From Cryobacterium sp. Y50 (lineage in GTDB: Bacteria; Actinomycetota; Actinomycetes; Actinomycetales; Microbacteriaceae): a DNA stretch of 64,000 bases. The stretch lies in the NCBI RefSeq assembly GCF_002929805.1, contig NZ_PJJM01000092.1:1-64000 (forward strand), written 5' to 3'. Under the pieces are notes generated by a model that had not been told where the DNA came from, made no database searches, and saw only the letters and a program-made list of their open reading frames with translations. A program made the position numbers and the translations under genes. The first letter of the stretch is position 1; each line of letters begins with the position of its first letter. This document shows, in pieces, positions 1 to 64,000 of this stretch.

Positions 1-319
1 ACGGAACCCATTGGCTGGCTGTTGTTGTCGTTTTGTGGCTCACGCACATAGTCGGTCGTACTTGGCTGCCCGCCGAGCCGCGGCCAGCTTCCTTCGCCTT
101 ATCCGATTCGCCAACTGAACGTTCATCGCTTTCGGCTGAGAGGTCGACTCCTTCGCCATTGGCGATACCGCCTGTCTGTGGAGATGTAGGGCAGACTCCT
201 GCCTTTTTCTGCGCAAAGGTGCAGTCCTCAGGATCCGCGTAAGAGGGTGCTGTAGGCGTAATTGTGAGCGCCATCGTCGCCAGAGCTGAGACTATGAGCA
301 GAAGTTTGAACCGGACCAT
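1..319 (-). CDS. Small secreted protein of unknown function, 3' end outside the window
   Basis: Reading leftward from an ATG at 319, the frame stays open to base 1 (106 codons visible), so the gene is cut by the window edge. The first 27 residues form a Sec signal peptide (MVRFKLLLIVSALATMALT followed by a likely A-x-A type cleavage before ADPEDC). The mature part begins with two cysteines (DPEDC and AGVC) and then a Ser/Gly/Glu-rich hydrophilic stretch. Its start overlaps the end of the upstream lipoprotein gene by 28 bp, so the two are probably co-transcribed and translationally coupled. I do not recognise the family. Alternatively this is a long spacer or surface protein whose functional domain lies off the window. 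Confidence 0.6.
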   Translation of the reverse strand, partial: MVRFKLLLIVSALATMALTITPTAPSYADPEDCTFAQKKAGVCPTSPQTGGIANGEGVDLSAESDERSVGESDKAKEAGRGSAGSQVRPTMCVSHKTTTTASQWVP

Positions 320-897
320 ATTGGGGACTCCGAAATCAGCAGTTGTCGGGAATTACTGTCGGGCGTAACGAAGACGACGACCATCGGCGAGCGGGAATCG
401 TCGTGTTTGACCACGGACTCACCGGCCTCGTTGACCGTGTCGGAGGCGCTGAGATCTAGGCAGAGGTATGTGCGTATCTCCCAAGTGGAATCTGCCAGGG
501 TCTGGGATGATTGAATGGTCATTGAATCAAACAGGGTGACCCCGGTAAACGACCAGCCTTTTTCCTCCATCAGCTTGCCGGCTTGCTCTGCGCCGTCGTG
601 TTCCGTGCCTGTAGTAAGGGACAAATATGCCTTCCATGATTCAGAATCCGTTGCACGGGCAGTATCACCTGCTGCAAGGTAGGTCGTATACGCCGCCTTC
701 GCGGCAGCGAGAGCTTCGTCGTTCGAGGCGAAGGCCGGGAGACTCGCACTGGGAGTGGCGGTCGCCTCCACGATGGGCGGACCCGAATTGGGCGGGACGG
801 GAGCGGCCATGCATCCGTTCAGCGTACTGGCAAGGAAAAGCACGGCAGCGGTGAGCACAGCTCTGTGCACGGGGTGTCCATGCGGCGGGTTTCGCAT
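292..897 (-). CDS. Putative lipoprotein of unknown function (201 aa)
   Basis: The N-terminus has a charged start, a hydrophobic helix and a lipobox LNGC with the lipidated Cys at residue 29, so the protein should be anchored on the outer face of the membrane. A Pro/Ala/Ser/Thr linker (residues 30-55) is followed by a roughly 140-residue domain that ends with a cysteine (SNFCS); a second Cys lies in TYLCLDL, so a disulfide is possible. Proteins of this shape are common in Microbacteriaceae and lack an assigned role. The ATG start sits 6 nt after TATGGT, which fits a leaderless transcript. The gene downstream starts inside its last 28 bp. Confidence 0.7.
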   Translation of the reverse strand: MRNPPHGHPVHRAVLTAAVLFLASTLNGCMAAPVPPNSGPPIVEATATPSASLPAFASNDEALAAAKAAYTTYLAAGDTARATDSESWKAYLSLTTGTEHDGAEQAGKLMEEKGWSFTGVTLFDSMTIQSSQTLADSTWEIRTYLCLDLSASDTVNEAGESVVKHDDSRSPMVVVFVTPDSNSRQLLISESPIWSGSNFCS

Positions 898-903
898 GGG
901 GCC

Positions 904-909
904 ACCATA
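904..909 (-). promoter_or_regulatory. -10 element TATGGT, leaderless promoter of the lipoprotein gene
   Basis: On the minus strand TATGGT is followed by six bases and then the ATG at 897. In Actinobacteria a TANNNT box 6-7 nt before a start codon marks a leaderless mRNA whose first base is the start codon. Confidence 0.5.
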
Positions 910-970
910 GACCGGATTGCTACAACCCCGTCAAAGTTCTCCACAGGCTGGTGTTGGGACCAGAATCAGG

Positions 971-3616
971 CTACGCGGCGGGCTCGAGGGTGAGCGTGTC
1001 GGTCGCGTCGTCCTTGATAGTCGTCGGGGTGAACAACCACGGACGCGTCTCATGATCGCGCCAGAGCGGCGCCTGATCGATGTAGTTGGAATGGAAGGCG
1101 TGACCGGATGCCCCGGTGAGATTGATCCAGGTGGAGTCGTCGAAGTCCTCCAGGCTGATCACCTGCCGCATCGAGGGCACCCAGTCGACCTGGTAGCCCT
1201 GGGTGGCATCCCACCCGACGGCGTTCACGACGGTAGATCCGCCCGCCAGCTCGTAGGGTCCGCGGTTGAACAGCCACTCCAGCGGGGCGATCCCCGACTC
1301 GCCGAAGCTCGCGTTCTTGAGGTCGAGCGTGTGAATGCTGCCCCACTGCCAGTCAGCCGGGTCAGACCCCATCAGGTCGGCACTCTCGGTGGCGGCGCTC
1401 GTCATCACCCGCCGCAACATGCTCTCCTGGCCGACGGTGCCGTAGGTGGGGTTGGACCACCACGGCGAGTCAGGCTGGCCGAGCAGGCTCGTCACCACGG
1501 AGAACGCCCGGTCACCACCGGTGAGATGGGCGCCGTCGTCGATCTTGCCGGTGAACATGTCCTTCAGCAACGTACGCCAGATCACGTTGAAGTAGGCGGC
1601 CGCCGCGCTGTCGGCATCTACCTGGTAGTCCCAACCATCCAGCAGCTGTTGCGCCTCGGCTGCTGAACCGGGGAGGCGCACCTCCTGTAGCCGTGGCACC
1701 AGCGCCGCGGCGATCGCACTGTAGTTGTCGCCCTGAATGTCGCTCATCAGCTCTGTGGTGAGCGGAGTCCCGACCGCGATGAGGTTCTGCAGTCGAGCGG
1801 TGATCTGGTTCGCTCGATATCCGAGATCCCAGTCGGCCGTCAGCAGGTTCGGGGAACCCGGATCGGCGGCGGCGTTATTGGCCGTGACGATGTATCCGCT
1901 CGATGGATTGAAAGTGCTCGGCAGCGCATCAAAGGGAATGTAGCCGGTCCAGCCGTATTGGCTGGTCCAGCCTGGCACCGGGAGGGTGCCGTTTCCACTG
2001 GCCCGAATGGGGATGAGTCCGGGAGCCTGGTAGCCGATATTGCCGTCGACGTCGGCATACGTCAGGTTCTGCGCCGGAACCTCAAACAGGGCTGCGGCCG
2101 CCCGAAAGCTGGTCCAGTCGGTCGCTTGGTTGAGCGCGAAAATTGCGGATGCCGTTCGCCCGGGTGCCAGCGCGGTCCACTGCAGGGATAGCTCATACGT
2201 GCTGGCCTCAGCGCCGGACTCTGCCCCGGAGGAAGCCGGCGGTAGTTCAGCCACTGTCGGATAGTCACTGGCGATGCGTTGGTAAGTGGTGCCCTTAAAT
2301 CCGCTGAGCAGTGGTCCGTGCTCGGTCGAGCGAATCTCGATCTTGACATCGTCACCGCCGGCGACCGAGATCTTCTCGTCGCGCAGCAAAAGCGGCTTCG
2401 CTGCGCCGTCGAATTCGTAGCTGTCGCCGGTTACTTTTTCAATATAGAGGTCGGCGACGTCGGGTCCGAGGTTAGTGAAACCCCAGGCGATGCGCGCGGT
2501 GTGACCGATGATGACGCCCGGCAAGCCGGAGAAGCTGTACCCGGCGACGTCGAACGGGCAGTCGGCGTTGATTGACTGGCAGCGCAGCCCGACCTGGTAC
2601 CAGACCGAGGGCAGTGCCGGCCCGAGGTGCGGGTCGTTGGCCAGTAGCGGCAGGCCGGTGTCGGTGAGAGAGCCCGCGACGACCCAGGAGTTGGAACCGA
2701 TCTCGCCGCCGGCCGGTCCGAGCAGCTCCGGAACCGAAGAGAGTGCGGCGCGCAACTCGGTGAGTGCTCCCGCGTAGGAATCGACGGACGCTGGCTCGAT
2801 GGTCGAGTCAAGGCTGGTGCTGGCGGACGGCTCGGACGTAGGTTCAGCGGTCGGTTCGGCAGCATCCGGCGCCCCGGCCGAAGGAACGACGACCGTCTGG
2901 CTGCCGGTAATGGTCGGGTGCGTTCCCGCGGGGTACTCGGGGTGCAGCTGGTTCACCTCGCTCGGTGTGAGCGTCATCGACAGCAGCGCTCGGTCGATCT
3001 CATCATCGAGGTTGGAACGCAGGTCCCAGGCCATTGCCTTGAGCCAGGCGACCGAGTCCGCCGGAGTCCACGGTTCGACCTCATACCCAGGGTTCTGCAG
3101 GCCTAAAATGGCATACTCTAACGACAGATCGGCGCCGTCATGGGTGTCGAGGTAGGCGTTCACCCCGTCGGCGTAGGACTGGTAGTAGCCGAGTGTGACC
3201 GGGTCGAGCAGTGCTACCTCCTGTTCGGCGACGGTGCGCCAGCCGAGCGTACGCACAAACGTGTCGGTGCCCACCTGGCTCTCGCCGAACAGCTCCGACA
3301 GTCGACCGCTCGTCACGTGCCGGCGAAAATCCATCTCCCAAAAGCGGTCCTGGGCATGCACGTATCCCTCGGCCAGGAACAGGTCGGCCGCGGTCTTCGC
3401 CGTGATCTGAGGTATTCCGGCGTCGTCACGGGTCACGGTTACCGTGCTCGACAAGCCCTCGATGTTGACGGATCCGGACAGGGTCGGAAACGAGCGTGTC
3501 ACCGTCCAAACGCCCAGCCCGGCCGTGACCAGAACGAGGCTGAGCACCACACCGAGCGCGATCAATAACCGCCGAATGTGGCGATGGCCCTTGCTGCGCG
3601 GTGCGTCGGTCCCCAC
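971..3616 (-). CDS. Penicillin acylase family protein (Ntn hydrolase)
   Basis: An 881-residue protein of the penicillin amidase (S45) family. Residues 13-36 form one N-terminal membrane anchor or signal segment after a basic start, so the enzyme is probably exported or membrane-tethered. The N-terminal alpha region (about 45-230) contains the typical AEGYVHAQDRFWEMDFRR motif. A Pro/Glu/Ser/Thr-rich linker (about 245-280) fits the spacer peptide removed on maturation. The sequence GSNSWVVAG places the autocatalytic cleavage before Ser308, the N-terminal nucleophile of the beta subunit; ANDPHLG follows as expected. Family members cleave amide bonds of beta-lactams, acyl-homoserine lactones or cyclic lipopeptides; the substrate cannot be read from sequence. 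GTG start at 3616, preceded by GAGGGAG. Confidence 0.88.
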   Translation of the reverse strand: MGTDAPRSKGHRHIRRLLIALGVVLSLVLVTAGLGVWTVTRSFPTLSGSVNIEGLSSTVTVTRDDAGIPQITAKTAADLFLAEGYVHAQDRFWEMDFRRHVTSGRLSELFGESQVGTDTFVRTLGWRTVAEQEVALLDPVTLGYYQSYADGVNAYLDTHDGADLSLEYAILGLQNPGYEVEPWTPADSVAWLKAMAWDLRSNLDDEIDRALLSMTLTPSEVNQLHPEYPAGTHPTITGSQTVVVPSAGAPDAAEPTAEPTSEPSASTSLDSTIEPASVDSYAGALTELRAALSSVPELLGPAGGEIGSNSWVVAGSLTDTGLPLLANDPHLGPALPSVWYQVGLRCQSINADCPFDVAGYSFSGLPGVIIGHTARIAWGFTNLGPDVADLYIEKVTGDSYEFDGAAKPLLLRDEKISVAGGDDVKIEIRSTEHGPLLSGFKGTTYQRIASDYPTVAELPPASSGAESGAEASTYELSLQWTALAPGRTASAIFALNQATDWTSFRAAAALFEVPAQNLTYADVDGNIGYQAPGLIPIRASGNGTLPVPGWTSQYGWTGYIPFDALPSTFNPSSGYIVTANNAAADPGSPNLLTADWDLGYRANQITARLQNLIAVGTPLTTELMSDIQGDNYSAIAAALVPRLQEVRLPGSAAEAQQLLDGWDYQVDADSAAAAYFNVIWRTLLKDMFTGKIDDGAHLTGGDRAFSVVTSLLGQPDSPWWSNPTYGTVGQESMLRRVMTSAATESADLMGSDPADWQWGSIHTLDLKNASFGESGIAPLEWLFNRGPYELAGGSTVVNAVGWDATQGYQVDWVPSMRQVISLEDFDDSTWINLTGASGHAFHSNYIDQAPLWRDHETRPWLFTPTTIKDDATDTLTLEPAA

Positions 3617-3683
3617 ATCACTCCCTCGTGTGTTGCCTCTACCGGGATGCTAGCGGAACCCGCTGACATCCGCTCTGCAGCAG

Positions 3684-4667
3684 CTACGCGTGCAGCGCGG
3701 CGTTCAGTGTGATGCCGCTGCCGCTGCGGGCGAGTACCTCGACGGCGCCGGAGATGGAATTGCGGCGAAAGAGCAGGTTGGGCACGCCAGAGAGCTCCAC
3801 GGCCTTCACCGTCGGCCGCGTGCCGTCGTCGCCGACCGGCTCGCCGACCAGAATCACTTTGGTGCCGGCTGTGACGTAGAGCCCAGCCTCGACGACGCTG
3901 TCGTCGCCGATGGCGATGCCGACGCCGGAGTTGGCGCCGAGCAGGGCGCGGGCGCCGATCGAAATGCGCTGGGTTCCGCCACCGGAGAGAGTTCCCATAA
4001 TGGATGCCCCGCCACCGATATCGGCGCCGTCACCGACCACGACACCCTGCGAAATACGGCCCTCGACCATTGAGGAGCCGAGGGTTCCGGCGTTGAAATT
4101 GACGAAGCCTTCGTGCATCACGGTGGTACCGGGGGCGAGGTGGGCGCCGAGCCGCACGCGTGAAGCATCCGCTATTCTCACGCTGGCCGGTACGACGTAG
4201 TCGAGCAGCGGCGGGAACTTATCGACGCCGCTGGCCTGGATTCCGGCACGTTGCAGGGCCGGACGAAGCCGTGCGAAGTCGACCGGCAGCATGGGGCCGA
4301 CGTTGGTCCAGACCACGGTGGGCAGGTGCGCGAAGATGCCGTCGAGGTTGATGCTGTTCGGCAGAACGAGCAGGTGGGAGAGCAGATGTAGCCGCAGATA
4401 GGCATCCGACGTGTTGGCCGGGGTCGCGTCGAGGGTGATCTCTACGGTGACGGCTTCGAGGCGCACCGCGCGACGGGCGTCGTCGCCGGCTGCCTCACAG
4501 AGTTCGGCCGGAACGATCCAGCGATCGCGGCCGGTCGGCAGTGTACCGAGCGCCGGGGACGGAAACCAGGTGTCGAGCACGGTGCCGTCGGTGGCGACGG
4601 TCGCGAGACCGTACCCCCACGCCTGGGTCGGTGCGGCTGTGACGTTTTCGGTAAGAACGGAGGGCAT
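3684..4667 (-). CDS. dapD: 2,3,4,5-tetrahydropyridine-2,6-dicarboxylate N-succinyltransferase
   Basis: Catalyses succinyl-CoA-dependent acylation of tetrahydrodipicolinate in the succinylase branch of diaminopimelate/lysine synthesis. At 327 residues it matches the actinobacterial DapD class. The C-terminal half (about 170-300) is a left-handed beta-helix built from hexapeptide repeats (VRLGAHLAPGTTVMHEG, SQGVVVGDGADIGGG, GARALLGANSGVGIAIGD), the trimeric acyltransferase fold. The divergent neighbour is dapE, which removes the same succinyl group later in the pathway; the start codons are only 17 bp apart. The ATG at 4667 sits 6 nt after TAACCT, so the mRNA is probably leaderless. Confidence 0.95.
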   Translation of the reverse strand: MPSVLTENVTAAPTQAWGYGLATVATDGTVLDTWFPSPALGTLPTGRDRWIVPAELCEAAGDDARRAVRLEAVTVEITLDATPANTSDAYLRLHLLSHLLVLPNSINLDGIFAHLPTVVWTNVGPMLPVDFARLRPALQRAGIQASGVDKFPPLLDYVVPASVRIADASRVRLGAHLAPGTTVMHEGFVNFNAGTLGSSMVEGRISQGVVVGDGADIGGGASIMGTLSGGGTQRISIGARALLGANSGVGIAIGDDSVVEAGLYVTAGTKVILVGEPVGDDGTRPTVKAVELSGVPNLLFRRNSISGAVEVLARSGSGITLNAALHA

Positions 4668-4672
4668 ACCTC

Positions 4673-4679
4673 TAGGTTA
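4673..4679. promoter_or_regulatory. Overlapping divergent -10 elements of dapD and dapE
   Basis: TAGGTT (4673-4678, plus strand) stands 6 nt before the dapE GTG at 4685. TAACCT (4674-4679 read on the minus strand) stands 6 nt before the dapD ATG at 4667. Both match TANNNT at the leaderless distance, so one 7-bp element seems to fire both ways. No good -35 hexamer is visible on either side. Confidence 0.6.
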
Positions 4680-4684
4680 GTAGA

Positions 4685-5797
4685 GTGACTTCTAGACTTC
4701 CGGCCCCAGCGAAACTCACCGTACTCGACCTGACGGCGACGTCGGTCGAACTGACCAGGCAAATTTGCGATATGGAGTCGGTCTCCGGCAACGAGACCGC
4801 ACTGGCCGACGCGATCGTCGTCGCGCTGGAGGGCTTCGAGCACCTCGAAATCATTCGCGATGGCGACACCGTCGTCGCTCGCACCAACCTGAATCGTGCC
4901 CAGCGCGTCGTCATCGCCGGCCACATCGACACCGTTCCGCTCAACGACAACCTGCCGACCCGCTACGAGACCATCGACGGCGTCGACTACCTGTGGGGCC
5001 GCGGCACCACCGACATGAAGGCCGGCGTCGCCGTGCAACTCAAGCTCGCCGCCGAACTGAGCGCCCCCGGCGTCGACGTGACCTGGATGTGGTATGACCA
5101 CGAAGAAGTCTCCGACGAACTCAACGGCCTCGGCCGTCTGGCCCGTAACCGGCCCGACCTGTTCAAGGGCGATTTCGCCATTCTCGGCGAACCGACCAAG
5201 AGCCAGATCGAGGGCGGCTGCAACGGCAACCTGCGGGTCGAGATTCGCTGTTTCGGACTGCGCTCGCACTCCGCGCGCAGCTGGGTCGGCGAGAACGCCA
5301 TCCACAAGGCTGCAGCCATTCTGAACATTTTGGCCGGGTATCAGGCCCGCGAGGTCGAGGTCGAAGGCCTCGTCTACCGCGAGGGACTCAACGCGGTCGG
5401 CATCACCGGCGGCGTCGCCGGCAATGTCATCCCGGACGAGTGCATGGTACACGTCAACTACCGCTTCGCTCCGAGCCGCAGCGGCGATGAGGCTGTCGCT
5501 CATCTGCGCGAGTTGTTCGCCGGCTACGACCTAACGGTCGTGGACCGTGCCGAGGGCGCCCGGCCCGGCCTCGACGCCCCGCTCGCCCGCGAATTCCTCG
5601 CCGCCGTCGGCGGTATCGCCAGGCCCAAATACGGTTGGACCGATGTCGCTCGCTTCTCGGCCCTCGGAGTTCCGGCCGTCAACTACGGGCCCGGTGACCC
5701 GCTCAAGGCGCACGCCGATGACGAGCGCGTGGCCGTAGAAGAGATCACGGCCTGCGAGAGCGGTCTGCGCGCCTGGCTGAGCGCATCCGTTCGCTAA
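4685..5797 (+). CDS. dapE: Succinyl-diaminopimelate desuccinylase
   Basis: A 370-residue M20 metallopeptidase-fold enzyme that hydrolyses N-succinyl-L,L-diaminopimelate. Visible family motifs are AGHIDTVP (metal His and Asp), GRGTTDMKAGVA (bridging Asp), the catalytic Glu pair in YDHEEV, GEPT, and the late metal His in KAHADDE. A dimerisation lid domain lies between about residues 175 and 290. The GTG start at 4685 is supported by the -10 box TAGGTT 6 nt upstream and by the immediate family start; there is no room for a leader or a Shine-Dalgarno site between it and dapD. It completes the succinylase branch with its divergent partner dapD. Confidence 0.95.
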   Translation: MTSRLPAPAKLTVLDLTATSVELTRQICDMESVSGNETALADAIVVALEGFEHLEIIRDGDTVVARTNLNRAQRVVIAGHIDTVPLNDNLPTRYETIDGVDYLWGRGTTDMKAGVAVQLKLAAELSAPGVDVTWMWYDHEEVSDELNGLGRLARNRPDLFKGDFAILGEPTKSQIEGGCNGNLRVEIRCFGLRSHSARSWVGENAIHKAAAILNILAGYQAREVEVEGLVYREGLNAVGITGGVAGNVIPDECMVHVNYRFAPSRSGDEAVAHLRELFAGYDLTVVDRAEGARPGLDAPLAREFLAAVGGIARPKYGWTDVARFSALGVPAVNYGPGDPLKAHADDERVAVEEITACESGLRAWLSASVR

Positions 5798-5812
5798 CGC
5801 AGCGACAGAACA

Positions 5813-7075
5813 ATGACTGAGCGGATGCTGCGCTCCCGCAGCCAGGCCACCCGCCGCCCACACTTCCACCGCCCGCCCGCCCACCTGATACCCGCCACCT
5901 GGCACGCCCGCTATCGGCTGACTCCGTGGTGGGGCAAGGTGATCGCGGTCTGGGCGCTGTCGCGCGTGGTCACGACGAGCCTTGTCGTTATTCTGGCGAG
6001 CGTGCAGGGCCCCAACGCGTGGACCGGCGCGAGCCCGAAATACACCGACTTTGCCAATATGTGGGACGGCAACTGGTACAACATCGTCGCTGTTGTCGGC
6101 TACCCGAGTGTGCTGCCCGTAACCGAGACCGGTCAGGTCGGTGAGAATGCTTGGGCGTTCATGCCGGGATACCCGGTACTGGCGCGACTGCTGATGGAAC
6201 TGACCGGGTTCACCTGGGCGCCGGTGGCGGTGTTCGTCTCGGTCGTCTTCAGCCTCGGCACCGCCCTGCTGTTCTACCGGCTGATGGCCCGGGTTCAGTC
6301 GCCGGCCACGGCCCTGTTCGCGGTCGTGCTGTTCTGTGTCGCCCCGCTGTCGCCCCTGTTGCAGTTCGCCTACGCCGAGTCGATGTACCTTTTCTTTCTG
6401 ACCCTCGCGCTCTACCTGCTGCTCGAACGCCACTATTGGCTGCTGTTTCCGGTGATCGCGGTGATGGCCCTGACCCGGCCGAGCGGGCTGGCCTTCGCGC
6501 TCGCGCTCGGGCTGCACGTGATCTATCGGTTCGTCACGCGCGGGCGTGACCCTTTTGCGCCTCGAGAACGGATGCTGGCGGCATCCGTTACCCTGTTCAG
6601 TGCGCTGCTGGGGCTGGTCTGGCCGCTCGCTGCCTGGGCGGTGACCGGCGACCTGATGGCCTATACCGACACGGAACTCGCTTGGCGAGCACCCTACATC
6701 GGCTATCAGGAGCTCGTGCCGTTCACGGCCTGGTTCCAGAGCGGCGTCTGGTGGCTCGGCAGCCCGTTGGGCATCGTCGTGGTGACCGCGCTGATTCTGG
6801 CCTTCGCCCTGCTGCTCTTCACACCCGCTGTACGGCGTCTCGGCGTTGACCTGCGGCTGTGGCTGGCGAGCTACGCTCTGTACCTGCTCGCGGTGTTTTT
6901 TCCCCAGTCGAGCACTTTTCGGCTGCTCATGCCGATGTTTCCGCTGCTCGGCGCGGCCGCGATGCCGCGTAACCGGGCCTATCGCGTGGCGATCGTTTTG
7001 GTCTGCGCGGCCGGGCAGTGGGGCTGGCTGCTGATCTGCTGGGGAGTGGACGGCTACGACTGGACGCCGCCTTAA
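5813..7075 (+). CDS. Integral membrane GT-C glycosyltransferase, PIG-V mannosyltransferase-like
   Basis: A 420-residue multispanning protein with about nine to ten hydrophobic segments after a basic N-terminus. The first extracytoplasmic loop carries MWDGNWYNIVAVVGYP, the acidic W-D-G-x-W-Y signature of PIG-V-like mannosyltransferases that use polyprenyl-phosphate sugars. This suggests glycosylation of a cell-envelope lipid or protein on the outer side of the membrane. It lies 15 bp after dapE on the same strand and may be read through from that promoter. The acceptor is unknown. Length and topology fit the actinobacterial members of the family. Confidence 0.75.
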   Translation: MTERMLRSRSQATRRPHFHRPPAHLIPATWHARYRLTPWWGKVIAVWALSRVVTTSLVVILASVQGPNAWTGASPKYTDFANMWDGNWYNIVAVVGYPSVLPVTETGQVGENAWAFMPGYPVLARLLMELTGFTWAPVAVFVSVVFSLGTALLFYRLMARVQSPATALFAVVLFCVAPLSPLLQFAYAESMYLFFLTLALYLLLERHYWLLFPVIAVMALTRPSGLAFALALGLHVIYRFVTRGRDPFAPRERMLAASVTLFSALLGLVWPLAAWAVTGDLMAYTDTELAWRAPYIGYQELVPFTAWFQSGVWWLGSPLGIVVVTALILAFALLLFTPAVRRLGVDLRLWLASYALYLLAVFFPQSSTFRLLMPMFPLLGAAAMPRNRAYRVAIVLVCAAGQWGWLLICWGVDGYDWTPP

Positions 7076-7157
7076 ACGACCGCGAAAGGGCCCTAATTTA
7101 CGTCTCGGGCCGAGATAGTCGATAATGGGTATACAAAGACGAATGGAAGGGGAGTTC

Positions 7158-7334
7158 ATGGCGGCCATGAAACCACGGACCGGAGACGGTCCAATGGAGG
7201 CGGTAAAAGAGGGGCGCCTGATCATCGTGCGTGTACCGCTCGAAGGTGGGGGTCGGCTCGTTGTCTCAGTCAACGACGCCGAGGCCAAGGAACTTCACGA
7301 TGCACTCGCAGGGGTTGTCGCTGCGGCGAAGTAG
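7158..7334 (+). CDS. DUF3117 family small protein (58 aa)
   Basis: A 58-residue protein whose sequence MAAMKPRTGDGPMEAVKEG followed by VPLEGGGRLVV is the hallmark of DUF3117, a short family nearly universal in Actinobacteria and without a known function. The ATG at 7158 is chosen because the family begins MAAMKPR and because AAGGGGAG (7147-7154) stands just before it; an upstream in-frame ATG at 7125 would add residues not seen in the family. The gene stands alone and is closed by a strong bidirectional terminator. Confidence 0.9.
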   Translation: MAAMKPRTGDGPMEAVKEGRLIIVRVPLEGGGRLVVSVNDAEAKELHDALAGVVAAAK

Positions 7335-7355
7335 CGTTTTTCGAGTACAGAACAT

Positions 7356-7389
7356 AAAAAGAACGGCTGCTCGCGCAGCCGTTCTTTTT
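7356..7389. terminator. Bidirectional rho-independent terminator
   Basis: A perfect 15-bp stem (7356-7370 with 7375-7389) with loop TCGC. It starts with A5 and ends with T5, so it can end transcription of the DUF3117 gene on the plus strand and of the O-methyltransferase on the minus strand, both of which converge on it. Confidence 0.92.
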
Positions 7390-7401
7390 ATGTATGGGAG
7401 G

Positions 7402-8034
7402 TTAAGCGTTGAGCTTGGTGATCTGCAGCAGTCCGTCGCCGACGGGGGAGAGCGCGCTGATCACGGCGCTCGACCCGGCGATCTCGGTCAGCAGCGTGCG
7501 GAAACCGGTGGCGACGTCGTCGCGCTGCGCGGGGTCGGCGACGCGTCCGCGCCACAGGGCATGCGCCACGAGTACGGTTCCGCCCGGGCGGGCCAGGCGC
7601 AGGCCATGTTCGACGTATTCGATGACCGACTGCGGGTCGGCGTCCACGAACACAATATCGTAAGAATTTTCGTTCATGCGGGGCAGCACCTCGCCGGCCT
7701 TCCCGGTGATCAGGCGAACCCGGTTGGCCGGAATCTTCGCCTCGGTGAAATTGGCCTTGGCGTGCTGCAGATGATCGACCTCGGTATCGATCGAGGTCAG
7801 GGTGGCGCCGGGCGCGCCAGTGAGCAGCCAGATCCCCGATACTCCGGCCCCGGTACCGACCTCGAGGATGCTGCGCGCCCCGGTGGCGGCGGCGATCACG
7901 GCGGATTGTGCGCCCACCGAGGGTGCAATCGCGTCGATTCCGAGTTCGAGGGATTGTTGACGTGCGCGCGAGATGGCTTCGGATTCGACGACACAGTCGT
8001 CGGAGAACTTCCAGTTCAATTCAATGTCAGACAC
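7402..8034 (-). CDS. Class I SAM-dependent O-methyltransferase
   Basis: A 210-residue methyltransferase of the catechol/caffeoyl-CoA OMT type. SAM motif I is LEVGTGAGVSGIWLL (about residue 72), motif II has the ribose-binding acidic residue in TSIDTEVDH, and YDIVFVDADP is the metal/SAM motif typical of this subfamily. RPGGTVLVAHALWRG follows as in family members. The methyl acceptor is unknown. The GTG start at 8034 follows TGGAG at a proper distance. It is divergent from the TatB-like gene and convergent with DUF3117. Confidence 0.85.
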   Translation of the reverse strand: MSDIELNWKFSDDCVVESEAISRARQQSLELGIDAIAPSVGAQSAVIAAATGARSILEVGTGAGVSGIWLLTGAPGATLTSIDTEVDHLQHAKANFTEAKIPANRVRLITGKAGEVLPRMNENSYDIVFVDADPQSVIEYVEHGLRLARPGGTVLVAHALWRGRVADPAQRDDVATGFRTLLTEIAGSSAVISALSPVGDGLLQITKLNA

Positions 8035-8109
8035 AAATAACTCCAGTAGATGATTAGCTCAAGACTAGGGCCGAGGTGGGCATGGTCCATGGATGCCCCG
8101 CCGGGCAGA

Positions 8110-8115
8110 TATTCT
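8110..8115 (+). promoter_or_regulatory. -10 element TATTCT, leaderless promoter of tatB-like gene
   Basis: TATTCT, then six bases, then the ATG at 8122. Same geometry as the other leaderless starts in this window. Confidence 0.5.
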
Positions 8116-8121
8116 AGGGAC

Positions 8122-8511
8122 ATGTTTGGGCTGACATTCGAGAAGATTCTGCTGATCGGGATCATCGCCGTCTTCTTGCTCGGTCCCGACAAATTGCCGC
8201 ACTATGCCGCCCAACTCGCTCGCCTCGTGCGCCAGCTGCGCGACATGGCCAACGGTGCCAAAGATCGCATGCGTGACGAGATGGGTCCGGAGTTCGACGA
8301 TCTGGACTGGAAAAAACTCGACCCGCGGCAGTATGACCCGCGACGCATCATTCGAGAAGCCCTCGCCGATGAAGACCCGGTCAAGGAGCAATCCGCGTCG
8401 ATTTCCCGGGCCGAGCCCAACCCAGACGGCGCCTATCTGAAACGCAAACGTGCCAGGGAAGCCGCCCTGACCGCGCTCGAGCCGGCCCCGTTCGACTCTG
8501 AGGCCACCTAA
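8122..8511 (+). CDS. tatB: Sec-independent translocase subunit, TatB-like
   Basis: A 129-residue protein with the TatA/B architecture: a short N-terminal membrane helix (MFGLTFEKILLIGIIAVFLL), the conserved GPDKLP hinge, then a long amphipathic helix (about 28-60, YAAQLARLVRQLRDMANGAK) and a charged cytoplasmic tail. The tail length and the F-G-x-x-x-E-K start favour TatB over TatA. TatB receives twin-arginine signal peptides together with TatC. No tatC lies nearby. The ATG at 8122 is supported by the exact family start and by TATTCT 6 nt upstream. A PPK2 gene follows 17 bp downstream. Confidence 0.85.
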   Translation: MFGLTFEKILLIGIIAVFLLGPDKLPHYAAQLARLVRQLRDMANGAKDRMRDEMGPEFDDLDWKKLDPRQYDPRRIIREALADEDPVKEQSASISRAEPNPDGAYLKRKRAREAALTALEPAPFDSEAT

Positions 8512-8528
8512 CGCTCTAAGGAGAACGG

Positions 8529-9350
8529 ATGACCGAGTCGAAGCAGCCCAAACGAGTGAAAAAGTCTGTCTACGAGGCCGAACTGGCCCGGCTGCAGGCC
8601 GAACTGGTCACGATGCAGCAGTGGGTGAAGGCGTCCGGTGCCCGCGTTGTGGTGATCTTCGAGGGCCGCGATGCCGCCGGCAAGGGTTCGGCGATCAAGC
8701 GCATCACCGAATATCTCAACCCTCGGGTCGCTCGCATCGTCGCCCTGCCGATGCCGACCGAGCGCCAGCGCGGCCAGTGGTATTTTCAGCGGTATCTCGA
8801 GCACCTTCCTTCGACCGGTGAAATCGTGCTGATGGACCGATCCTGGTACAACCGGGCCGGCGTCGAGCGGGTGATGGGCTACTGCAGCTCCGACGAATAT
8901 CGCCGGTTTCTGCACCAGACACCCCTGTTAGAACGGATGCTCGTCGAAGATGGAATTCTGCTGGTCAAGTACTGGTTCTCGGTGTCTGACCTGGAGCAGG
9001 AACGACGGTTTCGCTCCCGGCAGAAGGACCCGATGCGGCGTTGGAAGCTCTCCGAAACGGATGTGTTGTCGATCACCAAGTGGGTCGAGTATTCCAAGGC
9101 TAAGGACGAGATGTTCGTGCACACCGGCATCGCCGAAGCGCCTTGGTGGGTGGTCGAGAGTGAGGACAAGCGGGCCAGTCGGTTGAACGTGATCAGCCAT
9201 CTGCTCTCGCTCGTGCCCTACGAGAAAACGGACCCGCCGAAGGTGCACATTCCGCCCAGACCACCGGCTTCGGACTATGAACGGCCGCCGCGGGAGGAGA
9301 ACCATCAGATTCCCGACCATGCGGCGACGTTGGTGAAGCCGAAGGAATAA
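8529..9350 (+). CDS. ppk2: Polyphosphate kinase 2
   Basis: A 273-residue single-domain PPK2. The Walker A loop is GRDAAGKGSAIKRI (about residue 44) and the family signature DRSWYNRAGVERVMGYC (about 97-113) carries the Walker B Asp and lid arginines. Such enzymes transfer phosphate between polyphosphate and nucleoside di- or monophosphates; the one-domain length and sequence fit class I, which makes NTP from NDP, but the class is inferred. AAGGAG precedes the ATG at 8529. It probably shares the leaderless tatB transcript. Confidence 0.92.
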   Translation: MTESKQPKRVKKSVYEAELARLQAELVTMQQWVKASGARVVVIFEGRDAAGKGSAIKRITEYLNPRVARIVALPMPTERQRGQWYFQRYLEHLPSTGEIVLMDRSWYNRAGVERVMGYCSSDEYRRFLHQTPLLERMLVEDGILLVKYWFSVSDLEQERRFRSRQKDPMRRWKLSETDVLSITKWVEYSKAKDEMFVHTGIAEAPWWVVESEDKRASRLNVISHLLSLVPYEKTDPPKVHIPPRPPASDYERPPREENHQIPDHAATLVKPKE

Positions 9351-9392
9351 GGCTCCGCAGGGCGGTTTCCCCGGGCGGTTCCATCGAGTCGG

Positions 9393-10559
9393 CTAGTGCG
9401 GCGTGAGGCCTAGACTGCGGCCCGCCAGCCCGCGTGCCCGCGTTTTCATGCGGTGCGCGAGCTCCAGAATGACGCGAGCGGCCGGGTCGTCGGGCGCGCC
9501 GAGCACAACAGGGAGTCCGGCATCACCGCCGCTGCGCAAGGCCAGGCTCAGCGGAACCTGCGCTAGCACCGGCACTGGAACATCTTGGCCGACGGAGAGG
9601 CGCGTGGCGACCTCAGCGCCGCCGCCTGAACCGAACAGCTCGAGCAGGCTACCGTCGGGCTGCACCATCGCCGACATGTTCTCGATCACGCCGTAGACGC
9701 TCTGCCCCGTCTGGCGGGCAACGATTCCGCTGCGCTCGGCCACGTCCGCCGCCGCGGACTGTGGCGTGGTCACAACGATGACCTCGGCGTGGGGGAGCAG
9801 CTGGCCGACCGTGATGGCGACGTCGCCGGTGCCCGGTGGAAGATCGAGCAGCAGCACGTCGAGGTCGCCGAAGTACACGTCGGTCAGGAACTGTTTGATC
9901 GTGCGGTGCAGCATCGGTCCGCGCCAGGCGACCGCGGCCGACGCGTCGTCGATGAACATGCCTATCGAGATGACCTTCACGTCGTGCGCGATCGGCGGCA
10001 AAATCATGTCGCCGACCTGGGTCGGTTTGACTGCGAGGCCGTCGTGCACCAGGCCGAGCAGACCGGGAATACTGAAACCGTGCACGTCGGCGTCTACGAT
10101 TCCCACTCGCAGGCCTTCGCCGGCGAGCGCAACAGCCAGGTTCGCGGTGACGGTGGACTTGCCGACGCCACCCTTACCGCTCGTGATCGCATAGACGCGG
10201 GTGAGCGACTCCGGGCCGAACTGCACGCTGCGTGCTACCTGGCCGCCGCGCAGTTTCTCAGTCAGTGCGGTGCGTTGCTCGCGGGTCATGATCGCGACCT
10301 CGACGCTCGCGCGCCCCGGTCCGCATACCGACTCGGCGGCGGCGAGAACGTCGCTCTCGATCCGCACAGCGGCCGGACAACCGGCAATGGTCAAGCGGAT
10401 GCCGACGTTCACCTGCCCGTCGTCGCTCACCGTCACCCCGGACACCATGTCGAGGTCGGTGATGGGCTTGCGAATCTCGGGGTCGGTCACCCGGGCCAGG
10501 GCGATGAAGACGCGCGAGCGGATGCTATCGTTCGTTGAAATCAGTGGATCAAGAGTCAT
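9393..10559 (-). CDS. mrp: Mrp/NBP35 family ATPase, iron-sulfur carrier type
   Basis: A 388-residue protein with an N-terminal MIP18 (DUF59) domain (about 10-85, ARVTDPEIRKPI) and a deviant Walker A loop GKGGVGKSTVTANLA (about 129). Family members bind and hand over Fe-S clusters. The region after GVIENMSA reads MVQPDGSLLE, so the CxxC cluster ligands of E. coli ApbC/Mrp are absent, as in other actinobacterial homologues I recall; whether it carries a cluster is open. The start codon overlaps the DUF1003 stop codon (ATGA), so the two are translationally coupled. Confidence 0.9.
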   Translation of the reverse strand: MTLDPLISTNDSIRSRVFIALARVTDPEIRKPITDLDMVSGVTVSDDGQVNVGIRLTIAGCPAAVRIESDVLAAAESVCGPGRASVEVAIMTREQRTALTEKLRGGQVARSVQFGPESLTRVYAITSGKGGVGKSTVTANLAVALAGEGLRVGIVDADVHGFSIPGLLGLVHDGLAVKPTQVGDMILPPIAHDVKVISIGMFIDDASAAVAWRGPMLHRTIKQFLTDVYFGDLDVLLLDLPPGTGDVAITVGQLLPHAEVIVVTTPQSAAADVAERSGIVARQTGQSVYGVIENMSAMVQPDGSLLELFGSGGGAEVATRLSVGQDVPVPVLAQVPLSLALRSGGDAGLPVVLGAPDDPAARVILELAHRMKTRARGLAGRSLGLTPH

Positions 10560-11098
10560 ACGGTGGGGCGGCTTTCCTTGGTGCTGTCTGGGTCTGTGCG
10601 TTCGTCCAAATGCTCAAGCAACGCGCGCAGTTCCGCGCGAATGAAGTCCTTCGACGCCATGTCCTTGATGGCGATGCGCAGCGCCACAACCTCGCGGGCG
10701 AGGTATTCGGTATCGGCGAGGGTGCGTTCGGCCCGCTGACGGTCTTGTTCGAACTGCACCCGGTCGCGGTCGTCCTGCCGGTTCTGCGCGAGCAGAATCA
10801 TCGGAGCAGCATAGGACGCCTGCATGGACAGCACGAGGGTGAGCGCGATGAAGCCGAGGGCGACCGAGTCGAAGCGCCACGCCACCGGCGCCAGAGTGTT
10901 CCAGGAGATCCAGGCGACGGCGAACAGGGTGAGCCCGAGCAGAAACCACGGGGTTCCCATGCCGCGGGCGATGGCCTCGGTGAAGCGGCCGAACCGGTCC
11001 CGGCTGTGGCCGCCGTTGCGCCCGAGACCCACGAGGTTGCCGGTTCGCAATCCTTTGGGCGCATCGAGGCGCAGGTCGGCGCGATTATTGCGGGCCAC
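10556..11098 (-). CDS. DUF1003 family membrane protein
   Basis: A 180-residue protein with two transmembrane segments (about residues 50-72 and 80-103) and a charged C-terminal helix (RVQFEQDRQRAERTLADTEYLA) likely to form a coiled coil. The motif GSWTF-like region of DUF1003 appears as GTPWFLLGLTLFAVAWISWN. Function is unknown. The GTG start lies 14 bp inside the end of the upstream MgtE-like gene, and its stop overlaps the mrp start, so the three genes form one tight operon. Confidence 0.85.
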   Translation of the reverse strand: MARNNRADLRLDAPKGLRTGNLVGLGRNGGHSRDRFGRFTEAIARGMGTPWFLLGLTLFAVAWISWNTLAPVAWRFDSVALGFIALTLVLSMQASYAAPMILLAQNRQDDRDRVQFEQDRQRAERTLADTEYLAREVVALRIAIKDMASKDFIRAELRALLEHLDERTDPDSTKESRPTV

Positions 11099-12416
11099 GA
11101 GTCGTCCTTTGCGCTCCGGGTAGTGGGATACTGCCGGTTCTCATCTCGCTGCGGGCGGCGGCGCGTCGACGCACGTCGTCATTACCGTCATGGCTGCGCC
11201 AGTCGTCGGGCAGCAAGTAGTCGAGCACGTCATCAATCGTCACCACCCCGACCAGTCGGTAGTTCTCATCGACCACGGGCACCGATACGAGGTCGTAGCT
11301 CGCCAGAATACGGCTGACTTCGGCGGCCGACGTGTCGGCGGTCACCGGATCCAGACCCGCGTCGAGCAGCGTGCCGAGCCGCTCGTGGGGTGGGTAGCGC
11401 AGCATCCGCTGAAAATGGACCATGCCCAGAAAACGACCGGTGGGTGCTTCGTAGGGGGGCAGAGTCACGCAGATCGCCGCGCCGAGTGCTGGGGCAAGAT
11501 CGTGACGACGGATGCGCGCGAGCCCTTCGGCGACGGTGGCATCGGCCGAGACAATAATCGGCTCGGTCGTCATGAGGCCGCCGGCCGTGTCGGGGGCGTA
11601 GGAGAGCAGAAACCGCACGTCTTCGGCTTCTTCGGGCTCCATCAGGTCGAGCAGCTGCTCGCCACGCTCCTCGGGCAGCTGGGCGATCAGGTCGGCCGCA
11701 TCGTCGGGCTGCATCTGATCAAGCACATCGGCGGCGCGGGCATCGCCGAGGCTGGTCAGAATGCCGACCTGATCGGTCTCGGGCATTTCCTCGAGCACGT
11801 CGGCGAGGCGATCGTCGGGCAGCTCACCGGCCACCTCGAACATGCGCTCGCGCGGCAGATCGAGCAGGGTATTGGCGAGGTCGGCCGGTTTCAAATCGGA
11901 ATAGGTCGCGATGAGGTGTTCGGCGGACTGTGCCTGGCCTTCGGTCTCTTTCTCGCGGACCTCGGCCCAGGTTGCGAAGGTCGTGATGCCCTTGACAAAG
12001 GGGGAGGCGCTGGTCTTTGGGCGACGCACGAAGAGCTGGCTGATCGCCCAGTCGGCCTCCGTACCCTCCTTGATCGCGACGTCTTCAATGGTGGCTTCGC
12101 CCGAGCCGTCAGTGAAGAGCACCTTGCGGCCGAGAAGTTCGGCGATGACGCGCACCTCGCCGCCGCGCTGCTCATAGCGGCGCACATTGATGAGGCCGGT
12201 CGTGATGATCTGGCCGCTGCCGATGCTGGTGACCCGGTTGATTGACACGAACACGCGTCGTTTACCGGGGATCTCCACGATCAATCCGACGACGCTGGGC
12301 GGGTCATTTTTTCGATACACCACAAGAACATCGCGCACCTTGCCCACGCGGTCGCCCGCGGGGTCGAAAACGGTGCACCCGGCCAGTCGGGCGACAAAAA
12401 CTCTTGTGGAACTCAC
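11085..12416 (-). CDS. MgtE-like soluble protein with PRC-barrel, MgtE N-domain and CBS pair
   Basis: A 443-residue protein: N-terminal PRC-barrel-like segments (about 1-130), an MgtE N-terminal superhelical domain (about 160-280, repeated ADVLEEMP, ADVLDQMQPDDAADLIAQLPEE), then two CBS domains (about 285-415). The five-helix MgtE channel domain is missing, so this is not a transporter by itself but a likely Mg2+ or nucleotide sensor. The GTG at 12416 is chosen because the family begins there and TACATT stands exactly 6 nt upstream; an in-frame extension to 12800 would run through the divergent promoter region and add residues that look non-coding. Confidence 0.82.
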   Translation of the reverse strand: MSSTRVFVARLAGCTVFDPAGDRVGKVRDVLVVYRKNDPPSVVGLIVEIPGKRRVFVSINRVTSIGSGQIITTGLINVRRYEQRGGEVRVIAELLGRKVLFTDGSGEATIEDVAIKEGTEADWAISQLFVRRPKTSASPFVKGITTFATWAEVREKETEGQAQSAEHLIATYSDLKPADLANTLLDLPRERMFEVAGELPDDRLADVLEEMPETDQVGILTSLGDARAADVLDQMQPDDAADLIAQLPEERGEQLLDLMEPEEAEDVRFLLSYAPDTAGGLMTTEPIIVSADATVAEGLARIRRHDLAPALGAAICVTLPPYEAPTGRFLGMVHFQRMLRYPPHERLGTLLDAGLDPVTADTSAAEVSRILASYDLVSVPVVDENYRLVGVVTIDDVLDYLLPDDWRSHDGNDDVRRRAAARSEMRTGSIPLPGAQRTTRGPQ

Positions 12417-12422
12417 AATATA

Positions 12423-12428
12423 AATGTA
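12423..12428 (-). promoter_or_regulatory. -10 element TACATT, leaderless promoter of the MgtE-like operon
   Basis: On the minus strand TACATT is followed by TATATT and then the GTG at 12416. The spacing equals that of the other leaderless starts and decides the start codon. Confidence 0.5.
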
Positions 12429-12440
12429 GGCCACTGGTGC

Positions 12441-12509
12441 GACATTGGCGGCCCGGCACGACTTCCCCGTGTCGGCTACTAGCCCGACAATGGCGGCCAG
12501 GCACGAATT
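12441..12509. repeat. Imperfect 24-bp direct repeat, period 45 bp
   Basis: Copy 1 at 12441-12464 and copy 2 at 12486-12509 share 21 of 24 positions around TGGCGGCC and GGCACGA. They lie between the divergent leaderless promoters of the MgtE-like operon and the small ORF at 12535, a natural place for a paired regulator site. No protein is known to me for this motif. Confidence 0.55.
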
Positions 12510-12521
12510 GCTGGCACGGAA

Positions 12522-12527
12522 TAGGGT
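12522..12527 (+). promoter_or_regulatory. -10 element TAGGGT upstream of a small ORF
   Basis: TAGGGT lies 7 nt before the ATG at 12535, the leaderless distance. It is the only convincing plus-strand -10 box ahead of the 190-residue gene at 12636. Confidence 0.4.
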
Positions 12528-12534
12528 TGCGCTC

Positions 12535-12639
12535 ATGACCGTTTGCAAACTTGTCCATGATTTCCGTCGAAGGCTGGTAGAAACGGTCGCTGCACGGTGC
12601 TCGGCCGGGCCCGCTTTCCGGGCGCAGGGCGAGCGTTGA
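12535..12639 (+). CDS. Possible 34-aa leaderless small ORF coupled to the next gene
   Basis: ATG at 12535, stop TGA at 12637-12639. The peptide is basic with many Arg residues and two Cys (MTVCKLVHDFRRRL start). Support: a TAGGGT box 7 nt before the ATG, and a TTGA overlap with the proposed TTG start of the downstream gene, the usual sign of translational coupling. No homology is recognised. It could simply be the 5' part of the transcript that carries the next gene. Confidence 0.35.
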   Translation: MTVCKLVHDFRRRLVETVAARCSAGPAFRAQGER

Positions 12640-13208
12640 GCTTTCTGGCGAAGGGCGGCATTCCTGCGGCAAGGCGAGCCGTGCAATTGATCTGGAGCGC
12701 AGTCGCACCCGACTACAGCAAAGTCGGCGACAGCGCCGCCGCCGGCCGGGCTCTCACCGGCCTCCTGAACGCAGCGCACGACATCGTCGCCTATCGGCAA
12801 TTATCGATCAAGGCCGAATCCATCCACCTGGTCTCCGGCGACCGGATGAGCTACCTGAAATTTGCGGTCGCAACCGATCGCACCGCAGACAATGCCGTCT
12901 CGCTGTCCCATCTCTTGGCACTCAACGCTGAGGAAGCACGGGGCCTCGGCGACCTGATCGGCGGAAAAGCGCCGTTTCGCTCACTCCGCATCGTTATCCT
13001 CTCCCTGGAGGGGGACTTCGCCATCACCCGGCTCGACCTGGACCCCGAGAGCCCGGGAGGTGTCTCGTGGTATGGTCCGTTCGACCGCAAGCTCTTCAAC
13101 GACATTGCTCTGGGCTTTGCGCTCTTCGTCACCCACATGGTGGCCAATGTCTTTGATGACGACGACGGTGAGGAGACGTTCGCCGAGTCCATTGAATGGA
13201 TAACCTGA
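12636..13208 (+). CDS. Conserved-looking hypothetical protein (about 190 aa)
   Basis: The frame uses codons in the high-GC pattern of its neighbours and ends in an acidic tail (FDDDDGEETFAESIEW). The predicted protein is soluble and alpha/beta with no catalytic signature I recognise. The start is uncertain: TTG at 12636 (TTGA overlap with the small ORF, GGGCGAG upstream) or GTG at 12597. It is divergent from the MgtE-like operon, with two direct repeats between them. I do not assign a function. Confidence 0.55.
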   Translation: MSFLAKGGIPAARRAVQLIWSAVAPDYSKVGDSAAAGRALTGLLNAAHDIVAYRQLSIKAESIHLVSGDRMSYLKFAVATDRTADNAVSLSHLLALNAEEARGLGDLIGGKAPFRSLRIVILSLEGDFAITRLDLDPESPGGVSWYGPFDRKLFNDIALGFALFVTHMVANVFDDDDGEETFAESIEWIT

Positions 13209-13255
13209 GGTGCGCGCTCAGGCAGGTCAACAGGTCTGCGTGAAAGAATGATGCT

Positions 13256-13834
13256 ATGAGCAACCAGAGTCTGTTTCCCCGGCGTCGCCCAGTTTTGCCT
13301 CCCGTGTTGCCGCGCGGCGAGGTGCTCGGGACGTACAGCACCTATGCCGATGCGCAGAGCGCGGTCGACGCGCTCGCCAAGGCGGACTTTCCGGTGAAGC
13401 AGCTGGCGATCGTCGGCAACGACCTCAAGAGTGTCGAGCGCGTGACCGGCAAACTCACCTACGGCCGGGTCGCGCTCGCTGGCGCGGCATCCGGTGCCTG
13501 GTTGGGAATCTTCTTCGGGATTCTATTCTTTTTGTTCTCGCCGACCGGATCGAGCCTGCCGTTCGTCTTCGCCGCCCTGATCATGGGTGCCGGTTTCGGC
13601 ATGCTACTCGGCATTACGAGCTACGCGATCAACCGCCGCCGCCGCGACTTTACCTCGACCATGCAGGTCATCGCGACCAACTACCAGATCATTGTCGACG
13701 TTGAGCTGGTCAACCGGGCCCGCAACCTGCTCGCGGGCTTCCGCCAGGCCGAGCCAGCACCCGTGGTACCCACGGTGACCCCACCGGCGACCCCACCCGT
13801 GACCCCACCCGTGGATCCACCCACCCCCAACTAA
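13256..13834 (+). CDS. General stress protein 17M-like domain membrane protein
   Basis: A 192-residue protein. Residues 22-65 match the general stress protein 17M-like (YflT) domain (LGTYSTYADAQSAVDALAKA, then VERVTGKLTYGR). Two transmembrane helices follow (about 75-97 and 101-122) and the C-terminus is a Pro/Thr/Val tail made of a short tandem repeat (VTPPATPPVTPPVDPP; DNA repeat unit about 12 bp). Related proteins are induced by general stress; the molecular role is unknown. The ATG at 13256 lacks a good Shine-Dalgarno site; AAGAAT 6 nt upstream is one base off the leaderless -10 pattern. Confidence 0.8.
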   Translation: MSNQSLFPRRRPVLPPVLPRGEVLGTYSTYADAQSAVDALAKADFPVKQLAIVGNDLKSVERVTGKLTYGRVALAGAASGAWLGIFFGILFFLFSPTGSSLPFVFAALIMGAGFGMLLGITSYAINRRRRDFTSTMQVIATNYQIIVDVELVNRARNLLAGFRQAEPAPVVPTVTPPATPPVTPPVDPPTPN

Positions 13835-13840
13835 CTCACG

Positions 13841-13897
13841 CTAGAGCGGGAAAATATTTGCTTCGGCAGGGCTGAAGCAAACATTATCCCGCTCTAG
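13841..13897. terminator. Large inverted repeat between convergent genes
   Basis: Arms 13841-13864 and 13874-13897 pair over 24 positions with two mismatches; the loop is 9 nt. The outer 11 bp (CTAGAGCGGGA) are perfect. It lies in the 71-bp gap between the stress-protein and aminopeptidase genes, so it probably ends both transcripts, but there is no clear T-run after either arm. Confidence 0.75.
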
Positions 13898-13905
13898 CGA
13901 ACCTG

Positions 13906-15450
13906 TTAGCGCTGGGCTTTGGCGATCCAGGCCTCTACTTCACTCGCGGTGCGGGGGATCGCTGCTGAGAGGTTCTCGGCACCCGTCGCGGTCACCAGAA
14001 TGTCGTCTTCGATGCGCACGCCGATGCCGCGGAATTCAGCCGGCACGGTGAGGTCGTCGGGCTGAAAGTACAGCCCGGGTTCGATCGTGAAGACCATGCC
14101 CGGTTCGAGCACGCCGTCCATATACATATCCCGGCGCGCCTGCGCGCAGTCGTGCACGTCGATGCCGAGGTGGTGGCTGGTACCGTGCACCATGTAGCGG
14201 CGGTGCTGGCCGTTGTCCGGAAGCAGGGCCTCCTCCGCGGTGACCGGGAGCATTCCCCACTCAGCGGTGCGCTTCGCGATGACCTGCATCGCGGCGGCGT
14301 GCACGTCGCGAAAGATGGCGCCGGGGCGAACGACGGCCAGAGCGGCATCCGCTGCCTCGCGCACGGTTTCGTAGACCTGGCGCTGTACGTCGCTGTAGAC
14401 ACCATTCACTGGGAGGGTACGCGTGATGTCGGCGGTGTAGTAGCTGTCGAGTTCGACGCCGGCGTCGATGAGAATCAGGTCGCCGGGAGCTACGACGCCG
14501 TCGTTGCGGGTCCAGTGCAGAATACAGGCGTGCGGGCCGGAGGCGGCAATAGTGTCGTAGCCGACCGTGTTGCCGTCGCTGCGAGCGCGGGTGTTGAACA
14601 CGCCTTCTACCAGGCGCTCTCCACGCGCGTGCACGCTCGACCGTGGAAGGTCGGCAATGACATCGTTGAAGCCGCGCGAGGTGGCCGCGATGGCCAGGCG
14701 CATCTGCGCAATTTCGAAGGCGTCTTTCACGAGGCGAAGTTCGGAGAGGCCGAGGGCCAGACCGGCGTCGGGTTCGTGTTCGGCGTTGATTTCGATGCTG
14801 AACGGTGAATCGGTGGCGTTGCTGCTGAGCACCCGCTCGGCGGCGAAACGCAGACGGGCTTCGTCGACCTGCTCGGTGAAGTTCGGGTCGGCTTCACGCA
14901 GCACGAGGGTTTCGCTATCGACGACCTTCAGCACGGCGGCGAGCTCGGCGATGCCGCGCACCTCAAGGGAGAGGTCGCTGGCGACCTGGGCGACGGATGG
15001 ACGCGGTCCGATCCAGAATTCGCCGATGTCGGGGTTGGCGTAGAACTCGTCGGAGTCACGACCGGCCCGCTCGCGAAAGTACAGGGTAGCGTCGTGGCCG
15101 CCGGCGGCCGCCGGTTCCAGCACGAGCACGGCGCCGGGTTCACTGTCGCTGCCCCAGCCCGTGAGGTGGGAGAAGGCCGAGTGGGCGCGGAAAGCGTAGT
15201 CGGTGTCGTTGGAGCGCTGCTTGAGGCGGCCGGCCGGAATGATCAGGCGCTGGCCCGGGTACTGCGCGGACAGCCGAGCGCGACGTTCGGCGGCGAACGG
15301 CGCCTGCTCGCGGGCTGGGGGCAGAACGTCGGTGCGTTCGGCCCACCCGCTCGCGATGAAAGCTTTGAAGCCGGTAGACCCCGGAGTGGTCGAACGGTTT
15401 TCGTTCGAACGCGCGGCAGGAATAAATGCGGGAGCAGTAGTATCAGCCAT
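13906..15450 (-). CDS. pepP: Xaa-Pro aminopeptidase (M24B)
   Basis: A 514-residue two-domain metallopeptidase that removes N-terminal residues preceding proline. The N-terminal aminopeptidase P domain covers about 45-215. The pita-bread domain shows the dinuclear metal ligands in LIDAGVELDSYYTADITRT (two Asp), GTSHHLGIDVHD (His), FTIEPGLYF (Glu) and GIGVRIEDD (Glu). The ATG at 15450 follows GGGGGA; an in-frame ATG at 15471 is possible but has no better signal. It converges with the stress-protein gene on a large hairpin. Confidence 0.9.
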   Translation of the reverse strand: MADTTAPAFIPAARSNENRSTTPGSTGFKAFIASGWAERTDVLPPAREQAPFAAERRARLSAQYPGQRLIIPAGRLKQRSNDTDYAFRAHSAFSHLTGWGSDSEPGAVLVLEPAAAGGHDATLYFRERAGRDSDEFYANPDIGEFWIGPRPSVAQVASDLSLEVRGIAELAAVLKVVDSETLVLREADPNFTEQVDEARLRFAAERVLSSNATDSPFSIEINAEHEPDAGLALGLSELRLVKDAFEIAQMRLAIAATSRGFNDVIADLPRSSVHARGERLVEGVFNTRARSDGNTVGYDTIAASGPHACILHWTRNDGVVAPGDLILIDAGVELDSYYTADITRTLPVNGVYSDVQRQVYETVREAADAALAVVRPGAIFRDVHAAAMQVIAKRTAEWGMLPVTAEEALLPDNGQHRRYMVHGTSHHLGIDVHDCAQARRDMYMDGVLEPGMVFTIEPGLYFQPDDLTVPAEFRGIGVRIEDDILVTATGAENLSAAIPRTASEVEAWIAKAQR

Positions 15451-15537
15451 TCCCCCATTCTCGCACCGCACTCTGGTCAGCCCCCGATCTGGTGCTGCAG
15501 ATGCTGCGATAAGTGGATCCTGCGTGACTGTCCGAAA

Positions 15538-16584
15538 TTATCTGGCCGGCGTCAGTGTCGCTACGATCGGTCGGTGATCGCTTCCGGCCTCGTCGAGCGA
15601 CTCGATCACCTGCAGGCCGGAAACCCGCCAGTTGGGGGTGGCCATCACGTGATCGATCGGGCTGCCGAGCAGCGCGGGCAACGCGGTCGGCCAGGTGCCG
15701 ACGGATGCTGCACCGACGGACAGCGCCGCATCCGAGCAGTTGCCGAGCACCGAGTCGCCGCCGCTCGCGCGGTCCGCCATATGGTCGAGCGTGGAATTGA
15801 AGTCGCCCGCCATGATCACGTCGTCGCCCTGGCACTGGGTAGCGAGCCAGTCCAGATCGCTGCGCCAGTTCGACATCTCATACTGAATCGGCGCAACGGC
15901 ATGCACCGCCACAATGGTGGGGCCGGAACCGTCGACCGGTTCGGCCACGACGGTCGGCAGCACGTTGGTGTTGCCGGGCGGCCCGGACCCGGCCGCGTTG
16001 GTGACCGCGTAGGCGCCCAGGTCGGGGCTGATCAGCACGGTGGTGGAGCGGGCCTTGGAGACCAGATCGAAGGCCAGGGTGTGTACCCACATAGGGCGGC
16101 CAGCGTCGCGCATCGCTTCGGCGATCAGAATGCCGGTCTCCTCCGTCGTTTCGGGCAGGGTCACGACATCGGCGTTGTGGGCCAGCGCTTGCGCGGCGAT
16201 GACCGCGGCACCGGGAGCGTCTCCGAGCGTGTTCCAACTGAGCACGGTGACGGAGTCGGCATCCGCTTCGGCGCTGACCAGACCCTCGGTGGGCGATACC
16301 GTCGTCGAGAAACCGCGGGAGGCCAGAACGCCGACGTTGGCGATACCGAACAGGGCGAGCAGCACCATGGCCACTCCCAATGTTCGACGGTGCGGAAGAA
16401 TGAACCGCAGTACGGCGAGCAGAACGAGCCCGACGACCGCGCCGATGACGGCCACGGCGCGAAAGGAGACCAGATGGGCGACGACCCAGCTGTTATGCAA
16501 GCCGAACGCTTGCGGCCAGGTCACGACCAGCAGGATGACGGCGGCACCGATCAGAATCAGTGCCCGAAGGAGTCTGGTGAACAT
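15538..16584 (-). CDS. Membrane-anchored endonuclease/exonuclease/phosphatase family protein
   Basis: A 348-residue protein with three N-terminal transmembrane helices (from MFTRLLRALILIGAAVILLV) followed by an EEP (DNase I-like) domain: VLSWNTLGD, PETTEE, MAGDFNSTLDHM and the terminal GSDHRPIVATL, which supply the metal-binding Asn/Glu/Asp and catalytic His. The domain faces outside the cytoplasm by topology, so extracellular DNA, lipid phosphates or cyclic nucleotides are possible substrates. The ATG at 16584 is preferred because the hydrophobic helix begins there; an in-frame ATG at 16659 would add a non-conserved extension. Confidence 0.8.
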   Translation of the reverse strand: MFTRLLRALILIGAAVILLVVTWPQAFGLHNSWVVAHLVSFRAVAVIGAVVGLVLLAVLRFILPHRRTLGVAMVLLALFGIANVGVLASRGFSTTVSPTEGLVSAEADADSVTVLSWNTLGDAPGAAVIAAQALAHNADVVTLPETTEETGILIAEAMRDAGRPMWVHTLAFDLVSKARSTTVLISPDLGAYAVTNAAGSGPPGNTNVLPTVVAEPVDGSGPTIVAVHAVAPIQYEMSNWRSDLDWLATQCQGDDVIMAGDFNSTLDHMADRASGGDSVLGNCSDAALSVGAASVGTWPTALPALLGSPIDHVMATPNWRVSGLQVIESLDEAGSDHRPIVATLTPAR

Positions 16585-16660
16585 TATTCTGAACCCTAGA
16601 TCAGTATTCTGGGGAATAACTCGTGCCGTGGGCGGTGGTGAACGGGCGCAGGTGTCCAAC

Positions 16661-16666
16661 TAGCAT
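16661..16666 (+). promoter_or_regulatory. -10 element TAGCAT, leaderless promoter of the PHP gene
   Basis: TAGCAT, six bases, then the ATG at 16673. Confidence 0.5.
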
Positions 16667-16672
16667 GGGGTC

Positions 16673-17542
16673 ATGGCAGTCGCGCGGCAATTTCGGGGTC
16701 CGATCGACCTTCACGCACACTCGAGCGTGTCCGACGGTACCGAAACTCCGGCGGAGCTCGTGCACGCCGCGGCCGTGGCAGGGCTCGGCACGATCGCTCT
16801 CACCGACCATGATTCGTCGGCTGGCTGGGCTGAGGGTTCCGCGGCCGCACGCATCGAGCACCTGACACTTATTCCGGGAATGGAATTTAGCACCCGGGTG
16901 CGGTATTCCAGCGTGCACCTTTTGGCATATCTTTTTGACCCGGACGATTCTGCGCTGCTGGCCGAGATGACCCGCGTTCGTGCAGCCCGGCTCAGCCGGG
17001 CCGAGGAGATGGTCGCCCGCATCGGAGTGGATTACGACCTGAGCTGGGACGACGTGCTCGCCCAGACCACTCCTGAAGCCACGGTCGGGCGGCCGCATAT
17101 CGCCGATGCTCTCGTGGCTCGCGGGCACGCCCTCAATCGCAGCGCGGCCTTCGCCGACATTCTGCACTGGAAGGCCGGTTATTTTCAACCGCACTACGCC
17201 CCCGAGCCCCTGCGAGCGATCGAACTCGTGCGCGCAGCCGGGGGAGTGCCGGTCATCGCCCACCCCGCCACCCGCGGCATCGGCGACGTCGTCGCTGAAT
17301 CCAGCTTGAAGACGATGGTCGACGCCGGACTGTTCGGGCTTGAACTCGAGCATCGCGAGAACAATCCGGAGCCCACCAAACGGCTGCACGAGCTCGCCGC
17401 CAAATTCGGGCTGTACGTCACGGGTTCAAGCGATTATCACGGCACCGGCAAGCCCAACCTGCTCGGCGAGAACACCACAGCCCCCGACGTTCTCGACCGC
17501 ATCATCGCCGAGGGCCGCGGCTCGGCTCCGGTTTACGGCTGA
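16673..17542 (+). CDS. PHP-domain phosphoesterase, nucleoside 3',5'-bisphosphate phosphatase/RNase AM-like
   Basis: A 289-residue PHP protein. Metal-binding motifs are DLHAHSSVSDGTETP (about 11-25), LTDHDSSAGW (about 44), an E in PGMEFSTR, and later HPAT and SSDYHGTGKPN. This layout fits the family that dephosphorylates nucleoside 3',5'-bisphosphates and trims RNA 5' ends. A leaderless start is supported by TAGCAT 6 nt upstream. It is divergent from the EEP gene. Confidence 0.82.
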   Translation: MAVARQFRGPIDLHAHSSVSDGTETPAELVHAAAVAGLGTIALTDHDSSAGWAEGSAAARIEHLTLIPGMEFSTRVRYSSVHLLAYLFDPDDSALLAEMTRVRAARLSRAEEMVARIGVDYDLSWDDVLAQTTPEATVGRPHIADALVARGHALNRSAAFADILHWKAGYFQPHYAPEPLRAIELVRAAGGVPVIAHPATRGIGDVVAESSLKTMVDAGLFGLELEHRENNPEPTKRLHELAAKFGLYVTGSSDYHGTGKPNLLGENTTAPDVLDRIIAEGRGSAPVYG

Positions 17543-17571
17543 TTGCTTGTTCGAGTGGCGCTGCGCAGCGA

Positions 17572-19134
17572 CTAGATTGTGCTGCCGGTCTGCGGCGAGC
17601 GACGACGGGTGCGACTGCGACGCAGCGGGGCGTTATTGCCGTCGTGGTGCTCGGCTCCACCGCCATCGTGTGTTCCGGCGGCCGGAGTCGCCGCCGGGGC
17701 ATCCGGGTTCGTGCTGGAGCCGACGCGGGTGCGTGACCGGGCGGGGCGACTGGCGTCGGCGGCGGCCGGGCTCGTCGCTGGCCGGTCGGAACCGGTGCGC
17801 GCAGAGTCGCCACGGCCGGAGCTACGACCGCTCTCGGAGCGACCGGAGCGTGCCGCGCCGGATCGGCTGCCCACTCCGGCAGAACGAGATGCGCCGGTAC
17901 GTCCGGCCCCGCCGGTGCGAGCGTCACCCACGGTGACCTCCTTCACCGGGGTGGCGCGCAGGCGGCCCTTGGAACCGGCTGGAATGTTCAGGTCGGTGTA
18001 AAGATGCGGTGACGAGGAGTACGTCTCCATCGGTTCCGGCTGGCCAAAGTCCAAGGCCTTATTGATGAGCGACCACTTGTGCAGGTCGTCCCAGTCGACG
18101 AAGGTGACGGCGATTCCGGTCTTGCCGGCACGACCCGTGCGGCCGACGCGGTGCAGGTAGGCCTTCTCGTCTTCGGGAATGGTGTGGTTGATCACGTGGG
18201 TGACGTCTTCCACGTCGATGCCGCGCGCGGCGACATCCGTCGCGATGAGGATGTCTTTCTTGCCGCTCTTGAAGCTGGCCATGGCGCGTTCGCGCTGTTC
18301 CTGGTTCAGGTCGCCGTGCACTGCGGTGGCGTTGAAGCCACGGTCGCCGAGTTCCTCGACGAGCTTCGCGGCGGCACGCTTGGTGCGGGTGAAGATGATG
18401 GTCTTGCCGCGGCCCTCGGCCATGAGGATGCGGCCGATGACCTCGTCCTTGTCCATGTTGTGGGCACGGTAGACCAGGTGCTCGATGTTGGCCTGCATGA
18501 GGCCCTCGTCGGGATCGGTCGCGCGAATGTGAATCGGGCGGTTCATGAAACGACGGGCCAGGGCCACGATCGGTCCGGGCATCGTTGCCGAGAACAGCAT
18601 GGTGTGGCGGGTCGCCGGAGTCTGCGCGAAGAGCTTCTCAATGTCGGAGAGAAAACCGAGGTCGAGCATCTTGTCGGCCTCATCGAGCACCATTTCGCGC
18701 ACGTTGGCGAGGGTGAGCAAACGCTGGCCGGCGAGGTCGAGCAGACGGCCAGGGGTGCCGACGACGATCTGAGCGCCAGCCTTGAGCTGTTCGATCTGAT
18801 CTTCATAGGCCTTGCCGCCGTAGATGGAGACAATCTTGGTATTACGGTTCGCCGCGGCAAGTTCGAGGTCTTCGGAGACCTGCACGCACAGTTCGCGGGT
18901 CGGCACGACGATGAGGGCCTGCACACCGGGCTCCGGGTCGATTCCGAGGCGCTGAATTACCGGAAGTCCAAAGCCGAAGGTCTTTCCGGTGCCGGTCTTG
19001 GCCTGACCGATGATGTCCTGGCCGGCGAGGGCGAGGGGGATGGTCTGGGTCTGAATCGGGAACGGTTCGAGGATGCCCGTGGCGGCGAGGGAGTCGACCA
19101 TGTCCTGGTCAATATTAAGTTCAGAGAAAGTCAC
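17572..19134 (-). CDS. DEAD-box ATP-dependent RNA helicase
   Basis: A 520-residue helicase with the full motif set: Q motif (GILEPFPIQTQTIPLAL), AKTGTGKT, PTRELCVQV, LDEADKMLD, SATMP, and the C-domain motifs DVAARGIDVEDV and HRVGRTGRAGK. The C-terminal third (about 385-520) is a low-complexity Arg/Ser/Gly/Ala tail, typical of RNA-binding extensions in CsdA/RhlE-like enzymes that work in ribosome assembly or mRNA turnover in the cold. GTG start at 19134. Confidence 0.92.
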   Translation of the reverse strand: MTFSELNIDQDMVDSLAATGILEPFPIQTQTIPLALAGQDIIGQAKTGTGKTFGFGLPVIQRLGIDPEPGVQALIVVPTRELCVQVSEDLELAAANRNTKIVSIYGGKAYEDQIEQLKAGAQIVVGTPGRLLDLAGQRLLTLANVREMVLDEADKMLDLGFLSDIEKLFAQTPATRHTMLFSATMPGPIVALARRFMNRPIHIRATDPDEGLMQANIEHLVYRAHNMDKDEVIGRILMAEGRGKTIIFTRTKRAAAKLVEELGDRGFNATAVHGDLNQEQRERAMASFKSGKKDILIATDVAARGIDVEDVTHVINHTIPEDEKAYLHRVGRTGRAGKTGIAVTFVDWDDLHKWSLINKALDFGQPEPMETYSSSPHLYTDLNIPAGSKGRLRATPVKEVTVGDARTGGAGRTGASRSAGVGSRSGAARSGRSESGRSSGRGDSARTGSDRPATSPAAADASRPARSRTRVGSSTNPDAPAATPAAGTHDGGGAEHHDGNNAPLRRSRTRRRSPQTGSTI

Positions 19135-19267
19135 GAATGTATGCCTGTCATTAACTGGAAGCGAAGTGCGCCCGTTTTTGCGTCTCGGGCAGCGGCCGCC
19201 GATCCTTGTCGGCGACGTAATTCCACCTTACTGCCCCGTCTGGACAGCGGCCACAGGCGCGCTGTTC

Positions 19268-19273
19268 TAAACT
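19268..19273 (+). promoter_or_regulatory. -10 element TAAACT, leaderless promoter of the ferritin-like gene
   Basis: TAAACT, six bases, then the GTG at 19280; no Shine-Dalgarno site is present. Confidence 0.5.
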
Positions 19274-19279
19274 AGGCCC

Positions 19280-19999
19280 GTGGTCACGTGGTTCGGTCGG
19301 CGCCCGCAGCGCAATGAAGCTCCGAGGCTTTCGGCCCGCGGGGCGCCCCAGCCAGCCGAAAAAGTAGACATCAGTTCGCTCGCACCGGGCGTGCAACATT
19401 TTCTCGGCCAGGCCGCTTACAGTGAGCTCGGCGAATTCGATAGCCTGGCCCGCGCGGTGGCGACCGCACCGAACCTCGCAGTGAAAGAAGGCCTCAGCGC
19501 CGCTGCTGGTCGGGCGCTGAGCAAGCACCACGGACTGATCACCGAGATTCGTCGACGCGGCCACGAACCAGCCGTCGAGATGGCCCCGTTCGTCCTGAGC
19601 CTCGATGCGTTCCGCGCGAAAACGGCCGGTACTGACTGGCATGAATTACTGCTGAGCTGCTACCTGGTTGGTGGCTTGCTCGACGACTTCTTCATTCGGC
19701 TGTCCGACGGCCTGCCGCGTGATATCGGGCCTCGCGTCGCGCAATTGCTGGGCGAGGATTCCGGTACCGACGTGCTCATTCACGAGCTACAGACCGCGAT
19801 CGAAAACGACCAGGCGCTCGGCTCACGGCTGGCGATGTGGGGCCGTCGGCTCGTCGGTGACACCCTGCTCGTGGCCAGGTCGGCCACTGATCTGGCGAAC
19901 GCTCCCGCAGACAGCAATGAGGCACGCATCGAACCGGTCTTCACCGAACTCATCGCGGCGCACACCCGCCGCATGGACGGCCTCGGCCTCACTGCATAA
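19280..19999 (+). CDS. Ferritin-like fold protein (MiaE-like superfamily), actinobacterial
   Basis: A 239-residue mostly helical protein; the segments YSELGEFDSLARAV, SKHHGLITEI and DDFFIRLSD resemble the actinobacterial ferritin-like proteins related to MiaE tRNA hydroxylase. Candidate metal ligands are the Glu residues in SELGEF, the HH in SKHHGL and later acidic residues, but I cannot confirm a complete diiron site. It sits between the DEAD-box helicase and a small membrane protein. The GTG start is set by TAAACT at the leaderless distance. Confidence 0.7.
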   Translation: MVTWFGRRPQRNEAPRLSARGAPQPAEKVDISSLAPGVQHFLGQAAYSELGEFDSLARAVATAPNLAVKEGLSAAAGRALSKHHGLITEIRRRGHEPAVEMAPFVLSLDAFRAKTAGTDWHELLLSCYLVGGLLDDFFIRLSDGLPRDIGPRVAQLLGEDSGTDVLIHELQTAIENDQALGSRLAMWGRRLVGDTLLVARSATDLANAPADSNEARIEPVFTELIAAHTRRMDGLGLTA

Positions 20000-20009
20000 A
20001 AATGTGAGA

Positions 20010-20309
20010 CTAGGCCGTTCCGGTTTTGGCGAGGGCTTGCAGCAGCCGCTGATCGGCGTGAATGCGTCGCCGGCTGATCAGAAGATTCAGCACAACGGAT
20101 GCAGTACAGGCGGCCCCGAGGGACACCCACCAGATCCATCCGCCGGCCCAATTCCAGCCGAGCCAGGTCAGTGCGACCCAGACAAAGGATGCCGCGGCCG
20201 TTCCGATCGCCGGGACCAGCACCGAGCCCTGGGTGGAGCGTCCGGGTAAGAAGTACCGTGCGCCGAGGCCTATGAGCGTGCCGAACAGCGCGACGAACAA
20301 CAACTCCAT
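20010..20309 (-). CDS. Small membrane protein of unknown function (99 aa)
   Basis: Three hydrophobic segments (about 1-18, 29-50 and 55-76) and a basic C-terminal tail (SRRRIHADQRLLQ) facing the cytoplasm. No family assigned. It starts 6 bp after the DUF3107 gene on the same strand, so the two are co-transcribed. Confidence 0.7.
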   Translation of the reverse strand: MELLFVALFGTLIGLGARYFLPGRSTQGSVLVPAIGTAAASFVWVALTWLGWNWAGGWIWWVSLGAACTASVVLNLLISRRRIHADQRLLQALAKTGTA

Positions 20310-20315
20310 GGCGTT

Positions 20316-20540
20316 TTAGGCGACGAAGCCGACGCGGCGCGACTCTTCGCTGCCGAGTTCCACGTAGGCGAGCCCAACGGTCGGAACGATGTAGACGCGA
20401 CCCTTGCTGTCGCTGAGCTTCAGATAGCCGGTCTGACCGGAGAGGGCCGCCGCAACGGTCTCCTCAATCTCGGTCGCTGGCTGCGAAGTCTCAAAACCGA
20501 TCTCCCGGGGAGAGTTGAAAATACCAATGCGAATATCCAC
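20316..20540 (-). CDS. DUF3107 family protein (74 aa)
   Basis: A 74-residue protein that begins MDIRIGIFNSPREI and ends with VGLAYVELG plus RRVGFVA, the pattern of DUF3107, an actinobacterial family of unknown function usually found near the adnAB/uvrD2 block, as here. The GTG start at 20540 follows GAAAGG. Divergent from adnA. Confidence 0.85.
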   Translation of the reverse strand: MDIRIGIFNSPREIGFETSQPATEIEETVAAALSGQTGYLKLSDSKGRVYIVPTVGLAYVELGSEESRRVGFVA

Positions 20541-20623
20541 CGAACTGCCTTTCGTAGCCTTGCGCCCAGATTACGACAGAACGCGCCCCCGCCCTGACCG
20601 ATTTCACTGTCGGCGCAACCCGT

Positions 20624-20629
20624 TACCGT
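20624..20629 (+). promoter_or_regulatory. -10 element TACCGT, leaderless promoter of adnA-adnB
   Basis: TACCGT, six bases, then the GTG at 20636. No Shine-Dalgarno sequence precedes the GTG. Confidence 0.5.
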
Positions 20630-20635
20630 TGAAAT

Positions 20636-23600
20636 GTGACCAACCACGACCTCGACGCCGACCAGCAGGCCGTTCTCGACCTCCCCGAAGCGGAGAGCGC
20701 CGCCGTTATTGGTGCGCCCGGCTCCGGCAAGACCACCACACTCGTCGAACTCGTCGCCGACCGAGTGTTGAACCGGGGGTATTCACCGAGCGAGGTGCTG
20801 GTCTTGGTTCCGACGCGCGCCGGTGCCACCGTGCTACGCGACCGGATCGCGCTGCGCCTGGCCGTGCCGACCAACGGACCGCTAGCTCGCAGCGCCAACT
20901 CCGTGGCCTTTCAAATCGTGCGCTCCGCGGTCGCCCAGGCCGGTGGGCCGACTCCGACCCTGCTCACCGGCGGCGAGCAGGACCAGATCATCGCCGAACT
21001 GCTACAGGGCCATCTAGACGACGAGACGGCCGGAGCGCCGAGCGGCCCGGTTTGGCCGACCACTCTTGGCGCGGATGTGCGCAGTCTCCGCGGTTTTCGT
21101 ACCGAACTGCGCGATCTGATGATGCGCGCCGTGGAATATGGCGTCACCCCGGGCCAGTTGGAGCGTCTCGGCCTGGGCCGGCCGGAGTGGGTGGCTGCTG
21201 CCGAGTTTATTCGCGGCTACGAAGAGGCCAAGGACCAAGCCCGCCCAGAGCAGTACGACTCTACCGAGCTCGCCCGCTATGCAGCGGCGATCGTGGCCAG
21301 AGCCGAGGCCGGCCCGGCCGGGGCTGCGACGCTCGGCACCCTGGCCGGACTGCGTCTGATCGTGCTCGACGATGCCCAGGAAGTCACCCAGGCCACGCTC
21401 ACCCTGCTGGCGCAGTTCCAGGCGCGCGGAGTCGCGATCATCGCCGTTGGCGACCCCGACATCAGCACCGGTTCATTCCACGGTGCGCATCCCGATGCCC
21501 TCGGCCGCCTCGGTCAGTACCTCGGCATCGGCGCGGTCGGTACGCCGGTGCGGACCTCCGCCGGCACCGCGGCGGCTTTGCCTTTCGGCGGGATAGCGCC
21601 GCCGATCGTGCTCGGCACCGTTTACCGCCATGGCGCGGGCATCCGTCAGGTGATTCAGCAGATCACCAGCCGCATCGGCGCGGCCGCGGCCGGCACCCAG
21701 CGCGCGGCGGGCAGCGTGCTGGCTGCGCCCGACGTGGTGAGCGAGATTGCTGTCGAAGGCTCCGATGATCCTGCGCTCTCGGCCCCGAGCGCAGTGACCA
21801 CGCCGGACGTCGTCCCCGAACCATCCGTGCACACCGTCATCGCGACCAGCCCGGCCGACCAGCTCGCGGTGATCGCCCGGCTGCTGCGCGAGCGGCACGT
21901 GATCGACGACATTCCGTGGTCGCGCATGGCCGTGATTGTGCGCACCGGTTCGCTCGTTCCGTCGATATCCAAGGGGCTCGCCGCTCTCGAGGTGCCGACG
22001 CAGGTGTCGACTGCCAGCACGGCGCTGCGCGACGAGTACGCCGTGAAGGCATTTATTCTCGCCCTCGAGGTCGCCCTCGGCCGTAAACAGCTCGACTCCG
22101 AGGCCGCGATCGAGCTGCTGCGCGGCCCGCTCGGCGGCCTCGACCCGATCACCCTGCGTCGGCTGCGCGCCGCACTGCGTCAACAGGAGTTGGGGCAACA
22201 CGAGCTAGGCGAACACGAGCTAGGCGACGACATCCCCTCCCCGCGCAGCGCCGATGAACTGCTCGTCGTCGCCCTGCACGACCCCGAGCTGCTCGCTACC
22301 ATCGACAACCGCACCGCCCGCCGCGCAGCCGGTTGCGGAGCGAGCCTGCGCCAGGCCGCCATCGAGTATGCGGCCGGCGCGACCATCGAAGAACTTCTTT
22401 GGGGCCTGTGGCAGCGCAGTGGCCTCGACCGCGAATGGAAGGAACAGTCCACCAGCACCGGAATCGTCGCCGACGAGGCCAACCACAACCTCGATGCCGT
22501 CGTCGCCCTGTTCTCGGCCGCTCAGCGTTACGTCGAACGTACCCCCGCGGCCCCACCGGTTTTGTTCCTCGAACACCTCGTCGACACTGACGTGCCCGAA
22601 GATACCCTAGCGCCGCGCGCCCTGGGCGCGGCGGTCACCGTGTCCACGCCGAGCGGTATCATCGGGCGCGATTTTGATATCGTCGTTCTCGCCGGTGTGC
22701 AGGCCAACGTCTGGCCCGATCTGCGTGTTCGCGGTTCGTTGCTCGGCGCCGGCGACCTCGCCCTCATCGCCTCGGGGCAAGATGTCCCCGATACCGACGC
22801 CCGAACGGCGGTGCTCCATGACGAGCTACGCATGTTCGCTCAGGCGGCCAGCCGGGCCACGACTGAACTGCTCGTGACCGCCGTCAATAACGAAGAGAAC
22901 GAACCATCGGTGTTCTTTCGCCTGTTGCCGCAGCCTGCCCCGGCTCTCGGAGCCGACGACCCCGCTCACTACCCCGTGTCGCTTCGCGGTCTGACCGCAC
23001 GACTGCGTCGCGACCTGACCCGTGCCATCCACTCGCCGGGTCGGTTCGACTCTGCCACCCGGGCAGCGGATGCCGCCGCGACGCTGGCCCGGCTCGCCGA
23101 CGAAAATGTTCCCGGTGCCTCGCCCGACGAGTGGTACGGTCTGGCCGATCCGAGCACCGTGCGTCCGCTCAACGACCCGGAGGCCGGTGACCAACCGGTA
23201 CGGGTATCGCCGTCGCGCATGGCAGCCTTTGAAACCTGCCCGCTGCACTGGCTGATCGGTCAGGTCGGTGGCGGCAACTCCAACTCCGCCGCTAACCTCG
23301 GCACGATCATCCACAAGGTCATGGAAGACGCCACCGATCGGCGCCCAGAAGCCCTGTGGCAGGGGATGGAGGCCCGTTGGAACGAGCTTGACTTCGATGC
23401 TGATTGGCAATCCCGGGTGCAGAAGGTTGCAGCGCGGAAGCTAACCGATCGACTGGCCTCCTACCTGCTGGATTTCGAGCACGGCGGCGGCGAGCTGCTG
23501 AGCGCCGAGGGCACCTTTCAGCTCGAGGTGAGCGGTGCCGTGCTGTCGGGCACCATCGACCGGGTCGAGCGCCAGGCTGATGGTCGGGCCGTGATCGTCG

Positions 23601-23956
23601 ACCTCAAAACTGGCAAGGGCGATGCGACGAGCGACAGTGGAGTCGCGGAGCATCCGCAGCTTGGCGCCTACCAGCTGGCCTTTCAGGAAGGCGCCATCGA
23701 CGGTGTGTCCTCGGATATGGCTCTGGCCGGTGCCCGCTTGGTCATCGTCTCCTCGGGCACTGTCAAGCAGAACTATCGCAATCCCACCCAGCCCGCGTTC
23801 ACGCCGGAGCAGCTTGAGGCTTTTCGCATCCGGGTGGGTGATGACGCTGCCGGAATGGGCGGTGCCACCTTCATCGCCGAGATCACTTCGCACTGTCTCG
23901 ACCCCAGGTCTCACGGGTCCTGCCGCATCCACGTCATCAAGCAGGTCAGCTCATGA
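20636..23956 (+). CDS. adnA: ATP-dependent helicase-nuclease subunit AdnA-like (UvrD/Rep family)
   Basis: A 1106-residue SF1A helicase with a C-terminal RecB-type nuclease. Walker A is GAPGSGKTTTLVEL (about 25); motif II appears as VLDDAQEV, giving D-D-A-Q rather than D-E-x-x, a weakened Walker B. The nuclease region (about 860-1060) shows GTIIHKVMED (His), GTIDRVERQ (Asp), VIVDLKTGK (D-x-K) and QLGAYQLAF. Single Cys in FETCPLHW and two near the C-terminus (HCLDPRSHGSC) hint at an incomplete Fe-S site. With AdnB it should form the heterodimeric end-resection motor of actinobacteria that replaces RecBCD. An ATGA overlap couples it to adnB. Confidence 0.9.
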   Translation: MTNHDLDADQQAVLDLPEAESAAVIGAPGSGKTTTLVELVADRVLNRGYSPSEVLVLVPTRAGATVLRDRIALRLAVPTNGPLARSANSVAFQIVRSAVAQAGGPTPTLLTGGEQDQIIAELLQGHLDDETAGAPSGPVWPTTLGADVRSLRGFRTELRDLMMRAVEYGVTPGQLERLGLGRPEWVAAAEFIRGYEEAKDQARPEQYDSTELARYAAAIVARAEAGPAGAATLGTLAGLRLIVLDDAQEVTQATLTLLAQFQARGVAIIAVGDPDISTGSFHGAHPDALGRLGQYLGIGAVGTPVRTSAGTAAALPFGGIAPPIVLGTVYRHGAGIRQVIQQITSRIGAAAAGTQRAAGSVLAAPDVVSEIAVEGSDDPALSAPSAVTTPDVVPEPSVHTVIATSPADQLAVIARLLRERHVIDDIPWSRMAVIVRTGSLVPSISKGLAALEVPTQVSTASTALRDEYAVKAFILALEVALGRKQLDSEAAIELLRGPLGGLDPITLRRLRAALRQQELGQHELGEHELGDDIPSPRSADELLVVALHDPELLATIDNRTARRAAGCGASLRQAAIEYAAGATIEELLWGLWQRSGLDREWKEQSTSTGIVADEANHNLDAVVALFSAAQRYVERTPAAPPVLFLEHLVDTDVPEDTLAPRALGAAVTVSTPSGIIGRDFDIVVLAGVQANVWPDLRVRGSLLGAGDLALIASGQDVPDTDARTAVLHDELRMFAQAASRATTELLVTAVNNEENEPSVFFRLLPQPAPALGADDPAHYPVSLRGLTARLRRDLTRAIHSPGRFDSATRAADAAATLARLADENVPGASPDEWYGLADPSTVRPLNDPEAGDQPVRVSPSRMAAFETCPLHWLIGQVGGGNSNSAANLGTIIHKVMEDATDRRPEALWQGMEARWNELDFDADWQSRVQKVAARKLTDRLASYLLDFEHGGGELLSAEGTFQLEVSGAVLSGTIDRVERQADGRAVIVDLKTGKGDATSDSGVAEHPQLGAYQLAFQEGAIDGVSSDMALAGARLVIVSSGTVKQNYRNPTQPAFTPEQLEAFRIRVGDDAAGMGGATFIAEITSHCLDPRSHGSCRIHVIKQVSS

Positions 23957-26900
23957 GTCTTCTTTCCACGACCACTACGGTTTCCGCGCTCGATATCGCG
24001 GCGGCGCTCAACATGTTCGCGCCGACTATTGAGCAGCAGGCGGTCATCGAAGCGCCGCTCACGCCGACCCTCGTCGTCGCCGGAGCCGGCAGCGGTAAGA
24101 CCGAGACCATGGCCAACCGGGTGCTTTGGCTGCTCGCCAATGGCCACGCCCGACCCGACCAGATTCTCGGACTCACTTTCACCCGCAAAGCCGCCGGCGA
24201 GCTCAGTGAGCGCATCAACAAGCGCATCAGCGACCTCGAAACAGCCGGCCTCATGCCGATCACCGTCGACGCCGACTCCGACTCCGACTCCGACCATGGC
24301 ACGGCTGCGGAGTCTTCCGACCTGTTCAACACCCCGAGCGTGTCCACCTACAACTCCTTCGCCAGCCGCCTGTTCACCGACAACGCCCTGTTGCTCGGCC
24401 GCGAACCCGAGTCGGTGTTGCTGAGCGAAACCAGCGCCTGGCTCCTGGCCCGTCGCGTCGTCATCGACTACGGCGACGGGCGGCTCGTGCCCTTCGGCAA
24501 GAGCCTCGACCTCGTCACCGATGCCGTGCTGCAGCTCAGCCGTGCCCTGGCCGAGAATCCGCCAGCCGTTCACCTCGGTCAGCCCGGGGCTCCCCACGAC
24601 CTCACCGGTCTGGCCGACAGTTTCGGCTACCTGCCCGATTTGCCCTACGGCAATCCGCGCAAGAAGACACCGTACGCCTCGGTCACTGATTCCCTGGCCG
24701 CGGTCGTCCCGCTCCCCGTTCTGGCCGAGCTCGCCGCCCGCTACAGCCGTGAGAAGCGTCGCCTCGGACTGATCGAGTTCTCCGATCAGGTCGCCCTGGC
24801 ACTGCAGGTCTGCCAAAAGGTCGACACCGTCGTCGACCGATACCGGGACCAATACCGCGTGGTGCTCCTCGACGAGTACCAGGACACCTCGGTCTTGCAA
24901 ACCGAGCTGCTACATACCCTGTTTCGCGACCACCCGGTGATGGCCGTCGGTGATCCCCACCAATCCATTTACGGATGGCGCGGTGCCAGTAGCGCAAACC
25001 TGCTCGGCTTCGGCCGAGATTTCAACACCAGCGACTTCAGCCCAGCGATTACGGCCCCGACCATGTCGCTGTCTTTCACGTGGCGCAATCCTGCCCTTGT
25101 GCTCGATGCTGCCAACACTCTCGTCGCCCCGCTGAGCGCCGCGCTCCGCGCCAAACCAGGCGGAATCCAGGTCGAAACTCTCAAGGTGCCCACCGGCACC
25201 CGGCTCGGCGCGGTCGACGCGCTCATGGCTGAAACCATCGCCGAAGAGGCCGGAGCCATCGCCGACTGGTTCGCCACCCGACTGGTCGGCGAGCACAGCG
25301 GCGCGATGCTGTTTCGGGCCCGTAGTGAGATGGAATACTTCGCCGAGGTGCTGCGGGTGCACGGCGTTCGTGCCCACGTGCTCGGACTCGGTGGTTTGCT
25401 CTCCACCCCCGAGGTCGCCGATGTCGTGAGTGTGTTGCGCGTGGTGCACGACCCCGCCGCCGGCAGCGAACTGGTGCGGCTGCTCAGCGGTGCCCGCTAC
25501 CGCGTTGGCGCGCGCGACCTGCAAGCGCTCGCCGACGTGGCGCGCTGGCTGGCCGGGCACGACTGGGCGCAGAAAGCCATCTCGGCCGATTTGCGCGGCA
25601 AGCTGCGCGCATCCGTTGCCGGCGATGAGGGCAGCTCGCTCGTCGATGCGCTTGATTTTCTCGGCTCAGCGCCCGACTCGCACGGCCAGCTTGCCGGGTT
25701 CAGCGAACTCGGCCGGGCCCGGGTACAGTCGGCCGGTCGTCAGCTGGCCTGGCTGCGCTCCCGGGCCGGCCTGCCGTTGCTCGACCTTGTGCGCTTGATC
25801 GAGCAGGAATTTCGGCTCGACGTCGAACTGATCGCGAACGAGGCCAACGACCTCGGCCTGGCTAACCTGTATTCCTTCCACGACACCGTCTCGGCCTTTC
25901 TCGACAGTGACGAGCAGGGCACCTTGGCGAGCTTTCTGCGCTGGCTCAAGCGGGCTGAACTGCAAGATGATCTCGGCCCTCGCGCTGAAATGTCGGAGCA
26001 AGGCACCGTGCAGCTGCTGACCGTTCACGGAGCCAAGGGTCTCGAATGGGATTTCGTCGCCATTCCTAACCTGACCGAGAAGAGCCTGCCAGCCGCCTCT
26101 CGCGATACGAGCGGATGGCTGCGCTTCGGCGAGCTGCCCTATGCGTTCCGAGGCGACCGGTCCGAGCTGCCCGATCTCGATATCGCCGGCCACGTCACCC
26201 AGTTCGACTTCGATCTGGCGTTTCAGGCCTACAAGGCCGAGCTGGCCGACCGGCACGACGACGAGGAACGCCGTCTCATCTACGTCGCGACCACCCGCGC
26301 CAAGCGCGAGCTGCTGCTGACCGGCTCATTCTGGGGTCCCGGAAGTACCGCCCGCAAGCCCAGCCGTTACCTCACCGAACTTGTCGAGGCCGGGCTGATC
26401 GCCGAAATCCCCGACGTGCCCGTCGAGTTCGAGAAGCCCGCCTGGGTCGATGATGGCACTGAACTGTGGCCGTTCGACCCACTCGGTGGCCGCCGGGCGC
26501 TGGTCGAGGCTGCTGCGGCAAGGGTGAGCGCGAGCGAAGCGGATACCCCCACGCGCTGGTCGCACGCCGTAACCCTGCTGCTTGAGGAACGCGCCCTGCG
26601 CCTCAAAGGCGGCGGGGTTGCGCCCGTGCCCACTCGCATCCCGGCCTCCCGGTTCAAGGACTACGTCGACGATCCGGCCGGTGTCGCGGCGGAGCTGCGC
26701 CGCCCGATGCCGCAGCGTCCGTACCGGGCCACTCGGCTCGGCACGTTGTTCCATTCCTGGGTCGAGCGTCGGGCGGGCGGAGCCACTGGCACCGACCGCG
26801 TCGATGCCGATCTGTTCGACCTCGATCTCGATCTGGCAGACGAGGGCCAGGGCACGGGAACGCTCGGGCAGCTCGACGTGCCGGAGCAGGAGCAGTTCGC

Positions 26901-27333
26901 TATTCTCCAGGCCACCTTCGAACGCTCCGAATGGGCTGATCGCCGGCCGGTTGACGTTGAGATCGAAATTCACCACGTGCTCGCCGGGCAGGTTTTCGTC
27001 TGCAAGCTCGACGCCGTCTACCGTACCGAAACCGGGTTCCAGGTAGTCGACTGGAAAACCGGGCGGGCGCCCAAGAACGCCGCCGACCTGGAACTCAAAC
27101 AGACTCAGCTCGCGCTGTACCGGCTCGCCTACGCCCGGTGGAAGGGGATCGATCCGAGCATCGTCGATGCCGTGTTCTATTTCGTCGCCGACGATATCGT
27201 CATCACCCCCGAGCGTCTCTACTCGGAGTCCGACCTTCTTGCGGCTTGGTCCGGGGCATTGGCCCCGGTGTTGGCGTCGTCAGAGTCCGCGTCGTCACGG
27301 TCGGAGTCAGCGGTCAGTCCCGAAAAGTTATAG
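23953..27333 (+). CDS. adnB: ATP-dependent helicase-nuclease subunit AdnB-like
   Basis: A 1126-residue UvrD-like helicase-nuclease, partner of AdnA. Motifs: GAGSGKTETMANR (Walker A, about 38), LTFTRKAAGEL (Ia), LLDEYQDTSVLQ (II), VGDPHQSIYGWRG (III), LTVHGAKGLEWD (V) and IYVATTRAKREL (VI), all canonical, so this is the stronger motor. The C-terminal nuclease has LGTLFHSWVERR (His), CKLDAVYRTE (Asp), VVDWKTG (D-x-K) and QTQLALYRLAY. An Asp/Ser repeat (DSDSDSD, about residue 110) is an insertion in domain 1A. The last 115 bp overlap the tail of the convergent phosphotransferase gene. Confidence 0.92.
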   Translation: MSLLSTTTTVSALDIAAALNMFAPTIEQQAVIEAPLTPTLVVAGAGSGKTETMANRVLWLLANGHARPDQILGLTFTRKAAGELSERINKRISDLETAGLMPITVDADSDSDSDHGTAAESSDLFNTPSVSTYNSFASRLFTDNALLLGREPESVLLSETSAWLLARRVVIDYGDGRLVPFGKSLDLVTDAVLQLSRALAENPPAVHLGQPGAPHDLTGLADSFGYLPDLPYGNPRKKTPYASVTDSLAAVVPLPVLAELAARYSREKRRLGLIEFSDQVALALQVCQKVDTVVDRYRDQYRVVLLDEYQDTSVLQTELLHTLFRDHPVMAVGDPHQSIYGWRGASSANLLGFGRDFNTSDFSPAITAPTMSLSFTWRNPALVLDAANTLVAPLSAALRAKPGGIQVETLKVPTGTRLGAVDALMAETIAEEAGAIADWFATRLVGEHSGAMLFRARSEMEYFAEVLRVHGVRAHVLGLGGLLSTPEVADVVSVLRVVHDPAAGSELVRLLSGARYRVGARDLQALADVARWLAGHDWAQKAISADLRGKLRASVAGDEGSSLVDALDFLGSAPDSHGQLAGFSELGRARVQSAGRQLAWLRSRAGLPLLDLVRLIEQEFRLDVELIANEANDLGLANLYSFHDTVSAFLDSDEQGTLASFLRWLKRAELQDDLGPRAEMSEQGTVQLLTVHGAKGLEWDFVAIPNLTEKSLPAASRDTSGWLRFGELPYAFRGDRSELPDLDIAGHVTQFDFDLAFQAYKAELADRHDDEERRLIYVATTRAKRELLLTGSFWGPGSTARKPSRYLTELVEAGLIAEIPDVPVEFEKPAWVDDGTELWPFDPLGGRRALVEAAAARVSASEADTPTRWSHAVTLLLEERALRLKGGGVAPVPTRIPASRFKDYVDDPAGVAAELRRPMPQRPYRATRLGTLFHSWVERRAGGATGTDRVDADLFDLDLDLADEGQGTGTLGQLDVPEQEQFAILQATFERSEWADRRPVDVEIEIHHVLAGQVFVCKLDAVYRTETGFQVVDWKTGRAPKNAADLELKQTQLALYRLAYARWKGIDPSIVDAVFYFVADDIVITPERLYSESDLLAAWSGALAPVLASSESASSRSESAVSPEKL

Positions 27334-28364
27334 CTATCGGTGTGCATGGCCGCGTGCTGGTCGTAGTCGCGGGCGGCGCGCGGCATGTGGTCGAGCATGT
27401 TCTCCACGTCACCGACGCTCATGATCGGGCCGGTTTCGGGGGAGAGCGGCTGCTGGGTGTGGCTGTGCACAGTGTCGACCAGGCCGTCGAGCATGGCGAC
27501 GGCGTCATCGACGATGGACTGGTCGTGGCTGCTGGAACCGTGCAGCAGCCAGCGGGCCAGTTCCAGTTCGGCGTACAGCATGGCGCGCTGGGTGATGTGC
27601 GTGTCGCTGCCCTGTCGGGTGCTGGAATAGGTATCGATGGCCAGTTCGGCGGCGTCACCGCGGGCGGCCAGCAGCCAGTGCAGGTCGCGCGCCGGATCGC
27701 CGACGGCCAAACCCGACCAGCCGAGAATCCCCGACACGGCGTCGTCGGTGATCAGAATGGAATCGGCCGACATCGACCCGTGCACCACGGCCGGCGCGAA
27801 CTGCCACAGGGCCTCGTCGTCGGTGCCCTGTTCCCAGCGGCGCAGCAGCGCGGCGGGCAGATAACCGGTGCTGGCGGCTCGGTCGATCAGGTCGATTGCG
27901 TCCTTGCGGCACTGTTCGGCGCTTTGCTGCGGCAGGCCGGCGGTGCCGATGAAGGCGCTCGGCAGCGAGTGGATGGCGGCTATCGCGCGCCCGATCGACC
28001 CGGCGACGCCCTCATGCCCGGTGAGGGCATCCGCATCAAAACTGTCACCGGCCAGCAGCTCATAGACCACAGCACGGGTCCCTTGAATCGGTGTCTGGCC
28101 GACGTACTCGGGCACGTCGAACGGCAGCCGGCTGCGATTGCCGGTGGTGAGCGCGCGCAGCGCCACGAGGTCCGCGGACTGCTCCGTTTCGGCCGACTGG
28201 CTGGTGGGAACGCAAATAATGAGCGCACGACCGGCCTTGTCGATGACGAGCGCCGAGTCGAACAGCCCGTGCGCGCCGGCACTGTGCTTGCGGGCGTAGG
28301 CCACGTCGAGCCCCGGAACAGCGGAGGTGGCTAACGCGGCTAGAGTGAGTTGAGTTCTGGCCAT
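27219..28364 (-). CDS. Aminoglycoside/macrolide phosphotransferase-fold protein, probably a pseudokinase
   Basis: A 381-residue protein with the APH kinase fold. In active relatives the catalytic loop reads HGD and the metal site I-D-W; here they read HGSM (Ser197 in place of Asp) and ILGW (Gly215 in place of Asp), while VGDPARDLHWLL is kept. Both key acidic residues are lost, so phosphotransfer is unlikely. The C-terminal 40 residues are an acidic low-complexity tail encoded opposite the end of adnB. The ATG at 28364 has TAACCT 7 nt upstream; an in-frame extension to 28907 would cross the divergent nudC gene and is rejected. Confidence 0.75.
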   Translation of the reverse strand: MARTQLTLAALATSAVPGLDVAYARKHSAGAHGLFDSALVIDKAGRALIICVPTSQSAETEQSADLVALRALTTGNRSRLPFDVPEYVGQTPIQGTRAVVYELLAGDSFDADALTGHEGVAGSIGRAIAAIHSLPSAFIGTAGLPQQSAEQCRKDAIDLIDRAASTGYLPAALLRRWEQGTDDEALWQFAPAVVHGSMSADSILITDDAVSGILGWSGLAVGDPARDLHWLLAARGDAAELAIDTYSSTRQGSDTHITQRAMLYAELELARWLLHGSSSHDQSIVDDAVAMLDGLVDTVHSHTQQPLSPETGPIMSVGDVENMLDHMPRAARDYDQHAAMHTDSYNFSGLTADSDRDDADSDDANTGANAPDQAARRSDSE

Positions 28365-28371
28365 GCCTTCT

Positions 28372-28377
28372 AGGTTA
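28372..28377 (-). promoter_or_regulatory. -10 element TAACCT, probable leaderless promoter of the phosphotransferase-fold gene
   Basis: TAACCT on the minus strand lies 7 nt before the ATG at 28364; the same hexamer serves dapD. Confidence 0.45.
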
Positions 28378-28448
28378 GATCGACTTGCGGTCTGGCGGTT
28401 ATCCGCCACGCCTCCATAACGCGTTCTCGCAGAGCTCGGAGATAAACC

Positions 28449-29438
28449 ATGTCGTTCACATTCACGACGAGGTTGCCGCTGTCTCGCCACGCGGTCGACC
28501 GCGACCACCTTACCCGCGACCTGACTGAGCTGTTCGACCAGCTCTGGGCGGATGCCGCCACCCGCCTTCTGCCCGTCTGGAACGGCAAAATACTGCTCGC
28601 GCCCCCCGATGCGACCAGCACCGATGCGACCAGCACCGGCGTGCACCTGGCCCTGCTGTCGCCGACGAGTCTGCACAACGCCGGCCTGCGCGTCTACCTC
28701 GGCCGGTCCCTGCCCGCTGATCTGCCCGAACCGGCCGGTACCCGCATCGTTGCCGTGCAGCTCGAGGATGACGCCGCCGCCCGCCTCGAACCCGACGAGA
28801 CACGCTGGGCGGCCTTGCGCACCGTCGCGACCGTGCTCGACGACCGCGACGCCGGGCTGTTCACCGAAGCACTCGGCGTATTCAACTGGCATGCCTCGCA
28901 CGGGCACTGCCCCCGCTGCGGTGCCGTCACCCTGGTCGAGGAGGGCGGCTGGGTGCGCCGCTGCCCGGTCGATAACAGCCAGGTTTTTCCGCGCACCGAC
29001 CCCGCCGTGATCGTGCTGATCACCGACGCCGACGACCGCATTCTGCTCGGCTCCAACGCCATGTGGGAGAACAACCGGTACTCACTGCTGGCCGGATTCG
29101 TCGAACCCGGCGAAGCCCTTGAAGCGGCCGTGATCCGCGAGATGTCCGAAGAGTCCGGCCTGCGCGTCACCGATGCGGCCTACGTCGGCTCCCAGCCGTG
29201 GCCGTTCCCGGCCTCGGTTATGTGCGGCTTCACCGCTCGCCTCGTCGACGACCAGCAAGCTCATGATCTGCTGCCCGACGGAGCTGAGATTCTCGCGCTG
29301 CGCTGGTTCAGCCGAAAAGACCTGCTTGATGCTGGTGAGTGGATGCTGCTGCCCGGCCCGTCCTCCATCGCGCACGCCATGATCGAGCGTTGGCTCGGCG
29401 CGCCGTTACCCGCCGCGACGGAATTGATTCGTCCGTGA
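28449..29438 (+). CDS. nudC: NAD(+) diphosphatase NudC (RNA deNADding-type Nudix hydrolase)
   Basis: A 329-residue Nudix enzyme that hydrolyses NAD(H), and in other bacteria NAD-capped RNA, to NMN and AMP. The Nudix box GFVEPGEALEAAVIREMSEE (about 217-236) and the NudC signature SQPWPFPASVMCGF (about 256) are intact. The zinc ribbon is HCPRC ... RRCPVD: three Cys, with Asp at the position of the fourth. An N-terminal DATST duplication (15-bp DNA repeat near 28607-28636) lies in a variable loop. GGAG precedes the ATG. The stop overlaps the uvrD2 start (GTGA). Confidence 0.93.
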   Translation: MSFTFTTRLPLSRHAVDRDHLTRDLTELFDQLWADAATRLLPVWNGKILLAPPDATSTDATSTGVHLALLSPTSLHNAGLRVYLGRSLPADLPEPAGTRIVAVQLEDDAAARLEPDETRWAALRTVATVLDDRDAGLFTEALGVFNWHASHGHCPRCGAVTLVEEGGWVRRCPVDNSQVFPRTDPAVIVLITDADDRILLGSNAMWENNRYSLLAGFVEPGEALEAAVIREMSEESGLRVTDAAYVGSQPWPFPASVMCGFTARLVDDQQAHDLLPDGAEILALRWFSRKDLLDAGEWMLLPGPSSIAHAMIERWLGAPLPAATELIRP

Positions 29439-31150
29439 CGGTCACCGCCGACTCGCTGCTTGCGGGCCTCGACGAACAGCAGCGTATTGCCGCCGAAGCT
29501 TTGATCGGCCCGGTCTGCATGCTCGCTGGCGCCGGAACCGGCAAGACCCGCGCCATAACGCACCGCATTGCGCTCGGCGTGCTGACCGGCGCCTACGCCC
29601 CGAACCGGGTCATGGCGCTCACCTTCACCAGCCGCTCGGCCGCCGAACTGCGCGGACGCCTGCGTCAGCTCGGCGCCGGGGGAGTGGCCGCGCGCACCTT
29701 TCATGCCGCAGCGCTGTCCCAGCTGAACTACTTCTGGCCGCACGTCGTCGGCGGGCAGGCGCCGCGCATCCTCGACGGCAAGGGCCGCATTCTCGGGCAC
29801 GCCGCCGAGGCTCTGCACCTCAAACTCGACACCGCCACCCTGCGCGACCTCGCCGCCGAGGTGGAATGGCGCAAAACCAGCGGTCTGAGCATTGAGCAGT
29901 ACGCGGCCGGTATCGCCCGCCGCAGCCTGCCCGGCCGACTCGACGTCGACCAGGTCGTCGCCCTGCAGCAGACCTACGAGAAGCTCAAAGACGATCGCAA
30001 GCAGATCGACTTTGAGGACGTACTGCTCGCCATGGCCGGCATGATCGAGGCCGAACCCTCCGTGGCCCTGCAGGTGCGCGAACAATACCGGTTCTTCGTC
30101 GTCGACGAATACCAGGACGTCTCGCCGCTGCAGCACGACCTGCTCGCCCTTTGGCTTGGCGACCGCCGCGACCTCTGCGTCGTCGGCGACGCGAGCCAGA
30201 CCATCTACTCCTTTGCCGGTGCTCGCAGCGACTACCTGCTGGACTTTCCGAAGGATTATGAGGACTCCACGGTAGTGCGGCTCGAACAGAATTACCGGTC
30301 GACCGCTCCGATCGTCGCCACCGCGAACCAGCTGATGCGTGGCCGGTCCGGCGCACTGACCCTGCAGTCTGCCCAGACCGACAGCGGCCCCGACCCAACG
30401 GTGCGCGGCTACGCCTCCGACATGGCCGAGGCCCGCGGCGTGGCCGAGCAGATTCTGCAACTTATCGACGCGGGCACTAAACCCGAAGACGTGGCCATCT
30501 TGTTCCGGGTCAACGTGCAGGCCGCGCTGATCGAAACGGCGCTGACCGAGGTCGGGGTAAGCTACCAGATTCGCGGCGCGAAACGGTTCTTTGACCTCCC
30601 AGAGGTGAAGCAGGCGGTGATGAGCCTGCGCGCGGCATCCGTTTCAATCATTGGGGAACCGCTGTTCAAATCGGTCAGTGACGTTCTGCGTTCGCTCGGC
30701 TGGAGCCAGGCTGCTCCGGAGACCCGCGGCGCAGTGCAGGCGCGGTGGGAATCGCTCAACGCCCTGATGGGTCTGGTCGACCAGGCCGCAGCCGGAACCA
30801 CGTTCAGACAGTTCACCGACGAGCTGATGGAGCGTCAGGCCGGCCAGCACGAACCGACGGTGTCGGCCGTGACGCTCGCCACGATGCACTCCGCTAAGGG
30901 CCTCGAGTGGGATGCGGTGTTTGTGGTCGGCCTGAGCGAGGGCCTGGTGCCGATCAGCTATGCGAGCACGTTCGAGCAGATCGACGAGGAACGCCGGCTG
31001 CTCTACGTCGGCATCACCCGCGCCCGGAAACGGCTCGCGCTGAGCTGGTCGTCCTCGGGAGTGCAGGCGCGAGGAGCTCGCGAACGCTCGCGTTTTCTGG
31101 AAGAGCTTGGCAGCCGCACCGCTCGTGCAGCCGGTGTACAGAGGCCGTGA
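29435..31150 (+). CDS. uvrD2: UvrD2-like ATP-dependent DNA helicase (short form)
   Basis: A 571-residue SF1A 3'-5' helicase: GAGTGKTRAITHRI (Walker A), LTFTSRSAAELRGR, VVDEYQDVSPLQ (II), VGDASQTIYSFAG (III), LEQNYRSTAPIV (IV), TMHSAKGLEWDAVFV (V) and LLYVGITRARKRL (VI). Mycobacterial UvrD2 is about 700 residues and ends in an HRDC domain and a Cys cluster; here the protein stops shortly after motif VI, so both are missing. The GTG at 29435 overlaps the nudC stop; an in-frame ATG at 29339 would lie inside nudC and is less likely. The last 137 bp overlap the convergent gene. Confidence 0.9.
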   Translation: MTVTADSLLAGLDEQQRIAAEALIGPVCMLAGAGTGKTRAITHRIALGVLTGAYAPNRVMALTFTSRSAAELRGRLRQLGAGGVAARTFHAAALSQLNYFWPHVVGGQAPRILDGKGRILGHAAEALHLKLDTATLRDLAAEVEWRKTSGLSIEQYAAGIARRSLPGRLDVDQVVALQQTYEKLKDDRKQIDFEDVLLAMAGMIEAEPSVALQVREQYRFFVVDEYQDVSPLQHDLLALWLGDRRDLCVVGDASQTIYSFAGARSDYLLDFPKDYEDSTVVRLEQNYRSTAPIVATANQLMRGRSGALTLQSAQTDSGPDPTVRGYASDMAEARGVAEQILQLIDAGTKPEDVAILFRVNVQAALIETALTEVGVSYQIRGAKRFFDLPEVKQAVMSLRAASVSIIGEPLFKSVSDVLRSLGWSQAAPETRGAVQARWESLNALMGLVDQAAAGTTFRQFTDELMERQAGQHEPTVSAVTLATMHSAKGLEWDAVFVVGLSEGLVPISYASTFEQIDEERRLLYVGITRARKRLALSWSSSGVQARGARERSRFLEELGSRTARAAGVQRP

Positions 31151-31886
31151 GCGCACCGCCCCGCGCGTCCAGGCGCAGTGACCGCGTGAACAACACGGAT
31201 CGGCCTGTTTCCAGGCGGTCCTGAACGAGTCCGGCCACCCGGGCGGCGAGCTCGAAGCTCAGCCGCGGAGTTTCGCTCGGGGCCTCGCGCAGCACGAGCT
31301 GGCAGGCCATGGCCGGCCAGCACGGATCGTCATCGACGTGGGCGAGTTCCAGGCAGGTCAGGCAGGGTCCGCGGCCGGGTTCGACGAGCGGCCCCACCCG
31401 CGCGGCGCTGTCACTGAAGACCACCGGCAGGTGCGGAATATCGCGGCGCAGCCAGTGCCCGTGGCGTTCAGGAGAGAAGACGTACTGCCCGATCAACACG
31501 GCCAGCTCCGGGTCGTTGTCGGGTGATGGCTCTTCGATTCCGAGGTTGGCCAGCAGCACGCGCAGCCGGATCGCGGTTGGTCCGTGGCCGTCAACCAGCA
31601 CGGTGCGGGGCAGCGGGGTGACCGGTGCCGGCGCATCGTCTGGCACGTACAACAGGGCCGGTTCGAGCAAGTCGAGCAAATGCGTTACCTCGACAACGGA
31701 TGCCCCGGCGGCAGTTCCGAGGAGCATCGCACCCGATCGATGTACCCCCGCAGAAAGTGCTGACAGCACGGCCTCGTGCGCGGGCGTCAACCCGCCGATC
31801 GTGACAATGGCGCGGTCGATGCCGAGCTGCACGCAATTCGGTGTACGCCACACCAGCGGATACCGCGGATTCAGTCTCAGGGCCAT
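31014..31886 (-). CDS. TOMM-cyclodehydratase/ThiF-like protein of the uvrD2 neighbourhood
   Basis: A 290-residue protein resembling the leader-binding half of azole-peptide cyclodehydratases and ThiF-fold proteins: LRLNPRYPLVWRTPNCVQLG at the start, and Cys pairs CLTC (GRGPCLTCLELAH) and CGC near the C-terminus that could hold one zinc. No peptide precursor, YcaO or dehydrogenase gene is nearby, and relatives next to uvrD2 in actinobacteria are conserved, so a housekeeping role is as likely as natural-product synthesis. The final 137 bp overlap the end of uvrD2 on the other strand. The ATG at 31884-31886 has no clear Shine-Dalgarno site. Confidence 0.65.
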   Translation of the reverse strand: MALRLNPRYPLVWRTPNCVQLGIDRAIVTIGGLTPAHEAVLSALSAGVHRSGAMLLGTAAGASVVEVTHLLDLLEPALLYVPDDAPAPVTPLPRTVLVDGHGPTAIRLRVLLANLGIEEPSPDNDPELAVLIGQYVFSPERHGHWLRRDIPHLPVVFSDSAARVGPLVEPGRGPCLTCLELAHVDDDPCWPAMACQLVLREAPSETPRLSFELAARVAGLVQDRLETGRSVLFTRSLRLDARGGALTASVHRLHERCGCQALPENASVRELLAPALPRTTSSARAVSGRG

Positions 31887-32007
31887 GCCGACATGATGAC
31901 GCGTCTGGTGGTCGCGCGTAAAAGTTATCCACAGGTACGGGAGTGCGGGCGCGCTTCCACCGAATAGTGGGATTCGGCGATCGCTCGGCCAGCATCGTCA
32001 GGCCGCT

Positions 32008-32206
32008 TTAATAGTGGATGATCACCCGACCGTCGATCTTGCCGTGCTTCATCTCCCCAAGCACCTCGTTGACCTCGTCGATGCGGCGCTCCGAGACCGT
32101 CGGGTGAATCTAGCCGCGCGCGTAGAGCTGCAGGGCTTTTCTATGTCTTGGCGGGTGTACACAAGGTAGCCGCCGTTCTGCTCGGCGAGGCGGAGGAAAA
32201 GCGCCG
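32008..32206 (-). pseudogene. C-terminal remnant of a zinc-dependent (MDR) alcohol dehydrogenase
   Basis: On the minus strand the translation pieces RLAEQNGGYLVYTRQDIEK, ALQLYARG, then IHPTVSERRIDEVNEVLGEM and GKIDGRVIIHY line up with the last 60 residues of AdhP-like alcohol dehydrogenases. Two lesions break it: a one-base frameshift between IEK and ALQ (around 32136) and an in-frame TAG after ARG (about 32110-32112). The rest of the gene is gone; the remnant abuts the stop codon of the DUF2342 gene. The final TAA is at 32008-32010. Confidence 0.8.
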
Positions 32207-33589
32207 CTACTCCTCGTGCGGGCGCTCGGCGCCGTCGTCACGCAGCAGGTCTTCGAGGGCCTGGTCGACGTCGTCGAGCACCTCGGGTTCCCCGCGGGCA
32301 ACGCTGGTCAGCCGAATGATCAGTGGCTGGGGATCGTCGATGTCCTCCGAAGTGGGCAACAGATCGGGGTGCGACCAGAGCGCGTCGCGCGCCTCGTTGC
32401 CGACGGCATCCGTCACGGCCTGCCACATCGCTGCTGCCTCCCGTAGCCGGCGCGGACGCAGTTCGAGACCGACCAGGGTCGCGAAAGCGGACTCAGCCGG
32501 ACCGCCTGAAGCCCGGCGGCGTTTGACCGTCTCGGCGATCGCATCCGCTTTGGGAAGTCGAACGGTGGCGCGAGCGGTGACGACGTCGACCCAGCCCTCG
32601 ACTAGGGCGAGCATCGTTTCGAGGCGGAACAGGGCCGCGAGCTGTGACTCGGACTTTTGCTGAATAAGCGAACCGTCGACCATGGCCTGGCGCAGGTCTT
32701 CGGGGTTGGACGGATCGAAACTTCCGGCCAGTTCTTCGAGCCGGCTGGAGTCGATGCTGATGCCGCGCGCATAGGCGGTGACCGCGCTGGTCAGGTGCAG
32801 GCGCAGCCAGCGGGCGTGGCGGAACAATCGGGCGTGGGCTACCTCGCGCACGGCGAGGTAGATTTGCACCTGGTCGGGCGGAACGTCGAGGCCAGCGCCG
32901 AAGTCGGCAACGTTCTGGGGGAGCAGGGCGGCCTGCTGCTCACCGAGCAGCGGAATGCCGACATCGCCGCCGCTGACAACCTCGCTGGCCAGCTGGCCGA
33001 CGACTTGGCCGAGTTGCATGGCGAACAGGGTGCCGCCGATGCTGCGCACGAGCTGGCTCGCATTGGCGACCATGCCCTGCATCTCTTCGGGAACCTGTTC
33101 GGCGAAGACCCGGGTAAGGGAATCGGAGATGCTCGTGGCGACCGGTTCGGCGAGCTGGGTCCAGAGCGGCATGGTCGCGGTGACCCACTCGCGGCGGGTC
33201 ATTAGGCGCGGTTCGACGGTGAGTTCGGCCACACTGATGATGTCATCGAGCCAGAGAGCCGCGATGTGAAAAGCTTGGCGCAGCTGAGCCTGCTGTTCAT
33301 TGGTCGCACTGAGCTGGCCAGTGGCCGCTCGCTGTTCACCCTGCGTGAGCGCAATCTTCCAGTCAACGCCGGTGCCCTGGGAGTTCATCGCGCCCTGCAA
33401 CTGCTGCATGAGCGCGGCGACGCTGGCCGGGTCGTTGGGCAGGCCGGCAGCGCCGGCGAGCTGGCTCGGGTCGATGCCGCTCTTGCCGCTCAGAATGTCG
33501 CGTAGCATGTCACGAAACTCGTCACCGTCGTCATGAGCGTTGGGTTCGCCGGGATTTTTGTCGTTCGGGGGTAGGGAGTCGTCGGCCAC
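32207..33589 (-). CDS. Zinc-dependent metalloprotease-like protein (DUF2342)
   Basis: A 460-residue member of DUF2342, annotated in actinobacteria as putative zincin or hydrolase (Rv3195 type). The core motif VREVAHARLFRHARWLRLHL (about residues 226-245) gives His residues spaced as in this family rather than a plain HEXXH, and GISID with a following Glu lies downstream. The N-terminus (1-45) is acidic and disordered, the C-terminus acidic. The GTG at 33589 follows GAGGGG. It is divergent from the PDZ/Lon-like protease gene, a conserved pairing in actinobacteria. Confidence 0.85.
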   Translation of the reverse strand: MADDSLPPNDKNPGEPNAHDDGDEFRDMLRDILSGKSGIDPSQLAGAAGLPNDPASVAALMQQLQGAMNSQGTGVDWKIALTQGEQRAATGQLSATNEQQAQLRQAFHIAALWLDDIISVAELTVEPRLMTRREWVTATMPLWTQLAEPVATSISDSLTRVFAEQVPEEMQGMVANASQLVRSIGGTLFAMQLGQVVGQLASEVVSGGDVGIPLLGEQQAALLPQNVADFGAGLDVPPDQVQIYLAVREVAHARLFRHARWLRLHLTSAVTAYARGISIDSSRLEELAGSFDPSNPEDLRQAMVDGSLIQQKSESQLAALFRLETMLALVEGWVDVVTARATVRLPKADAIAETVKRRRASGGPAESAFATLVGLELRPRRLREAAAMWQAVTDAVGNEARDALWSHPDLLPTSEDIDDPQPLIIRLTSVARGEPEVLDDVDQALEDLLRDDGAERPHEE

Positions 33590-33734
33590 TTCAGGCCCCT
33601 CTCAGTTGCATACTTCTACGCTAGTGCGAGTAGCCCGCTCGGGGCTGGGAAACATCCTAGGCTGTAGGGCTTGCTGTGCGCCCGTCGCGAACACGACCAG
33701 CAACCTCGCACAAATCAACACTCAAAGGATCACG

Positions 33735-34835
33735 ATGGCGCTATTCACCGATGCATCGGCACCTCGACGTGCCCGGCGCTCCGGCCCGTCCTTCGGCTGG
33801 ACGGCGCTGCTGATCGCCCTCGTCGCCGGAGTGATTCTAGGCATCATGCCGGCGCCGTACGTCATCGAGAAGCCGGGTCCAGTGCTCAACACCCTCGGCA
33901 CCGCCACCTACGACGACGTCGAAACCGCTCTCATCACCATCCCCGACGAGACCGTCTACCCGACCGGCGGAACCCTCGATCTGCTCACCGTGTCGCTGTT
34001 CGGCAACAGGGAAGACCGCCCGAGCTGGCTCGCCGTGGCCGGCGCCTGGCTCGACCCGAGCGAGGCAGTACTCCCCATTGACCAGGTTTTTCCCGACAAT
34101 GTCAGCACCGAGCAGCGCGACGCTCGCAGCAGCGCCGACATGATCAATTCCCAACAGGATGCCATCGCCGCCGCACTCACTCATCTCGGCTACGACTACC
34201 CCACGACGGTGTCTGTGGTGAGCCTGCCCGAAGGTTCTGCGGCCGCGGGATTGATCGAACCCGACGATAAAGTGACCGCAGTGAACGGTACCCCGGTGGC
34301 CAACGTCGCCGAACTGCGTGCCGCGTTACAGGTCAACGGCGCCGAGGCCGCGGCGAGCGTCGACGTTGTGCGGGGCGGCGTCGCGCGGACCGTCGAGGTC
34401 ACTCCGATCGACAACGACGGCACGATCGTGGCCGGCATCAACGTGTCGGTCGCCTACGATTTTCCGTTCGAGGTTCAGATTCAGCTCGACAAGGTCGGTG
34501 GCCCGAGCGCCGGCATGATGTTTGCCCTCGGCATCATCGACAAGCTCACTCCAGGCGAGCTGCAGGGCGGCGAGAACGTCGCCGGCACCGGAACCATCGA
34601 CCAGTCCGGCGCCATCGGCCCGATCGGCGGCATCCAGCAAAAGCTCTATGGCGCGCTCGAGAGCGGCGCGACCTGGTTTCTCGCCCCCGCGGAGAATTGT
34701 GACGAGGTAACCGGCAATATCCCCGACGGCCTGACCGTGTTCTCGGTCGCCACCCTCGACGAAGCGCTCAACGCCCTCGACGCGATCAAGACCGGCGCCG
34801 ACACGAGCGACCTGCCGAGCTGCCCGGCCAGTTGA
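33735..34835 (+). CDS. PDZ-domain Lon-like serine protease (YlbL family)
   Basis: A 366-residue membrane-bound protease. One transmembrane segment (about 22-40), a PDZ domain (about 155-230, LPEGSAAAGLIEPDDKVTAV) and a C-terminal S16 Lon-type domain with the catalytic pair Ser258 (GGPSAGMMF) and Lys303 (GGIQQKLYGA). The active site faces outside, so it should process envelope proteins. The ATG at 33735 is chosen for AAGGAT upstream and the family start; the in-frame ATG at 33540 would overlap the divergent gene. Confidence 0.92.
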   Translation: MALFTDASAPRRARRSGPSFGWTALLIALVAGVILGIMPAPYVIEKPGPVLNTLGTATYDDVETALITIPDETVYPTGGTLDLLTVSLFGNREDRPSWLAVAGAWLDPSEAVLPIDQVFPDNVSTEQRDARSSADMINSQQDAIAAALTHLGYDYPTTVSVVSLPEGSAAAGLIEPDDKVTAVNGTPVANVAELRAALQVNGAEAAASVDVVRGGVARTVEVTPIDNDGTIVAGINVSVAYDFPFEVQIQLDKVGGPSAGMMFALGIIDKLTPGELQGGENVAGTGTIDQSGAIGPIGGIQQKLYGALESGATWFLAPAENCDEVTGNIPDGLTVFSVATLDEALNALDAIKTGADTSDLPSCPAS

Positions 34836-34957
34836 GCCTCGGCCAACGCGCAGTAGTGATGACTCTCTCAGGGCCGCCAAAGTATGATGGTGGCAAACCC
34901 TGATCACGCAGCAAGTGATCACCCTGTATCTAATAACTGAGCGCAAGAGGCCAATTC

Positions 34958-37891
34958 GTGACTTCATCATCAGCCGACAACGCCCCACGGCGTAGTCGAG
35001 CCCCGCTAGCAATTACCGCAGCCATTATCGCGGGGTTGGTGATCCTGTTCTTTATCTTCGCCGGACTGTATACCGATGTGCTGTGGTTCGACCAGCTGGG
35101 GTTCGTCAACGTGCTGACCACCCAATGGATCGCCGGTACCGTTCTGTTCATGATCGGCTTCGTCGCGATGGCCGTTCCGGTCTGGGTGAGTATTCAGCTG
35201 GCCTACCGCCTGCGCCCGGTCTACGCGAAGCTCAACTCGCAACTTGATCGCTACCAGCAGGTCATCGAGCCGCTGCGTCGCCTCGCGATGTACGGCATTC
35301 CGGCCCTCCTCGGGCTGTTTGCCGGTGTGGCCGCTGCCACCCGCTGGCAGACCGTGCTGATGTGGCTCAACCGCACCGAAACCGGGCGGGTTGACCCGCA
35401 GTTCAACTTCGACATCTCCTTTTATCTGATGGACCTGCCGTTTTACCAGTCCGTGCTCGCCTTCGCATCGGCTGTGGTGCTGATTTCGGCGCTCGTTTCG
35501 GTCGCGACCAGCTACCTGTACGGGTCCATTCGGGTGTCCGGGCGTGAGGTGCTCATCTCTAAGGCCGCGCGCGTGCAGATTGCTGTCACGGCCGCCATCT
35601 ACCTGCTGCTGCAGGCCGTGAGTATCTGGTTCGACCAGTACTCCACCCTGACCAACAACAACGCACTGATCACCGGTGCCGGTTATACCGACGTCAACGC
35701 GACTATTCCCGGCCGAGCGATCCTCGCCGGCATCGCCGCCGTCGTCGCTCTGCTCTTCATTCTCACGGCCATCATCGGCCGCTGGCGCCTGCCGGTCATT
35801 GGTACCGCGCTTTTGATCGTGTCCAGCCTGCTGATCGGATCGCTCTACCCCTGGGTGGTAGAGCGCTTCCAAGTGGAGCCGAGCGCGAAGGCACTCGAGG
35901 AACCGTATATCGAGCGAAATATCGACCTCACGCGGGATGCCTACGATGTCGCAGACATCGAAGAGATCCCGTACAACGCGACGACCACCGCCGAGCCGGG
36001 CGCTCTGCGCGCCGACGCCGCGACCACCGCCAACATTCGTATTCTCGACCCGGCCCTGGTCAGCGACTCGTACCGTCAATTAGAACAGTTCCGCCAGTAC
36101 TACCAGTTCCCCGACAACCTCGATGTTGACCGCTACGTGATCGACGGCGTGTCGCAGGATGCCGTCGTCGCCGTGCGTGACCTCAACATCGACGGACTGA
36201 ACACCGGTAACACCTGGGTCAACTCGAAGACCGTCTACACCCACGGCTACGGAATGGTGGCCGCCTACGGCAACCAGCGTTCGGTCGACGGACAGCCGGT
36301 GTTCCTCGAATCCGGCATTCCCACCAGCGGCGCGCTCGGCGACTTCGAACCGCGGATCTACTTCGGCGAGACTTCACCCGAATATTCCATCGTCGGTGAC
36401 GAAGAGGGGGCCAATCCGATCGAGCTCGACTATCCGTCGGGTGAAGAGGGTGCTGGCCAGACCTACACAACGTTCTCGGGAGACGGTGGGCCGAAACTGG
36501 ACAACGCGTTCAAGAAACTCATCTACGCCCTGAAATTCCAGTCGGAGCAGATCTTCCTGGCCGCCTCGGTCAACGACAAGTCGGAGATTCTCTACGACCG
36601 CGACCCGGTCACCCGCGTGCAGAAAGTCGCGCCGTACCTGACGCTCGACTCCGAGGCCTATCCTTCCGTCGTTGACAATCGGGTCATGTGGATCGTTGAC
36701 GGCTACACCACTTCGGCGGACTACCCGTACTCCACCCCGGTCAGCCTGAGTGAGGCCATCGCCGATACGCAGACACCGGCGCAGCCGTATGCGCTCGACA
36801 GCATCAACTACATGCGCAACTCGGTCAAGGCCACCGTCGACGCCTACAGCGGCGAGGTCACCCTCTACGCTTGGGACGACGAGGACCCGCTGCTGCAGAC
36901 CTGGCAGAAGATCTTTCCGTCGTCACTCAAACCCATGAGCGAGATGAGCGGCGACCTGATGAGCCACGTGCGCTACCCGGCCGACCTGTTCAAGGTGCAG
37001 CGCTCCATTCTCGGTCAGTATCACGTGACCGACCCGGGTTCCTTCTACTCCAAGGACGACGCCTGGATCTCGCCCAACGACCCGGACTCGCCCGCCACCG
37101 ACCCGACCCTGCAGCCGCCGTACTACCTCACCATGCAGGTACCGGGGTCGGATAAACCGTCGTTCTCGCTGTACACGACCTTCCAGCCGGAAGCAACCGG
37201 CGAATCCAGCCGAAACGTGCTTTATGGCTATCTCGCCGTAGACGCCGACGCAGGAGCGGAAGACGGGGTGCGCGCCGACGGGTACGGTCAGCTCAGGCTG
37301 CTGAACCTGCCCAAGGACGGTACCGTTCCTGGCCCCGGCCAGGTGCAGAACGTGTTCAACGCTGACCCGACGGTCTCCACCGAACTCAACCTGCTGCGAC
37401 AGGGCTCATCGACCGTGCTGAACGGTAACCTGCTGACCCTGCCGGTCGGTGGCGGACTGCTCTACGTGCAGCCGGTCTACGTGCAGTCCACCGGTGAGAC
37501 CAGCTACCCACTGCTGCAAAAGGTGCTCGTCGCCTTCGGTGACCAGATCGCGTTCGAGGACACCCTTGACGGCGCCCTCGACGTGCTGTTCGGTGGTGAC
37601 TCGGGTGCCACGGCCGGCGACACCGATGTGCCCGAGGATGCCACCACGAACAATGGCGGCCCGGCCGACCCGAGCACCGACGGGTCAACCGATGGCAGCA
37701 CCGACGTACCGGCCGGTTCGACCGGTGATGCCGCAACGGATGCCGAGCTCAAGTCCCTGCTCGCCGTCGCCAAGACGGCGCTCGCGGAGAAGGCAGCCGC
37801 ACTCGCCGATGGTAACTTCGCCGACTACGGCACCGCCGACGCGAAGCTCGAAGACACGATCGCGAGCATGCTCGCCCTGCTCGGCGAGTAG
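34958..37891 (+). CDS. UPF0182 family integral membrane protein
   Basis: A 977-residue protein with seven transmembrane helices in the first 310 residues followed by a large extracytoplasmic domain and an acidic Asp/Thr/Ser/Gly linker (about 875-920) near the C-terminus. Signature pieces include YTDVLWFDQLGF, FNFDISFYLMDLPFYQ and NYMRNSVKATVDAY. The family is conserved in actinobacteria and cyanobacteria without an established function. GTG start at 34958 after AAGAGG. It follows the PDZ protease as in M. tuberculosis Rv3194c-Rv3193c, and a perfect hairpin terminator lies 17 bp after its stop. Confidence 0.93.
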   Translation: MTSSSADNAPRRSRAPLAITAAIIAGLVILFFIFAGLYTDVLWFDQLGFVNVLTTQWIAGTVLFMIGFVAMAVPVWVSIQLAYRLRPVYAKLNSQLDRYQQVIEPLRRLAMYGIPALLGLFAGVAAATRWQTVLMWLNRTETGRVDPQFNFDISFYLMDLPFYQSVLAFASAVVLISALVSVATSYLYGSIRVSGREVLISKAARVQIAVTAAIYLLLQAVSIWFDQYSTLTNNNALITGAGYTDVNATIPGRAILAGIAAVVALLFILTAIIGRWRLPVIGTALLIVSSLLIGSLYPWVVERFQVEPSAKALEEPYIERNIDLTRDAYDVADIEEIPYNATTTAEPGALRADAATTANIRILDPALVSDSYRQLEQFRQYYQFPDNLDVDRYVIDGVSQDAVVAVRDLNIDGLNTGNTWVNSKTVYTHGYGMVAAYGNQRSVDGQPVFLESGIPTSGALGDFEPRIYFGETSPEYSIVGDEEGANPIELDYPSGEEGAGQTYTTFSGDGGPKLDNAFKKLIYALKFQSEQIFLAASVNDKSEILYDRDPVTRVQKVAPYLTLDSEAYPSVVDNRVMWIVDGYTTSADYPYSTPVSLSEAIADTQTPAQPYALDSINYMRNSVKATVDAYSGEVTLYAWDDEDPLLQTWQKIFPSSLKPMSEMSGDLMSHVRYPADLFKVQRSILGQYHVTDPGSFYSKDDAWISPNDPDSPATDPTLQPPYYLTMQVPGSDKPSFSLYTTFQPEATGESSRNVLYGYLAVDADAGAEDGVRADGYGQLRLLNLPKDGTVPGPGQVQNVFNADPTVSTELNLLRQGSSTVLNGNLLTLPVGGGLLYVQPVYVQSTGETSYPLLQKVLVAFGDQIAFEDTLDGALDVLFGGDSGATAGDTDVPEDATTNNGGPADPSTDGSTDGSTDVPAGSTGDAATDAELKSLLAVAKTALAEKAAALADGNFADYGTADAKLEDTIASMLALLGE

Positions 37892-37908
37892 CCCGACCGC
37901 ACGACGAC

Positions 37909-37948
37909 TGCCGCAAGCCCTCACTCTCTCGGGTGAGGGCTTGCGGCA
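37909..37948 (+). terminator. Rho-independent terminator after UPF0182
   Basis: A perfect 16-bp stem (37909-37924 with 37933-37948) with an 8-nt loop, followed by only a short T-run (TTTCC). Confidence 0.8.
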
Positions 37949-38368
37949 TTTCCGGACTCCAACCATCCTGTAGCTGCAGGGCCCTAAATCGGCCAGATTG
38001 CAATTATTCAACGATGGCGTTCAACGATGGCGAAAAATCAACGGGGTGTCGACCTCGAAGTTGGCCGCGCGAATGTTCATTACCAGGGAGTGCGCCCGTC
38101 AAGTTATTGAGACAATCTGATTGATTTTTCTTCTACGCCGCGATCGTGTGGCGGTGCTGCCGGCTTACTCTGGTGCTCGCGCGTGGTTCGGTCCGCACCC
38201 GAGAAGCGAGGTGGGGGTGGACGGTTATTGGCGCGGTGCACAGAGGGCCCGCTGAGCTCCATTGCCAACCGTTGCCAAAGGGGGCTTGCGGCCATTGTGG
38301 TCGCGGGTGTTTGATACCAGAAGAGAAGCGTAATTCGGTGCTCAATGGGTGATATCAACCCAATGTGG
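37949..38368. other. 420-bp intergenic region without a supported gene
   Basis: No frame here has a start signal plus high-GC codon pattern. It holds a 13-bp tandem repeat (TTCAACGATGGCG, near 38008-38032) and is somewhat AT-richer than its neighbours. It could carry decayed coding DNA or an unrecognised RNA; I see nothing firm. Confidence 0.4.
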
Positions 38369-38397
38369 TCGACCGGGCTTTCGGGGTGTGCTAAATT
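38369..38397 (+). promoter_or_regulatory. Probable promoter of the initiator tRNA gene
   Basis: -35 TCGACC (38369-38374), 17-bp spacer, -10 TAAATT (38392-38397). The tRNA begins 12 nt after the -10 box. Confidence 0.5.
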
Positions 38398-38408
38398 TGT
38401 ACTTGTAG

Positions 38409-38482
38409 CGCGGGGTGGAGCAGTTCGGTAGCTCGCTGGGCTCATAACCCAGAGGTCGTAGGTTCAAATCCTGCCCCCGCAA
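38409..38482 (+). tRNA. Initiator tRNA-fMet (CAU)
   Basis: Cloverleaf of 74 nt without an encoded CCA. Anticodon CAT is at 38443-38445. Two features mark it as the initiator: an unpaired C1 x A72 at the top of the acceptor stem (CGCGGGG against CCCCGCA) and three consecutive G-C pairs closing the anticodon stem (GGG/CCC). It stands alone with its own promoter and terminator. Confidence 0.97.
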
Positions 38483-38487
38483 CGAAT

Positions 38488-38520
38488 GCCCCCGAAACCC
38501 TTGGTTTCGGGGGCTTTTTT
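38488..38520 (+). terminator. Rho-independent terminator of tRNA-fMet
   Basis: 12-bp stem (38488-38499 with 38503-38514), 3-nt loop, then six T (38515-38520). Confidence 0.95.
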
Positions 38521-38660
38521 GTACCCGCTGTGGCTACGTCTGTACAAGGCGCCCACCGCCCTCCCGCTGATCGAGCCGGTCTAGATCGCCATTGACCGAC
38601 GCGCGAAATCAGGGCGACCCGGCCATCCCGCATCCGCTCTGAAATATCTAATTGTGAATA

Positions 38661-38670
38661 TGTCATGACA
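38661..38670. promoter_or_regulatory. IolR-type operator TGTCATGACA in the iolC promoter
   Basis: A perfect 10-bp palindrome (12 bp with flanking A/T). It fits KGWCHTRACA, the IolR consensus of Corynebacterium glutamicum as I remember it. Its right half forms the -35 box of the iol promoter, so binding would block RNA polymerase. The identical core lies upstream of the GntR gene at 63142-63151. Confidence 0.65.
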
Positions 38671-38693
38671 TTAAGCGCAGAGGGCGCTACTGT
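38665..38693 (+). promoter_or_regulatory. Promoter of the iol operon
   Basis: -35 ATGACA (38665-38670), 17-bp spacer, -10 TACTGT (38688-38693). It would give a 5' leader of about 48 nt before the iolC ATG. Confidence 0.55.
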
Positions 38694-38747
38694 GGAGGAA
38701 CGGCGATAAGCCGACCACTACTAGTACAGAAAGTTGTACATCGACGT

Positions 38748-39710
38748 ATGACGACTTCACCGCGAACCCCCCACGATGTGCTGACCATAGGTCGCGTCGG
38801 CGTTGATATTTATCCGTTGCAGGATGGTGTCGGCCTCGAAGACGTGTCAACGTTCGGCAAGTATCTCGGTGGCAGCGCGACCAACGTCGCCGTCGCCGTC
38901 GCACGCCACGGATTGAACTCGGCGGTAATCACCCGCACCGGTAACGACCCCTTCGGCAACTACGTGCACCAAGAGCTCGTGCGCCTGGGCGTCAGCGACG
39001 AATTCGTCTCTGGGGTTGCCAACCTCAACACCCCCGTAGTGTTCTGCGAGATCTTTCCGCCCGACGACTTTCCCCTGTACTTCTATCGAGCGCCCAAAGC
39101 GCCCGATCTGGTCATTCATGCCGACGAGCTCGACCTGACCGCCATCGCGAATGCCCGCATCTACTGGTCGACCGTGACCGGTCTCAGCGAAGAGCCCAGC
39201 CGATCCGCTCATTTCGCAGCCTGGGAAGCCCGGGGACGCAGCCCGCTGACTATTCTCGATCTAGACTATCGGCCCATGTTCTGGGCCTCGCCCGCAGAGG
39301 CGAGCGCCCAGGTAGCCCTGGCCCTCGGCCACGTCACGGTCGCTGTCGGCAACAAAGAGGAGTGCGAAGTCGCCGTTGGCGAGACCGACCCGCTGCGCGC
39401 CGCCGACGCGCTGTTGGAGCGTGGCATCGAACTGGCCATCGTCAAGCAGGGGCCTAAGGGCGTGCTCGCAAAAACTCGCACCGAAACCGTCGAGGTACCG
39501 CCGTACTTCGTCGACGTGGTCAACGGCCTCGGCGCCGGCGACAGCTTCGGCGGGGCGCTCTGCTACGGCCTGCTACAGGACTGGCCGCTCCGCCGTATCC
39601 TGCAATTCGCCAACGTGGCCGGCGCCATCGTCGCCGGCCGCCGCGAATGCTCCACTGCCATGCCCACAACCAGTGAGGTTGAAGAGATAATGAAGGGACT
39701 GCCGGCATGA
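38748..39710 (+). CDS. iolC: 5-dehydro-2-deoxygluconokinase
   Basis: A 320-residue PfkB-family sugar kinase that phosphorylates 5-keto-2-deoxygluconate (DKG) at C6 with ATP, late in myo-inositol catabolism. It shows the N-terminal GGSATNVAVAVARHGL motif and the C-terminal PfkB signature GLGAGDSFGGALCYGLL with the catalytic Asp. First gene of an eight-gene iol operon; its stop overlaps the aldolase start (ATGA). An IolR-type palindrome covers its -35 region. Confidence 0.93.
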   Translation: MTTSPRTPHDVLTIGRVGVDIYPLQDGVGLEDVSTFGKYLGGSATNVAVAVARHGLNSAVITRTGNDPFGNYVHQELVRLGVSDEFVSGVANLNTPVVFCEIFPPDDFPLYFYRAPKAPDLVIHADELDLTAIANARIYWSTVTGLSEEPSRSAHFAAWEARGRSPLTILDLDYRPMFWASPAEASAQVALALGHVTVAVGNKEECEVAVGETDPLRAADALLERGIELAIVKQGPKGVLAKTRTETVEVPPYFVDVVNGLGAGDSFGGALCYGLLQDWPLRRILQFANVAGAIVAGRRECSTAMPTTSEVEEIMKGLPA

Positions 39711-40588
39711 CCAGGCTTGACTTCGACGCGCTGCGCGACGCCCGTGCGGCGCACCCCGAGCGCATCGGTGAGATTCTGGCCGGCCGTACCCGGCGTGAGC
39801 TGATTCGTGGTGATGGCCGGCTGTTCATCGTGGCCGCCGACCACCGCGCTCGTGGCGCCCTGGGCGTGCGCAAGGACGCCAACGCCATGGCCAACCGCTA
39901 CGCCCTGCTCGAGAGCCTAGCGACAGCTCTGCGCCGCCCGGGCGTCGACGGCGTGCTGGGCACCCCCGACATCATCGACGACCTGGCCCTGCTCGGGCTG
40001 CTCGACGACAAGGTCGTGGTCGGGTCGATGAACCGTGGCGGGCTCTGGGGCTCCTCCTTCGAGATGGACGATCGCTACACCGCCTACGACATCGACAAAA
40101 TCAAGCGCGACCGTCTCGACTTCGCCAAGAATCTCGTGCGCATCAACCTCGAAGATGCCGGCTCGCTCGCTACCCTCGAGGCCACAGCGCTGGCCGTGAG
40201 CGAAGCGGCTGCGGCCGGCATCCCGATTATGCTGGAGCCGTTCATGAGCTCCTGGGTCGACGGTCGCGTCAAGAACGACCTCACGGCGGATGCCGTCATC
40301 CTCTCGATCGCCATCGCCGAGGGCTTGGGCAACTCCAGTGCCTACTCGTGGCTGAAGCTGCCGGTCGTTGCCGACATGGCTCGCGTCATGGCGGCGACCA
40401 CCCTGCCGACCCTGCTCCTTGGCGGTGACCCGGTCGGCGATCAGACCGAAACCTTCGAATCCTGGCGCAACGCCCTCGAGCTTCCCGGCGTGCGCGGCCT
40501 CGTCGTGGGCCGCAGCCTGCTCTACCCGAGCGACGGCAACGTCCAAACAGCCATCGATACCGCCGCCGAACTCGTGCACGGCGCCTAA
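39707..40588 (+). CDS. Cgl0158-type class I aldolase (iol operon aldolase)
   Basis: A 293-residue TIM-barrel protein of the DeoC/FbaB/LacD class. In Corynebacterium a homologue sits at the same place between iolC and iolA, and there is no IolJ aldolase here, so it is the best candidate to cleave DKG-6-phosphate into dihydroxyacetone phosphate and malonate semialdehyde (inferred). Seen in the sequence: VAADHRARGALGV, LLDDKVVVGSMNRGG, and a barrel-end phosphate site near LLLGGDPVGDQ and VVGRSLLYP. Overlaps iolC by 4 bp. Confidence 0.82.
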   Translation: MTRLDFDALRDARAAHPERIGEILAGRTRRELIRGDGRLFIVAADHRARGALGVRKDANAMANRYALLESLATALRRPGVDGVLGTPDIIDDLALLGLLDDKVVVGSMNRGGLWGSSFEMDDRYTAYDIDKIKRDRLDFAKNLVRINLEDAGSLATLEATALAVSEAAAAGIPIMLEPFMSSWVDGRVKNDLTADAVILSIAIAEGLGNSSAYSWLKLPVVADMARVMAATTLPTLLLGGDPVGDQTETFESWRNALELPGVRGLVVGRSLLYPSDGNVQTAIDTAAELVHGA

Positions 40589-40625
40589 GAACTCTCATCC
40601 ACTCTCGTACAGAAGGAAAGCAACC

Positions 40626-42137
40626 ATGCCCGCAACAGCCACGGATTTAGCCACCGCCCCGCACTGGATCGACGGAAAGGAACAGCCGGGAACCTCCGGC
40701 CGTATTGCGCCGGTCTTTGATCCAGCCCTGGGAACGGTGAGCAAGACTGTGTCGCTCGCTGACCAAGCCGAAATAGCGACCGCCATCGCCAGCGCCAAGG
40801 CTGCCTTCCCAGCCTGGCGCGACCTGTCCATGGCCAAGCGCCAGCAGGTTCTGTTCAGCTTTCGCGAACTGCTGAACGCCCGCAAGGGCGAGCTGGCCGA
40901 GATCATCACGAGCGAGCACGGCAAGGTACTCTCCGACGCGCTCGGTGAGATCTCCCGCGGCCAGGAAGTCGTGGAATTTGCTTGCGGCATTCCGCACCTG
41001 CTCAAGGGCGACTACTCCGAAAACGTCTCCACCGGCGTCGACGTGTACTCTACCCGCCAGGCGCTCGGCGTCGTCGCTGTGATCAGCCCGTTCAACTTTC
41101 CGGCCATGGTGCCCATGTGGTTCTTTCCGCTCGCTCTCGCGGCCGGTAACTCGGTGATCCTCAAGCCGAGCGAGAAAGACCCGAGCGCGGCCATCTGGAT
41201 GGCCAAGCTGCTCCAGGAAGCCGGCCTCCCCGACGGCGTCTTCACCGTGCTGCAGGGTGATAAAGAATCAGTTGACGGCCTGCTTGAGCACCCCGACGTG
41301 AAGGCCATCTCCTTCGTGGGCTCGACCCCGATCGCCCAGTACGTCTACGAGACCGGCACCCGCCACGGCAAGCGCATCCAAGCCCTCGGCGGAGCCAAGA
41401 ACCACATGCTCGTACTGCCCGACGCCGACCTTGACCTCGTCGCCGACTCCGCCATCAACGCGGGTTTCGGCAGTGCGGGGGAGCGCTGCATGGCCATCAG
41501 CGTGATCGTCGCCGTTGAACCCGTTGCCGACGTGCTGATCGAAAAGATCGTCACCCGCATGAACACCCTGACCGTAGGCGACGGCCGTCGCTCCTGCGAC
41601 ATGGGTCCGCTCGTGACCGAGGTACACCGCGACAAGGTCGCGAGCTACATCGACATCGCCAAGGATGACGGTGCCAATATCGTCGTCGACGGCCGCGGCA
41701 TCGAGGTGGACGGCGACCCGAACGGGTTCTGGCTCGGCCCGACCCTGATCGATGCACTGCCGGTGACGTCGAAGGCATACACCGAAGAGATCTTCGGACC
41801 GGTACTTTCGGTGGTACGGGTGGCGAGCTTCGAGGAGGGCGTCGACCTGATCAACTCCGGTGCCTTCGGCAACGGAACCGCCATCTTCACCAACGACGGC
41901 GGCGCGGCTCGCCGTTTTCAGAACGAGATCGAGGTGGGCATGATCGGCATCAACGTACCGATCCCGGTGCCTGTGTCGTACTTCTCCTTCGGCGGCTGGA
42001 AGAACTCTCTGTTCGGCGACACCAAGGCGCACGGCGTCGAGGGTGTGCACTTCTTCACGCGCGGCAAGGCCATCACCAGTCGTTGGCTCGACCCGAGCCA
42101 CGGCGGCATCAACCTCGGCTTCCCCGAGAACAACTAA
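40626..42137 (+). CDS. iolA: CoA-acylating methylmalonate/malonate-semialdehyde dehydrogenase
   Basis: A 503-residue aldehyde dehydrogenase that converts malonate semialdehyde to acetyl-CoA and CO2 (and methylmalonate semialdehyde to propionyl-CoA). The catalytic Cys is in GSAGERCMAISV (about residue 285); ISPFNFPAMVPMWFF and KPSEKDPSA are MmsA-type motifs. AGAAGGAAAG precedes the ATG at 40626, which starts the family-like N-terminus; in-frame upstream codons lie inside the aldolase gene and are rejected. Last step of the inositol route. Confidence 0.93.
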   Translation: MPATATDLATAPHWIDGKEQPGTSGRIAPVFDPALGTVSKTVSLADQAEIATAIASAKAAFPAWRDLSMAKRQQVLFSFRELLNARKGELAEIITSEHGKVLSDALGEISRGQEVVEFACGIPHLLKGDYSENVSTGVDVYSTRQALGVVAVISPFNFPAMVPMWFFPLALAAGNSVILKPSEKDPSAAIWMAKLLQEAGLPDGVFTVLQGDKESVDGLLEHPDVKAISFVGSTPIAQYVYETGTRHGKRIQALGGAKNHMLVLPDADLDLVADSAINAGFGSAGERCMAISVIVAVEPVADVLIEKIVTRMNTLTVGDGRRSCDMGPLVTEVHRDKVASYIDIAKDDGANIVVDGRGIEVDGDPNGFWLGPTLIDALPVTSKAYTEEIFGPVLSVVRVASFEEGVDLINSGAFGNGTAIFTNDGGAARRFQNEIEVGMIGINVPIPVPVSYFSFGGWKNSLFGDTKAHGVEGVHFFTRGKAITSRWLDPSHGGINLGFPENN

Positions 42138-42139
42138 CG

Positions 42140-43045
42140 ATGACAACGCCATCCGCAGGCTGGTTCTACGCGCGGGGCTCCCTCGAACGCGACGGCTGGG
42201 AAACCGTCGTCGACCGGGCTATCAGTGGATGGCGCTATACCGGCATCCGCGTCGCGGCCCTCGAGGTGGAAGACTCCGTGTTACTCGCCGCAGAAGCGGT
42301 CGAACGCATCGTGGTTCCCCTGAGCGGATCGTTCACGGTGCGCTACACGCTCGTGGGAGAGACCGAGGCGCGCGTGCAGGTGCTCGCGGGGCGAGCATCC
42401 GTTTTTCACGGACCCACCGACACGCTTTACCTGCCCACCGGCACCGCGCTCTCGATCGAGGGTGCCGGCCGGGTGGCGGTGGCCGAGGCGCCGACCGACC
42501 AGGCGTTTCCGGTGGCCTACATTCCGATAGCGGATGTCCCAATCGAGCTGCGCGGGGCGGGGCGCTCGAGCCGCCAGGTACACAACTTCGGCACGCCGGC
42601 GAGCCTCGCGGCCGACCGGTTGATCGTGTGTGAAGTGATCACCCCGGCCGAGAACTGGTCGAGTTACCCGCCGCACAAGCACGACGAATACCGGGACGGT
42701 GTGGAGTCGAAGCTCGAGGAGATCTACTACTTCGAAAGCAGCGTCACGCGCGGCCAGCCCGTGCCGGACACGGCGAGCCCGTTCGGCCTGATGCGTACCT
42801 ACTCATCCGAGGCTGGCACGATCGACATTATGGCGGAGGTGCACACCGGCGATGTCGCGCTGGTGCCCTTCGGCTGGCATGGCCCCTGCGTCGCAGCCCC
42901 CGGCTACGACCTCTACTACCTCAACGTGATGGCCGGGCCGGATCCCGACCGTTCGTGGCGCATCAGCGATGATCCGGCGCACGGCTGGATCCGGGATACC
43001 TGGGTGGGTCAGGAATTCGATTCCCGACTTCCGTACACTTCTTAA
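42140..43045 (+). CDS. iolB: 5-deoxy-glucuronate isomerase
   Basis: A 301-residue bicupin that isomerises 5-deoxy-D-glucuronate to 5-keto-2-deoxygluconate. The second cupin has the metal ligands in SYPPHKHDEYRDG and later an E in LEEIYYFE; HGPCVAAPGYDLYYLNVMAG is the classic C-terminal IolB motif. ATG at 42140, two bases after the iolA stop. Confidence 0.94.
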   Translation: MTTPSAGWFYARGSLERDGWETVVDRAISGWRYTGIRVAALEVEDSVLLAAEAVERIVVPLSGSFTVRYTLVGETEARVQVLAGRASVFHGPTDTLYLPTGTALSIEGAGRVAVAEAPTDQAFPVAYIPIADVPIELRGAGRSSRQVHNFGTPASLAADRLIVCEVITPAENWSSYPPHKHDEYRDGVESKLEEIYYFESSVTRGQPVPDTASPFGLMRTYSSEAGTIDIMAEVHTGDVALVPFGWHGPCVAAPGYDLYYLNVMAGPDPDRSWRISDDPAHGWIRDTWVGQEFDSRLPYTS

Positions 43046-43078
43046 CTTCACCGCAGCACCCCGAAAGGACACAGCGTA

Positions 43079-45001
43079 GTGACTACCCGTCGCATGACAG
43101 TCAGCCAGGCACTCATCGAGTTTCTGGCCCACCAGTACACGGTCGATGGCGAGGTGCGTGAGCGCACGATCGTAGGCACGTTCGGCATCTTCGGCCACGG
43201 AAACGTCGCCGGAATCGGCCAGGCCCTCAAGCAGCTCTCGGTTGAAGACCCCACCCTGATGCCGTATCACCAGGCGCGCAACGAGCAGGGAATGGTGCAC
43301 GAATCCATCGCCTACTCGCGCATGACCCGTCGCCGGTCCACCTTCGCCTGCGCGGCATCCGTCGGCCCCGGTGCTACTAACATGCTGACCGGTGCGGCCG
43401 TCGCGACGACCAACCGCCTCCCCGTCCTTCTGCTGCCCTCCGACACCTTTGCCACCCGCGTCTCCGACCCGGTGCTGCAGCAGCTCGAGCTTCCGCACGA
43501 TGCGAGCATGAGCGTCAACGACGCCTTCAAGCCGCTCTCGCGCTTCTTCGACCGGGTGAATCGCCCCGAGCAGCTGTTCTCGGCCGCCCTCGGCGCCCTG
43601 CGAGTACTCACCGATCTGGTCGAGACCGGCGCCGTGACTATTTCCCTGCCGGAAGACGTGCAAGCCGAGGCCGTTGACGTGCCGGCGGAATTTCTCGCCG
43701 ACCGCGAATGGCATATCCGTCGCCCCCGCCCCGACCGCGGCGTCATCGCCGAGGTCGCCCGCGCGATTTCCCGGGCCCAGCGCCCGATGATCGTCGCTGG
43801 CGGCGGCGTGATCTACTCCGATGCCACCGCGGCCCTGCGCGAATTCGTTGAAGATACCGGTATTCCGGTGGGCATGTCGCAGGCAGGCGTCGGTTCGCTC
43901 AGCTGGGACCACGCCCAGAACCTCGGTTCGGTCGGAGCTACCGGAACCACCGCCGCCAACCGCGCTGCCGCCCAGGCTGATCTGATCATCGGTATCGGTA
44001 CGCGCTACAGCGATTTCACCGCCGCGAGCCGCACGGCCTTTCAGAACGCCAACGTGCGCTTCATCAACATCAACATTGCCTCCTTCGACGCGTTCAAGCA
44101 CGGCAGCGCCATTCCGGTTGTAGCGGATGCCCGCGAGTCGCTGCTCGAGCTCACTTCAGCCCTGACGGGCTTCCATGTTTCGGCCGACTTCGAGTCGGAC
44201 TACACGCGCCAGAAGGTCACCTGGGATACTGCTGTCGACGAGTCCTTCGTGGACCGCCGTCGGTCCCTTCCGAGTCAGTCGGAGATCATCGGTGCCGTAC
44301 AGCAGGCCTCCGACCCCCGCGACGTCGTCGTCTGTGCGGCCGGCTCGCTTCCGGGGGACCTGCACAAGCTGTGGCGCGTGCGCGACGACCTCGGCTACCA
44401 CGTGGAATATGCCTTCTCCTGTATGGGCTACGAGATCGCCGGCGGCATCGGGGTGGCTCGGGCCGACACGACCCGCGATTCCATCGTGATGGTCGGCGAC
44501 GGGTCATATCTCATGATGCACTCCGAGATCGTCTCGGCTGTTGCCGAGGGCATCAAGTTCATCATCGTGCTGATCCAGAACCACGGCTACGCCTCGATCG
44601 GACACCTCAGCGAGGACGTCGGATCGCAACGCTACGGAACCCTCTATCGCTATCAGGACAAGGCGGGTAACAACTTCGAGCAGGGTGAGATTCTGCCGAT
44701 CGACCTGGCCGCGAACGCCGCCAGCTACGGCCTGGACGTTATTTCCATCGAACCCAGTGCCAACGCGATCGCCGATCTCTCAGCCGCGATGAAGACCGCC
44801 AAGGCTTCGACCCGCGCCACCATGATCCACATCAACAACGACCCCAGGCTTTATGCACCCGATGGCGAAGGCTGGTGGGACGTACCCGTCGCCGCCGTCT
44901 CCTCCCTGCCAAGTACGCAGCAGGCCCGCACCGAATATCTTGCCCACCGGTCCCGCCAGAAGCCGCTCCTCGGCAACGGCGCCCTCGAAAGGAACAACTA
45001 G
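43079..45001 (+). CDS. iolD: 3D-(3,5/4)-trihydroxycyclohexane-1,2-dione hydrolase
   Basis: A 640-residue thiamine-diphosphate enzyme that opens the inositol ring to 5-deoxy-glucuronate. It has the N-terminal pyrimidine domain with its Glu (ARNEQGMVHESIAYSR), a central FAD/NAD-fold domain, and the ThDP/Mg site GDGSYLMMHSEIVSA (about 476). GTG start at 43079 after AAAGGA. It lies in order between iolB and iolE. Confidence 0.95.
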   Translation: MTTRRMTVSQALIEFLAHQYTVDGEVRERTIVGTFGIFGHGNVAGIGQALKQLSVEDPTLMPYHQARNEQGMVHESIAYSRMTRRRSTFACAASVGPGATNMLTGAAVATTNRLPVLLLPSDTFATRVSDPVLQQLELPHDASMSVNDAFKPLSRFFDRVNRPEQLFSAALGALRVLTDLVETGAVTISLPEDVQAEAVDVPAEFLADREWHIRRPRPDRGVIAEVARAISRAQRPMIVAGGGVIYSDATAALREFVEDTGIPVGMSQAGVGSLSWDHAQNLGSVGATGTTAANRAAAQADLIIGIGTRYSDFTAASRTAFQNANVRFININIASFDAFKHGSAIPVVADARESLLELTSALTGFHVSADFESDYTRQKVTWDTAVDESFVDRRRSLPSQSEIIGAVQQASDPRDVVVCAAGSLPGDLHKLWRVRDDLGYHVEYAFSCMGYEIAGGIGVARADTTRDSIVMVGDGSYLMMHSEIVSAVAEGIKFIIVLIQNHGYASIGHLSEDVGSQRYGTLYRYQDKAGNNFEQGEILPIDLAANAASYGLDVISIEPSANAIADLSAAMKTAKASTRATMIHINNDPRLYAPDGEGWWDVPVAAVSSLPSTQQARTEYLAHRSRQKPLLGNGALERNN

Positions 45002-45003
45002 TC

Positions 45004-45918
45004 ATGTCGGAATCCCAGATTCGCATCGGCACCGCTCCCGACTCGTGGGGCGTATGGTTTCCGAACGACCCGAAGCAGATTCCGTGGGAACGCTTTCTCG
45101 ATGAGGTGCAGGCGGCCGGCTACCACTGGCTGGAACTCGGCCCGTTCGGCTACCTCCCCACCGATCCGGCGCAGCTCGCCGATGAGCTGGCTAAGAGAGA
45201 TTTGAAGCTGTCGGCTGGAACCGTCTTCACCGGTTTTCACAAGGGTGAAGACCAATGGAAGCGGGCCTGGGACCAGGCGCTCGACGTTGCCGGGCTGGTC
45301 TCGCAGCTGGGCGTCGAACACCTCGTTGTGATTCCGGACCTGTGGCGTTCCGATGCCACGGCCGAGGTGCTCGAATCGCGAAACCTCGATAGCGACCAGT
45401 GGAAGAAGCTCTCCGCCGGCCACGACAAGCTCGGCCAGGCCCTGCTTGAAGAGTATGGAATCAAGCAGCAGTTCCACTCGCACGCGGACAGCCACGTTGG
45501 CACCTACCGCGAGGTCGAACGCTTTCTTCAGGAGACCGACCAGGCCTTCACCAACCTGTGTCTCGACACCGGACACTTCGCGTACTACCTCGGTGACAAC
45601 GTCAAGCTCATGACGGCCTACCCGGATCGCATCGGCTACCTGCACCTCAAGCAGGTAGAACCCAACATCTTGGCCGATGTGCTAAAAAACGACCTGCCGT
45701 TCGTCGAGGCCGTGGCGCTGGGAGTCATGACGGAACCGGGCTTCGAGGGCGTGCCGGAGCTGGCACCGATCATTGAAAAAGCTGCCGAAATCAACCCCGA
45801 GATGTTCGCCATCATCGAGCAGGACATGTACGGCTGCGCCATCGACTTTCCGTTCCCGATCGCCCAGCGCACTCGTGAGCACATCTTCAGCTGCACCCGG
45901 GCCGCGCGCATCCGCTAG
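45004..45918 (+). CDS. iolE: Myo-inosose-2 dehydratase
   Basis: A 304-residue TIM-barrel (AP endonuclease 2 fold) dehydratase producing the trihydroxycyclohexane-dione used by IolD. It begins with the IolE hallmark IRIGTAPDSWGVWFP; metal ligands are suggested by the conserved His/Asp/Glu in FHSHADSHVGT, LCLDTGHFAYY and MFAIIEQDMYG. The ATG at 45004 follows the iolD stop by 2 bp, so the pair is translationally linked. Confidence 0.92.
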   Translation: MSESQIRIGTAPDSWGVWFPNDPKQIPWERFLDEVQAAGYHWLELGPFGYLPTDPAQLADELAKRDLKLSAGTVFTGFHKGEDQWKRAWDQALDVAGLVSQLGVEHLVVIPDLWRSDATAEVLESRNLDSDQWKKLSAGHDKLGQALLEEYGIKQQFHSHADSHVGTYREVERFLQETDQAFTNLCLDTGHFAYYLGDNVKLMTAYPDRIGYLHLKQVEPNILADVLKNDLPFVEAVALGVMTEPGFEGVPELAPIIEKAAEINPEMFAIIEQDMYGCAIDFPFPIAQRTREHIFSCTRAARIR

Positions 45919-45967
45919 CCCCGCAGTATCCGTTCTATGCCCACCCAAACGTTTCGAAGGAAAAATC

Positions 45968-46990
45968 ATGCCTGATCTGAAAATTGCCGTCGTCGGTGCC
46001 GGCCTTATGGGGGCCGACCACGTCATCCGCATCACCGAGCGTATCGCCGGCGCTCGCGTCAGCGTTATCGTCGAACCCGATGAGAGTCGAGCTCAGGCCG
46101 CCCTCGCGCACGCTCCCGGTGCTATGCACTTCACAAAGCTGGAAGACGCCCTCGCTGCCGGTGTCGTCGATGCCGTACTGATCGCCACCCCGGGCCAGTT
46201 TCACGAGCCGGTCCTTTTTCCCGCCCTCGCGGCGGGCATCCCGATTCTGTGCGAGAAGCCGCTGACGCCAACTCCGGAGGCATCACTGCGCATCCTCGAA
46301 GCGGAGCAGGCGGCCGGTGCTGTAGTTGGTCACAAGCTGATCCAGGTGGGCTTCATGCGTCGGTTCGACGCGGAGTACATTGAGCTGCGCGACTTGATCG
46401 TCGCCGGCACGGCGGGGGAGCTGCTGGCTCTCAACTGCGCTCACCGCAACGGGATGGTGCCCGACTCTTACACCAACAGCATGCTCATCGAAGACTCCGT
46501 CGTGCATGAGATCGACGTGGTGCGCTTTCTCACCGACTCGCCGATTGTCGCGATCGAGGTCAAGCACGGCAAGCGCAACACGCTCTCGCCCGATCACCTC
46601 AACGAACCAATCTTCGTGCTGCTGTACACGGAGAGCGGTGTGCTGGCCAATGTCGAGATGAACGTCAGCGTGCAATTCGGCTACCAAGTAAAGACCGAGG
46701 CCGTCTTCCAAAAGGGAATCGCCGAGATCGGCCGCACCGCCGGAATGACCCTGTGGCAGGACGGCCGTTACGGTGGAGTCGAGAACGCGAGCTTCAAAAC
46801 CCGGTTCGCCGCCGCCTACGACAACCAGATCCAGCGCTGGGTAAACGCCACCAAACGCGGCGAGATCGACGGACCGAGCGCCTGGGACGGCTACCTCGCC
46901 TCCGCAGCCTGCGCGGCCGGCGTGACAGCCCTGACTACGAGCGAACTGGTCGACGTTGTGTACGTCGAGCGACCCGCCTTCTACAACTAG
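45968..46990 (+). CDS. iolG: Inositol 2-dehydrogenase, Gfo/Idh/MocA family
   Basis: A 340-residue NAD-dependent oxidoreductase oxidising myo-inositol (or another inositol stereoisomer) to 2-keto-inositol, the first pathway step. Rossmann motif VVGAGLMGADHV (about 9), CEKPLTPTPE with the conserved Lys, and the catalytic DS/xxHEID region LIEDSVVHEIDVVRFL. GAAGGAAA precedes the ATG at 45968. Stereospecificity (myo, scyllo or chiro) cannot be decided from sequence. Confidence 0.9.
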   Translation: MPDLKIAVVGAGLMGADHVIRITERIAGARVSVIVEPDESRAQAALAHAPGAMHFTKLEDALAAGVVDAVLIATPGQFHEPVLFPALAAGIPILCEKPLTPTPEASLRILEAEQAAGAVVGHKLIQVGFMRRFDAEYIELRDLIVAGTAGELLALNCAHRNGMVPDSYTNSMLIEDSVVHEIDVVRFLTDSPIVAIEVKHGKRNTLSPDHLNEPIFVLLYTESGVLANVEMNVSVQFGYQVKTEAVFQKGIAEIGRTAGMTLWQDGRYGGVENASFKTRFAAAYDNQIQRWVNATKRGEIDGPSAWDGYLASAACAAGVTALTTSELVDVVYVERPAFYN

Positions 46991-47020
46991 CCTTCACCTA
47001 CCCGTTTTCGAAAGGCCACC

Positions 47021-47884
47021 GTGAAGATCGCACTCGACCCCACCCCGTTCCACCACTCGCACTCCCTGCTGGAGTTTCCCCGTCTCGCGGCTGACCTCGG
47101 CTATGAGTGGCTGCAGCTGACGCCGCACGCTGACTTCATCCCGTTCTTCAACCATCCGAAGGCGGACGACGACCTTGTTCAGGCGTTCAAAAAGGCGTGC
47201 ACGGATGTCGGAGTGGGCGTGGCATCCGTTCTGCCGGTCTTGCGGTGGTCGGGTCCCGACGAAGATGCCAGGGAAGCGGCGGTGCGTTACTGGAAACGCG
47301 CCATCGAGATCACGGTCGAACTCGGGGTCGACACAATGAACACCGAGTTCAACGGTCGGCCTGAACTGGCGGAACAGTCGGAGCGGGCCTTCTATCGCTC
47401 GATGGAGGAGCTCGTTCCGACGATCGAGAAGGAAGGGATCCGGGTACTGATCGATCCGCATCCCGATGATTTCGTCGAAGACGGCCTTGCCGCGCTGCGC
47501 GTGATTCGCGGCATCAACTCGAAAAACTTCGGGTTTGTCTACGTGGCCTCGCACACGTTTCACTACGGCAATAGCCCACTCGAAATCATGCGCGCCGCCG
47601 GCGACAAGCTCGGCCTGGTGCATGTCTCCGACACCATGGATCACACGGCGTCGCACGGCCTGCGCTACATCACCAATCCGCCCGGCAATGCCGTGCGGGT
47701 GCACCAACACCTGAAAATCGGCGACGGCGACGTGAACTGGAGCGAATTCTTCGGTGGACTGAAGGAAATTGGATTCCTCGACCGTGCAGACACGGTCATG
47801 GTCTCAAGTGTCTTCGCCGAGGACGAAACCGCCGCCGCGACCGCTATCTACCAGCGCGAAGTGATGACGGATTCGATCGCCTAG
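47021..47884 (+). CDS. iolH: TIM-barrel sugar phosphate isomerase/epimerase, IolH-type
   Basis: A 287-residue AP-endonuclease-2-fold protein placed last in the iol operon as iolH is in Corynebacterium. Metal-site candidates are MNTEFNG (Glu), IDPHPDDF (Asp/His), VASHTFHYG (His) and VHVSDTMDH. The reaction is unproven; isomerisation of a keto-inositol or keto-deoxygluconate is the usual guess. GTG start after AAAGG. A 116-bp AT-richer gap follows. Confidence 0.8.
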   Translation: MKIALDPTPFHHSHSLLEFPRLAADLGYEWLQLTPHADFIPFFNHPKADDDLVQAFKKACTDVGVGVASVLPVLRWSGPDEDAREAAVRYWKRAIEITVELGVDTMNTEFNGRPELAEQSERAFYRSMEELVPTIEKEGIRVLIDPHPDDFVEDGLAALRVIRGINSKNFGFVYVASHTFHYGNSPLEIMRAAGDKLGLVHVSDTMDHTASHGLRYITNPPGNAVRVHQHLKIGDGDVNWSEFFGGLKEIGFLDRADTVMVSSVFAEDETAAATAIYQREVMTDSIA

Positions 47885-48000
47885 ATGCATGCGCCGGTTT
47901 AAAGGGAATCCGAGGAAGTCATGAATGGCAAATGTCCTTCACGCGCGCTGGTGAAACCATTGCTTTACCAAATGAATCTCTATCTTAAAACGGATGCATT
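47885..48000. other. Gap between iolH and the P450 operon, visibly AT-richer
   Basis: No gene. It marks a drop in GC from the iol genes to the following block. TATCTT (47981-47986) is a possible -10 box for the SDR gene with a poor -35. GTCATGA (47918-47924) matches 7 of 10 positions of the IolR-type site TGTCATGACA and is only a weak candidate. Confidence 0.35.
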
Positions 48001-48825
48001 ATGATCGCGTGGGCCAGGTATCCCTATGACGAAACTCGTCTTCTGGTCACCGGCGCGGGGTCGGGGATTGGACGCGCGATTGCGCGGGCATTTCTCGAAC
48101 AGGGCGCACGAGTACCTGTTGCGGGTCGCCGCGCGGAGGCGCTCCGCGAGACGGTGAAGGACTTCCCCTCCGACTGTTCCCTGATCATCGAGGGCGACAT
48201 GGCGGTACGCGCCGATGTCGAAATGGCAGTGCGCGCCGCCACGGAGATCTGGGGCGGACTGGATACCGTTATTGCCAACGCCGGCCTGTGTGAGCCTGGA
48301 ACCATTGACGAACTCACGAATGAATCGTGGGAGCGAATGCGGTCGATCAACATTGACGGAATGATCCACCTGGCTCGAGCCGCTGTACCGGCGCTGCGCA
48401 AGTCCCGTGGGTCGTTCACAGCGATCTCGTCAATCGCCGGCATGGGTGGTGACTGGCGACAGGTGGGCTACAACGCAACGAAAGGAGCTGTCAATGCCTT
48501 TGTGCAAAGCCTGGCACTCGATCTGGGTCGTGACGGTGTGCGAGTCAACGCCATTGCGCCGGCTTTCACATCGACTCAGCAGACGCAGGAACGACTGGAT
48601 GACTCGGTTTTCTGGTCAGCGCTGCGCGACCGTCTGGCACTGGAACGACCCGCGACACCGAATGACATCGCCAGGGCCGCCTTGTTTCTGGCAAGTCCCG
48701 ACGCCGCCTATATCACGGGTGTCATACTGCCCGTCGACGGCGGCACGACGGCTTCGAGTGGGACTCCACGCCCCCCCGACTACGGTTCGCTGGCCAACCG
48801 CAGCGTTCCTCTCACCCAAGTGTGA
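48001..48825 (+). CDS. Short-chain dehydrogenase/reductase
   Basis: A 274-residue classical SDR: cofactor motif TGAGSGIGRAIA (about 18), NAG in VIANAGLCEPG, catalytic Ser in ISSIAGMGG and Y-x-x-x-K in YNATKGAVNAF, and the typical end ITGVILPVDGG. It probably oxidises or reduces a cyclitol or sugar hydroxyl. It leads the operon with the P450, aldo/keto reductase and creatininase-family genes (40-bp gap to the P450). Codons are less GC-rich than in the iol genes. The ATG at 48001 has no strong Shine-Dalgarno site. Confidence 0.85.
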   Translation: MIAWARYPYDETRLLVTGAGSGIGRAIARAFLEQGARVPVAGRRAEALRETVKDFPSDCSLIIEGDMAVRADVEMAVRAATEIWGGLDTVIANAGLCEPGTIDELTNESWERMRSINIDGMIHLARAAVPALRKSRGSFTAISSIAGMGGDWRQVGYNATKGAVNAFVQSLALDLGRDGVRVNAIAPAFTSTQQTQERLDDSVFWSALRDRLALERPATPNDIARAALFLASPDAAYITGVILPVDGGTTASSGTPRPPDYGSLANRSVPLTQV

Positions 48826-48865
48826 TTGATCACGCCGTCACCCAACATTGTCGCGAAGGAGCGCC

Positions 48866-50248
48866 ATGACAGAAAATCCGCAGCTACGAGTCGCCAGGCC
48901 CGGCTGTTCGCATCTCGAACTCAGTCTTTCTGAAGCAATTGATGATCCGGCCAGGTCGCTGGAAACAGAGACGGTCACTAAACAAGGCGGTGTTGGGCCG
49001 TTGGATTTCACGGTGGATTACGACCCGTTGTCCTACGCGGTGTATGACTACCCCTACGACACCTACAAGCGGCTGCGGGATGCCGCCCCCGTGTATTTCA
49101 ATCGGGACCGGGAAATCTATGTTGTCTCCCGATACGACGACGTTCGTGCCGGCTTGGCCAACAATGTCCAGCTGGTCAACGGTCTCGGGAACGATATCGA
49201 TGGAACACACGACTCCTATGGGGCCGGAATGCTCGTCGCCGAAGACCCTCCCCGCCACACGAACTTGCGGGCGGCCATTCGCCGTACCTTTGCAGCCCGC
49301 GAAATCTTGGCCAAAGAAGACGGCATTCGTGCGTTCACGCAGAGCCTTCTCGCCGACATGCAGGCCAAGGGTGGTGGCGATTTTGCCACCGATTTCGCCC
49401 TGCCCATGTCCATTGGTATGGGTATCTCCTTGCTCGGCTCACCGGCAGAGGACAACACCGCGTTCGTGGAACACCTGTGGCGGGCGATGGAACGAACGGT
49501 GGGCAAGTACGGCATCCCGGTTGACGCGGCGGTAGCGAATGGCGAAACCGAAGAGCTTCTAGCGCGTCGTTTCGCCCAACGTCGTGACGCAATCGCGGCT
49601 GGCGCCGAGACAACTGGCTCCGATGCGTACACCCAGATTTTGCTGGCCTCCCAGAAGGGGAAAGTACTTGAAGCTGAGCAGGACGGTTTAGCCCATCTCA
49701 TCCTCTCTGCCGCCAGCGATGCCCCGGCAGCCCTGCTCACCAACCTGGTTTATGTCTTGGATAAATTTCCGCGCCTGCAAGGACATTTGCGCTCTCACCC
49801 AGAGTTGATCACAGCGTTTGTTGAGGAGACCTTACGTTACGAAACGCCGGGACAAAATGTGTCGCGACAAACCACGGAGCAGATCGTGATCGCCGGGGTC
49901 ACGATTCCGGCCGATTCCCGAGTGATGTTTTTGCAGGGGTCAGCGAACCGGGACGAACGCGTGTATCCAGATCCGGACGTTTTCGACATCAGTCGGGAGT
50001 TCACGCCGAAGAACCGCATCATGTCGTTCGGTGAAGGTATTCACGCTTGTATGGGCGCGCCGTTCGCTCGCATGGCAGCAAAAATCATGGTCGAGGAGCT
50101 GCTGGCCGGACCTGATATTCGCATTGTCGGCTCCCCTGAACGCTGGGTGAAGCAGTTGGTGCGCGGATTCTCCGCTCTCCCTGTCGAATTCGCCGCGCCC
50201 GGCAGCGGCGTCGTCCATCAGCACTTCACTCTAGGAATTGGACGGTAA
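48866..50248 (+). CDS. Cytochrome P450 lacking the usual I-helix threonine
   Basis: A 460-residue soluble bacterial P450. The heme loop is FGEGIHACMGAPFARM with the thiolate Cys395, and the ExxR motif is EETLRY (Glu321, Arg324). In the I-helix the usual A-G-x-[DE]-T-T is replaced by A-S-D-A-P (Asp285, Ala286, Pro287), so the oxygen-activating Thr is missing, as in P450eryF and P450cin. GAAGGAG precedes the ATG at 48866. Its probable electron donors, an FprA-type reductase and a flavodoxin, lie 1.9-3.6 kb downstream. Context suggests oxidation of an inositol derivative, such as O-demethylation; a terpenoid substrate cannot be ruled out. Confidence 0.92.
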   Translation: MTENPQLRVARPGCSHLELSLSEAIDDPARSLETETVTKQGGVGPLDFTVDYDPLSYAVYDYPYDTYKRLRDAAPVYFNRDREIYVVSRYDDVRAGLANNVQLVNGLGNDIDGTHDSYGAGMLVAEDPPRHTNLRAAIRRTFAAREILAKEDGIRAFTQSLLADMQAKGGGDFATDFALPMSIGMGISLLGSPAEDNTAFVEHLWRAMERTVGKYGIPVDAAVANGETEELLARRFAQRRDAIAAGAETTGSDAYTQILLASQKGKVLEAEQDGLAHLILSAASDAPAALLTNLVYVLDKFPRLQGHLRSHPELITAFVEETLRYETPGQNVSRQTTEQIVIAGVTIPADSRVMFLQGSANRDERVYPDPDVFDISREFTPKNRIMSFGEGIHACMGAPFARMAAKIMVEELLAGPDIRIVGSPERWVKQLVRGFSALPVEFAAPGSGVVHQHFTLGIGR

Positions 50249-50253
50249 ACCCC

Positions 50254-51228
50254 ATGCAATATCGCTCTTTTGGTAGAACAGGATGGGATGTTAGCGAGAT
50301 CTCCTTCGGCGCATGGCAGCTCGGCGGCCAATGGGGCCAGGTCGACGATGAAGAGTCGATTGCGACCCTTCTGGCCGCGTACACCCTTGGCATCAACTTT
50401 GTCGACACCGCTGAGTTCTATGGAGCTGGCCACAGCGAAGAAGTGATCGGCGAATCTCTTCGCCGCTGGGACGGGGACCGCATCTACGTTGCCACCAAAA
50501 TTCAGCCAACTCGCTGGCCGAACGCCGACGAAGACAACCCCAAGATGCGTGGCCGCTACCCCGAGTGGCATCTGCGCAACGGCGTCGAGCTCGCGTTGAC
50601 CCGGCTTGGCGTTGAACGGCTTGATCTCCTTCAACTGCATTGCTGGGTCACCGACGGACTGAACAACCTGGATTGGCTGGAAACCCTCAATGCCCTGCGG
50701 GTTGAGGGCAAGATAGACAAAATCGGGGTTTCCATTCGCGACTACCGCCCCGATGAAGGAGTGAATCTTGCGAATCTCGGACTAGTTGACTCCATCCAGG
50801 TCATTTTCAACTTATTCGAACAACGTCCAGTGACCAATTTATTTCGGGCAGGAGCGCGAACGAAGACCGCGTTCATTGACCGGGTCGCCTTCGACTCGGG
50901 CTCCCTCAGCGGTGCGTGGACTCCCTCAACCTATGACTCGTGGGAGGTCGGCTCGCAGCAGCACCAGATGTTTCGCGGTGAACGGTTCACCGAAACTTTG
51001 AAACGCGTCGAAGCGTTGAAAGCGATCTGCGCGCCGTATTACCTCACCCTGGCGGAGGCTGCCATGCGATACACCCTGAGTTCACCCGACGTCTCGACCG
51101 TGATCGCGGGCATGAGCACGCAGAAAAACGTCGAGCGCAACGCCTCGTACTCCGATGGCCAGGCGTTCCCCCCGGAACTGCTCGACCAGCTTGCGGAGCA
51201 CAACTGGCCCAGAAACTACTACAAATGA
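50254..51228 (+). CDS. Aldo/keto reductase
   Basis: A 324-residue NADPH-dependent AKR with the catalytic tetrad Asp51, Tyr56 (FVDTAEFYGAGHSEE), Lys82 (VATKIQP) and His129 (LLQLHCW). It resembles the YajO/IolS-like class, members of which are often found with inositol genes. A plausible role is reduction of a keto-cyclitol or of an aldehyde released by the P450 (inferred). It starts 5 bp after the P450 stop and overlaps the next gene by ATGA, so it is part of the same operon. Confidence 0.88.
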   Translation: MQYRSFGRTGWDVSEISFGAWQLGGQWGQVDDEESIATLLAAYTLGINFVDTAEFYGAGHSEEVIGESLRRWDGDRIYVATKIQPTRWPNADEDNPKMRGRYPEWHLRNGVELALTRLGVERLDLLQLHCWVTDGLNNLDWLETLNALRVEGKIDKIGVSIRDYRPDEGVNLANLGLVDSIQVIFNLFEQRPVTNLFRAGARTKTAFIDRVAFDSGSLSGAWTPSTYDSWEVGSQQHQMFRGERFTETLKRVEALKAICAPYYLTLAEAAMRYTLSSPDVSTVIAGMSTQKNVERNASYSDGQAFPPELLDQLAEHNWPRNYYK

Positions 51229-51968
51229 GAGATGCAAAACTTCGACAAGTTCAAGTCGAGTACCTCTCGCCCGCCGAACTTGACGCAGCTTTGGCTGCTG
51301 CGTCCATCGTGTATTTACCGCTGGGGACGATTGAATTTCATGGTTCGCATCTGCCGGTCGGTCTGGACGCTCTAACGGCCCACGGGCTGTGTATTGACGC
51401 TGCTCAACGGACTGGTGGTCTGGTCCTCCCTCCGCTGTACCAAGGCACGGGAGGAGGGCATTCCGCCTACCCGTGGACGATCATGATGCCAACAGCTACA
51501 GCAATCCGATCAAACGTGCACCACACCCTGCAACGATTGTCTGATTTCGGTGTGCGGAAAACTGTTCTGTTCACCGGTCATTTTCCCGACGAACAGCTCG
51601 ATCTCATCGACGGGCTGGCAGCCGAGTGGAACACGCAGGGAACTCACACCATGCGGGTTTTGGCTACCGGTGTCAACCGGTGTACCGAGGCGCCTCTCGC
51701 TCCCGACCATGCCGGGGTGTTCGAAACCACTCTGCTGCACTCGTTCTGGCCCGATTTAGTACACCTCGACCGACTGCCGCCCGCAGACATGCATCCGGCA
51801 GTTGACCCGGCCGGTGACGATCAGGGTCGGCACCGGCATGACTCCGCCCATCCGTTGTGGGGAATTTTTGGCCCGGACCCGCGACGTCTGGATCTATCCA
51901 GCAGCGGTCTTCTGCGCGAGTTTCTGGTCGGGTGGCTCAGTGGTCAAGTTCTCAAGCTCACGGCTTGA
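51225..51968 (+). CDS. Creatininase family metal-dependent hydrolase
   Basis: A 247-residue creatininase-fold protein. The metal motif E-x-H-G-x-H-L-P is intact (Glu37, His39, Asp48 in GTIEFHGSHLPVGLDA), and a late Glu is seen in DHAGVFETTLL. The central motif is TGHFPDEQ (His119) instead of the usual N-G-H-G-G-N, so the substrate pocket differs from creatinine amidohydrolases. Family members cleave cyclic amides, lactams or peptides; a lactone- or ring-opening role in cyclitol breakdown is a guess. ATGA overlap with the aldo/keto reductase. Confidence 0.82.
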   Translation: MRDAKLRQVQVEYLSPAELDAALAAASIVYLPLGTIEFHGSHLPVGLDALTAHGLCIDAAQRTGGLVLPPLYQGTGGGHSAYPWTIMMPTATAIRSNVHHTLQRLSDFGVRKTVLFTGHFPDEQLDLIDGLAAEWNTQGTHTMRVLATGVNRCTEAPLAPDHAGVFETTLLHSFWPDLVHLDRLPPADMHPAVDPAGDDQGRHRHDSAHPLWGIFGPDPRRLDLSSSGLLREFLVGWLSGQVLKLTA

Positions 51969-52021
51969 TGGGTGCAACTGTCACGATTCGCGTCGGCTCT
52001 GTACCGGCGATTTCATCAAAC

Positions 52022-52037
52022 ACTAGCACGTGCTAGT
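52022..52037. promoter_or_regulatory. Perfect 16-bp palindrome, probable operator
   Basis: ACTAGCACGTGCTAGT, centred on CG as in many LacI-family operators, lies 13 bp upstream of the -35 box of the reductase-flavodoxin promoter. The nearby LacI-family gene is a natural candidate reader, but a TetR-type protein would also fit. Confidence 0.6.
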
Positions 52038-52050
52038 AAATCATGCTATG

Positions 52051-52078
52051 TTGACCTGACAAAGTTCTATTTAGCCTA
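52051..52078 (+). promoter_or_regulatory. Promoter of the reductase-flavodoxin genes
   Basis: -35 TTGACC (52051-52056), 16-bp spacer, -10 TAGCCT (52073-52078), 24 nt before the ATG at 52103. Confidence 0.6.
52052..52061. promoter_or_regulatory. IolR-type site TGACCTGACA over the -35 box
   Basis: Matches KGWCHTRACA at every position and overlaps the -35 hexamer of the reductase-flavodoxin promoter, the same arrangement as at iolC. Confidence 0.5.
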
Positions 52079-52102
52079 CGAACACTGCAAGGGGCAGCAC
52101 GT

Positions 52103-53431
52103 ATGCACAGGAGTGAACTCTCGACCGTTAACGGGGAGTTAGCCGTGTTTGCCCCCGCGACGCACTCCATCGCCATCGTCGGCAGTGGACCGTCGGGTTG
52201 TTACGTCGCGCATTTCCTGCGCAAGCGCTGGCCGACTTCCGAAATCGTGATCTTCGATCGTTTGGATCTTCCCTACGGACTCGTGCGTTACGGCGTGGCG
52301 CCCGATCACACCGGCACGAAAGCGGTGGCCCGGCAGTTCGACCGCCTGTTTGAGCAGAGTGGGGTGCGCTTTGTCGGCGGGACCGAAATCGGTCGGCACA
52401 TCACGGTGGACCAGCTGCGTGAAGCCTTTGACGTTACCGTGCTCGCGACCGGCCTCTCTGCCGACCGAGCCCTCGAAATCCCCGGTGCCACCAGCAACGT
52501 TCCCCGGGCCACGACTCTACCGGCCGGCGCCGACGTCACCGGTGCGGCTCTGGCTGGAATATACGGTTCGGGACGAGTCACCCGCCTGATCAATGGTCAC
52601 CCCGACGAGAGTGCCAACGGTGTGGTATTCGGCTCGCGTATCGCGATCGTCGGGCAGGGCAATGTGGCCGTTGACCTGCTCCGAATGTTCCTGATGTCGC
52701 CGGAGGAACTTCGTGGCCATGGCGTGGCCGATGAAGTCGTCAATGCCATCGCTGCCGGGCCGGTGCGGCACATCGACATCGTGGGACGATCCAGCCTCTC
52801 ACGAGCAAAATTCGATCCTGCGATGATCCGCGAGTTGGCGAGAATTCCCAACGTGCGTTTTCTGGCCGATCCCAGTGAACTCCACGACGCCGACACGGAG
52901 CCTCGGGACTCGGCTAAATGTGACGCGCTTCTTAACCTGCTCGCGGCCGCATCGGCCGCATCGGCCGTTGACGGCGCTCAAAATACGGATGCTGCCGCGG
53001 GCTCTGACCGCACGGTACGATTTCATTTTGGTTGGGTGCCGGAGCGGATCGAAGGCGACGACACCGTTGAGGCCCTTATCTTTCGCAGTGCCGATGGTAT
53101 CCAGTCCTCGTTCCGGCTCGCCGTCGACTCAGTGTTGACCGCCATTGGCTTCTTCGAAGCAGAAGATGCCCCAGTGCGTCGCCAGGCCCACGAATCGCAC
53201 GATAGCGACCTCGATATCGGACGCCTCGGACCGGGGTTGTTTTGCGTCGGTTGGCTCCGTCGCGGGCCGCAGGGCACCATTCCTGCCAACCGCACTGACG
53301 CGAAGATGGTGGCTGATGTCATCGGTGCAGCTGCCGACGCTGGCGAATTTTTCCCGGGAAAGCCCGGGTTTTCCGGACTGAACCTCCCGACTCTGAACTG
53401 CCCGCATCGCCCTCGCCCGCACGACCTTTAA
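52103..53431 (+). CDS. FprA-type NADPH:ferredoxin/flavodoxin oxidoreductase
   Basis: A 442-residue adrenodoxin-reductase-like flavoprotein. FAD motif VGSGPSGCYVAHFL (about 27), the family piece LPYGLVRYGVAPDH, NADPH motif VGQGNVAVDLLRMF (about 183) and the C-terminal GWLRRGPQGTIPANRTDA. It should pass electrons from NADPH to the flavodoxin 13 bp downstream and then to the P450, like cindoxin reductase in the P450cin system. AAGGGG precedes the ATG. It has its own promoter with an IolR-type site and a palindrome. Confidence 0.9.
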   Translation: MHRSELSTVNGELAVFAPATHSIAIVGSGPSGCYVAHFLRKRWPTSEIVIFDRLDLPYGLVRYGVAPDHTGTKAVARQFDRLFEQSGVRFVGGTEIGRHITVDQLREAFDVTVLATGLSADRALEIPGATSNVPRATTLPAGADVTGAALAGIYGSGRVTRLINGHPDESANGVVFGSRIAIVGQGNVAVDLLRMFLMSPEELRGHGVADEVVNAIAAGPVRHIDIVGRSSLSRAKFDPAMIRELARIPNVRFLADPSELHDADTEPRDSAKCDALLNLLAAASAASAVDGAQNTDAAAGSDRTVRFHFGWVPERIEGDDTVEALIFRSADGIQSSFRLAVDSVLTAIGFFEAEDAPVRRQAHESHDSDLDIGRLGPGLFCVGWLRRGPQGTIPANRTDAKMVADVIGAAADAGEFFPGKPGFSGLNLPTLNCPHRPRPHDL

Positions 53432-53444
53432 CATAGGAACGCTC

Positions 53445-53888
53445 ATGAGCACAACTGTCATCTTGTACGGAACCGAATCCGGCAATGCCGAATTGGTCGC
53501 CGAAGACCTGGCCGCCGAGCTGGAGGGAGAGCGGGAGGTCTCCGTCTACGACATGTCAGATTTCGACGTCGCCGATTTCGATGCCGAAAATTTCTACCTC
53601 GTCGTGTGCTCCACGCACGGCGACGGAGAACTCCCAGGCGGGGCGACGCCCCTGTTCGAAGCGCTCAACAGCGAGCGGCCGAATTTGTCGGGTATCCGCT
53701 ACGCCATGTTCGGTCTCGGCAACAGCACGTATGAGACCTACAGTCAAGGCAGCGAAATCATTGACCGCCGACTCACCGAACTCGGGGCGAAACGGGTAGG
53801 AGTATACGGTCGTCATGACGCCTGCGACGGATCACTTCCGAATGACGGCGCGGTCGAATGGGCTCGCGAACTACTTGTGCTGGTGTAA
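53445..53888 (+). CDS. Flavodoxin (cindoxin/MioC/CPR-FMN-like)
   Basis: A 147-residue FMN protein. The phosphate loop is YGTESGNAE (residues 9-17), followed by STHGDGELPGG and FGLGNSTYETY, the aromatic-rich FMN shields. The sequence is closer to the FMN domain of P450 reductases, MioC and cindoxin than to long-chain nitrogen-fixation flavodoxins. As no ferredoxin gene is near, it is the likely direct electron donor to the P450. AGGAA precedes the ATG. It converges on the LacI gene with a 9-bp gap and no terminator hairpin. Confidence 0.92.
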   Translation: MSTTVILYGTESGNAELVAEDLAAELEGEREVSVYDMSDFDVADFDAENFYLVVCSTHGDGELPGGATPLFEALNSERPNLSGIRYAMFGLGNSTYETYSQGSEIIDRRLTELGAKRVGVYGRHDACDGSLPNDGAVEWARELLVLV

Positions 53889-53897
53889 CCGCGCGGG

Positions 53898-54923
53898 CTA
53901 CCGAGACGGCACGGCCGTGCTGCCGCGGACGACGAGCCGGGCACTCGTGAAGACTTGCGAGCCTGCGGCACCCGTGTCGGTGATTCGAGTAATGGCCGCG
54001 GCCATGGCAGCCGCGCCGACCTCTCGGGGGTCTTGACGCACCGTCGTGAGGTTCATGAACGACAACCGGGCGACGCGGTTGTCATCAAATCCCGTGATCG
54101 AGACATCAGCTGGAATGCGCACGCCGGCGGCCGCAAGGGTGTAACTGAGGCCGAGGGCGGCTTGGTCGTTACTGCAGACAATGGCGGTCGGGAGCACCGC
54201 GCCGGCAAGGAGGATGCGTGCGGCGCTAGCCCCGCATTCTTCGGTGTAGTCGCCCCGAACTTCGAGAATCTGCTCGGTGAGGGCGAGTCGCTGCACGGCC
54301 GCACGGTAGCCGGAGAGCCGCAGCGTGCCGTCAAGCATGTCGACGCCGTGCACGTACACGATTTCGGTATGGCCGAGGCCGGCCAAGTGCATAACGGCGG
54401 ATTCGATTCCGCTGTCGCCCTGCGAACGGACGAGGTCGAAGTCACAGTCGGGGATGCCCCGGCCGATGACCACAATGGGAATCTGTCCGGCGGCGCGGCG
54501 CAGTAGCTCCGGTGAGGAACGCGGGGCAATCAGGATGAGCGCCTCACATCGATGGCCGACGATCTCGGTTATCGCCTCGCTTTCGTCCCTAATCGGCGTG
54601 AGCGCACTGACCACAAGCCGGTAGCCGGATTCGTGAGCGACGGCGTAGAGCCATTCGATGATCTCGACCGGGGCCGAGTGAGCGGGATCGAAGATGACCC
54701 CGATGTATTTGGTCGAACCGGCGCGCAAGGCGCGGGCCGCCGTGTTTGGACTGTAGCCAAGAATCCGAGCGGCTTCCAGGATTCTTTCCCGGGTATCGGC
54801 ACCGACTCCCGTGGCATTTCGAAACACGAGCCCTACGAGCTGGCGAGACACTCCGACCCGCTGCGCGACATCGGCCATGGTCGCCGGGCGCAGACCTGCG
54901 GTCGGCGATGATTGGTCGGTCAC
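53898..54923 (-). CDS. LacI-family transcriptional regulator
   Basis: A 341-residue regulator with an N-terminal HTH (ATMADVAQRVGVSRQLVGLV) and hinge (SPNTAARALRAG), then a periplasmic-binding-protein-like sensor domain (about 65-340). It should respond to a sugar or cyclitol. The GTG at 54923 is preferred over an ATG at 54950 because AAAGGA stands at the right distance before it. It is divergent from the first ABC transporter operon, which it probably controls along with the palindrome at 52022. Confidence 0.9.
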   Translation of the reverse strand: MTDQSSPTAGLRPATMADVAQRVGVSRQLVGLVFRNATGVGADTRERILEAARILGYSPNTAARALRAGSTKYIGVIFDPAHSAPVEIIEWLYAVAHESGYRLVVSALTPIRDESEAITEIVGHRCEALILIAPRSSPELLRRAAGQIPIVVIGRGIPDCDFDLVRSQGDSGIESAVMHLAGLGHTEIVYVHGVDMLDGTLRLSGYRAAVQRLALTEQILEVRGDYTEECGASAARILLAGAVLPTAIVCSNDQAALGLSYTLAAAGVRIPADVSITGFDDNRVARLSFMNLTTVRQDPREVGAAAMAAAITRITDTGAAGSQVFTSARLVVRGSTAVPSR

Positions 54924-55045
54924 TGTGGTTCCTTTCGACGCAAAGGTCATCGTAACGTCCCGGTCGCTACGCCGCGTGTCTGCACAAATCACCGCTCCAT
55001 TTGTCACCGTTTGATAACGGATGCCCAACTCGATAATTTCAGGAC

Positions 55046-55074
55046 TTGTGCCGCTCGAGTTTATGACGTAAGAA
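55046..55074 (+). promoter_or_regulatory. Candidate promoter of the first CUT2 transporter operon
   Basis: -35 TTGTGC (55046-55051), 17-bp spacer, -10 TAAGAA (55069-55074). An IolR-type site follows directly. The rest of the 276-bp divergent region holds no gene. Confidence 0.4.
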
Positions 55075-55084
55075 TGTCCTAACA
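55075..55084. promoter_or_regulatory. IolR-type site TGTCCTAACA at the transporter promoter
   Basis: Matches KGWCHTRACA at every position and lies just after the proposed -10 box, across the expected transcription start. Confidence 0.45.
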
Positions 55085-55199
55085 AAGAATCTGTCGTCAC
55101 TCGGTCCCCCGCTACCGCCAGTCATTTGCAGTGCAGCTGCCCTTCCCCCGGCAGGAGCGCACAACTCACAATCCGTTCTTTTGAAAGGGACACAACGAC

Positions 55200-56252
55200 G
55201 TGAAACTCACTCTCAACACCAAGCGCGGCCTGGTCGCCGTGGCTATCGCGAGCACGGCAATGCTCGGCTTGGCAGCCTGTACCGCAAGTGGAACTGAAAC
55301 AAAAGCGGCCGACTCCAGCGCTTCCGGCCTCGAGTCCGGATTCGGAGCCCGCGGCGAAAACCGCGACGCGTACTTCATCACCTATTACAACCCGGCATCA
55401 GACGCCTTCTGGGCACAGATCCTTGCCGGTGCAGAGGATGCCGCCAAGCTCGGTAACCTCAACCTCACCCACCAGACGGCTGACGCCGACCCCGCCACCA
55501 TGGTGACCCTGGTTCAGACCGCAATCGCCACTGACCCGGCGGTGATTTTCATGCCCTTCAACGAGGGCGAAGCCTGGGTTGACGTTGCCTGCCAGGCACA
55601 CGATGCCGGAATCACCGTCATCTCGTACAATGTTCCAGCACCCGATACTGCCGGTGAATGCGTCTCCGGCTTTGTCGGCCAGGACTTCTATGAAGTCGGC
55701 GGCATCGTCGGCCAGGCGCTCCTCGACTCCGGCAAGGTCTCGACCGGTGACAAGGTGCTCATCACGGCTGAAGAGCCCGACCAGCCCTACGCACTGCAGC
55801 GTGGTGGCGGAGCCTTCGACGTTCTCGACGCGGCTGGCATAGGCGTTCTTCCGCAGGAGCAGTGGCTTCGAGTGGGTGGCGACGATGCCGGTGCTCTCGA
55901 CGCGCTGACCTCCTGGCTCGTTGCAAACCCCGATGTTAAGGCTGTTATCCCCGTCGGTGGCACCCCGCACCGTAACCTGCCCGCCGCTCTTGAAGCAGCC
56001 GGTCTCTCCGATGTGTCGATCATTGGCTTTGATACCGCTCCCCAGATCGTTCAGGGTTTGAAGGATGGCGTCATCCTCGCAACGGCTGACCAGCAGGGCT
56101 ACGTTCAGGGCTTCCAGTCCACCATGCAGGGTGTCCTCTCGCTGGACTTCGGTTTCTCGCCGGCGAACATCAACTCCGGTGGTACCGGTCTGATCACCAC
56201 GGATAACGTCGACAACATCGAAGCTAAGGACCTTCAGGGCATCCGCTGGTAG
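55200..56252 (+). CDS. CUT2-type sugar/cyclitol ABC transporter substrate-binding lipoprotein
   Basis: A 350-residue RbsB-like binding protein. Signal peptide with lipobox LAAC (Cys27, MLGLAACTASG), then a type I periplasmic-binding fold: FITYYNPASDAFWAQI, FMPFNEGEAWVDVAC, and IIGFDTAPQIVQGLKDG. The ligand is probably an inositol or inositol derivative, judged from the IolR-type site and neighbours. GTG start at 55200 after AAAGGGA. A perfect hairpin lies between this gene and the permease, the usual way to make more binding protein than permease. Confidence 0.9.
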   Translation: MKLTLNTKRGLVAVAIASTAMLGLAACTASGTETKAADSSASGLESGFGARGENRDAYFITYYNPASDAFWAQILAGAEDAAKLGNLNLTHQTADADPATMVTLVQTAIATDPAVIFMPFNEGEAWVDVACQAHDAGITVISYNVPAPDTAGECVSGFVGQDFYEVGGIVGQALLDSGKVSTGDKVLITAEEPDQPYALQRGGGAFDVLDAAGIGVLPQEQWLRVGGDDAGALDALTSWLVANPDVKAVIPVGGTPHRNLPAALEAAGLSDVSIIGFDTAPQIVQGLKDGVILATADQQGYVQGFQSTMQGVLSLDFGFSPANINSGGTGLITTDNVDNIEAKDLQGIRW

Positions 56253-56316
56253 TTAGTGGCGCGGCATGGCTGGCATTAGTCAGTAGCTCCACGCGGTTGT
56301 AGTTCAATCACAGAGG

Positions 56317-56351
56317 CCAGGGCCGATCGTCAGCTCGTCGATCGGCCCTGG
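56317..56351 (+). terminator. Intraoperon hairpin (attenuator/mRNA stabiliser) after the binding-protein gene
   Basis: A perfect 13-bp stem (56317-56329 with 56339-56351) and 9-nt loop, no T-run. It lies in the 162-bp gap before the permease gene. Confidence 0.7.
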
Positions 56352-56414
56352 TTCCACCCCACACCTCAAAAACTTCCCGGCACCTTCATCTCGTGTGCTC
56401 AAAGGAAAGAAGCC

Positions 56415-57509
56415 ATGTCAGACAAAACCCCCGGCCGTAGAGGCCCCATCCTCGAAGTGCCGCTTCCGACCGAGGCTATCTCGCTCAAGCGCAAGCCGTC
56501 CGGTGAGCCAGATTCGCTTTTCGGCCGGATGAACTACAACCTGCAGTTCATTCGCGGTCGTGGCGCACTCGAAATCAGCATCGTTTTGATCGTGCTCCTT
56601 GCGGGATATGTCACCGCAAGCCTGATCTCCCCGACCGGCTTCGCCTTTCTCAACCCGAACAACTTATCGGGTGTGATCTCGCAGAGTGTGCCAGTGCTGG
56701 CTATCCTCGGGCTCGCCGCTGGCATCCTGATGATTGCCGGAGAATTCGACCTCTCGCTGGGCGCGAACATCACGCTCAGCGCCATCGTGTTCATTAAGAC
56801 CTCGGAAGCCGCCGGACTGTGGCTCGGCATTGCTGCTGGCATTGCCACGGGTGTCGCCGTAGCGCTCGTCAACGGCATTATCGTTGTCTACACGAAGATC
56901 CCTTCCTTCATCGCCACGCTGGGCATGAGCTTCTTCTGGATGGGTGCCGGCATCTTCATCAACGGCACCTCACCCGCCGCGTTGACGACCTCGCGCGAAG
57001 GCACCATGGAGTACCTGTTCGCACACAACTTCGGTTCGTTCCGGTCCCAGCTGGTGTGGCTGCTGATCATCGGTGTTCTGGCCTGGTTCTTCATGCACCG
57101 CCACAAACTCGGCAACCACATCTTCGCCGTTGGTGGCAACCCGGCCGCGGCCGAGGCCATCTCGATCAAGACCAAACGCGTCAAGCTCATGTCGTTCGCC
57201 ATTTTTGGCGGGCTGGTCGGCTTCGCAGCCATCCTGATTGCCGTGCGCACCTCGTCGATTCAGCCCGGTGGTACCGCCACCGAAGACTTCACGCTCTTTG
57301 CGATCGCCGCCGCAGTCGTCGGTGGCACATCGCTGACGGGTGGGCGCGGCAGTGTTATCGGCATTATCGTTGGTGCTGCGCTGATCGAACTCATCCGTAA
57401 CGGACTTCTGCTCGCCAAGGCACCTGGCTTTTACATCACCCTGTTCGTCGGCGTCACCATCGTTATCGCGGCGATCTTCAACAAGCTCATGGAAGGGAAA
57501 GCGCGATGA
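56415..57509 (+). CDS. CUT2-type sugar ABC transporter permease
   Basis: A 364-residue RbsC/FrcC-like permease with an N-terminal cytoplasmic stretch of about 45 residues and eight to ten transmembrane helices. Family motifs: AGEFDLSLGANITLSA, PSFIATLGMSFFWMGAG, VGGNPAAAEAISI, and GGTSLTGGRGSVIGIIVGA. AAAGGAAAG precedes the ATG. Its stop overlaps the ATPase start by ATGA. Confidence 0.92.
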   Translation: MSDKTPGRRGPILEVPLPTEAISLKRKPSGEPDSLFGRMNYNLQFIRGRGALEISIVLIVLLAGYVTASLISPTGFAFLNPNNLSGVISQSVPVLAILGLAAGILMIAGEFDLSLGANITLSAIVFIKTSEAAGLWLGIAAGIATGVAVALVNGIIVVYTKIPSFIATLGMSFFWMGAGIFINGTSPAALTTSREGTMEYLFAHNFGSFRSQLVWLLIIGVLAWFFMHRHKLGNHIFAVGGNPAAAEAISIKTKRVKLMSFAIFGGLVGFAAILIAVRTSSIQPGGTATEDFTLFAIAAAVVGGTSLTGGRGSVIGIIVGAALIELIRNGLLLAKAPGFYITLFVGVTIVIAAIFNKLMEGKAR

Positions 57510-58276
57510 GCGAGGCACTGCTTCGAATCGAGGGCGTATCCAAGAAATACGGTCCCAATACGGTACTCAAGGACGTGTCGTTTGAAATTGGCAAGGGCGA
57601 AGTTGTCGGCCTGCTCGGTGATAACGGTGCTGGAAAGTCCACCCTGGTCAAGATCATGTCGGGCGTCGTGGATTCGACCGTCGGCGATTTCTTCTGGGAC
57701 GGCCAGAAGATCGAAAAAATGAACCGAAACGTCACCGAGAAGTTGGGCGTGGAAACCATCTTTCAGGATTCCGCCCTCGTTCCCCAGATGACGATTACCC
57801 GCAATATCTTCATGGGCCGTGAAGTCACCAACCGGTTCGGCTTCATGAAGATGAAAGAAATGGATGCCGTTGCTGCCGAAGTTCTCGACAGCGTCGTCAC
57901 CATCGAGGGAATCAAGAGCCCCAAGCAGCTGGTGAGTTCACTCTCGGGAGGTCAGGCGCAGGCCGTCGCCATTGCCCGTGCGGTGCACTTCAAGCGCAGT
58001 CTGCTCATTCTCGATGAGCCCACCTCGGCTCTGGCCGTTCGTGCCACCGAGGCGCTGCTGGGCTACCTGACCCAGCTGAAGGGCGAAGGGGTGAGCTCCG
58101 TGCTCGTCACCCACAACCTGCACCACGCATTCCAGGTGTGTGACCGTCACATCGTGATGAACCACGGCAAGAAGATCTTGGACGCCCGTCGCGAAGACAC
58201 GAGCGTCGAGGAACTGACCGCCGCCGTTGTCGAGGGCGCAGTGGGTCTGGCGCGATTCCGTGAAGGATCGTTCTAG
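57506..58276 (+). CDS. CUT2-type sugar ABC transporter ATP-binding protein (single domain)
   Basis: A 256-residue ATPase with Walker [15 protein letters not shown], signature LSGGQAQAVAIARA, Walker [12 protein letters not shown] and the H-loop VTHNLHH. RbsA-type proteins carry two such domains (about 500 residues); this one has a single domain, as in FrcA-type systems, and would act as a homodimer. Translationally coupled to the permease. Confidence 0.92.
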   Translation: MSEALLRIEGVSKKYGPNTVLKDVSFEIGKGEVVGLLGDNGAGKSTLVKIMSGVVDSTVGDFFWDGQKIEKMNRNVTEKLGVETIFQDSALVPQMTITRNIFMGREVTNRFGFMKMKEMDAVAAEVLDSVVTIEGIKSPKQLVSSLSGGQAQAVAIARAVHFKRSLLILDEPTSALAVRATEALLGYLTQLKGEGVSSVLVTHNLHHAFQVCDRHIVMNHGKKILDARREDTSVEELTAAVVEGAVGLARFREGSF

Positions 58277-58288
58277 GAAAAGAATTTG

Positions 58289-58328
58289 CTGACAGCGGCC
58301 CCTGCGGAAACGTCGGGGCCTTTGTCAG
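58289..58328 (+). terminator. Interrupted hairpin after the first transporter operon
   Basis: Outer stem CTGACA/TGTCAG (58289-58294 with 58323-58328) and inner stem GGCCCC/GGGGCC (58297-58302 with 58315-58320). Likely a partial terminator before the next gene. Confidence 0.6.
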
Positions 58329-58382
58329 TTGTGCGGCAACAGATTTCAGACCTACTTCGAACTATCACTCCTGGAGATGAAC

Positions 58383-59402
58383 ATGAAACTCGGCGTATAC
58401 ACAGCAATCCTGCACGACCGCGAACTGCCGGAGGCGCTCGATGCCCTGGTTGAACTCGGCTTGAACGGTGCTGAGATCAACTCCGGCGGATTTCTCCCGT
58501 CGCGGCATCTACCAATCGATGCTGTCATGTCCAGTGACAGCGCCCGAGACAACTATCTCGGCTTGTTCGCCGAACGAAACATCAAGCTCACCGCTCTGAA
58601 CTGCAACGGAAACCCCCTCCATCCCGATCCTGAGGTCGGCCTGGTTCAGGGGCAGGATGTCTTCACCTCCATCTCGGTGGCGCACCGACTCGGAGTGAAA
58701 CGCGTGATCACGATGTCGGGGCTGCCAGCGGCGCACGACGGGGGACTGCGCCCAGCCTGGGCGGTCAACCCGTGGAACAGCGTTGATATGGACACCCTCG
58801 ACTATCAGTGGCACGACGTGGTGATTCCCTATTGGCGCCGCGTCAACGAGTTCGCCGCAGCGCACGACGTGAAGGTAGCCATCGAAATGCACCCACAGAA
58901 CGTCGTGTTCAACCCCTCGACACTCATGCGCTTGGTCGATGCCATCGATGCGACCCACGTGGGGGCCGAAATGGACCCCTCACACTTGTTCTGGCAACAG
59001 ATCGATCCGATCAAGGCCATGGAATACCTCGGTGAGCTGGTCTACTGTGCTGCCGCCAAAGACATTCGAATCAATGAGGCGGTCAGTATTCACGGTGTGC
59101 TCGACGACCGGTTTCGTCGGGTACCCGCAGCGGAGCATCCGCTGTCTCTCGGCGGCAAATACACGCTGTGTGAATGGCCAAAAGACTCAGCGTGGGATTT
59201 CGTGGCCGTTGGCCTCGGACACGACCAGGATTTTTGGAATCGTTTCGTCGCGACGCTCGCCCGGGTTGCACCCGAGACCGACCTCGCCATCGAGCACGAG
59301 GACGCGTCCCTGGGCCGGCTCGAAGGGCTTCGCGTCGCGGTCGGTACGTTGAGCGTCGCCCTCGCCGGGGTGCCGGTTGCAGAGGAGCGCGGGACACGGT
59401 AG
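58383..59402 (+). CDS. TIM-barrel sugar phosphate isomerase/epimerase (IolE/IolI superfamily)
   Basis: A 339-residue AP-endonuclease-2-fold enzyme. Metal ligands are suggested by VAIEMHPQN (Glu), GAEMDPSHLFW (Asp/His), AKDIRI and LAIEHED (Glu). It may interconvert keto-inositols or another keto sugar brought in by the flanking transporters. The ATG at 58383 is set by CTGGAG six bases upstream. It lies between the two CUT2 transporter operons on the same strand. Confidence 0.82.
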   Translation: MKLGVYTAILHDRELPEALDALVELGLNGAEINSGGFLPSRHLPIDAVMSSDSARDNYLGLFAERNIKLTALNCNGNPLHPDPEVGLVQGQDVFTSISVAHRLGVKRVITMSGLPAAHDGGLRPAWAVNPWNSVDMDTLDYQWHDVVIPYWRRVNEFAAAHDVKVAIEMHPQNVVFNPSTLMRLVDAIDATHVGAEMDPSHLFWQQIDPIKAMEYLGELVYCAAAKDIRINEAVSIHGVLDDRFRRVPAAEHPLSLGGKYTLCEWPKDSAWDFVAVGLGHDQDFWNRFVATLARVAPETDLAIEHEDASLGRLEGLRVAVGTLSVALAGVPVAEERGTR

Positions 59403-59543
59403 TGGTCGCCAAAATACGAGTCGCGTGCCGAGGAACAGGCGTCGGCTCTGTCGAGAAAGTATCGGACCGGAGGTTGTGATTTGGATTGAGTGCGTCGATT
59501 TCATGATCGACAGGCGAGAATAAATGCAACGAAGGTTGCAGAT

Positions 59544-60503
59544 ATGAAGAAGAACAGAAATTGGCTCGCCGCATTCATCGTCGTTCCCCTGGCTCTGGCT
59601 GGATGCACGGCCACCTCAGGAGACACGATGACCGCCGCATCCGCTGAGATTGTCATCGCCCTGGTCACCCACGGCTCCCCGGGGGATACCTTTTGGGACG
59701 TGGTCAAAAGCGGCGCCGAGCAGGCCGGCACCGACCTCGGGGTGACTGTCACGTACCAGGGCGATGGCGACCCGGTGAAGCAGAGCCAGCTGATCGACGC
59801 AGCCATCGCCACGAATCCGGACGGCCTTATCGTTTCGATGGCCAACCCTGACGGTGTCCAGAATGCGGTTGAAAAGGCGGTCGCCGCCGGAATTCCGGTA
59901 ATCACCATCAACTCCGGCCTCGACCAGTCCAAGGAATTCGGTGCTCAGACTCACATCGGTCAGAGTGAGTTCATCGCCGGCCAGGGCGCAGGCGAGCAGC
60001 TCGCCGTAGCCGGCGTCAGCAACGTCATCTGCATCATCCATGAAGCCGGCAACACCGGACTGGAAGAACGCTGCGACGGAGCAGCTGACACCCTCGGCGG
60101 CACGGTCAGCAACGTTCAGGTCGACGTCGCGAACATCGCGGACGCCCAGAACACGATTAAGAGCAGCCTTCTGGCCGACTCGTCCATTGATGGCGTGCTC
60201 ACCCTGAACCCGGGCATCGCCGTCGCGGCCAGCCAGGCCATCGAAGAAGCTGCCAGCACGGCCCAATTGGCGACCTTCGATGTATCCTCCGACGTTACCC
60301 AGCTCATCCTCGACGGCAAGATCTTATTTGCCGTTGATCAGCAGCCATACTCCCAGGGCTATCTCCCCGTGGCCTTCCTCACCCTGCAGGCGCGCAACGG
60401 CGACGTTGTCGGCGGCGGTCTGCCGGTCTATTCCGGCCCGGGCTTCGTCACGAAGGACAACGCAGATCAGGTCGCGAAGTTCGCGAAGAATGGAACGCGA
60501 TGA
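59544..60503 (+). CDS. Second CUT2 substrate-binding lipoprotein
   Basis: A 319-residue RbsB-like protein with lipobox LAGC (Cys20) and a type I binding fold (VTHGSPGDTFWDVVKSG, IDAAIATNPDGLIVSM, IVDQ-like FAVDQQPYSQGYLPV). GAAGG at 59531-59535 supports the ATG at 59544. The 141 bp upstream hold no perfect IolR-type site (best is 7 of 10 at TTTCATGATC). Stop overlaps the next start (ATGA). Confidence 0.9.
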   Translation: MKKNRNWLAAFIVVPLALAGCTATSGDTMTAASAEIVIALVTHGSPGDTFWDVVKSGAEQAGTDLGVTVTYQGDGDPVKQSQLIDAAIATNPDGLIVSMANPDGVQNAVEKAVAAGIPVITINSGLDQSKEFGAQTHIGQSEFIAGQGAGEQLAVAGVSNVICIIHEAGNTGLEERCDGAADTLGGTVSNVQVDVANIADAQNTIKSSLLADSSIDGVLTLNPGIAVAASQAIEEAASTAQLATFDVSSDVTQLILDGKILFAVDQQPYSQGYLPVAFLTLQARNGDVVGGGLPVYSGPGFVTKDNADQVAKFAKNGTR

Positions 60504-61540
60504 CACTCACCGCACCCGCGGTGACCCATGAACGGATCAAGCCCGCCGGTCTGATCCAAACGCTGCTGCGCCGACCCGAGGTCGGCGCAGCGGTTGCCGC
60601 CCTTGCCATTTTCATGTTCTTTTCGGTCTCGACGCAGGCGTTTCTGACGCCGGCGGGCGTAGCCACCTGGCTCTACTCCGCATCCCTGTTCGGCATCATG
60701 GCCGTCGCGGTGGCCCTGCTCATGATCGGCGGAGAGTTCGACCTCTCCGCCGGTGCCATGGTCGGTACGACGGGACTGATCGTTGGAATCGTCACGACCG
60801 AGTGGGGCGTCAATATCTGGCTCGCCCTCGTAATTGCCTTGGCGATTGCCCTGGCCATCGGTGCGGCAAACGCTTTCGTGGTGATGAAGACGGGTCTGCC
60901 GAGCTTCATCGTGACGCTCGCCACGTTCTTCATTCTGCAGGGGGTGAACCTCGCCGTCACGAAGATCATCACCGGCACCGTGTCGATTCAGGGTATGGGC
61001 GCAGTGCCCGGCTTCGACGCCGTCACAGTGTTCTTTGGCTCCTCGTTTAGCCTGTTCGGCATGGACGTGAAGATCTCCATCGTCTGGTGGCTCGCTATTA
61101 CCGCTCTCGCCACCTGGATTCTGCTGCGTACCCGGTCGGGAAACTGGATCTTCGCGGTCGGTGGACAGATCACCAGCTCCCGCCAGGTCGGCGTGCCGGT
61201 GATGAAGGTCAAAATGGGCCTGTTCATGACCACGGCCGGTGCCGGCTGGCTGGTCGGAATGCTGCAGCTCTTCGATGTATCGACCGTTCAGGCCACCACC
61301 GGCATCGGCCAGGAGTTCATCTATATCATCTGCGCGGTGGTCGGCGGATGCCTGCTGACCGGCGGCTACGGTTCGGCCATCGGTGCGGCGCTCGGCGCCC
61401 TCATCTACGGCATGACCCTGCAGGGCATCGTGTTCGCCCAGTGGGATAACAACTGGCTCAAGGCCTTCCTCGGTGGGATGCTGCTGCTCGCCGTGCTGGT
61501 CAACCTTTATGTTCGCCGCCAGGCAGGAGTTCGCTCATGA
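60500..61540 (+). CDS. Second CUT2 ABC transporter permease
   Basis: A 346-residue RbsC-like permease with about ten hydrophobic segments; motifs [47 protein letters not shown] and [19 protein letters not shown]. Coupled by ATGA overlaps to the genes on both sides. Confidence 0.92.
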
Positions 61541-62334
61541 CGCACGCAGAGGTATCCGCTGCCCTGCCCATTCTTGAAGTTCGAGACATCGGAAAAACCT
61601 ACGGCTCCATTTTGGCGCTGCAGGGTGTGTCGGCCTCGGTCGGGGTCGGTGAAGTCCTCTGCGTGCTGGGGGATAACGGTGCCGGCAAGTCGACGCTCAT
61701 CAAAATTCTGTCCGGAGCACACGCGCACACCCAGGGGAAGCTTCTCGCCTACGGGGTCGAGCGCACCTTCGGCAGCCCGCGTGAGGCCCTGGATTTGGGG
61801 ATCGCGACGGTCTACCAGGATCTCGCCGTGGTTCCGCTGATGCCGGTCTGGCGCAACTTCTTTCTGGGGTCGGAGGTGACTCGTGGGATTGGTCCTTTCA
61901 GCCATTTGGACGTCAAGGGCATGCGCCGGATCACCAGGGAAGAGCTTGCCAAGATGGGCATCGACCTGCGGGATGTCGACCAGCCGATTGGAACTTTGTC
62001 GGGTGGTGAACGCCAGTCGGTGGCCATCGCGCGAGCCGTGTACTTCGGCGCCAAGGTCGTCATTCTCGACGAGCCGACCTCAGCCCTGGGCGTCAAGCAG
62101 GCCGGTATGGTGCTCAAGTACATCGCGCAGGCTCGGGATCGCGGTCTGGGCGTGGTGTTCATCACGCATAACCCGCACCACGCGTATCCCGTCGGCGACC
62201 GATTTCTGCTGCTCAAGCGCGGAACCAGCCTTGGCGATTTCAAGAAGAGCGAGATCACTATCGAGGAGATGACCAAGCTCATGGCTGGCGGAGCAGAACT
62301 CGACGCGCTAGCGCACGAGCTCGCTCGCCCCTAG
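61537..62334 (+). CDS. Second CUT2 ABC transporter ATP-binding protein (single domain)
   Basis: A 265-residue ATPase: Walker [15 protein letters not shown], signature [14 protein letters not shown], Walker [14 protein letters not shown]-loop FITHNPHHA. One nucleotide-binding domain only, as in the first system. It ends 5 bp before the stop codon of the convergent GntR gene. Confidence 0.92.
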
Positions 62335-62339
62335 CCGTG

Positions 62340-63074
62340 CTATTTCTCGACCAGCGTCACTTCGAAGGAGTACAGGTCGGGGCGGTAGCAATGCTGGCCG
62401 AACTCGACCGCGCGACCCGAGTTGTCAAACGCCGTACGGTCCATCGTGAGGAGCGCAGCGTTCTTCTCAATCTCCAGCAGCATGGACTCTTCGTTGGTGG
62501 ACTTGCGGGCTCCGATGTGCTGGCGGGCGACGCGCATCGTCACTCCGCGCGAGCGCAGCACCTGATAGAGGCCGTGCGCGACGAGATCATTGGGCTCGAT
62601 GCCTATGAACTCCTCGGGAAGCCAGTTCTCCATCACGGCGACGGGTACGGCATCGGCCAGGCGAACGCGCCGAATGTACAGGGTAGGACTGCCCTCGGCC
62701 ACGCCGAGACGCTCGGCCGTTTTCGCATCTGCTGTCCGGGTTTCGAGCGCGAGAAGATGCGTCGAGGGCACCTTATGCGTGTTGGTGAGGTCGTCGTAGA
62801 GGCTGGTCAGTTCGACCTTGCGCGTCACCTGGCCGTGCACGACCTGGGTGCCGATGCCGCGGCGGCGTACCAGTAGACCCTTGTCGACGATTTCCTGGAT
62901 GGCGCGGCGCACGGTTGGACGGCTGAGGCCCAGCCGTTGGCCGAGGGCGACCTCGTTCTCCAGGCGTGATCCGGCCGGCAGCTCGCCGCTGAGAATGGCC
63001 TTCTCGATGCGCTGGGAGACTTGAAAATACAGCGGAATCGGGCCCGACCGGTTCAGATCCATGAACATTCCCAT
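62340..63074 (-). CDS. GntR/HutC-family regulator, probable IolR counterpart
   Basis: About 244 residues: a winged-helix GntR domain (PLYFQVSQRIEKAILSGEL, then LGLSRPTVRRAIQEI) and a UTRA ligand-binding domain (about 95-235). In Corynebacterium the iol regulator IolR is also GntR-type. The palindrome TGTCATGACA upstream of this gene recurs at the iolC promoter, which makes this the likely repressor of the island. The start is uncertain: ATG at 63074, 63068 or 63062; an in-frame TTG at 63140 would overlap the operator. Confidence 0.85.
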   Translation of the reverse strand: MGMFMDLNRSGPIPLYFQVSQRIEKAILSGELPAGSRLENEVALGQRLGLSRPTVRRAIQEIVDKGLLVRRRGIGTQVVHGQVTRKVELTSLYDDLTNTHKVPSTHLLALETRTADAKTAERLGVAEGSPTLYIRRVRLADAVPVAVMENWLPEEFIGIEPNDLVAHGLYQVLRSRGVTMRVARQHIGARKSTNEESMLLEIEKNAALLTMDRTAFDNSGRAVEFGQHCYRPDLYSFEVTLVEK

Positions 63075-63105
63075 CGGGAGGGTATTTTCTTCCTTCGCGC
63101 TCAAC

Positions 63106-63184
63106 TGATACCTCACTGACAAGCCAATCGGTTTGGCCAATTGTCATGACAATATCAGGTCATGCTGTCGATCGTCAGGTATCA
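63106..63184. repeat. Inverted TGATACCT/AGGTATCA pair around the GntR operator
   Basis: TGATACCT at 63106-63113 and its complement AGGTATCA at 63177-63184 flank the IolR-type palindrome at 28- and 25-bp distance. Could be a second regulator site or chance. Confidence 0.3.
63142..63151. promoter_or_regulatory. IolR-type operator TGTCATGACA upstream of the GntR gene
   Basis: Perfect palindrome (14 bp as ATTGTCATGACAAT, 63140-63153), identical in core to the site in the iolC promoter. It suggests autoregulation. Confidence 0.65.
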
Positions 63185-63221
63185 GACAACCACTTAACGA
63201 TCGAAGGAAGGGCGCACGACG

Positions 63222-64000
63222 CTAGAACGGCCGCGGGTTGGGATCGTCGGTATTCCAGACGTAGTTCCATGGATCGCTTAGTGGTTCGGCGGGCGTGGTT
63301 GGTGCGGGTGAGCTGGTTTGTTCAAGGTGGGGGCTGATGCGGGCGGCGGGGTCGGTGGCGTAGTGCTTGCCAGCGGGGCTGGTCCAGTGGAGGGTGCCGT
63401 CGGGGTCAGCGATGGGCTTCCAGTCGGAGAAGTGCTTCAGGTTGTGGTGGGCGGGAGAGAGGAAGTGCAGGTTGGTGGCGGTGGTGGGGCCGCCGAATTG
63501 TTTATCCACGGTGTGGTCGAGGTCGCTGTGGCCGGCAGAGCGGTTGCAGCCGGGGAACCGGCAGGTTCCATCGCGTAATCGTAGGTATTTTTTCAGCGCG
63601 ATGGGCACCCGGAACGGTTCTGTGCTGACGTCGAGGACGATGCCGGTGTGCGGGTGGGTGAGGATGCGCAGGAAACTCGTGGCGGTCCCGGCGAGGCGGC
63701 GGGCGGTCTCCGGGTCGATGGGGCCGTAGCCTTCGAGTTCGGCGGGTTCGTCGCTCGTGCCCATGAGGGTGAGGACGGGGACGGTGACGTTGACATTGGC
63801 GGTGAGTCCGGCGCCGAGGCCGGTGCTGGTGACGCCGCACTCCAGTAGGTCGATGGCGACATCTGTTCGCAGCTGGCTGAGGGTGCGAGGTTCGCCCGTG
63901 CCCTGCAAGCTGATGGCAGCATCGGTAACCCGGGTATAGATACCTTCAAGGTCTTCTCCAGCCGCACGCAACCAGAGCGTGGCCATGCCGTCCTTATCCG
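63222..64000 (-). CDS. DUF222/HNH endonuclease-domain protein, 5' part outside the window
   Basis: The minus-strand frame is open from 64000 to the stop at 63222 (about 259 residues visible). An HNH nuclease domain is clear: DGTCRFPGCNRSAGHSDLDH, then ATNLHFLSPAHHNLKH, with two zinc Cys and the catalytic His pair. The upstream part (DKDGMATLWLRAAGEDLEG) belongs to a DUF222 domain, so the ATG at 63986 is internal. Such proteins (13E12-repeat type) occur in many copies in actinobacterial genomes; their role is unknown. Confidence 0.88.
   Translation of the reverse strand, partial: DKDGMATLWLRAAGEDLEGIYTRVTDAAISLQGTGEPRTLSQLRTDVAIDLLECGVTSTGLGAGLTANVNVTVPVLTLMGTSDEPAELEGYGPIDPETARRLAGTATSFLRILTHPHTGIVLDVSTEPFRVPIALKKYLRLRDGTCRFPGCNRSAGHSDLDHTVDKQFGGPTTATNLHFLSPAHHNLKHFSDWKPIADPDGTLHWTSPAGKHYATDPAARISPHLEQTSSPAPTTPAEPLSDPWNYVWNTDDPNPRPF

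Follow-up and report, generated by a model that had tools for sequence, protein, structure and literature searches.

Within a 64,000-nucleotide stretch of a Cryobacterium sp. Y50 contig (hereafter the window), a cytochrome P450 and genes for its electron carriers are situated next to genes for inositol catabolism and sugar uptake, which raises the question of what such a P450 oxidizes and why it is found in this setting. Our analysis favors, with a probability of roughly 0.55, a P450 system that oxidizes a cyclitol and delivers the product to the iol pathway, most likely through O-demethylation of a methyl-inositol. Plants contain methyl-inositols such as pinitol in abundance as osmolytes, and a description of a bacterial enzyme that removes their methyl group was not found in the open-access literature searched. 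If the proposal is true, the module would name such an enzyme and make it testable.

Gene content of the module and its surroundings

The six-gene cluster described in the first-pass annotation is composed of long open reading frames, all on the + strand and all with Pfam or PDB matches:

48001-48825, +, SDR dehydrogenase, accessory (PF13561, 191.8 bits)
48866-50248, +, cytochrome P450 (PF00067, 90.7 bits; cut-off 22.8)
50254-51228, +, aldo/keto reductase (AKR), IolS-like (PF00248, 163.2 bits)
51225-51968, +, creatininase-family hydrolase (PF02633, 106.1 bits; Pfam gathering score 31.3)
52103-53431, +, FprA/adrenodoxin-reductase-type NAD(P)H flavodoxin reductase (closest PDB chains)
53445-53888, +, FMN flavodoxin (PF00258, 106.0 bits)

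The closest NCBIfam model to the SDR is meso-2,3-butanediol dehydrogenase (265.7 bits against a cut-off of 270), and the AKR has three solved relatives at E 1e-20, GSP69 and IolS among them. An alternative opening of the P450 reading frame lies at TTG 48848. The chains closest to the reductase are adrenodoxin reductase (E 1.1e-38) and FprA (E 6.5e-37), and the likeness of the flavodoxin to cindoxin that had been proposed is supported by cindoxin being its best PDB match (E 6e-28). By its PF02633 score the hydrolase belongs to the creatininase superfamily, and residues Glu37, His39, Asp48, His119, and Glu167, which we take to be metal ligands, are conserved in an alignment of nine sequences. 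Assignment as the 3-dehydro-scyllo-inosose hydrolase IolN (NF041098; 33.8 bits, cut-off 245) or as creatininase proper (TIGR04448; 81.8 bits, cut-off 235) was rejected.

Family matches on either side bear out the placement of the module between an iol operon and two CUT2-type transporter sets:

38748-47884, +, inositol catabolic operon, whole (NCBIfam and Pfam matches, and position)
38748-39710, +, iolC (NCBIfam IolC, 372.9 bits; cut-off 300)
39707-40588, +, LacD/IolJ-like aldolase (our own name)
40626-42137, +, iolA (mmsA) (NCBIfam MMSDH, 678.5 bits; cut-off 448.5)
42140-43045, +, iolB (NCBIfam IolB, 253.5 bits; cut-off 205)
43079-45001, +, iolD (NCBIfam IolD, 829.1 bits; cut-off 715)
45007-45918, +, iolE-like (IolE, 132.6 bits, below the cut-off of 290; best match and position)
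45968-46990, +, iolG-like (IolG models, 268.3 of 540 and 165.1 of 355 bits; best match and position)
47021-47884, +, TIM-barrel protein, AP_endonuc_2 (PF01261, 153 bits)
53898-55100, -, LacI-family regulator (PF00356, PF13377)
55200-58276, +, CUT2-type transporter 1, whole
55200-56252, +, its solute-binding protein (SBP1)
56415-57509, +, its permease
57506-58276, +, its ATPase
58383-59402, +, TIM-barrel isomerase/epimerase-like protein (PF01261, 61.8 bits; PDB 2zds)
59490-62334, +, CUT2 transporter 2, whole
59490-60503, +, its solute-binding protein (SBP2; best PDB match 4ru1, E 4e-69)
60500-61540, +, its permease
61537-62334, +, its ATPase
62340-63140, -, GntR-type regulator, proposed iol regulator (no model over cut-off)

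The operon had been called complete. IolC, IolA, IolB, and IolD exceed their NCBIfam cut-offs, but IolE and IolG, though recognizable, fall under their equivalog cut-offs, and completeness therefore rests partly on gene position; the aldolase had no match in an NCBIfam search at E 1e-10. The structure closest to SBP2 is presumably a myo-inositol complex, and the sole NCBIfam match of this protein at E 1e-20 is the rhizopine-binding protein NF052284 (246.4 bits, below the cut-off of 420). At L034, L042, and L107, both the LacI gene and the module have an SBP1 orthologue next to them.

Conservation of the module and its association with iol genes

Orthologues of the P450 are present at 16 distinct loci with 52-87% identity, other P450s being mostly at 34% or less; the loci represent about eight lineages and not 16 independent events. 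FprA and flavodoxin are in the same locus, or fused, at 15 of the 16. Of the other genes that had been listed with the module, the AKR (14/16) and the creatininase-family hydrolase (13/16) hold their place, but the SDR is not a regular member; beyond the window, an orthologue lies nearby in L034, L035, and L038, and a fragment in L039. In L039 (M. yannicii, 8282-11236) and L040 the FprA, flavodoxin, and P450 are joined in natural single chains of 984 and 970 amino acids, respectively, which supports the electron path that had been postulated and, at the level of sequence, establishes the partnership of the three proteins. Electrons would pass from NAD(P)H to the FprA-type reductase, then to flavodoxin, and finally to the P450, in an inducible three-component system. 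The single chains have the layout of a self-sufficient P450 of which we know no earlier description, and they could be useful as a ready biocatalyst.

Nine of the 16 loci (the window, L034-L039, L041, and G207) have iol-type genes within about 10 kb of the P450, and extending the range to about 35 kb adds G007 and L043 for a total of 11, compared with none of 30 non-orthologous P450 loci with flanks of at most 10 kb, a control drawn from other taxa in which some flanks are shorter than 10 kb and the genomes may or may not hold iol genes. At G285, G654, and L044 the iol genes are far off or on another contig, and L040 and L042 are short contigs without them. The association of module and iol genes is not due to chance, and the link to inositol catabolism that was read from the window alone stands. 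IolD is found in all 16 P450-positive genomes at E 1e-60 and in 15 at 1e-150, against a background of 96 of 299 genomes of the family at E 1e-150. The order and strand of module and iol genes vary: the module follows iolG and the TIM-barrel gene in the window, precedes iolC together with a transporter in Subtercola, and follows iolE-iolG in M. yannicii, while in a Rhodoluna MAG fprA-fld immediately precedes iolC-J-A-B-D in the same orientation. At 13 of the 16 loci, genes for CUT2 or MFS sugar porters are found no more than about 20 kb away. The frequent adjacency to inositol genes suggests that the cassette probably readies modified inositols, such as methylated ones from plants, for use as food.

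The distribution of the module is patchy. No orthologue was found in the five other genomes of the genus in the sample, and with the source genome counted each time, matches numbered 2/396 in the order, 1/394 in the class, and 1/396 in the phylum; at E 1e-50, none of 72,556 plasmid records matched. Small genomes of 1.1-1.4 Mb also carry the orthologue; one is G207, with a completeness of 99%, and the other three are MAGs or single-cell assemblies that may be incomplete. The Nocardioides orthologue (L044) has amidase and luciferase-like neighbors and is without the AKR or hydrolase.

The P450 active site and the proposed reaction

The P450 carries the superfamily signature, with the heme motif FGEGIHACMG and an ExxR motif, and Cys395, Glu321, and Arg324 are invariant in an alignment (A1) of 11 orthologues, from which G285, G007, G207, G654, and L044 were left out. 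Residues 108-117 of the BC loop, among them Asn109 and Ser117, are likewise invariant in A1, with departures outside it at two places in G285 and one in L044. The I helix contains Asp285-Ala286-Pro287, in which Ala takes the place of the usual Thr; Asp285-Ala286 is present in all 11 aligned orthologues, so that the acid-alcohol pair, usual though not required in P450s, is absent from all of them. Among 38 comparison P450s (17 of 55 other loci, L009-L033 and L045-L074, having been dropped by a length/stop filter or for want of a full match), 29 have Thr and seven have Ala. The SRS5 segment, which includes Gln330 and Asn331, is more hydrophilic than in all 38, and the polarity of SRS1 is weakly raised (10 of the 38 are as hydrophilic). 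Polarity no greater than in the 38 was found for SRS6, for the core, and for the part of the I helix that precedes the acid. A first structure model built from 11 sequences was poor (pLDDT 58.7); a model built from 49 sequences (pLDDT 85.4) has the general P450 fold. Its structural neighbors are generic P450s of 22-31% identity among the matches listed and give no pointer to the substrate. They include CYP199A4 and PbdA, which act on methoxybenzoates, along with many other P450s; P450cin and the 6-O-methyl-galactose P450s were not recognized among the neighbors listed, which is neutral either way. Membership in a named CYP family needs over about 40% identity, and by comparison with solved structures this P450 probably constitutes a new family.

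In the reaction that we favor, the sugar-type transporter would take up a small polar cyclitol, which the P450 would oxidize, with the product passed to the iol pathway. The likeliest reaction would be oxidative O-demethylation of a pinitol-, ononitol-, sequoyitol-, or bornesitol-type methyl-inositol to free inositol, in which hydroxyls of the substrate may stand in for the missing I-helix Thr and the AKR may adjust the redox state of the cyclitol. A P450 acting on a very polar substrate without the usual Thr would offer a natural case in which to test whether the substrate assists oxygen activation. Plain O-demethylation gives no reason to expect a creatininase-family hydrolase, and its presence counts against that form of the reaction.

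Several known systems provide points of comparison. Rhizopine (3-O-methyl-scyllo-inosamine) is demethylated by mocDE, and to our knowledge there is no P450 among the moc genes. Like the pathway proposed here, rhizopine catabolism involves an O-methylated inositol derivative, CUT2-type uptake, and the inositol pathway, a likeness to which the sub-threshold match of SBP2 adds. The moc genes are mocDEF, mocR, mocBA, and mocC, as given in an excerpt of PMC10107442. The Bacillus subtilis iol regulon resembles the window in combining the Iol pathway with an IolS-like AKR. That regulon is not known to include a gene for a P450, a flavodoxin, or a creatininase-family protein. D-chiro-inositol enters through its iol genes (excerpt of PMC5504672). 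In marine Flavobacteriia (Zobellia, Formosa), a P450 O-demethylates 6-O-methyl-D-galactose with a ferredoxin, a ferredoxin reductase, and a zinc alcohol dehydrogenase (excerpt of PMC10033563). As in that system, the P450 here has its own redox partners beside catabolic genes and would free the sugar; in contrast to that excerpt's description, the module uses a flavodoxin and an adrenodoxin-reductase-type FprA, includes an AKR and a creatininase-family hydrolase, and is found in actinobacteria beside an inositol operon.

Alternatively, the P450 could oxidize a cyclitol without demethylation, by hydroxylating a deoxy- or amino-cyclitol or oxidizing a ring carbon, with the AKR and hydrolase finishing a new branch of the iol pathway. 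We regard this as possible but doubtful. The AKR and hydrolase are conserved nearly as well as the P450 itself, and plain O-demethylation needs neither; the hydrolase superfamily includes IolN, albeit as a weak match here; and the only NCBIfam match of SBP2 is to a rhizopine-binding protein, below its cut-off. The first-pass annotation saw no gene for formaldehyde detoxification, and indeed none was recognized in the module. The mycothiol-dependent formaldehyde dehydrogenase (TIGR03451) exceeds its cut-off in only four of the 16 P450-positive genomes, leaving 12 without a dedicated enzyme at that threshold, and was rejected as a candidate in the Cryobacterium genome itself (best score 231.8 bits, cut-off 512.9). 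However, the iol pathway already degrades inosose via dehydration and IolD, and the sole carbohydrate-directed bacterial P450 that we met in the literature is an O-demethylase (excerpt of PMC10033563). Demethylation might also proceed by a different route, which we consider unlikely: the P450 would continue oxidation of the methyl ether beyond the hemiacetal stage and so form a formate ester, substrate hydroxyls aiding oxygen activation, and the creatininase-family hydrolase would free formate and inositol with no formaldehyde released.

It is quite improbable that the substrate is a terpenoid or methoxylated aromatic compound, as for P450cin and the flavodoxin-linked Arthrobacter P450s, and that the iol neighborhood is incidental. 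P450cin (CYP176A1) degrades the terpenoid cineole and has an Asn at the I-helix position occupied by Ala here. The two systems share a cindoxin-type flavodoxin carrier with a flavoprotein reductase, here of FprA type, but the module stands in a sugar and cyclitol catabolic context. In favor of this reading, cindoxin is the closest solved relative of our flavodoxin. The electron carrier of P450cin is flavodoxin-like, and an Arthrobacter cluster is reported to combine two P450s with a flavodoxin and a flavodoxin reductase (both from an excerpt of PMC9687028); the methoxybenzoate P450s noted above could also be read in this direction, although many other P450s are neighbors too. Against this are the iol-type genes at 11 of 16 loci (to about 35 kb) and at no control locus (to at most 10 kb), the sugar-type transporters, and the polar SRS5. 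No terpene or aromatic catabolic cluster was recognized among the identified neighbors, which are part of all neighbors, most having been mapped only as open reading frames; homologues lie mainly near iol-type genes, and no terpene gene was recognized beside them in the identified part.

The broken Asp/Glu-Thr pair could also indicate that the P450 acts reductively or as some other non-monooxygenase, like XplA, which we judge very improbable. In Rhodococcus XplA/XplB, a flavodoxin-P450 fusion is served by a flavodoxin reductase and the Asp/Glu-Thr motif is lost (excerpt of PMC8081977), and all of these features recur here, the fusion in relatives. However, the flavodoxin is N-terminally fused in XplA and the proteins are encoded separately in the window, and L039 and L040 fuse the reductase in front as well, where XplA, as that excerpt describes it, joins only flavodoxin and P450. 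XplA reduces a nitramine, but natural cyclitols have no obvious reducible group; the acid Asp285 is kept in all 11 aligned orthologues; and Ala occurs at the same place in comparison P450s. Finally, despite its patchy distribution, the cluster is hardly conceivable as a chance gathering of unrelated genes, a reading already refuted by module conservation, with the same partners in distant lineages in differing arrangements, gene fusions, and a shared palindrome.

Regulators and candidate operators

The helix-turn-helix of the LacI-family regulator is at residues 74-119, and its true start is therefore probably further in. A palindrome upstream of fprA is its proposed operator:

52022-52037, no strand, perfect 16-bp palindrome ACTAGCACGTGCTAGT

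The conserved palindrome sits at the predicted promoter of the module, is unique in its own 4.4-Mb genome at up to 2 mismatches, and has a chance expectation in the window of 0.12 at up to 3 mismatches. Six of nine genomes contain an exact copy, and each of the nine has a site with at most 2 mismatches; these genomes were chosen since most already showed a site or a LacI gene. At orthologous loci the palindrome is accompanied by a LacI gene. A LacI-type regulator may thus bind ACTAGCACGTGCTAGT. The reversed pattern, used as a control, matches at 2 mismatches in six of the nine genomes (eight times in G000, the Cryobacterium genome) and not in G207, G1042, or G1033, and sites with 2 mismatches consequently mean little; the 14-mer core also matches unrelated places at 2-3 mismatches. 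A second palindrome, TTGTCATGACAA at 63141, adjoins the GntR gene, and its three matches against 1.14 expected, a number reached in 9 of 100 shuffles, are only suggestive. The orthologue of this GntR gene adjoins iolC in L036, L037, and G007.

Gene content and distribution of the P450 module

The first-pass annotation had described a P450, a reductase, a flavodoxin and three further enzyme genes at 48001-53888, and all six are genuine ORFs on one strand with clear family matches.

38748..47884 (+), iol operon
48001-48825, SDR, accessory to the module
48866-50248, P450
50254-51228, AKR
51225-51968, creatininase-family hydrolase
52103-53431, FprA-type reductase
53445-53888, flavodoxin
53898..55100 (-), LacI gene
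55200-56252, SBP1, substrate-binding protein of CUT2-type transporter 1
59490..62334, second CUT2-type transporter
62340..63140 (-), GntR gene
63222-63998 (-), ORF adjoining the GntR gene and open at the window end; by eye, one end resembles an HNH endonuclease

Upstream, IolC, IolA, IolB and IolD score above their cut-offs and IolE and IolG below theirs; downstream lie the LacI gene, the two CUT2-type transporters, a TIM-barrel gene and the GntR gene. The closest solved relative of the flavodoxin is cindoxin (E 6e-28), the best solved relatives of the reductase are adrenodoxin reductase and FprA, and those of the AKR include GSP69 and IolS. The hydrolase is a creatininase superfamily member with conserved putative metal-site residues; its scores rule out creatininase itself and IolN.

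The 4.40-Mb genome contains three P450 matches, the module P450 among them. P450s at least 60% identical to it over most of their length occur in 5 of 299 genomes of the family, its own included, where the next-best P450 is 33% identical (146 bits versus 540). Our genome collection holds 41 loci with a relative, 11 at 55% identity or more (L034-L044) and 30 at 40% or less. A profile search of 396 order-level, 394 class-level and 396 phylum-level genomes added a single orthologue, G654, from the order set; the class and phylum sets yielded nothing besides the own genome. The orthologue is also absent from all five other sampled genomes of the genus. We counted 16 distinct loci (the window, L034-L044, G285, G007, G207 and G654), with genome G053 sharing its P450 sequence and IolD place with L040. 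As they represent about eight lineages in an identity table (G654, at 66% identity, lies outside it), locus counts are not independent events. Close relatives of the window locus, L034 and L035, are from Cryobacterium species and have iol proteins 89-97% identical to those of the window.

FprA and flavodoxin genes lie within the P450 locus in 15 of 16 cases, including L035, where they sit beyond the iol genes about 15 kb from the P450; in the sixteenth (L044), a reductase containing a 2Fe-2S domain is fused to the C-terminus of the P450 itself. The AKR is present at 14 loci and the hydrolase at 13, counts in which one contig (L042) stops after the P450 and the G285 hydrolase is split in two pieces. 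In Microbacterium yannicii and Gryllotalpicola (L039 and L040), FprA, flavodoxin and P450 follow in this order without a stop, as fusions of 984 and 970 aa, which provide direct evidence, at the level of sequence, for which protein hands electrons to which. Their P450 parts are 92% identical and thus represent a single fusion lineage. Nocardioides bruguierae has two different P450s (L108:15744-17954 and L044:10013-12160) whose C-terminal 2Fe-2S reductase domains are very similar by eye.

HtaA domains bind haem at the cell surface. Between the P450 and AKR genes, seven of the 16 loci (L036-L040, G007 and G654) encode a small protein (about 150 aa) that has an HtaA domain and lacks any evident signal sequence (L036:11206-11667; PF04213, 79.9 bits). 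It was not found in the window and might deliver haem to the P450.

Association with inositol catabolism

The proposed link of the module to inositol is well supported. Genes of iol type (at least 60% identity) occur within about 10 kb at 9 of 16 loci (the window, L034-L039, L041 and G207) versus none of 30 non-orthologous P450 loci with flanks of up to 10 kb, an imperfectly matched control from other taxa that may lack iol genes; one control (L053) has a single weak IolA-type aldehyde dehydrogenase (27%). Longer stretches add G007, whose iolC is some 30 kb away, and L043, with IolG (62%) at about 17 kb and an IolD-like protein at just 41%. L040 and L042 lie on short contigs, iolD is 1.4 Mb from the P450 in G285 and 0.5 Mb in G654, and it is on a separate contig from L044. 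Gene arrangements vary among lineages, so the association is not one inherited synteny block. At E 1e-60, IolD is found in all 16 P450-positive genomes, and at 1e-150 in 15 of 16 versus 96 of 299 in the family; in G1033, the genome of L043, it reaches 4e-145 (44%). In a Rhodoluna MAG, fprA, fld, iolC, iolJ, iolA, iolB and iolD are co-directional and no more than about 120 bp apart, starting at a promoter that bears the palindrome described below.

The P450 and its candidate reaction

The P450 has the haem-Cys and ExxR motifs, and its structure model (pLDDT 85.4) has the general P450 fold, the nearest solved structures being 22-31% identical. The I helix carries D285-A286-P287 in all 11 aligned orthologues and in all 15 distinct rows of a wider comparison; Thr occupies the A286 position in 29 of 38 other P450s. 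P450eryF shows the same kind of loss, with a substrate hydroxyl assisting, and by analogy a polyol substrate could stand in for the missing Thr here. Loss of the I-helix motif is likewise known from XplA (PMC8081977). Because the BC loop (108-117, GNDIDGTHDS) is invariant in the 11 orthologues, their sequences suggest one common substrate; G285 and L044, outside this set, depart at two positions and one position. With substrate recognition sites (SRS) delimited by alignment and by their customary placement in P450s, SRS5 is more hydrophilic than in all 38 other P450s, SRS1 is only weakly so, and SRS6 and the core are not.

A methyl-inositol is a good hypothesis for this substrate on sequence grounds. 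In the most likely scheme it would enter by a sugar-type transporter, the candidate being that of SBP1, and the regulator would let go of the promoter. Electrons would pass from NAD(P)H through FprA and flavodoxin to the P450, which would oxidise the methyl group off and leave free inositol for the iol path. Pinitol would yield D-chiro-inositol, a compound that B. subtilis feeds into the iol path (PMC5504672), and 6-O-methyl-galactose offers a precedent for P450 action on a methylated sugar (PMC10033563). The main rival is a cyclitol reaction other than demethylation. Demethylation explains neither the conserved hydrolase and AKR nor where the one-carbon unit goes: a mycothiol-dependent formaldehyde dehydrogenase scores above cut-off in just 4 of 16 P450-positive genomes and not in the own genome; these features leave room for such a reaction.

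Regulation and transport

The module brings ordinary protein families together in a combination that is new, conserved and probably co-regulated. The palindrome ACTAGCACGTGCTAGT lies upstream of fprA in the window, its single copy in the genome, and recurs at module promoters of L034 and L043 (one mismatch each), L041, L042, G207 and the L035 genome, and, with two mismatches, ahead of the L038 LacI gene. The genome of L044 has it three times on the iol contig, which also carries the other reductase-fused P450 of N. bruguierae. Since a LacI gene and the site co-occur (in the available sequence of seven of the eight palindrome-bearing module loci, the exception being L041), we infer that LacI binds it. 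At the seven loci whose modules lack the palindrome, it is a GntR gene that lies close to fprA.

Palindromes resembling TTGTCATGACAA lie upstream of iolC (38660-38671), fprA (52051-52062) and the GntR gene (63141-63152), three against 1.14 expected, and are a possible GntR operator. After the hydrolase gene, a GntR gene is intact in L035 (13205-13960), about 100 aa long in L034 (13155-13457) and not seen in the window, a pattern suggestive of a second regulator under loss in Cryobacterium.

Thirteen of the 16 loci have a CUT2 set or an MFS sugar porter no more than about 20 kb away, the porter scoring above cut-off in L038, L039, G285 and G654; in G007 a sugar-type transporter is about 25 kb off, and neither type was recognised in the available flanks of L041 and L044. 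Beside the Subtercola module, a transaldolase-family gene follows the CUT2 genes (L036:17779-18867; PF00923, 122 bits), with a putative Subtercola counterpart at L037:13273-14361, matched by length and place.
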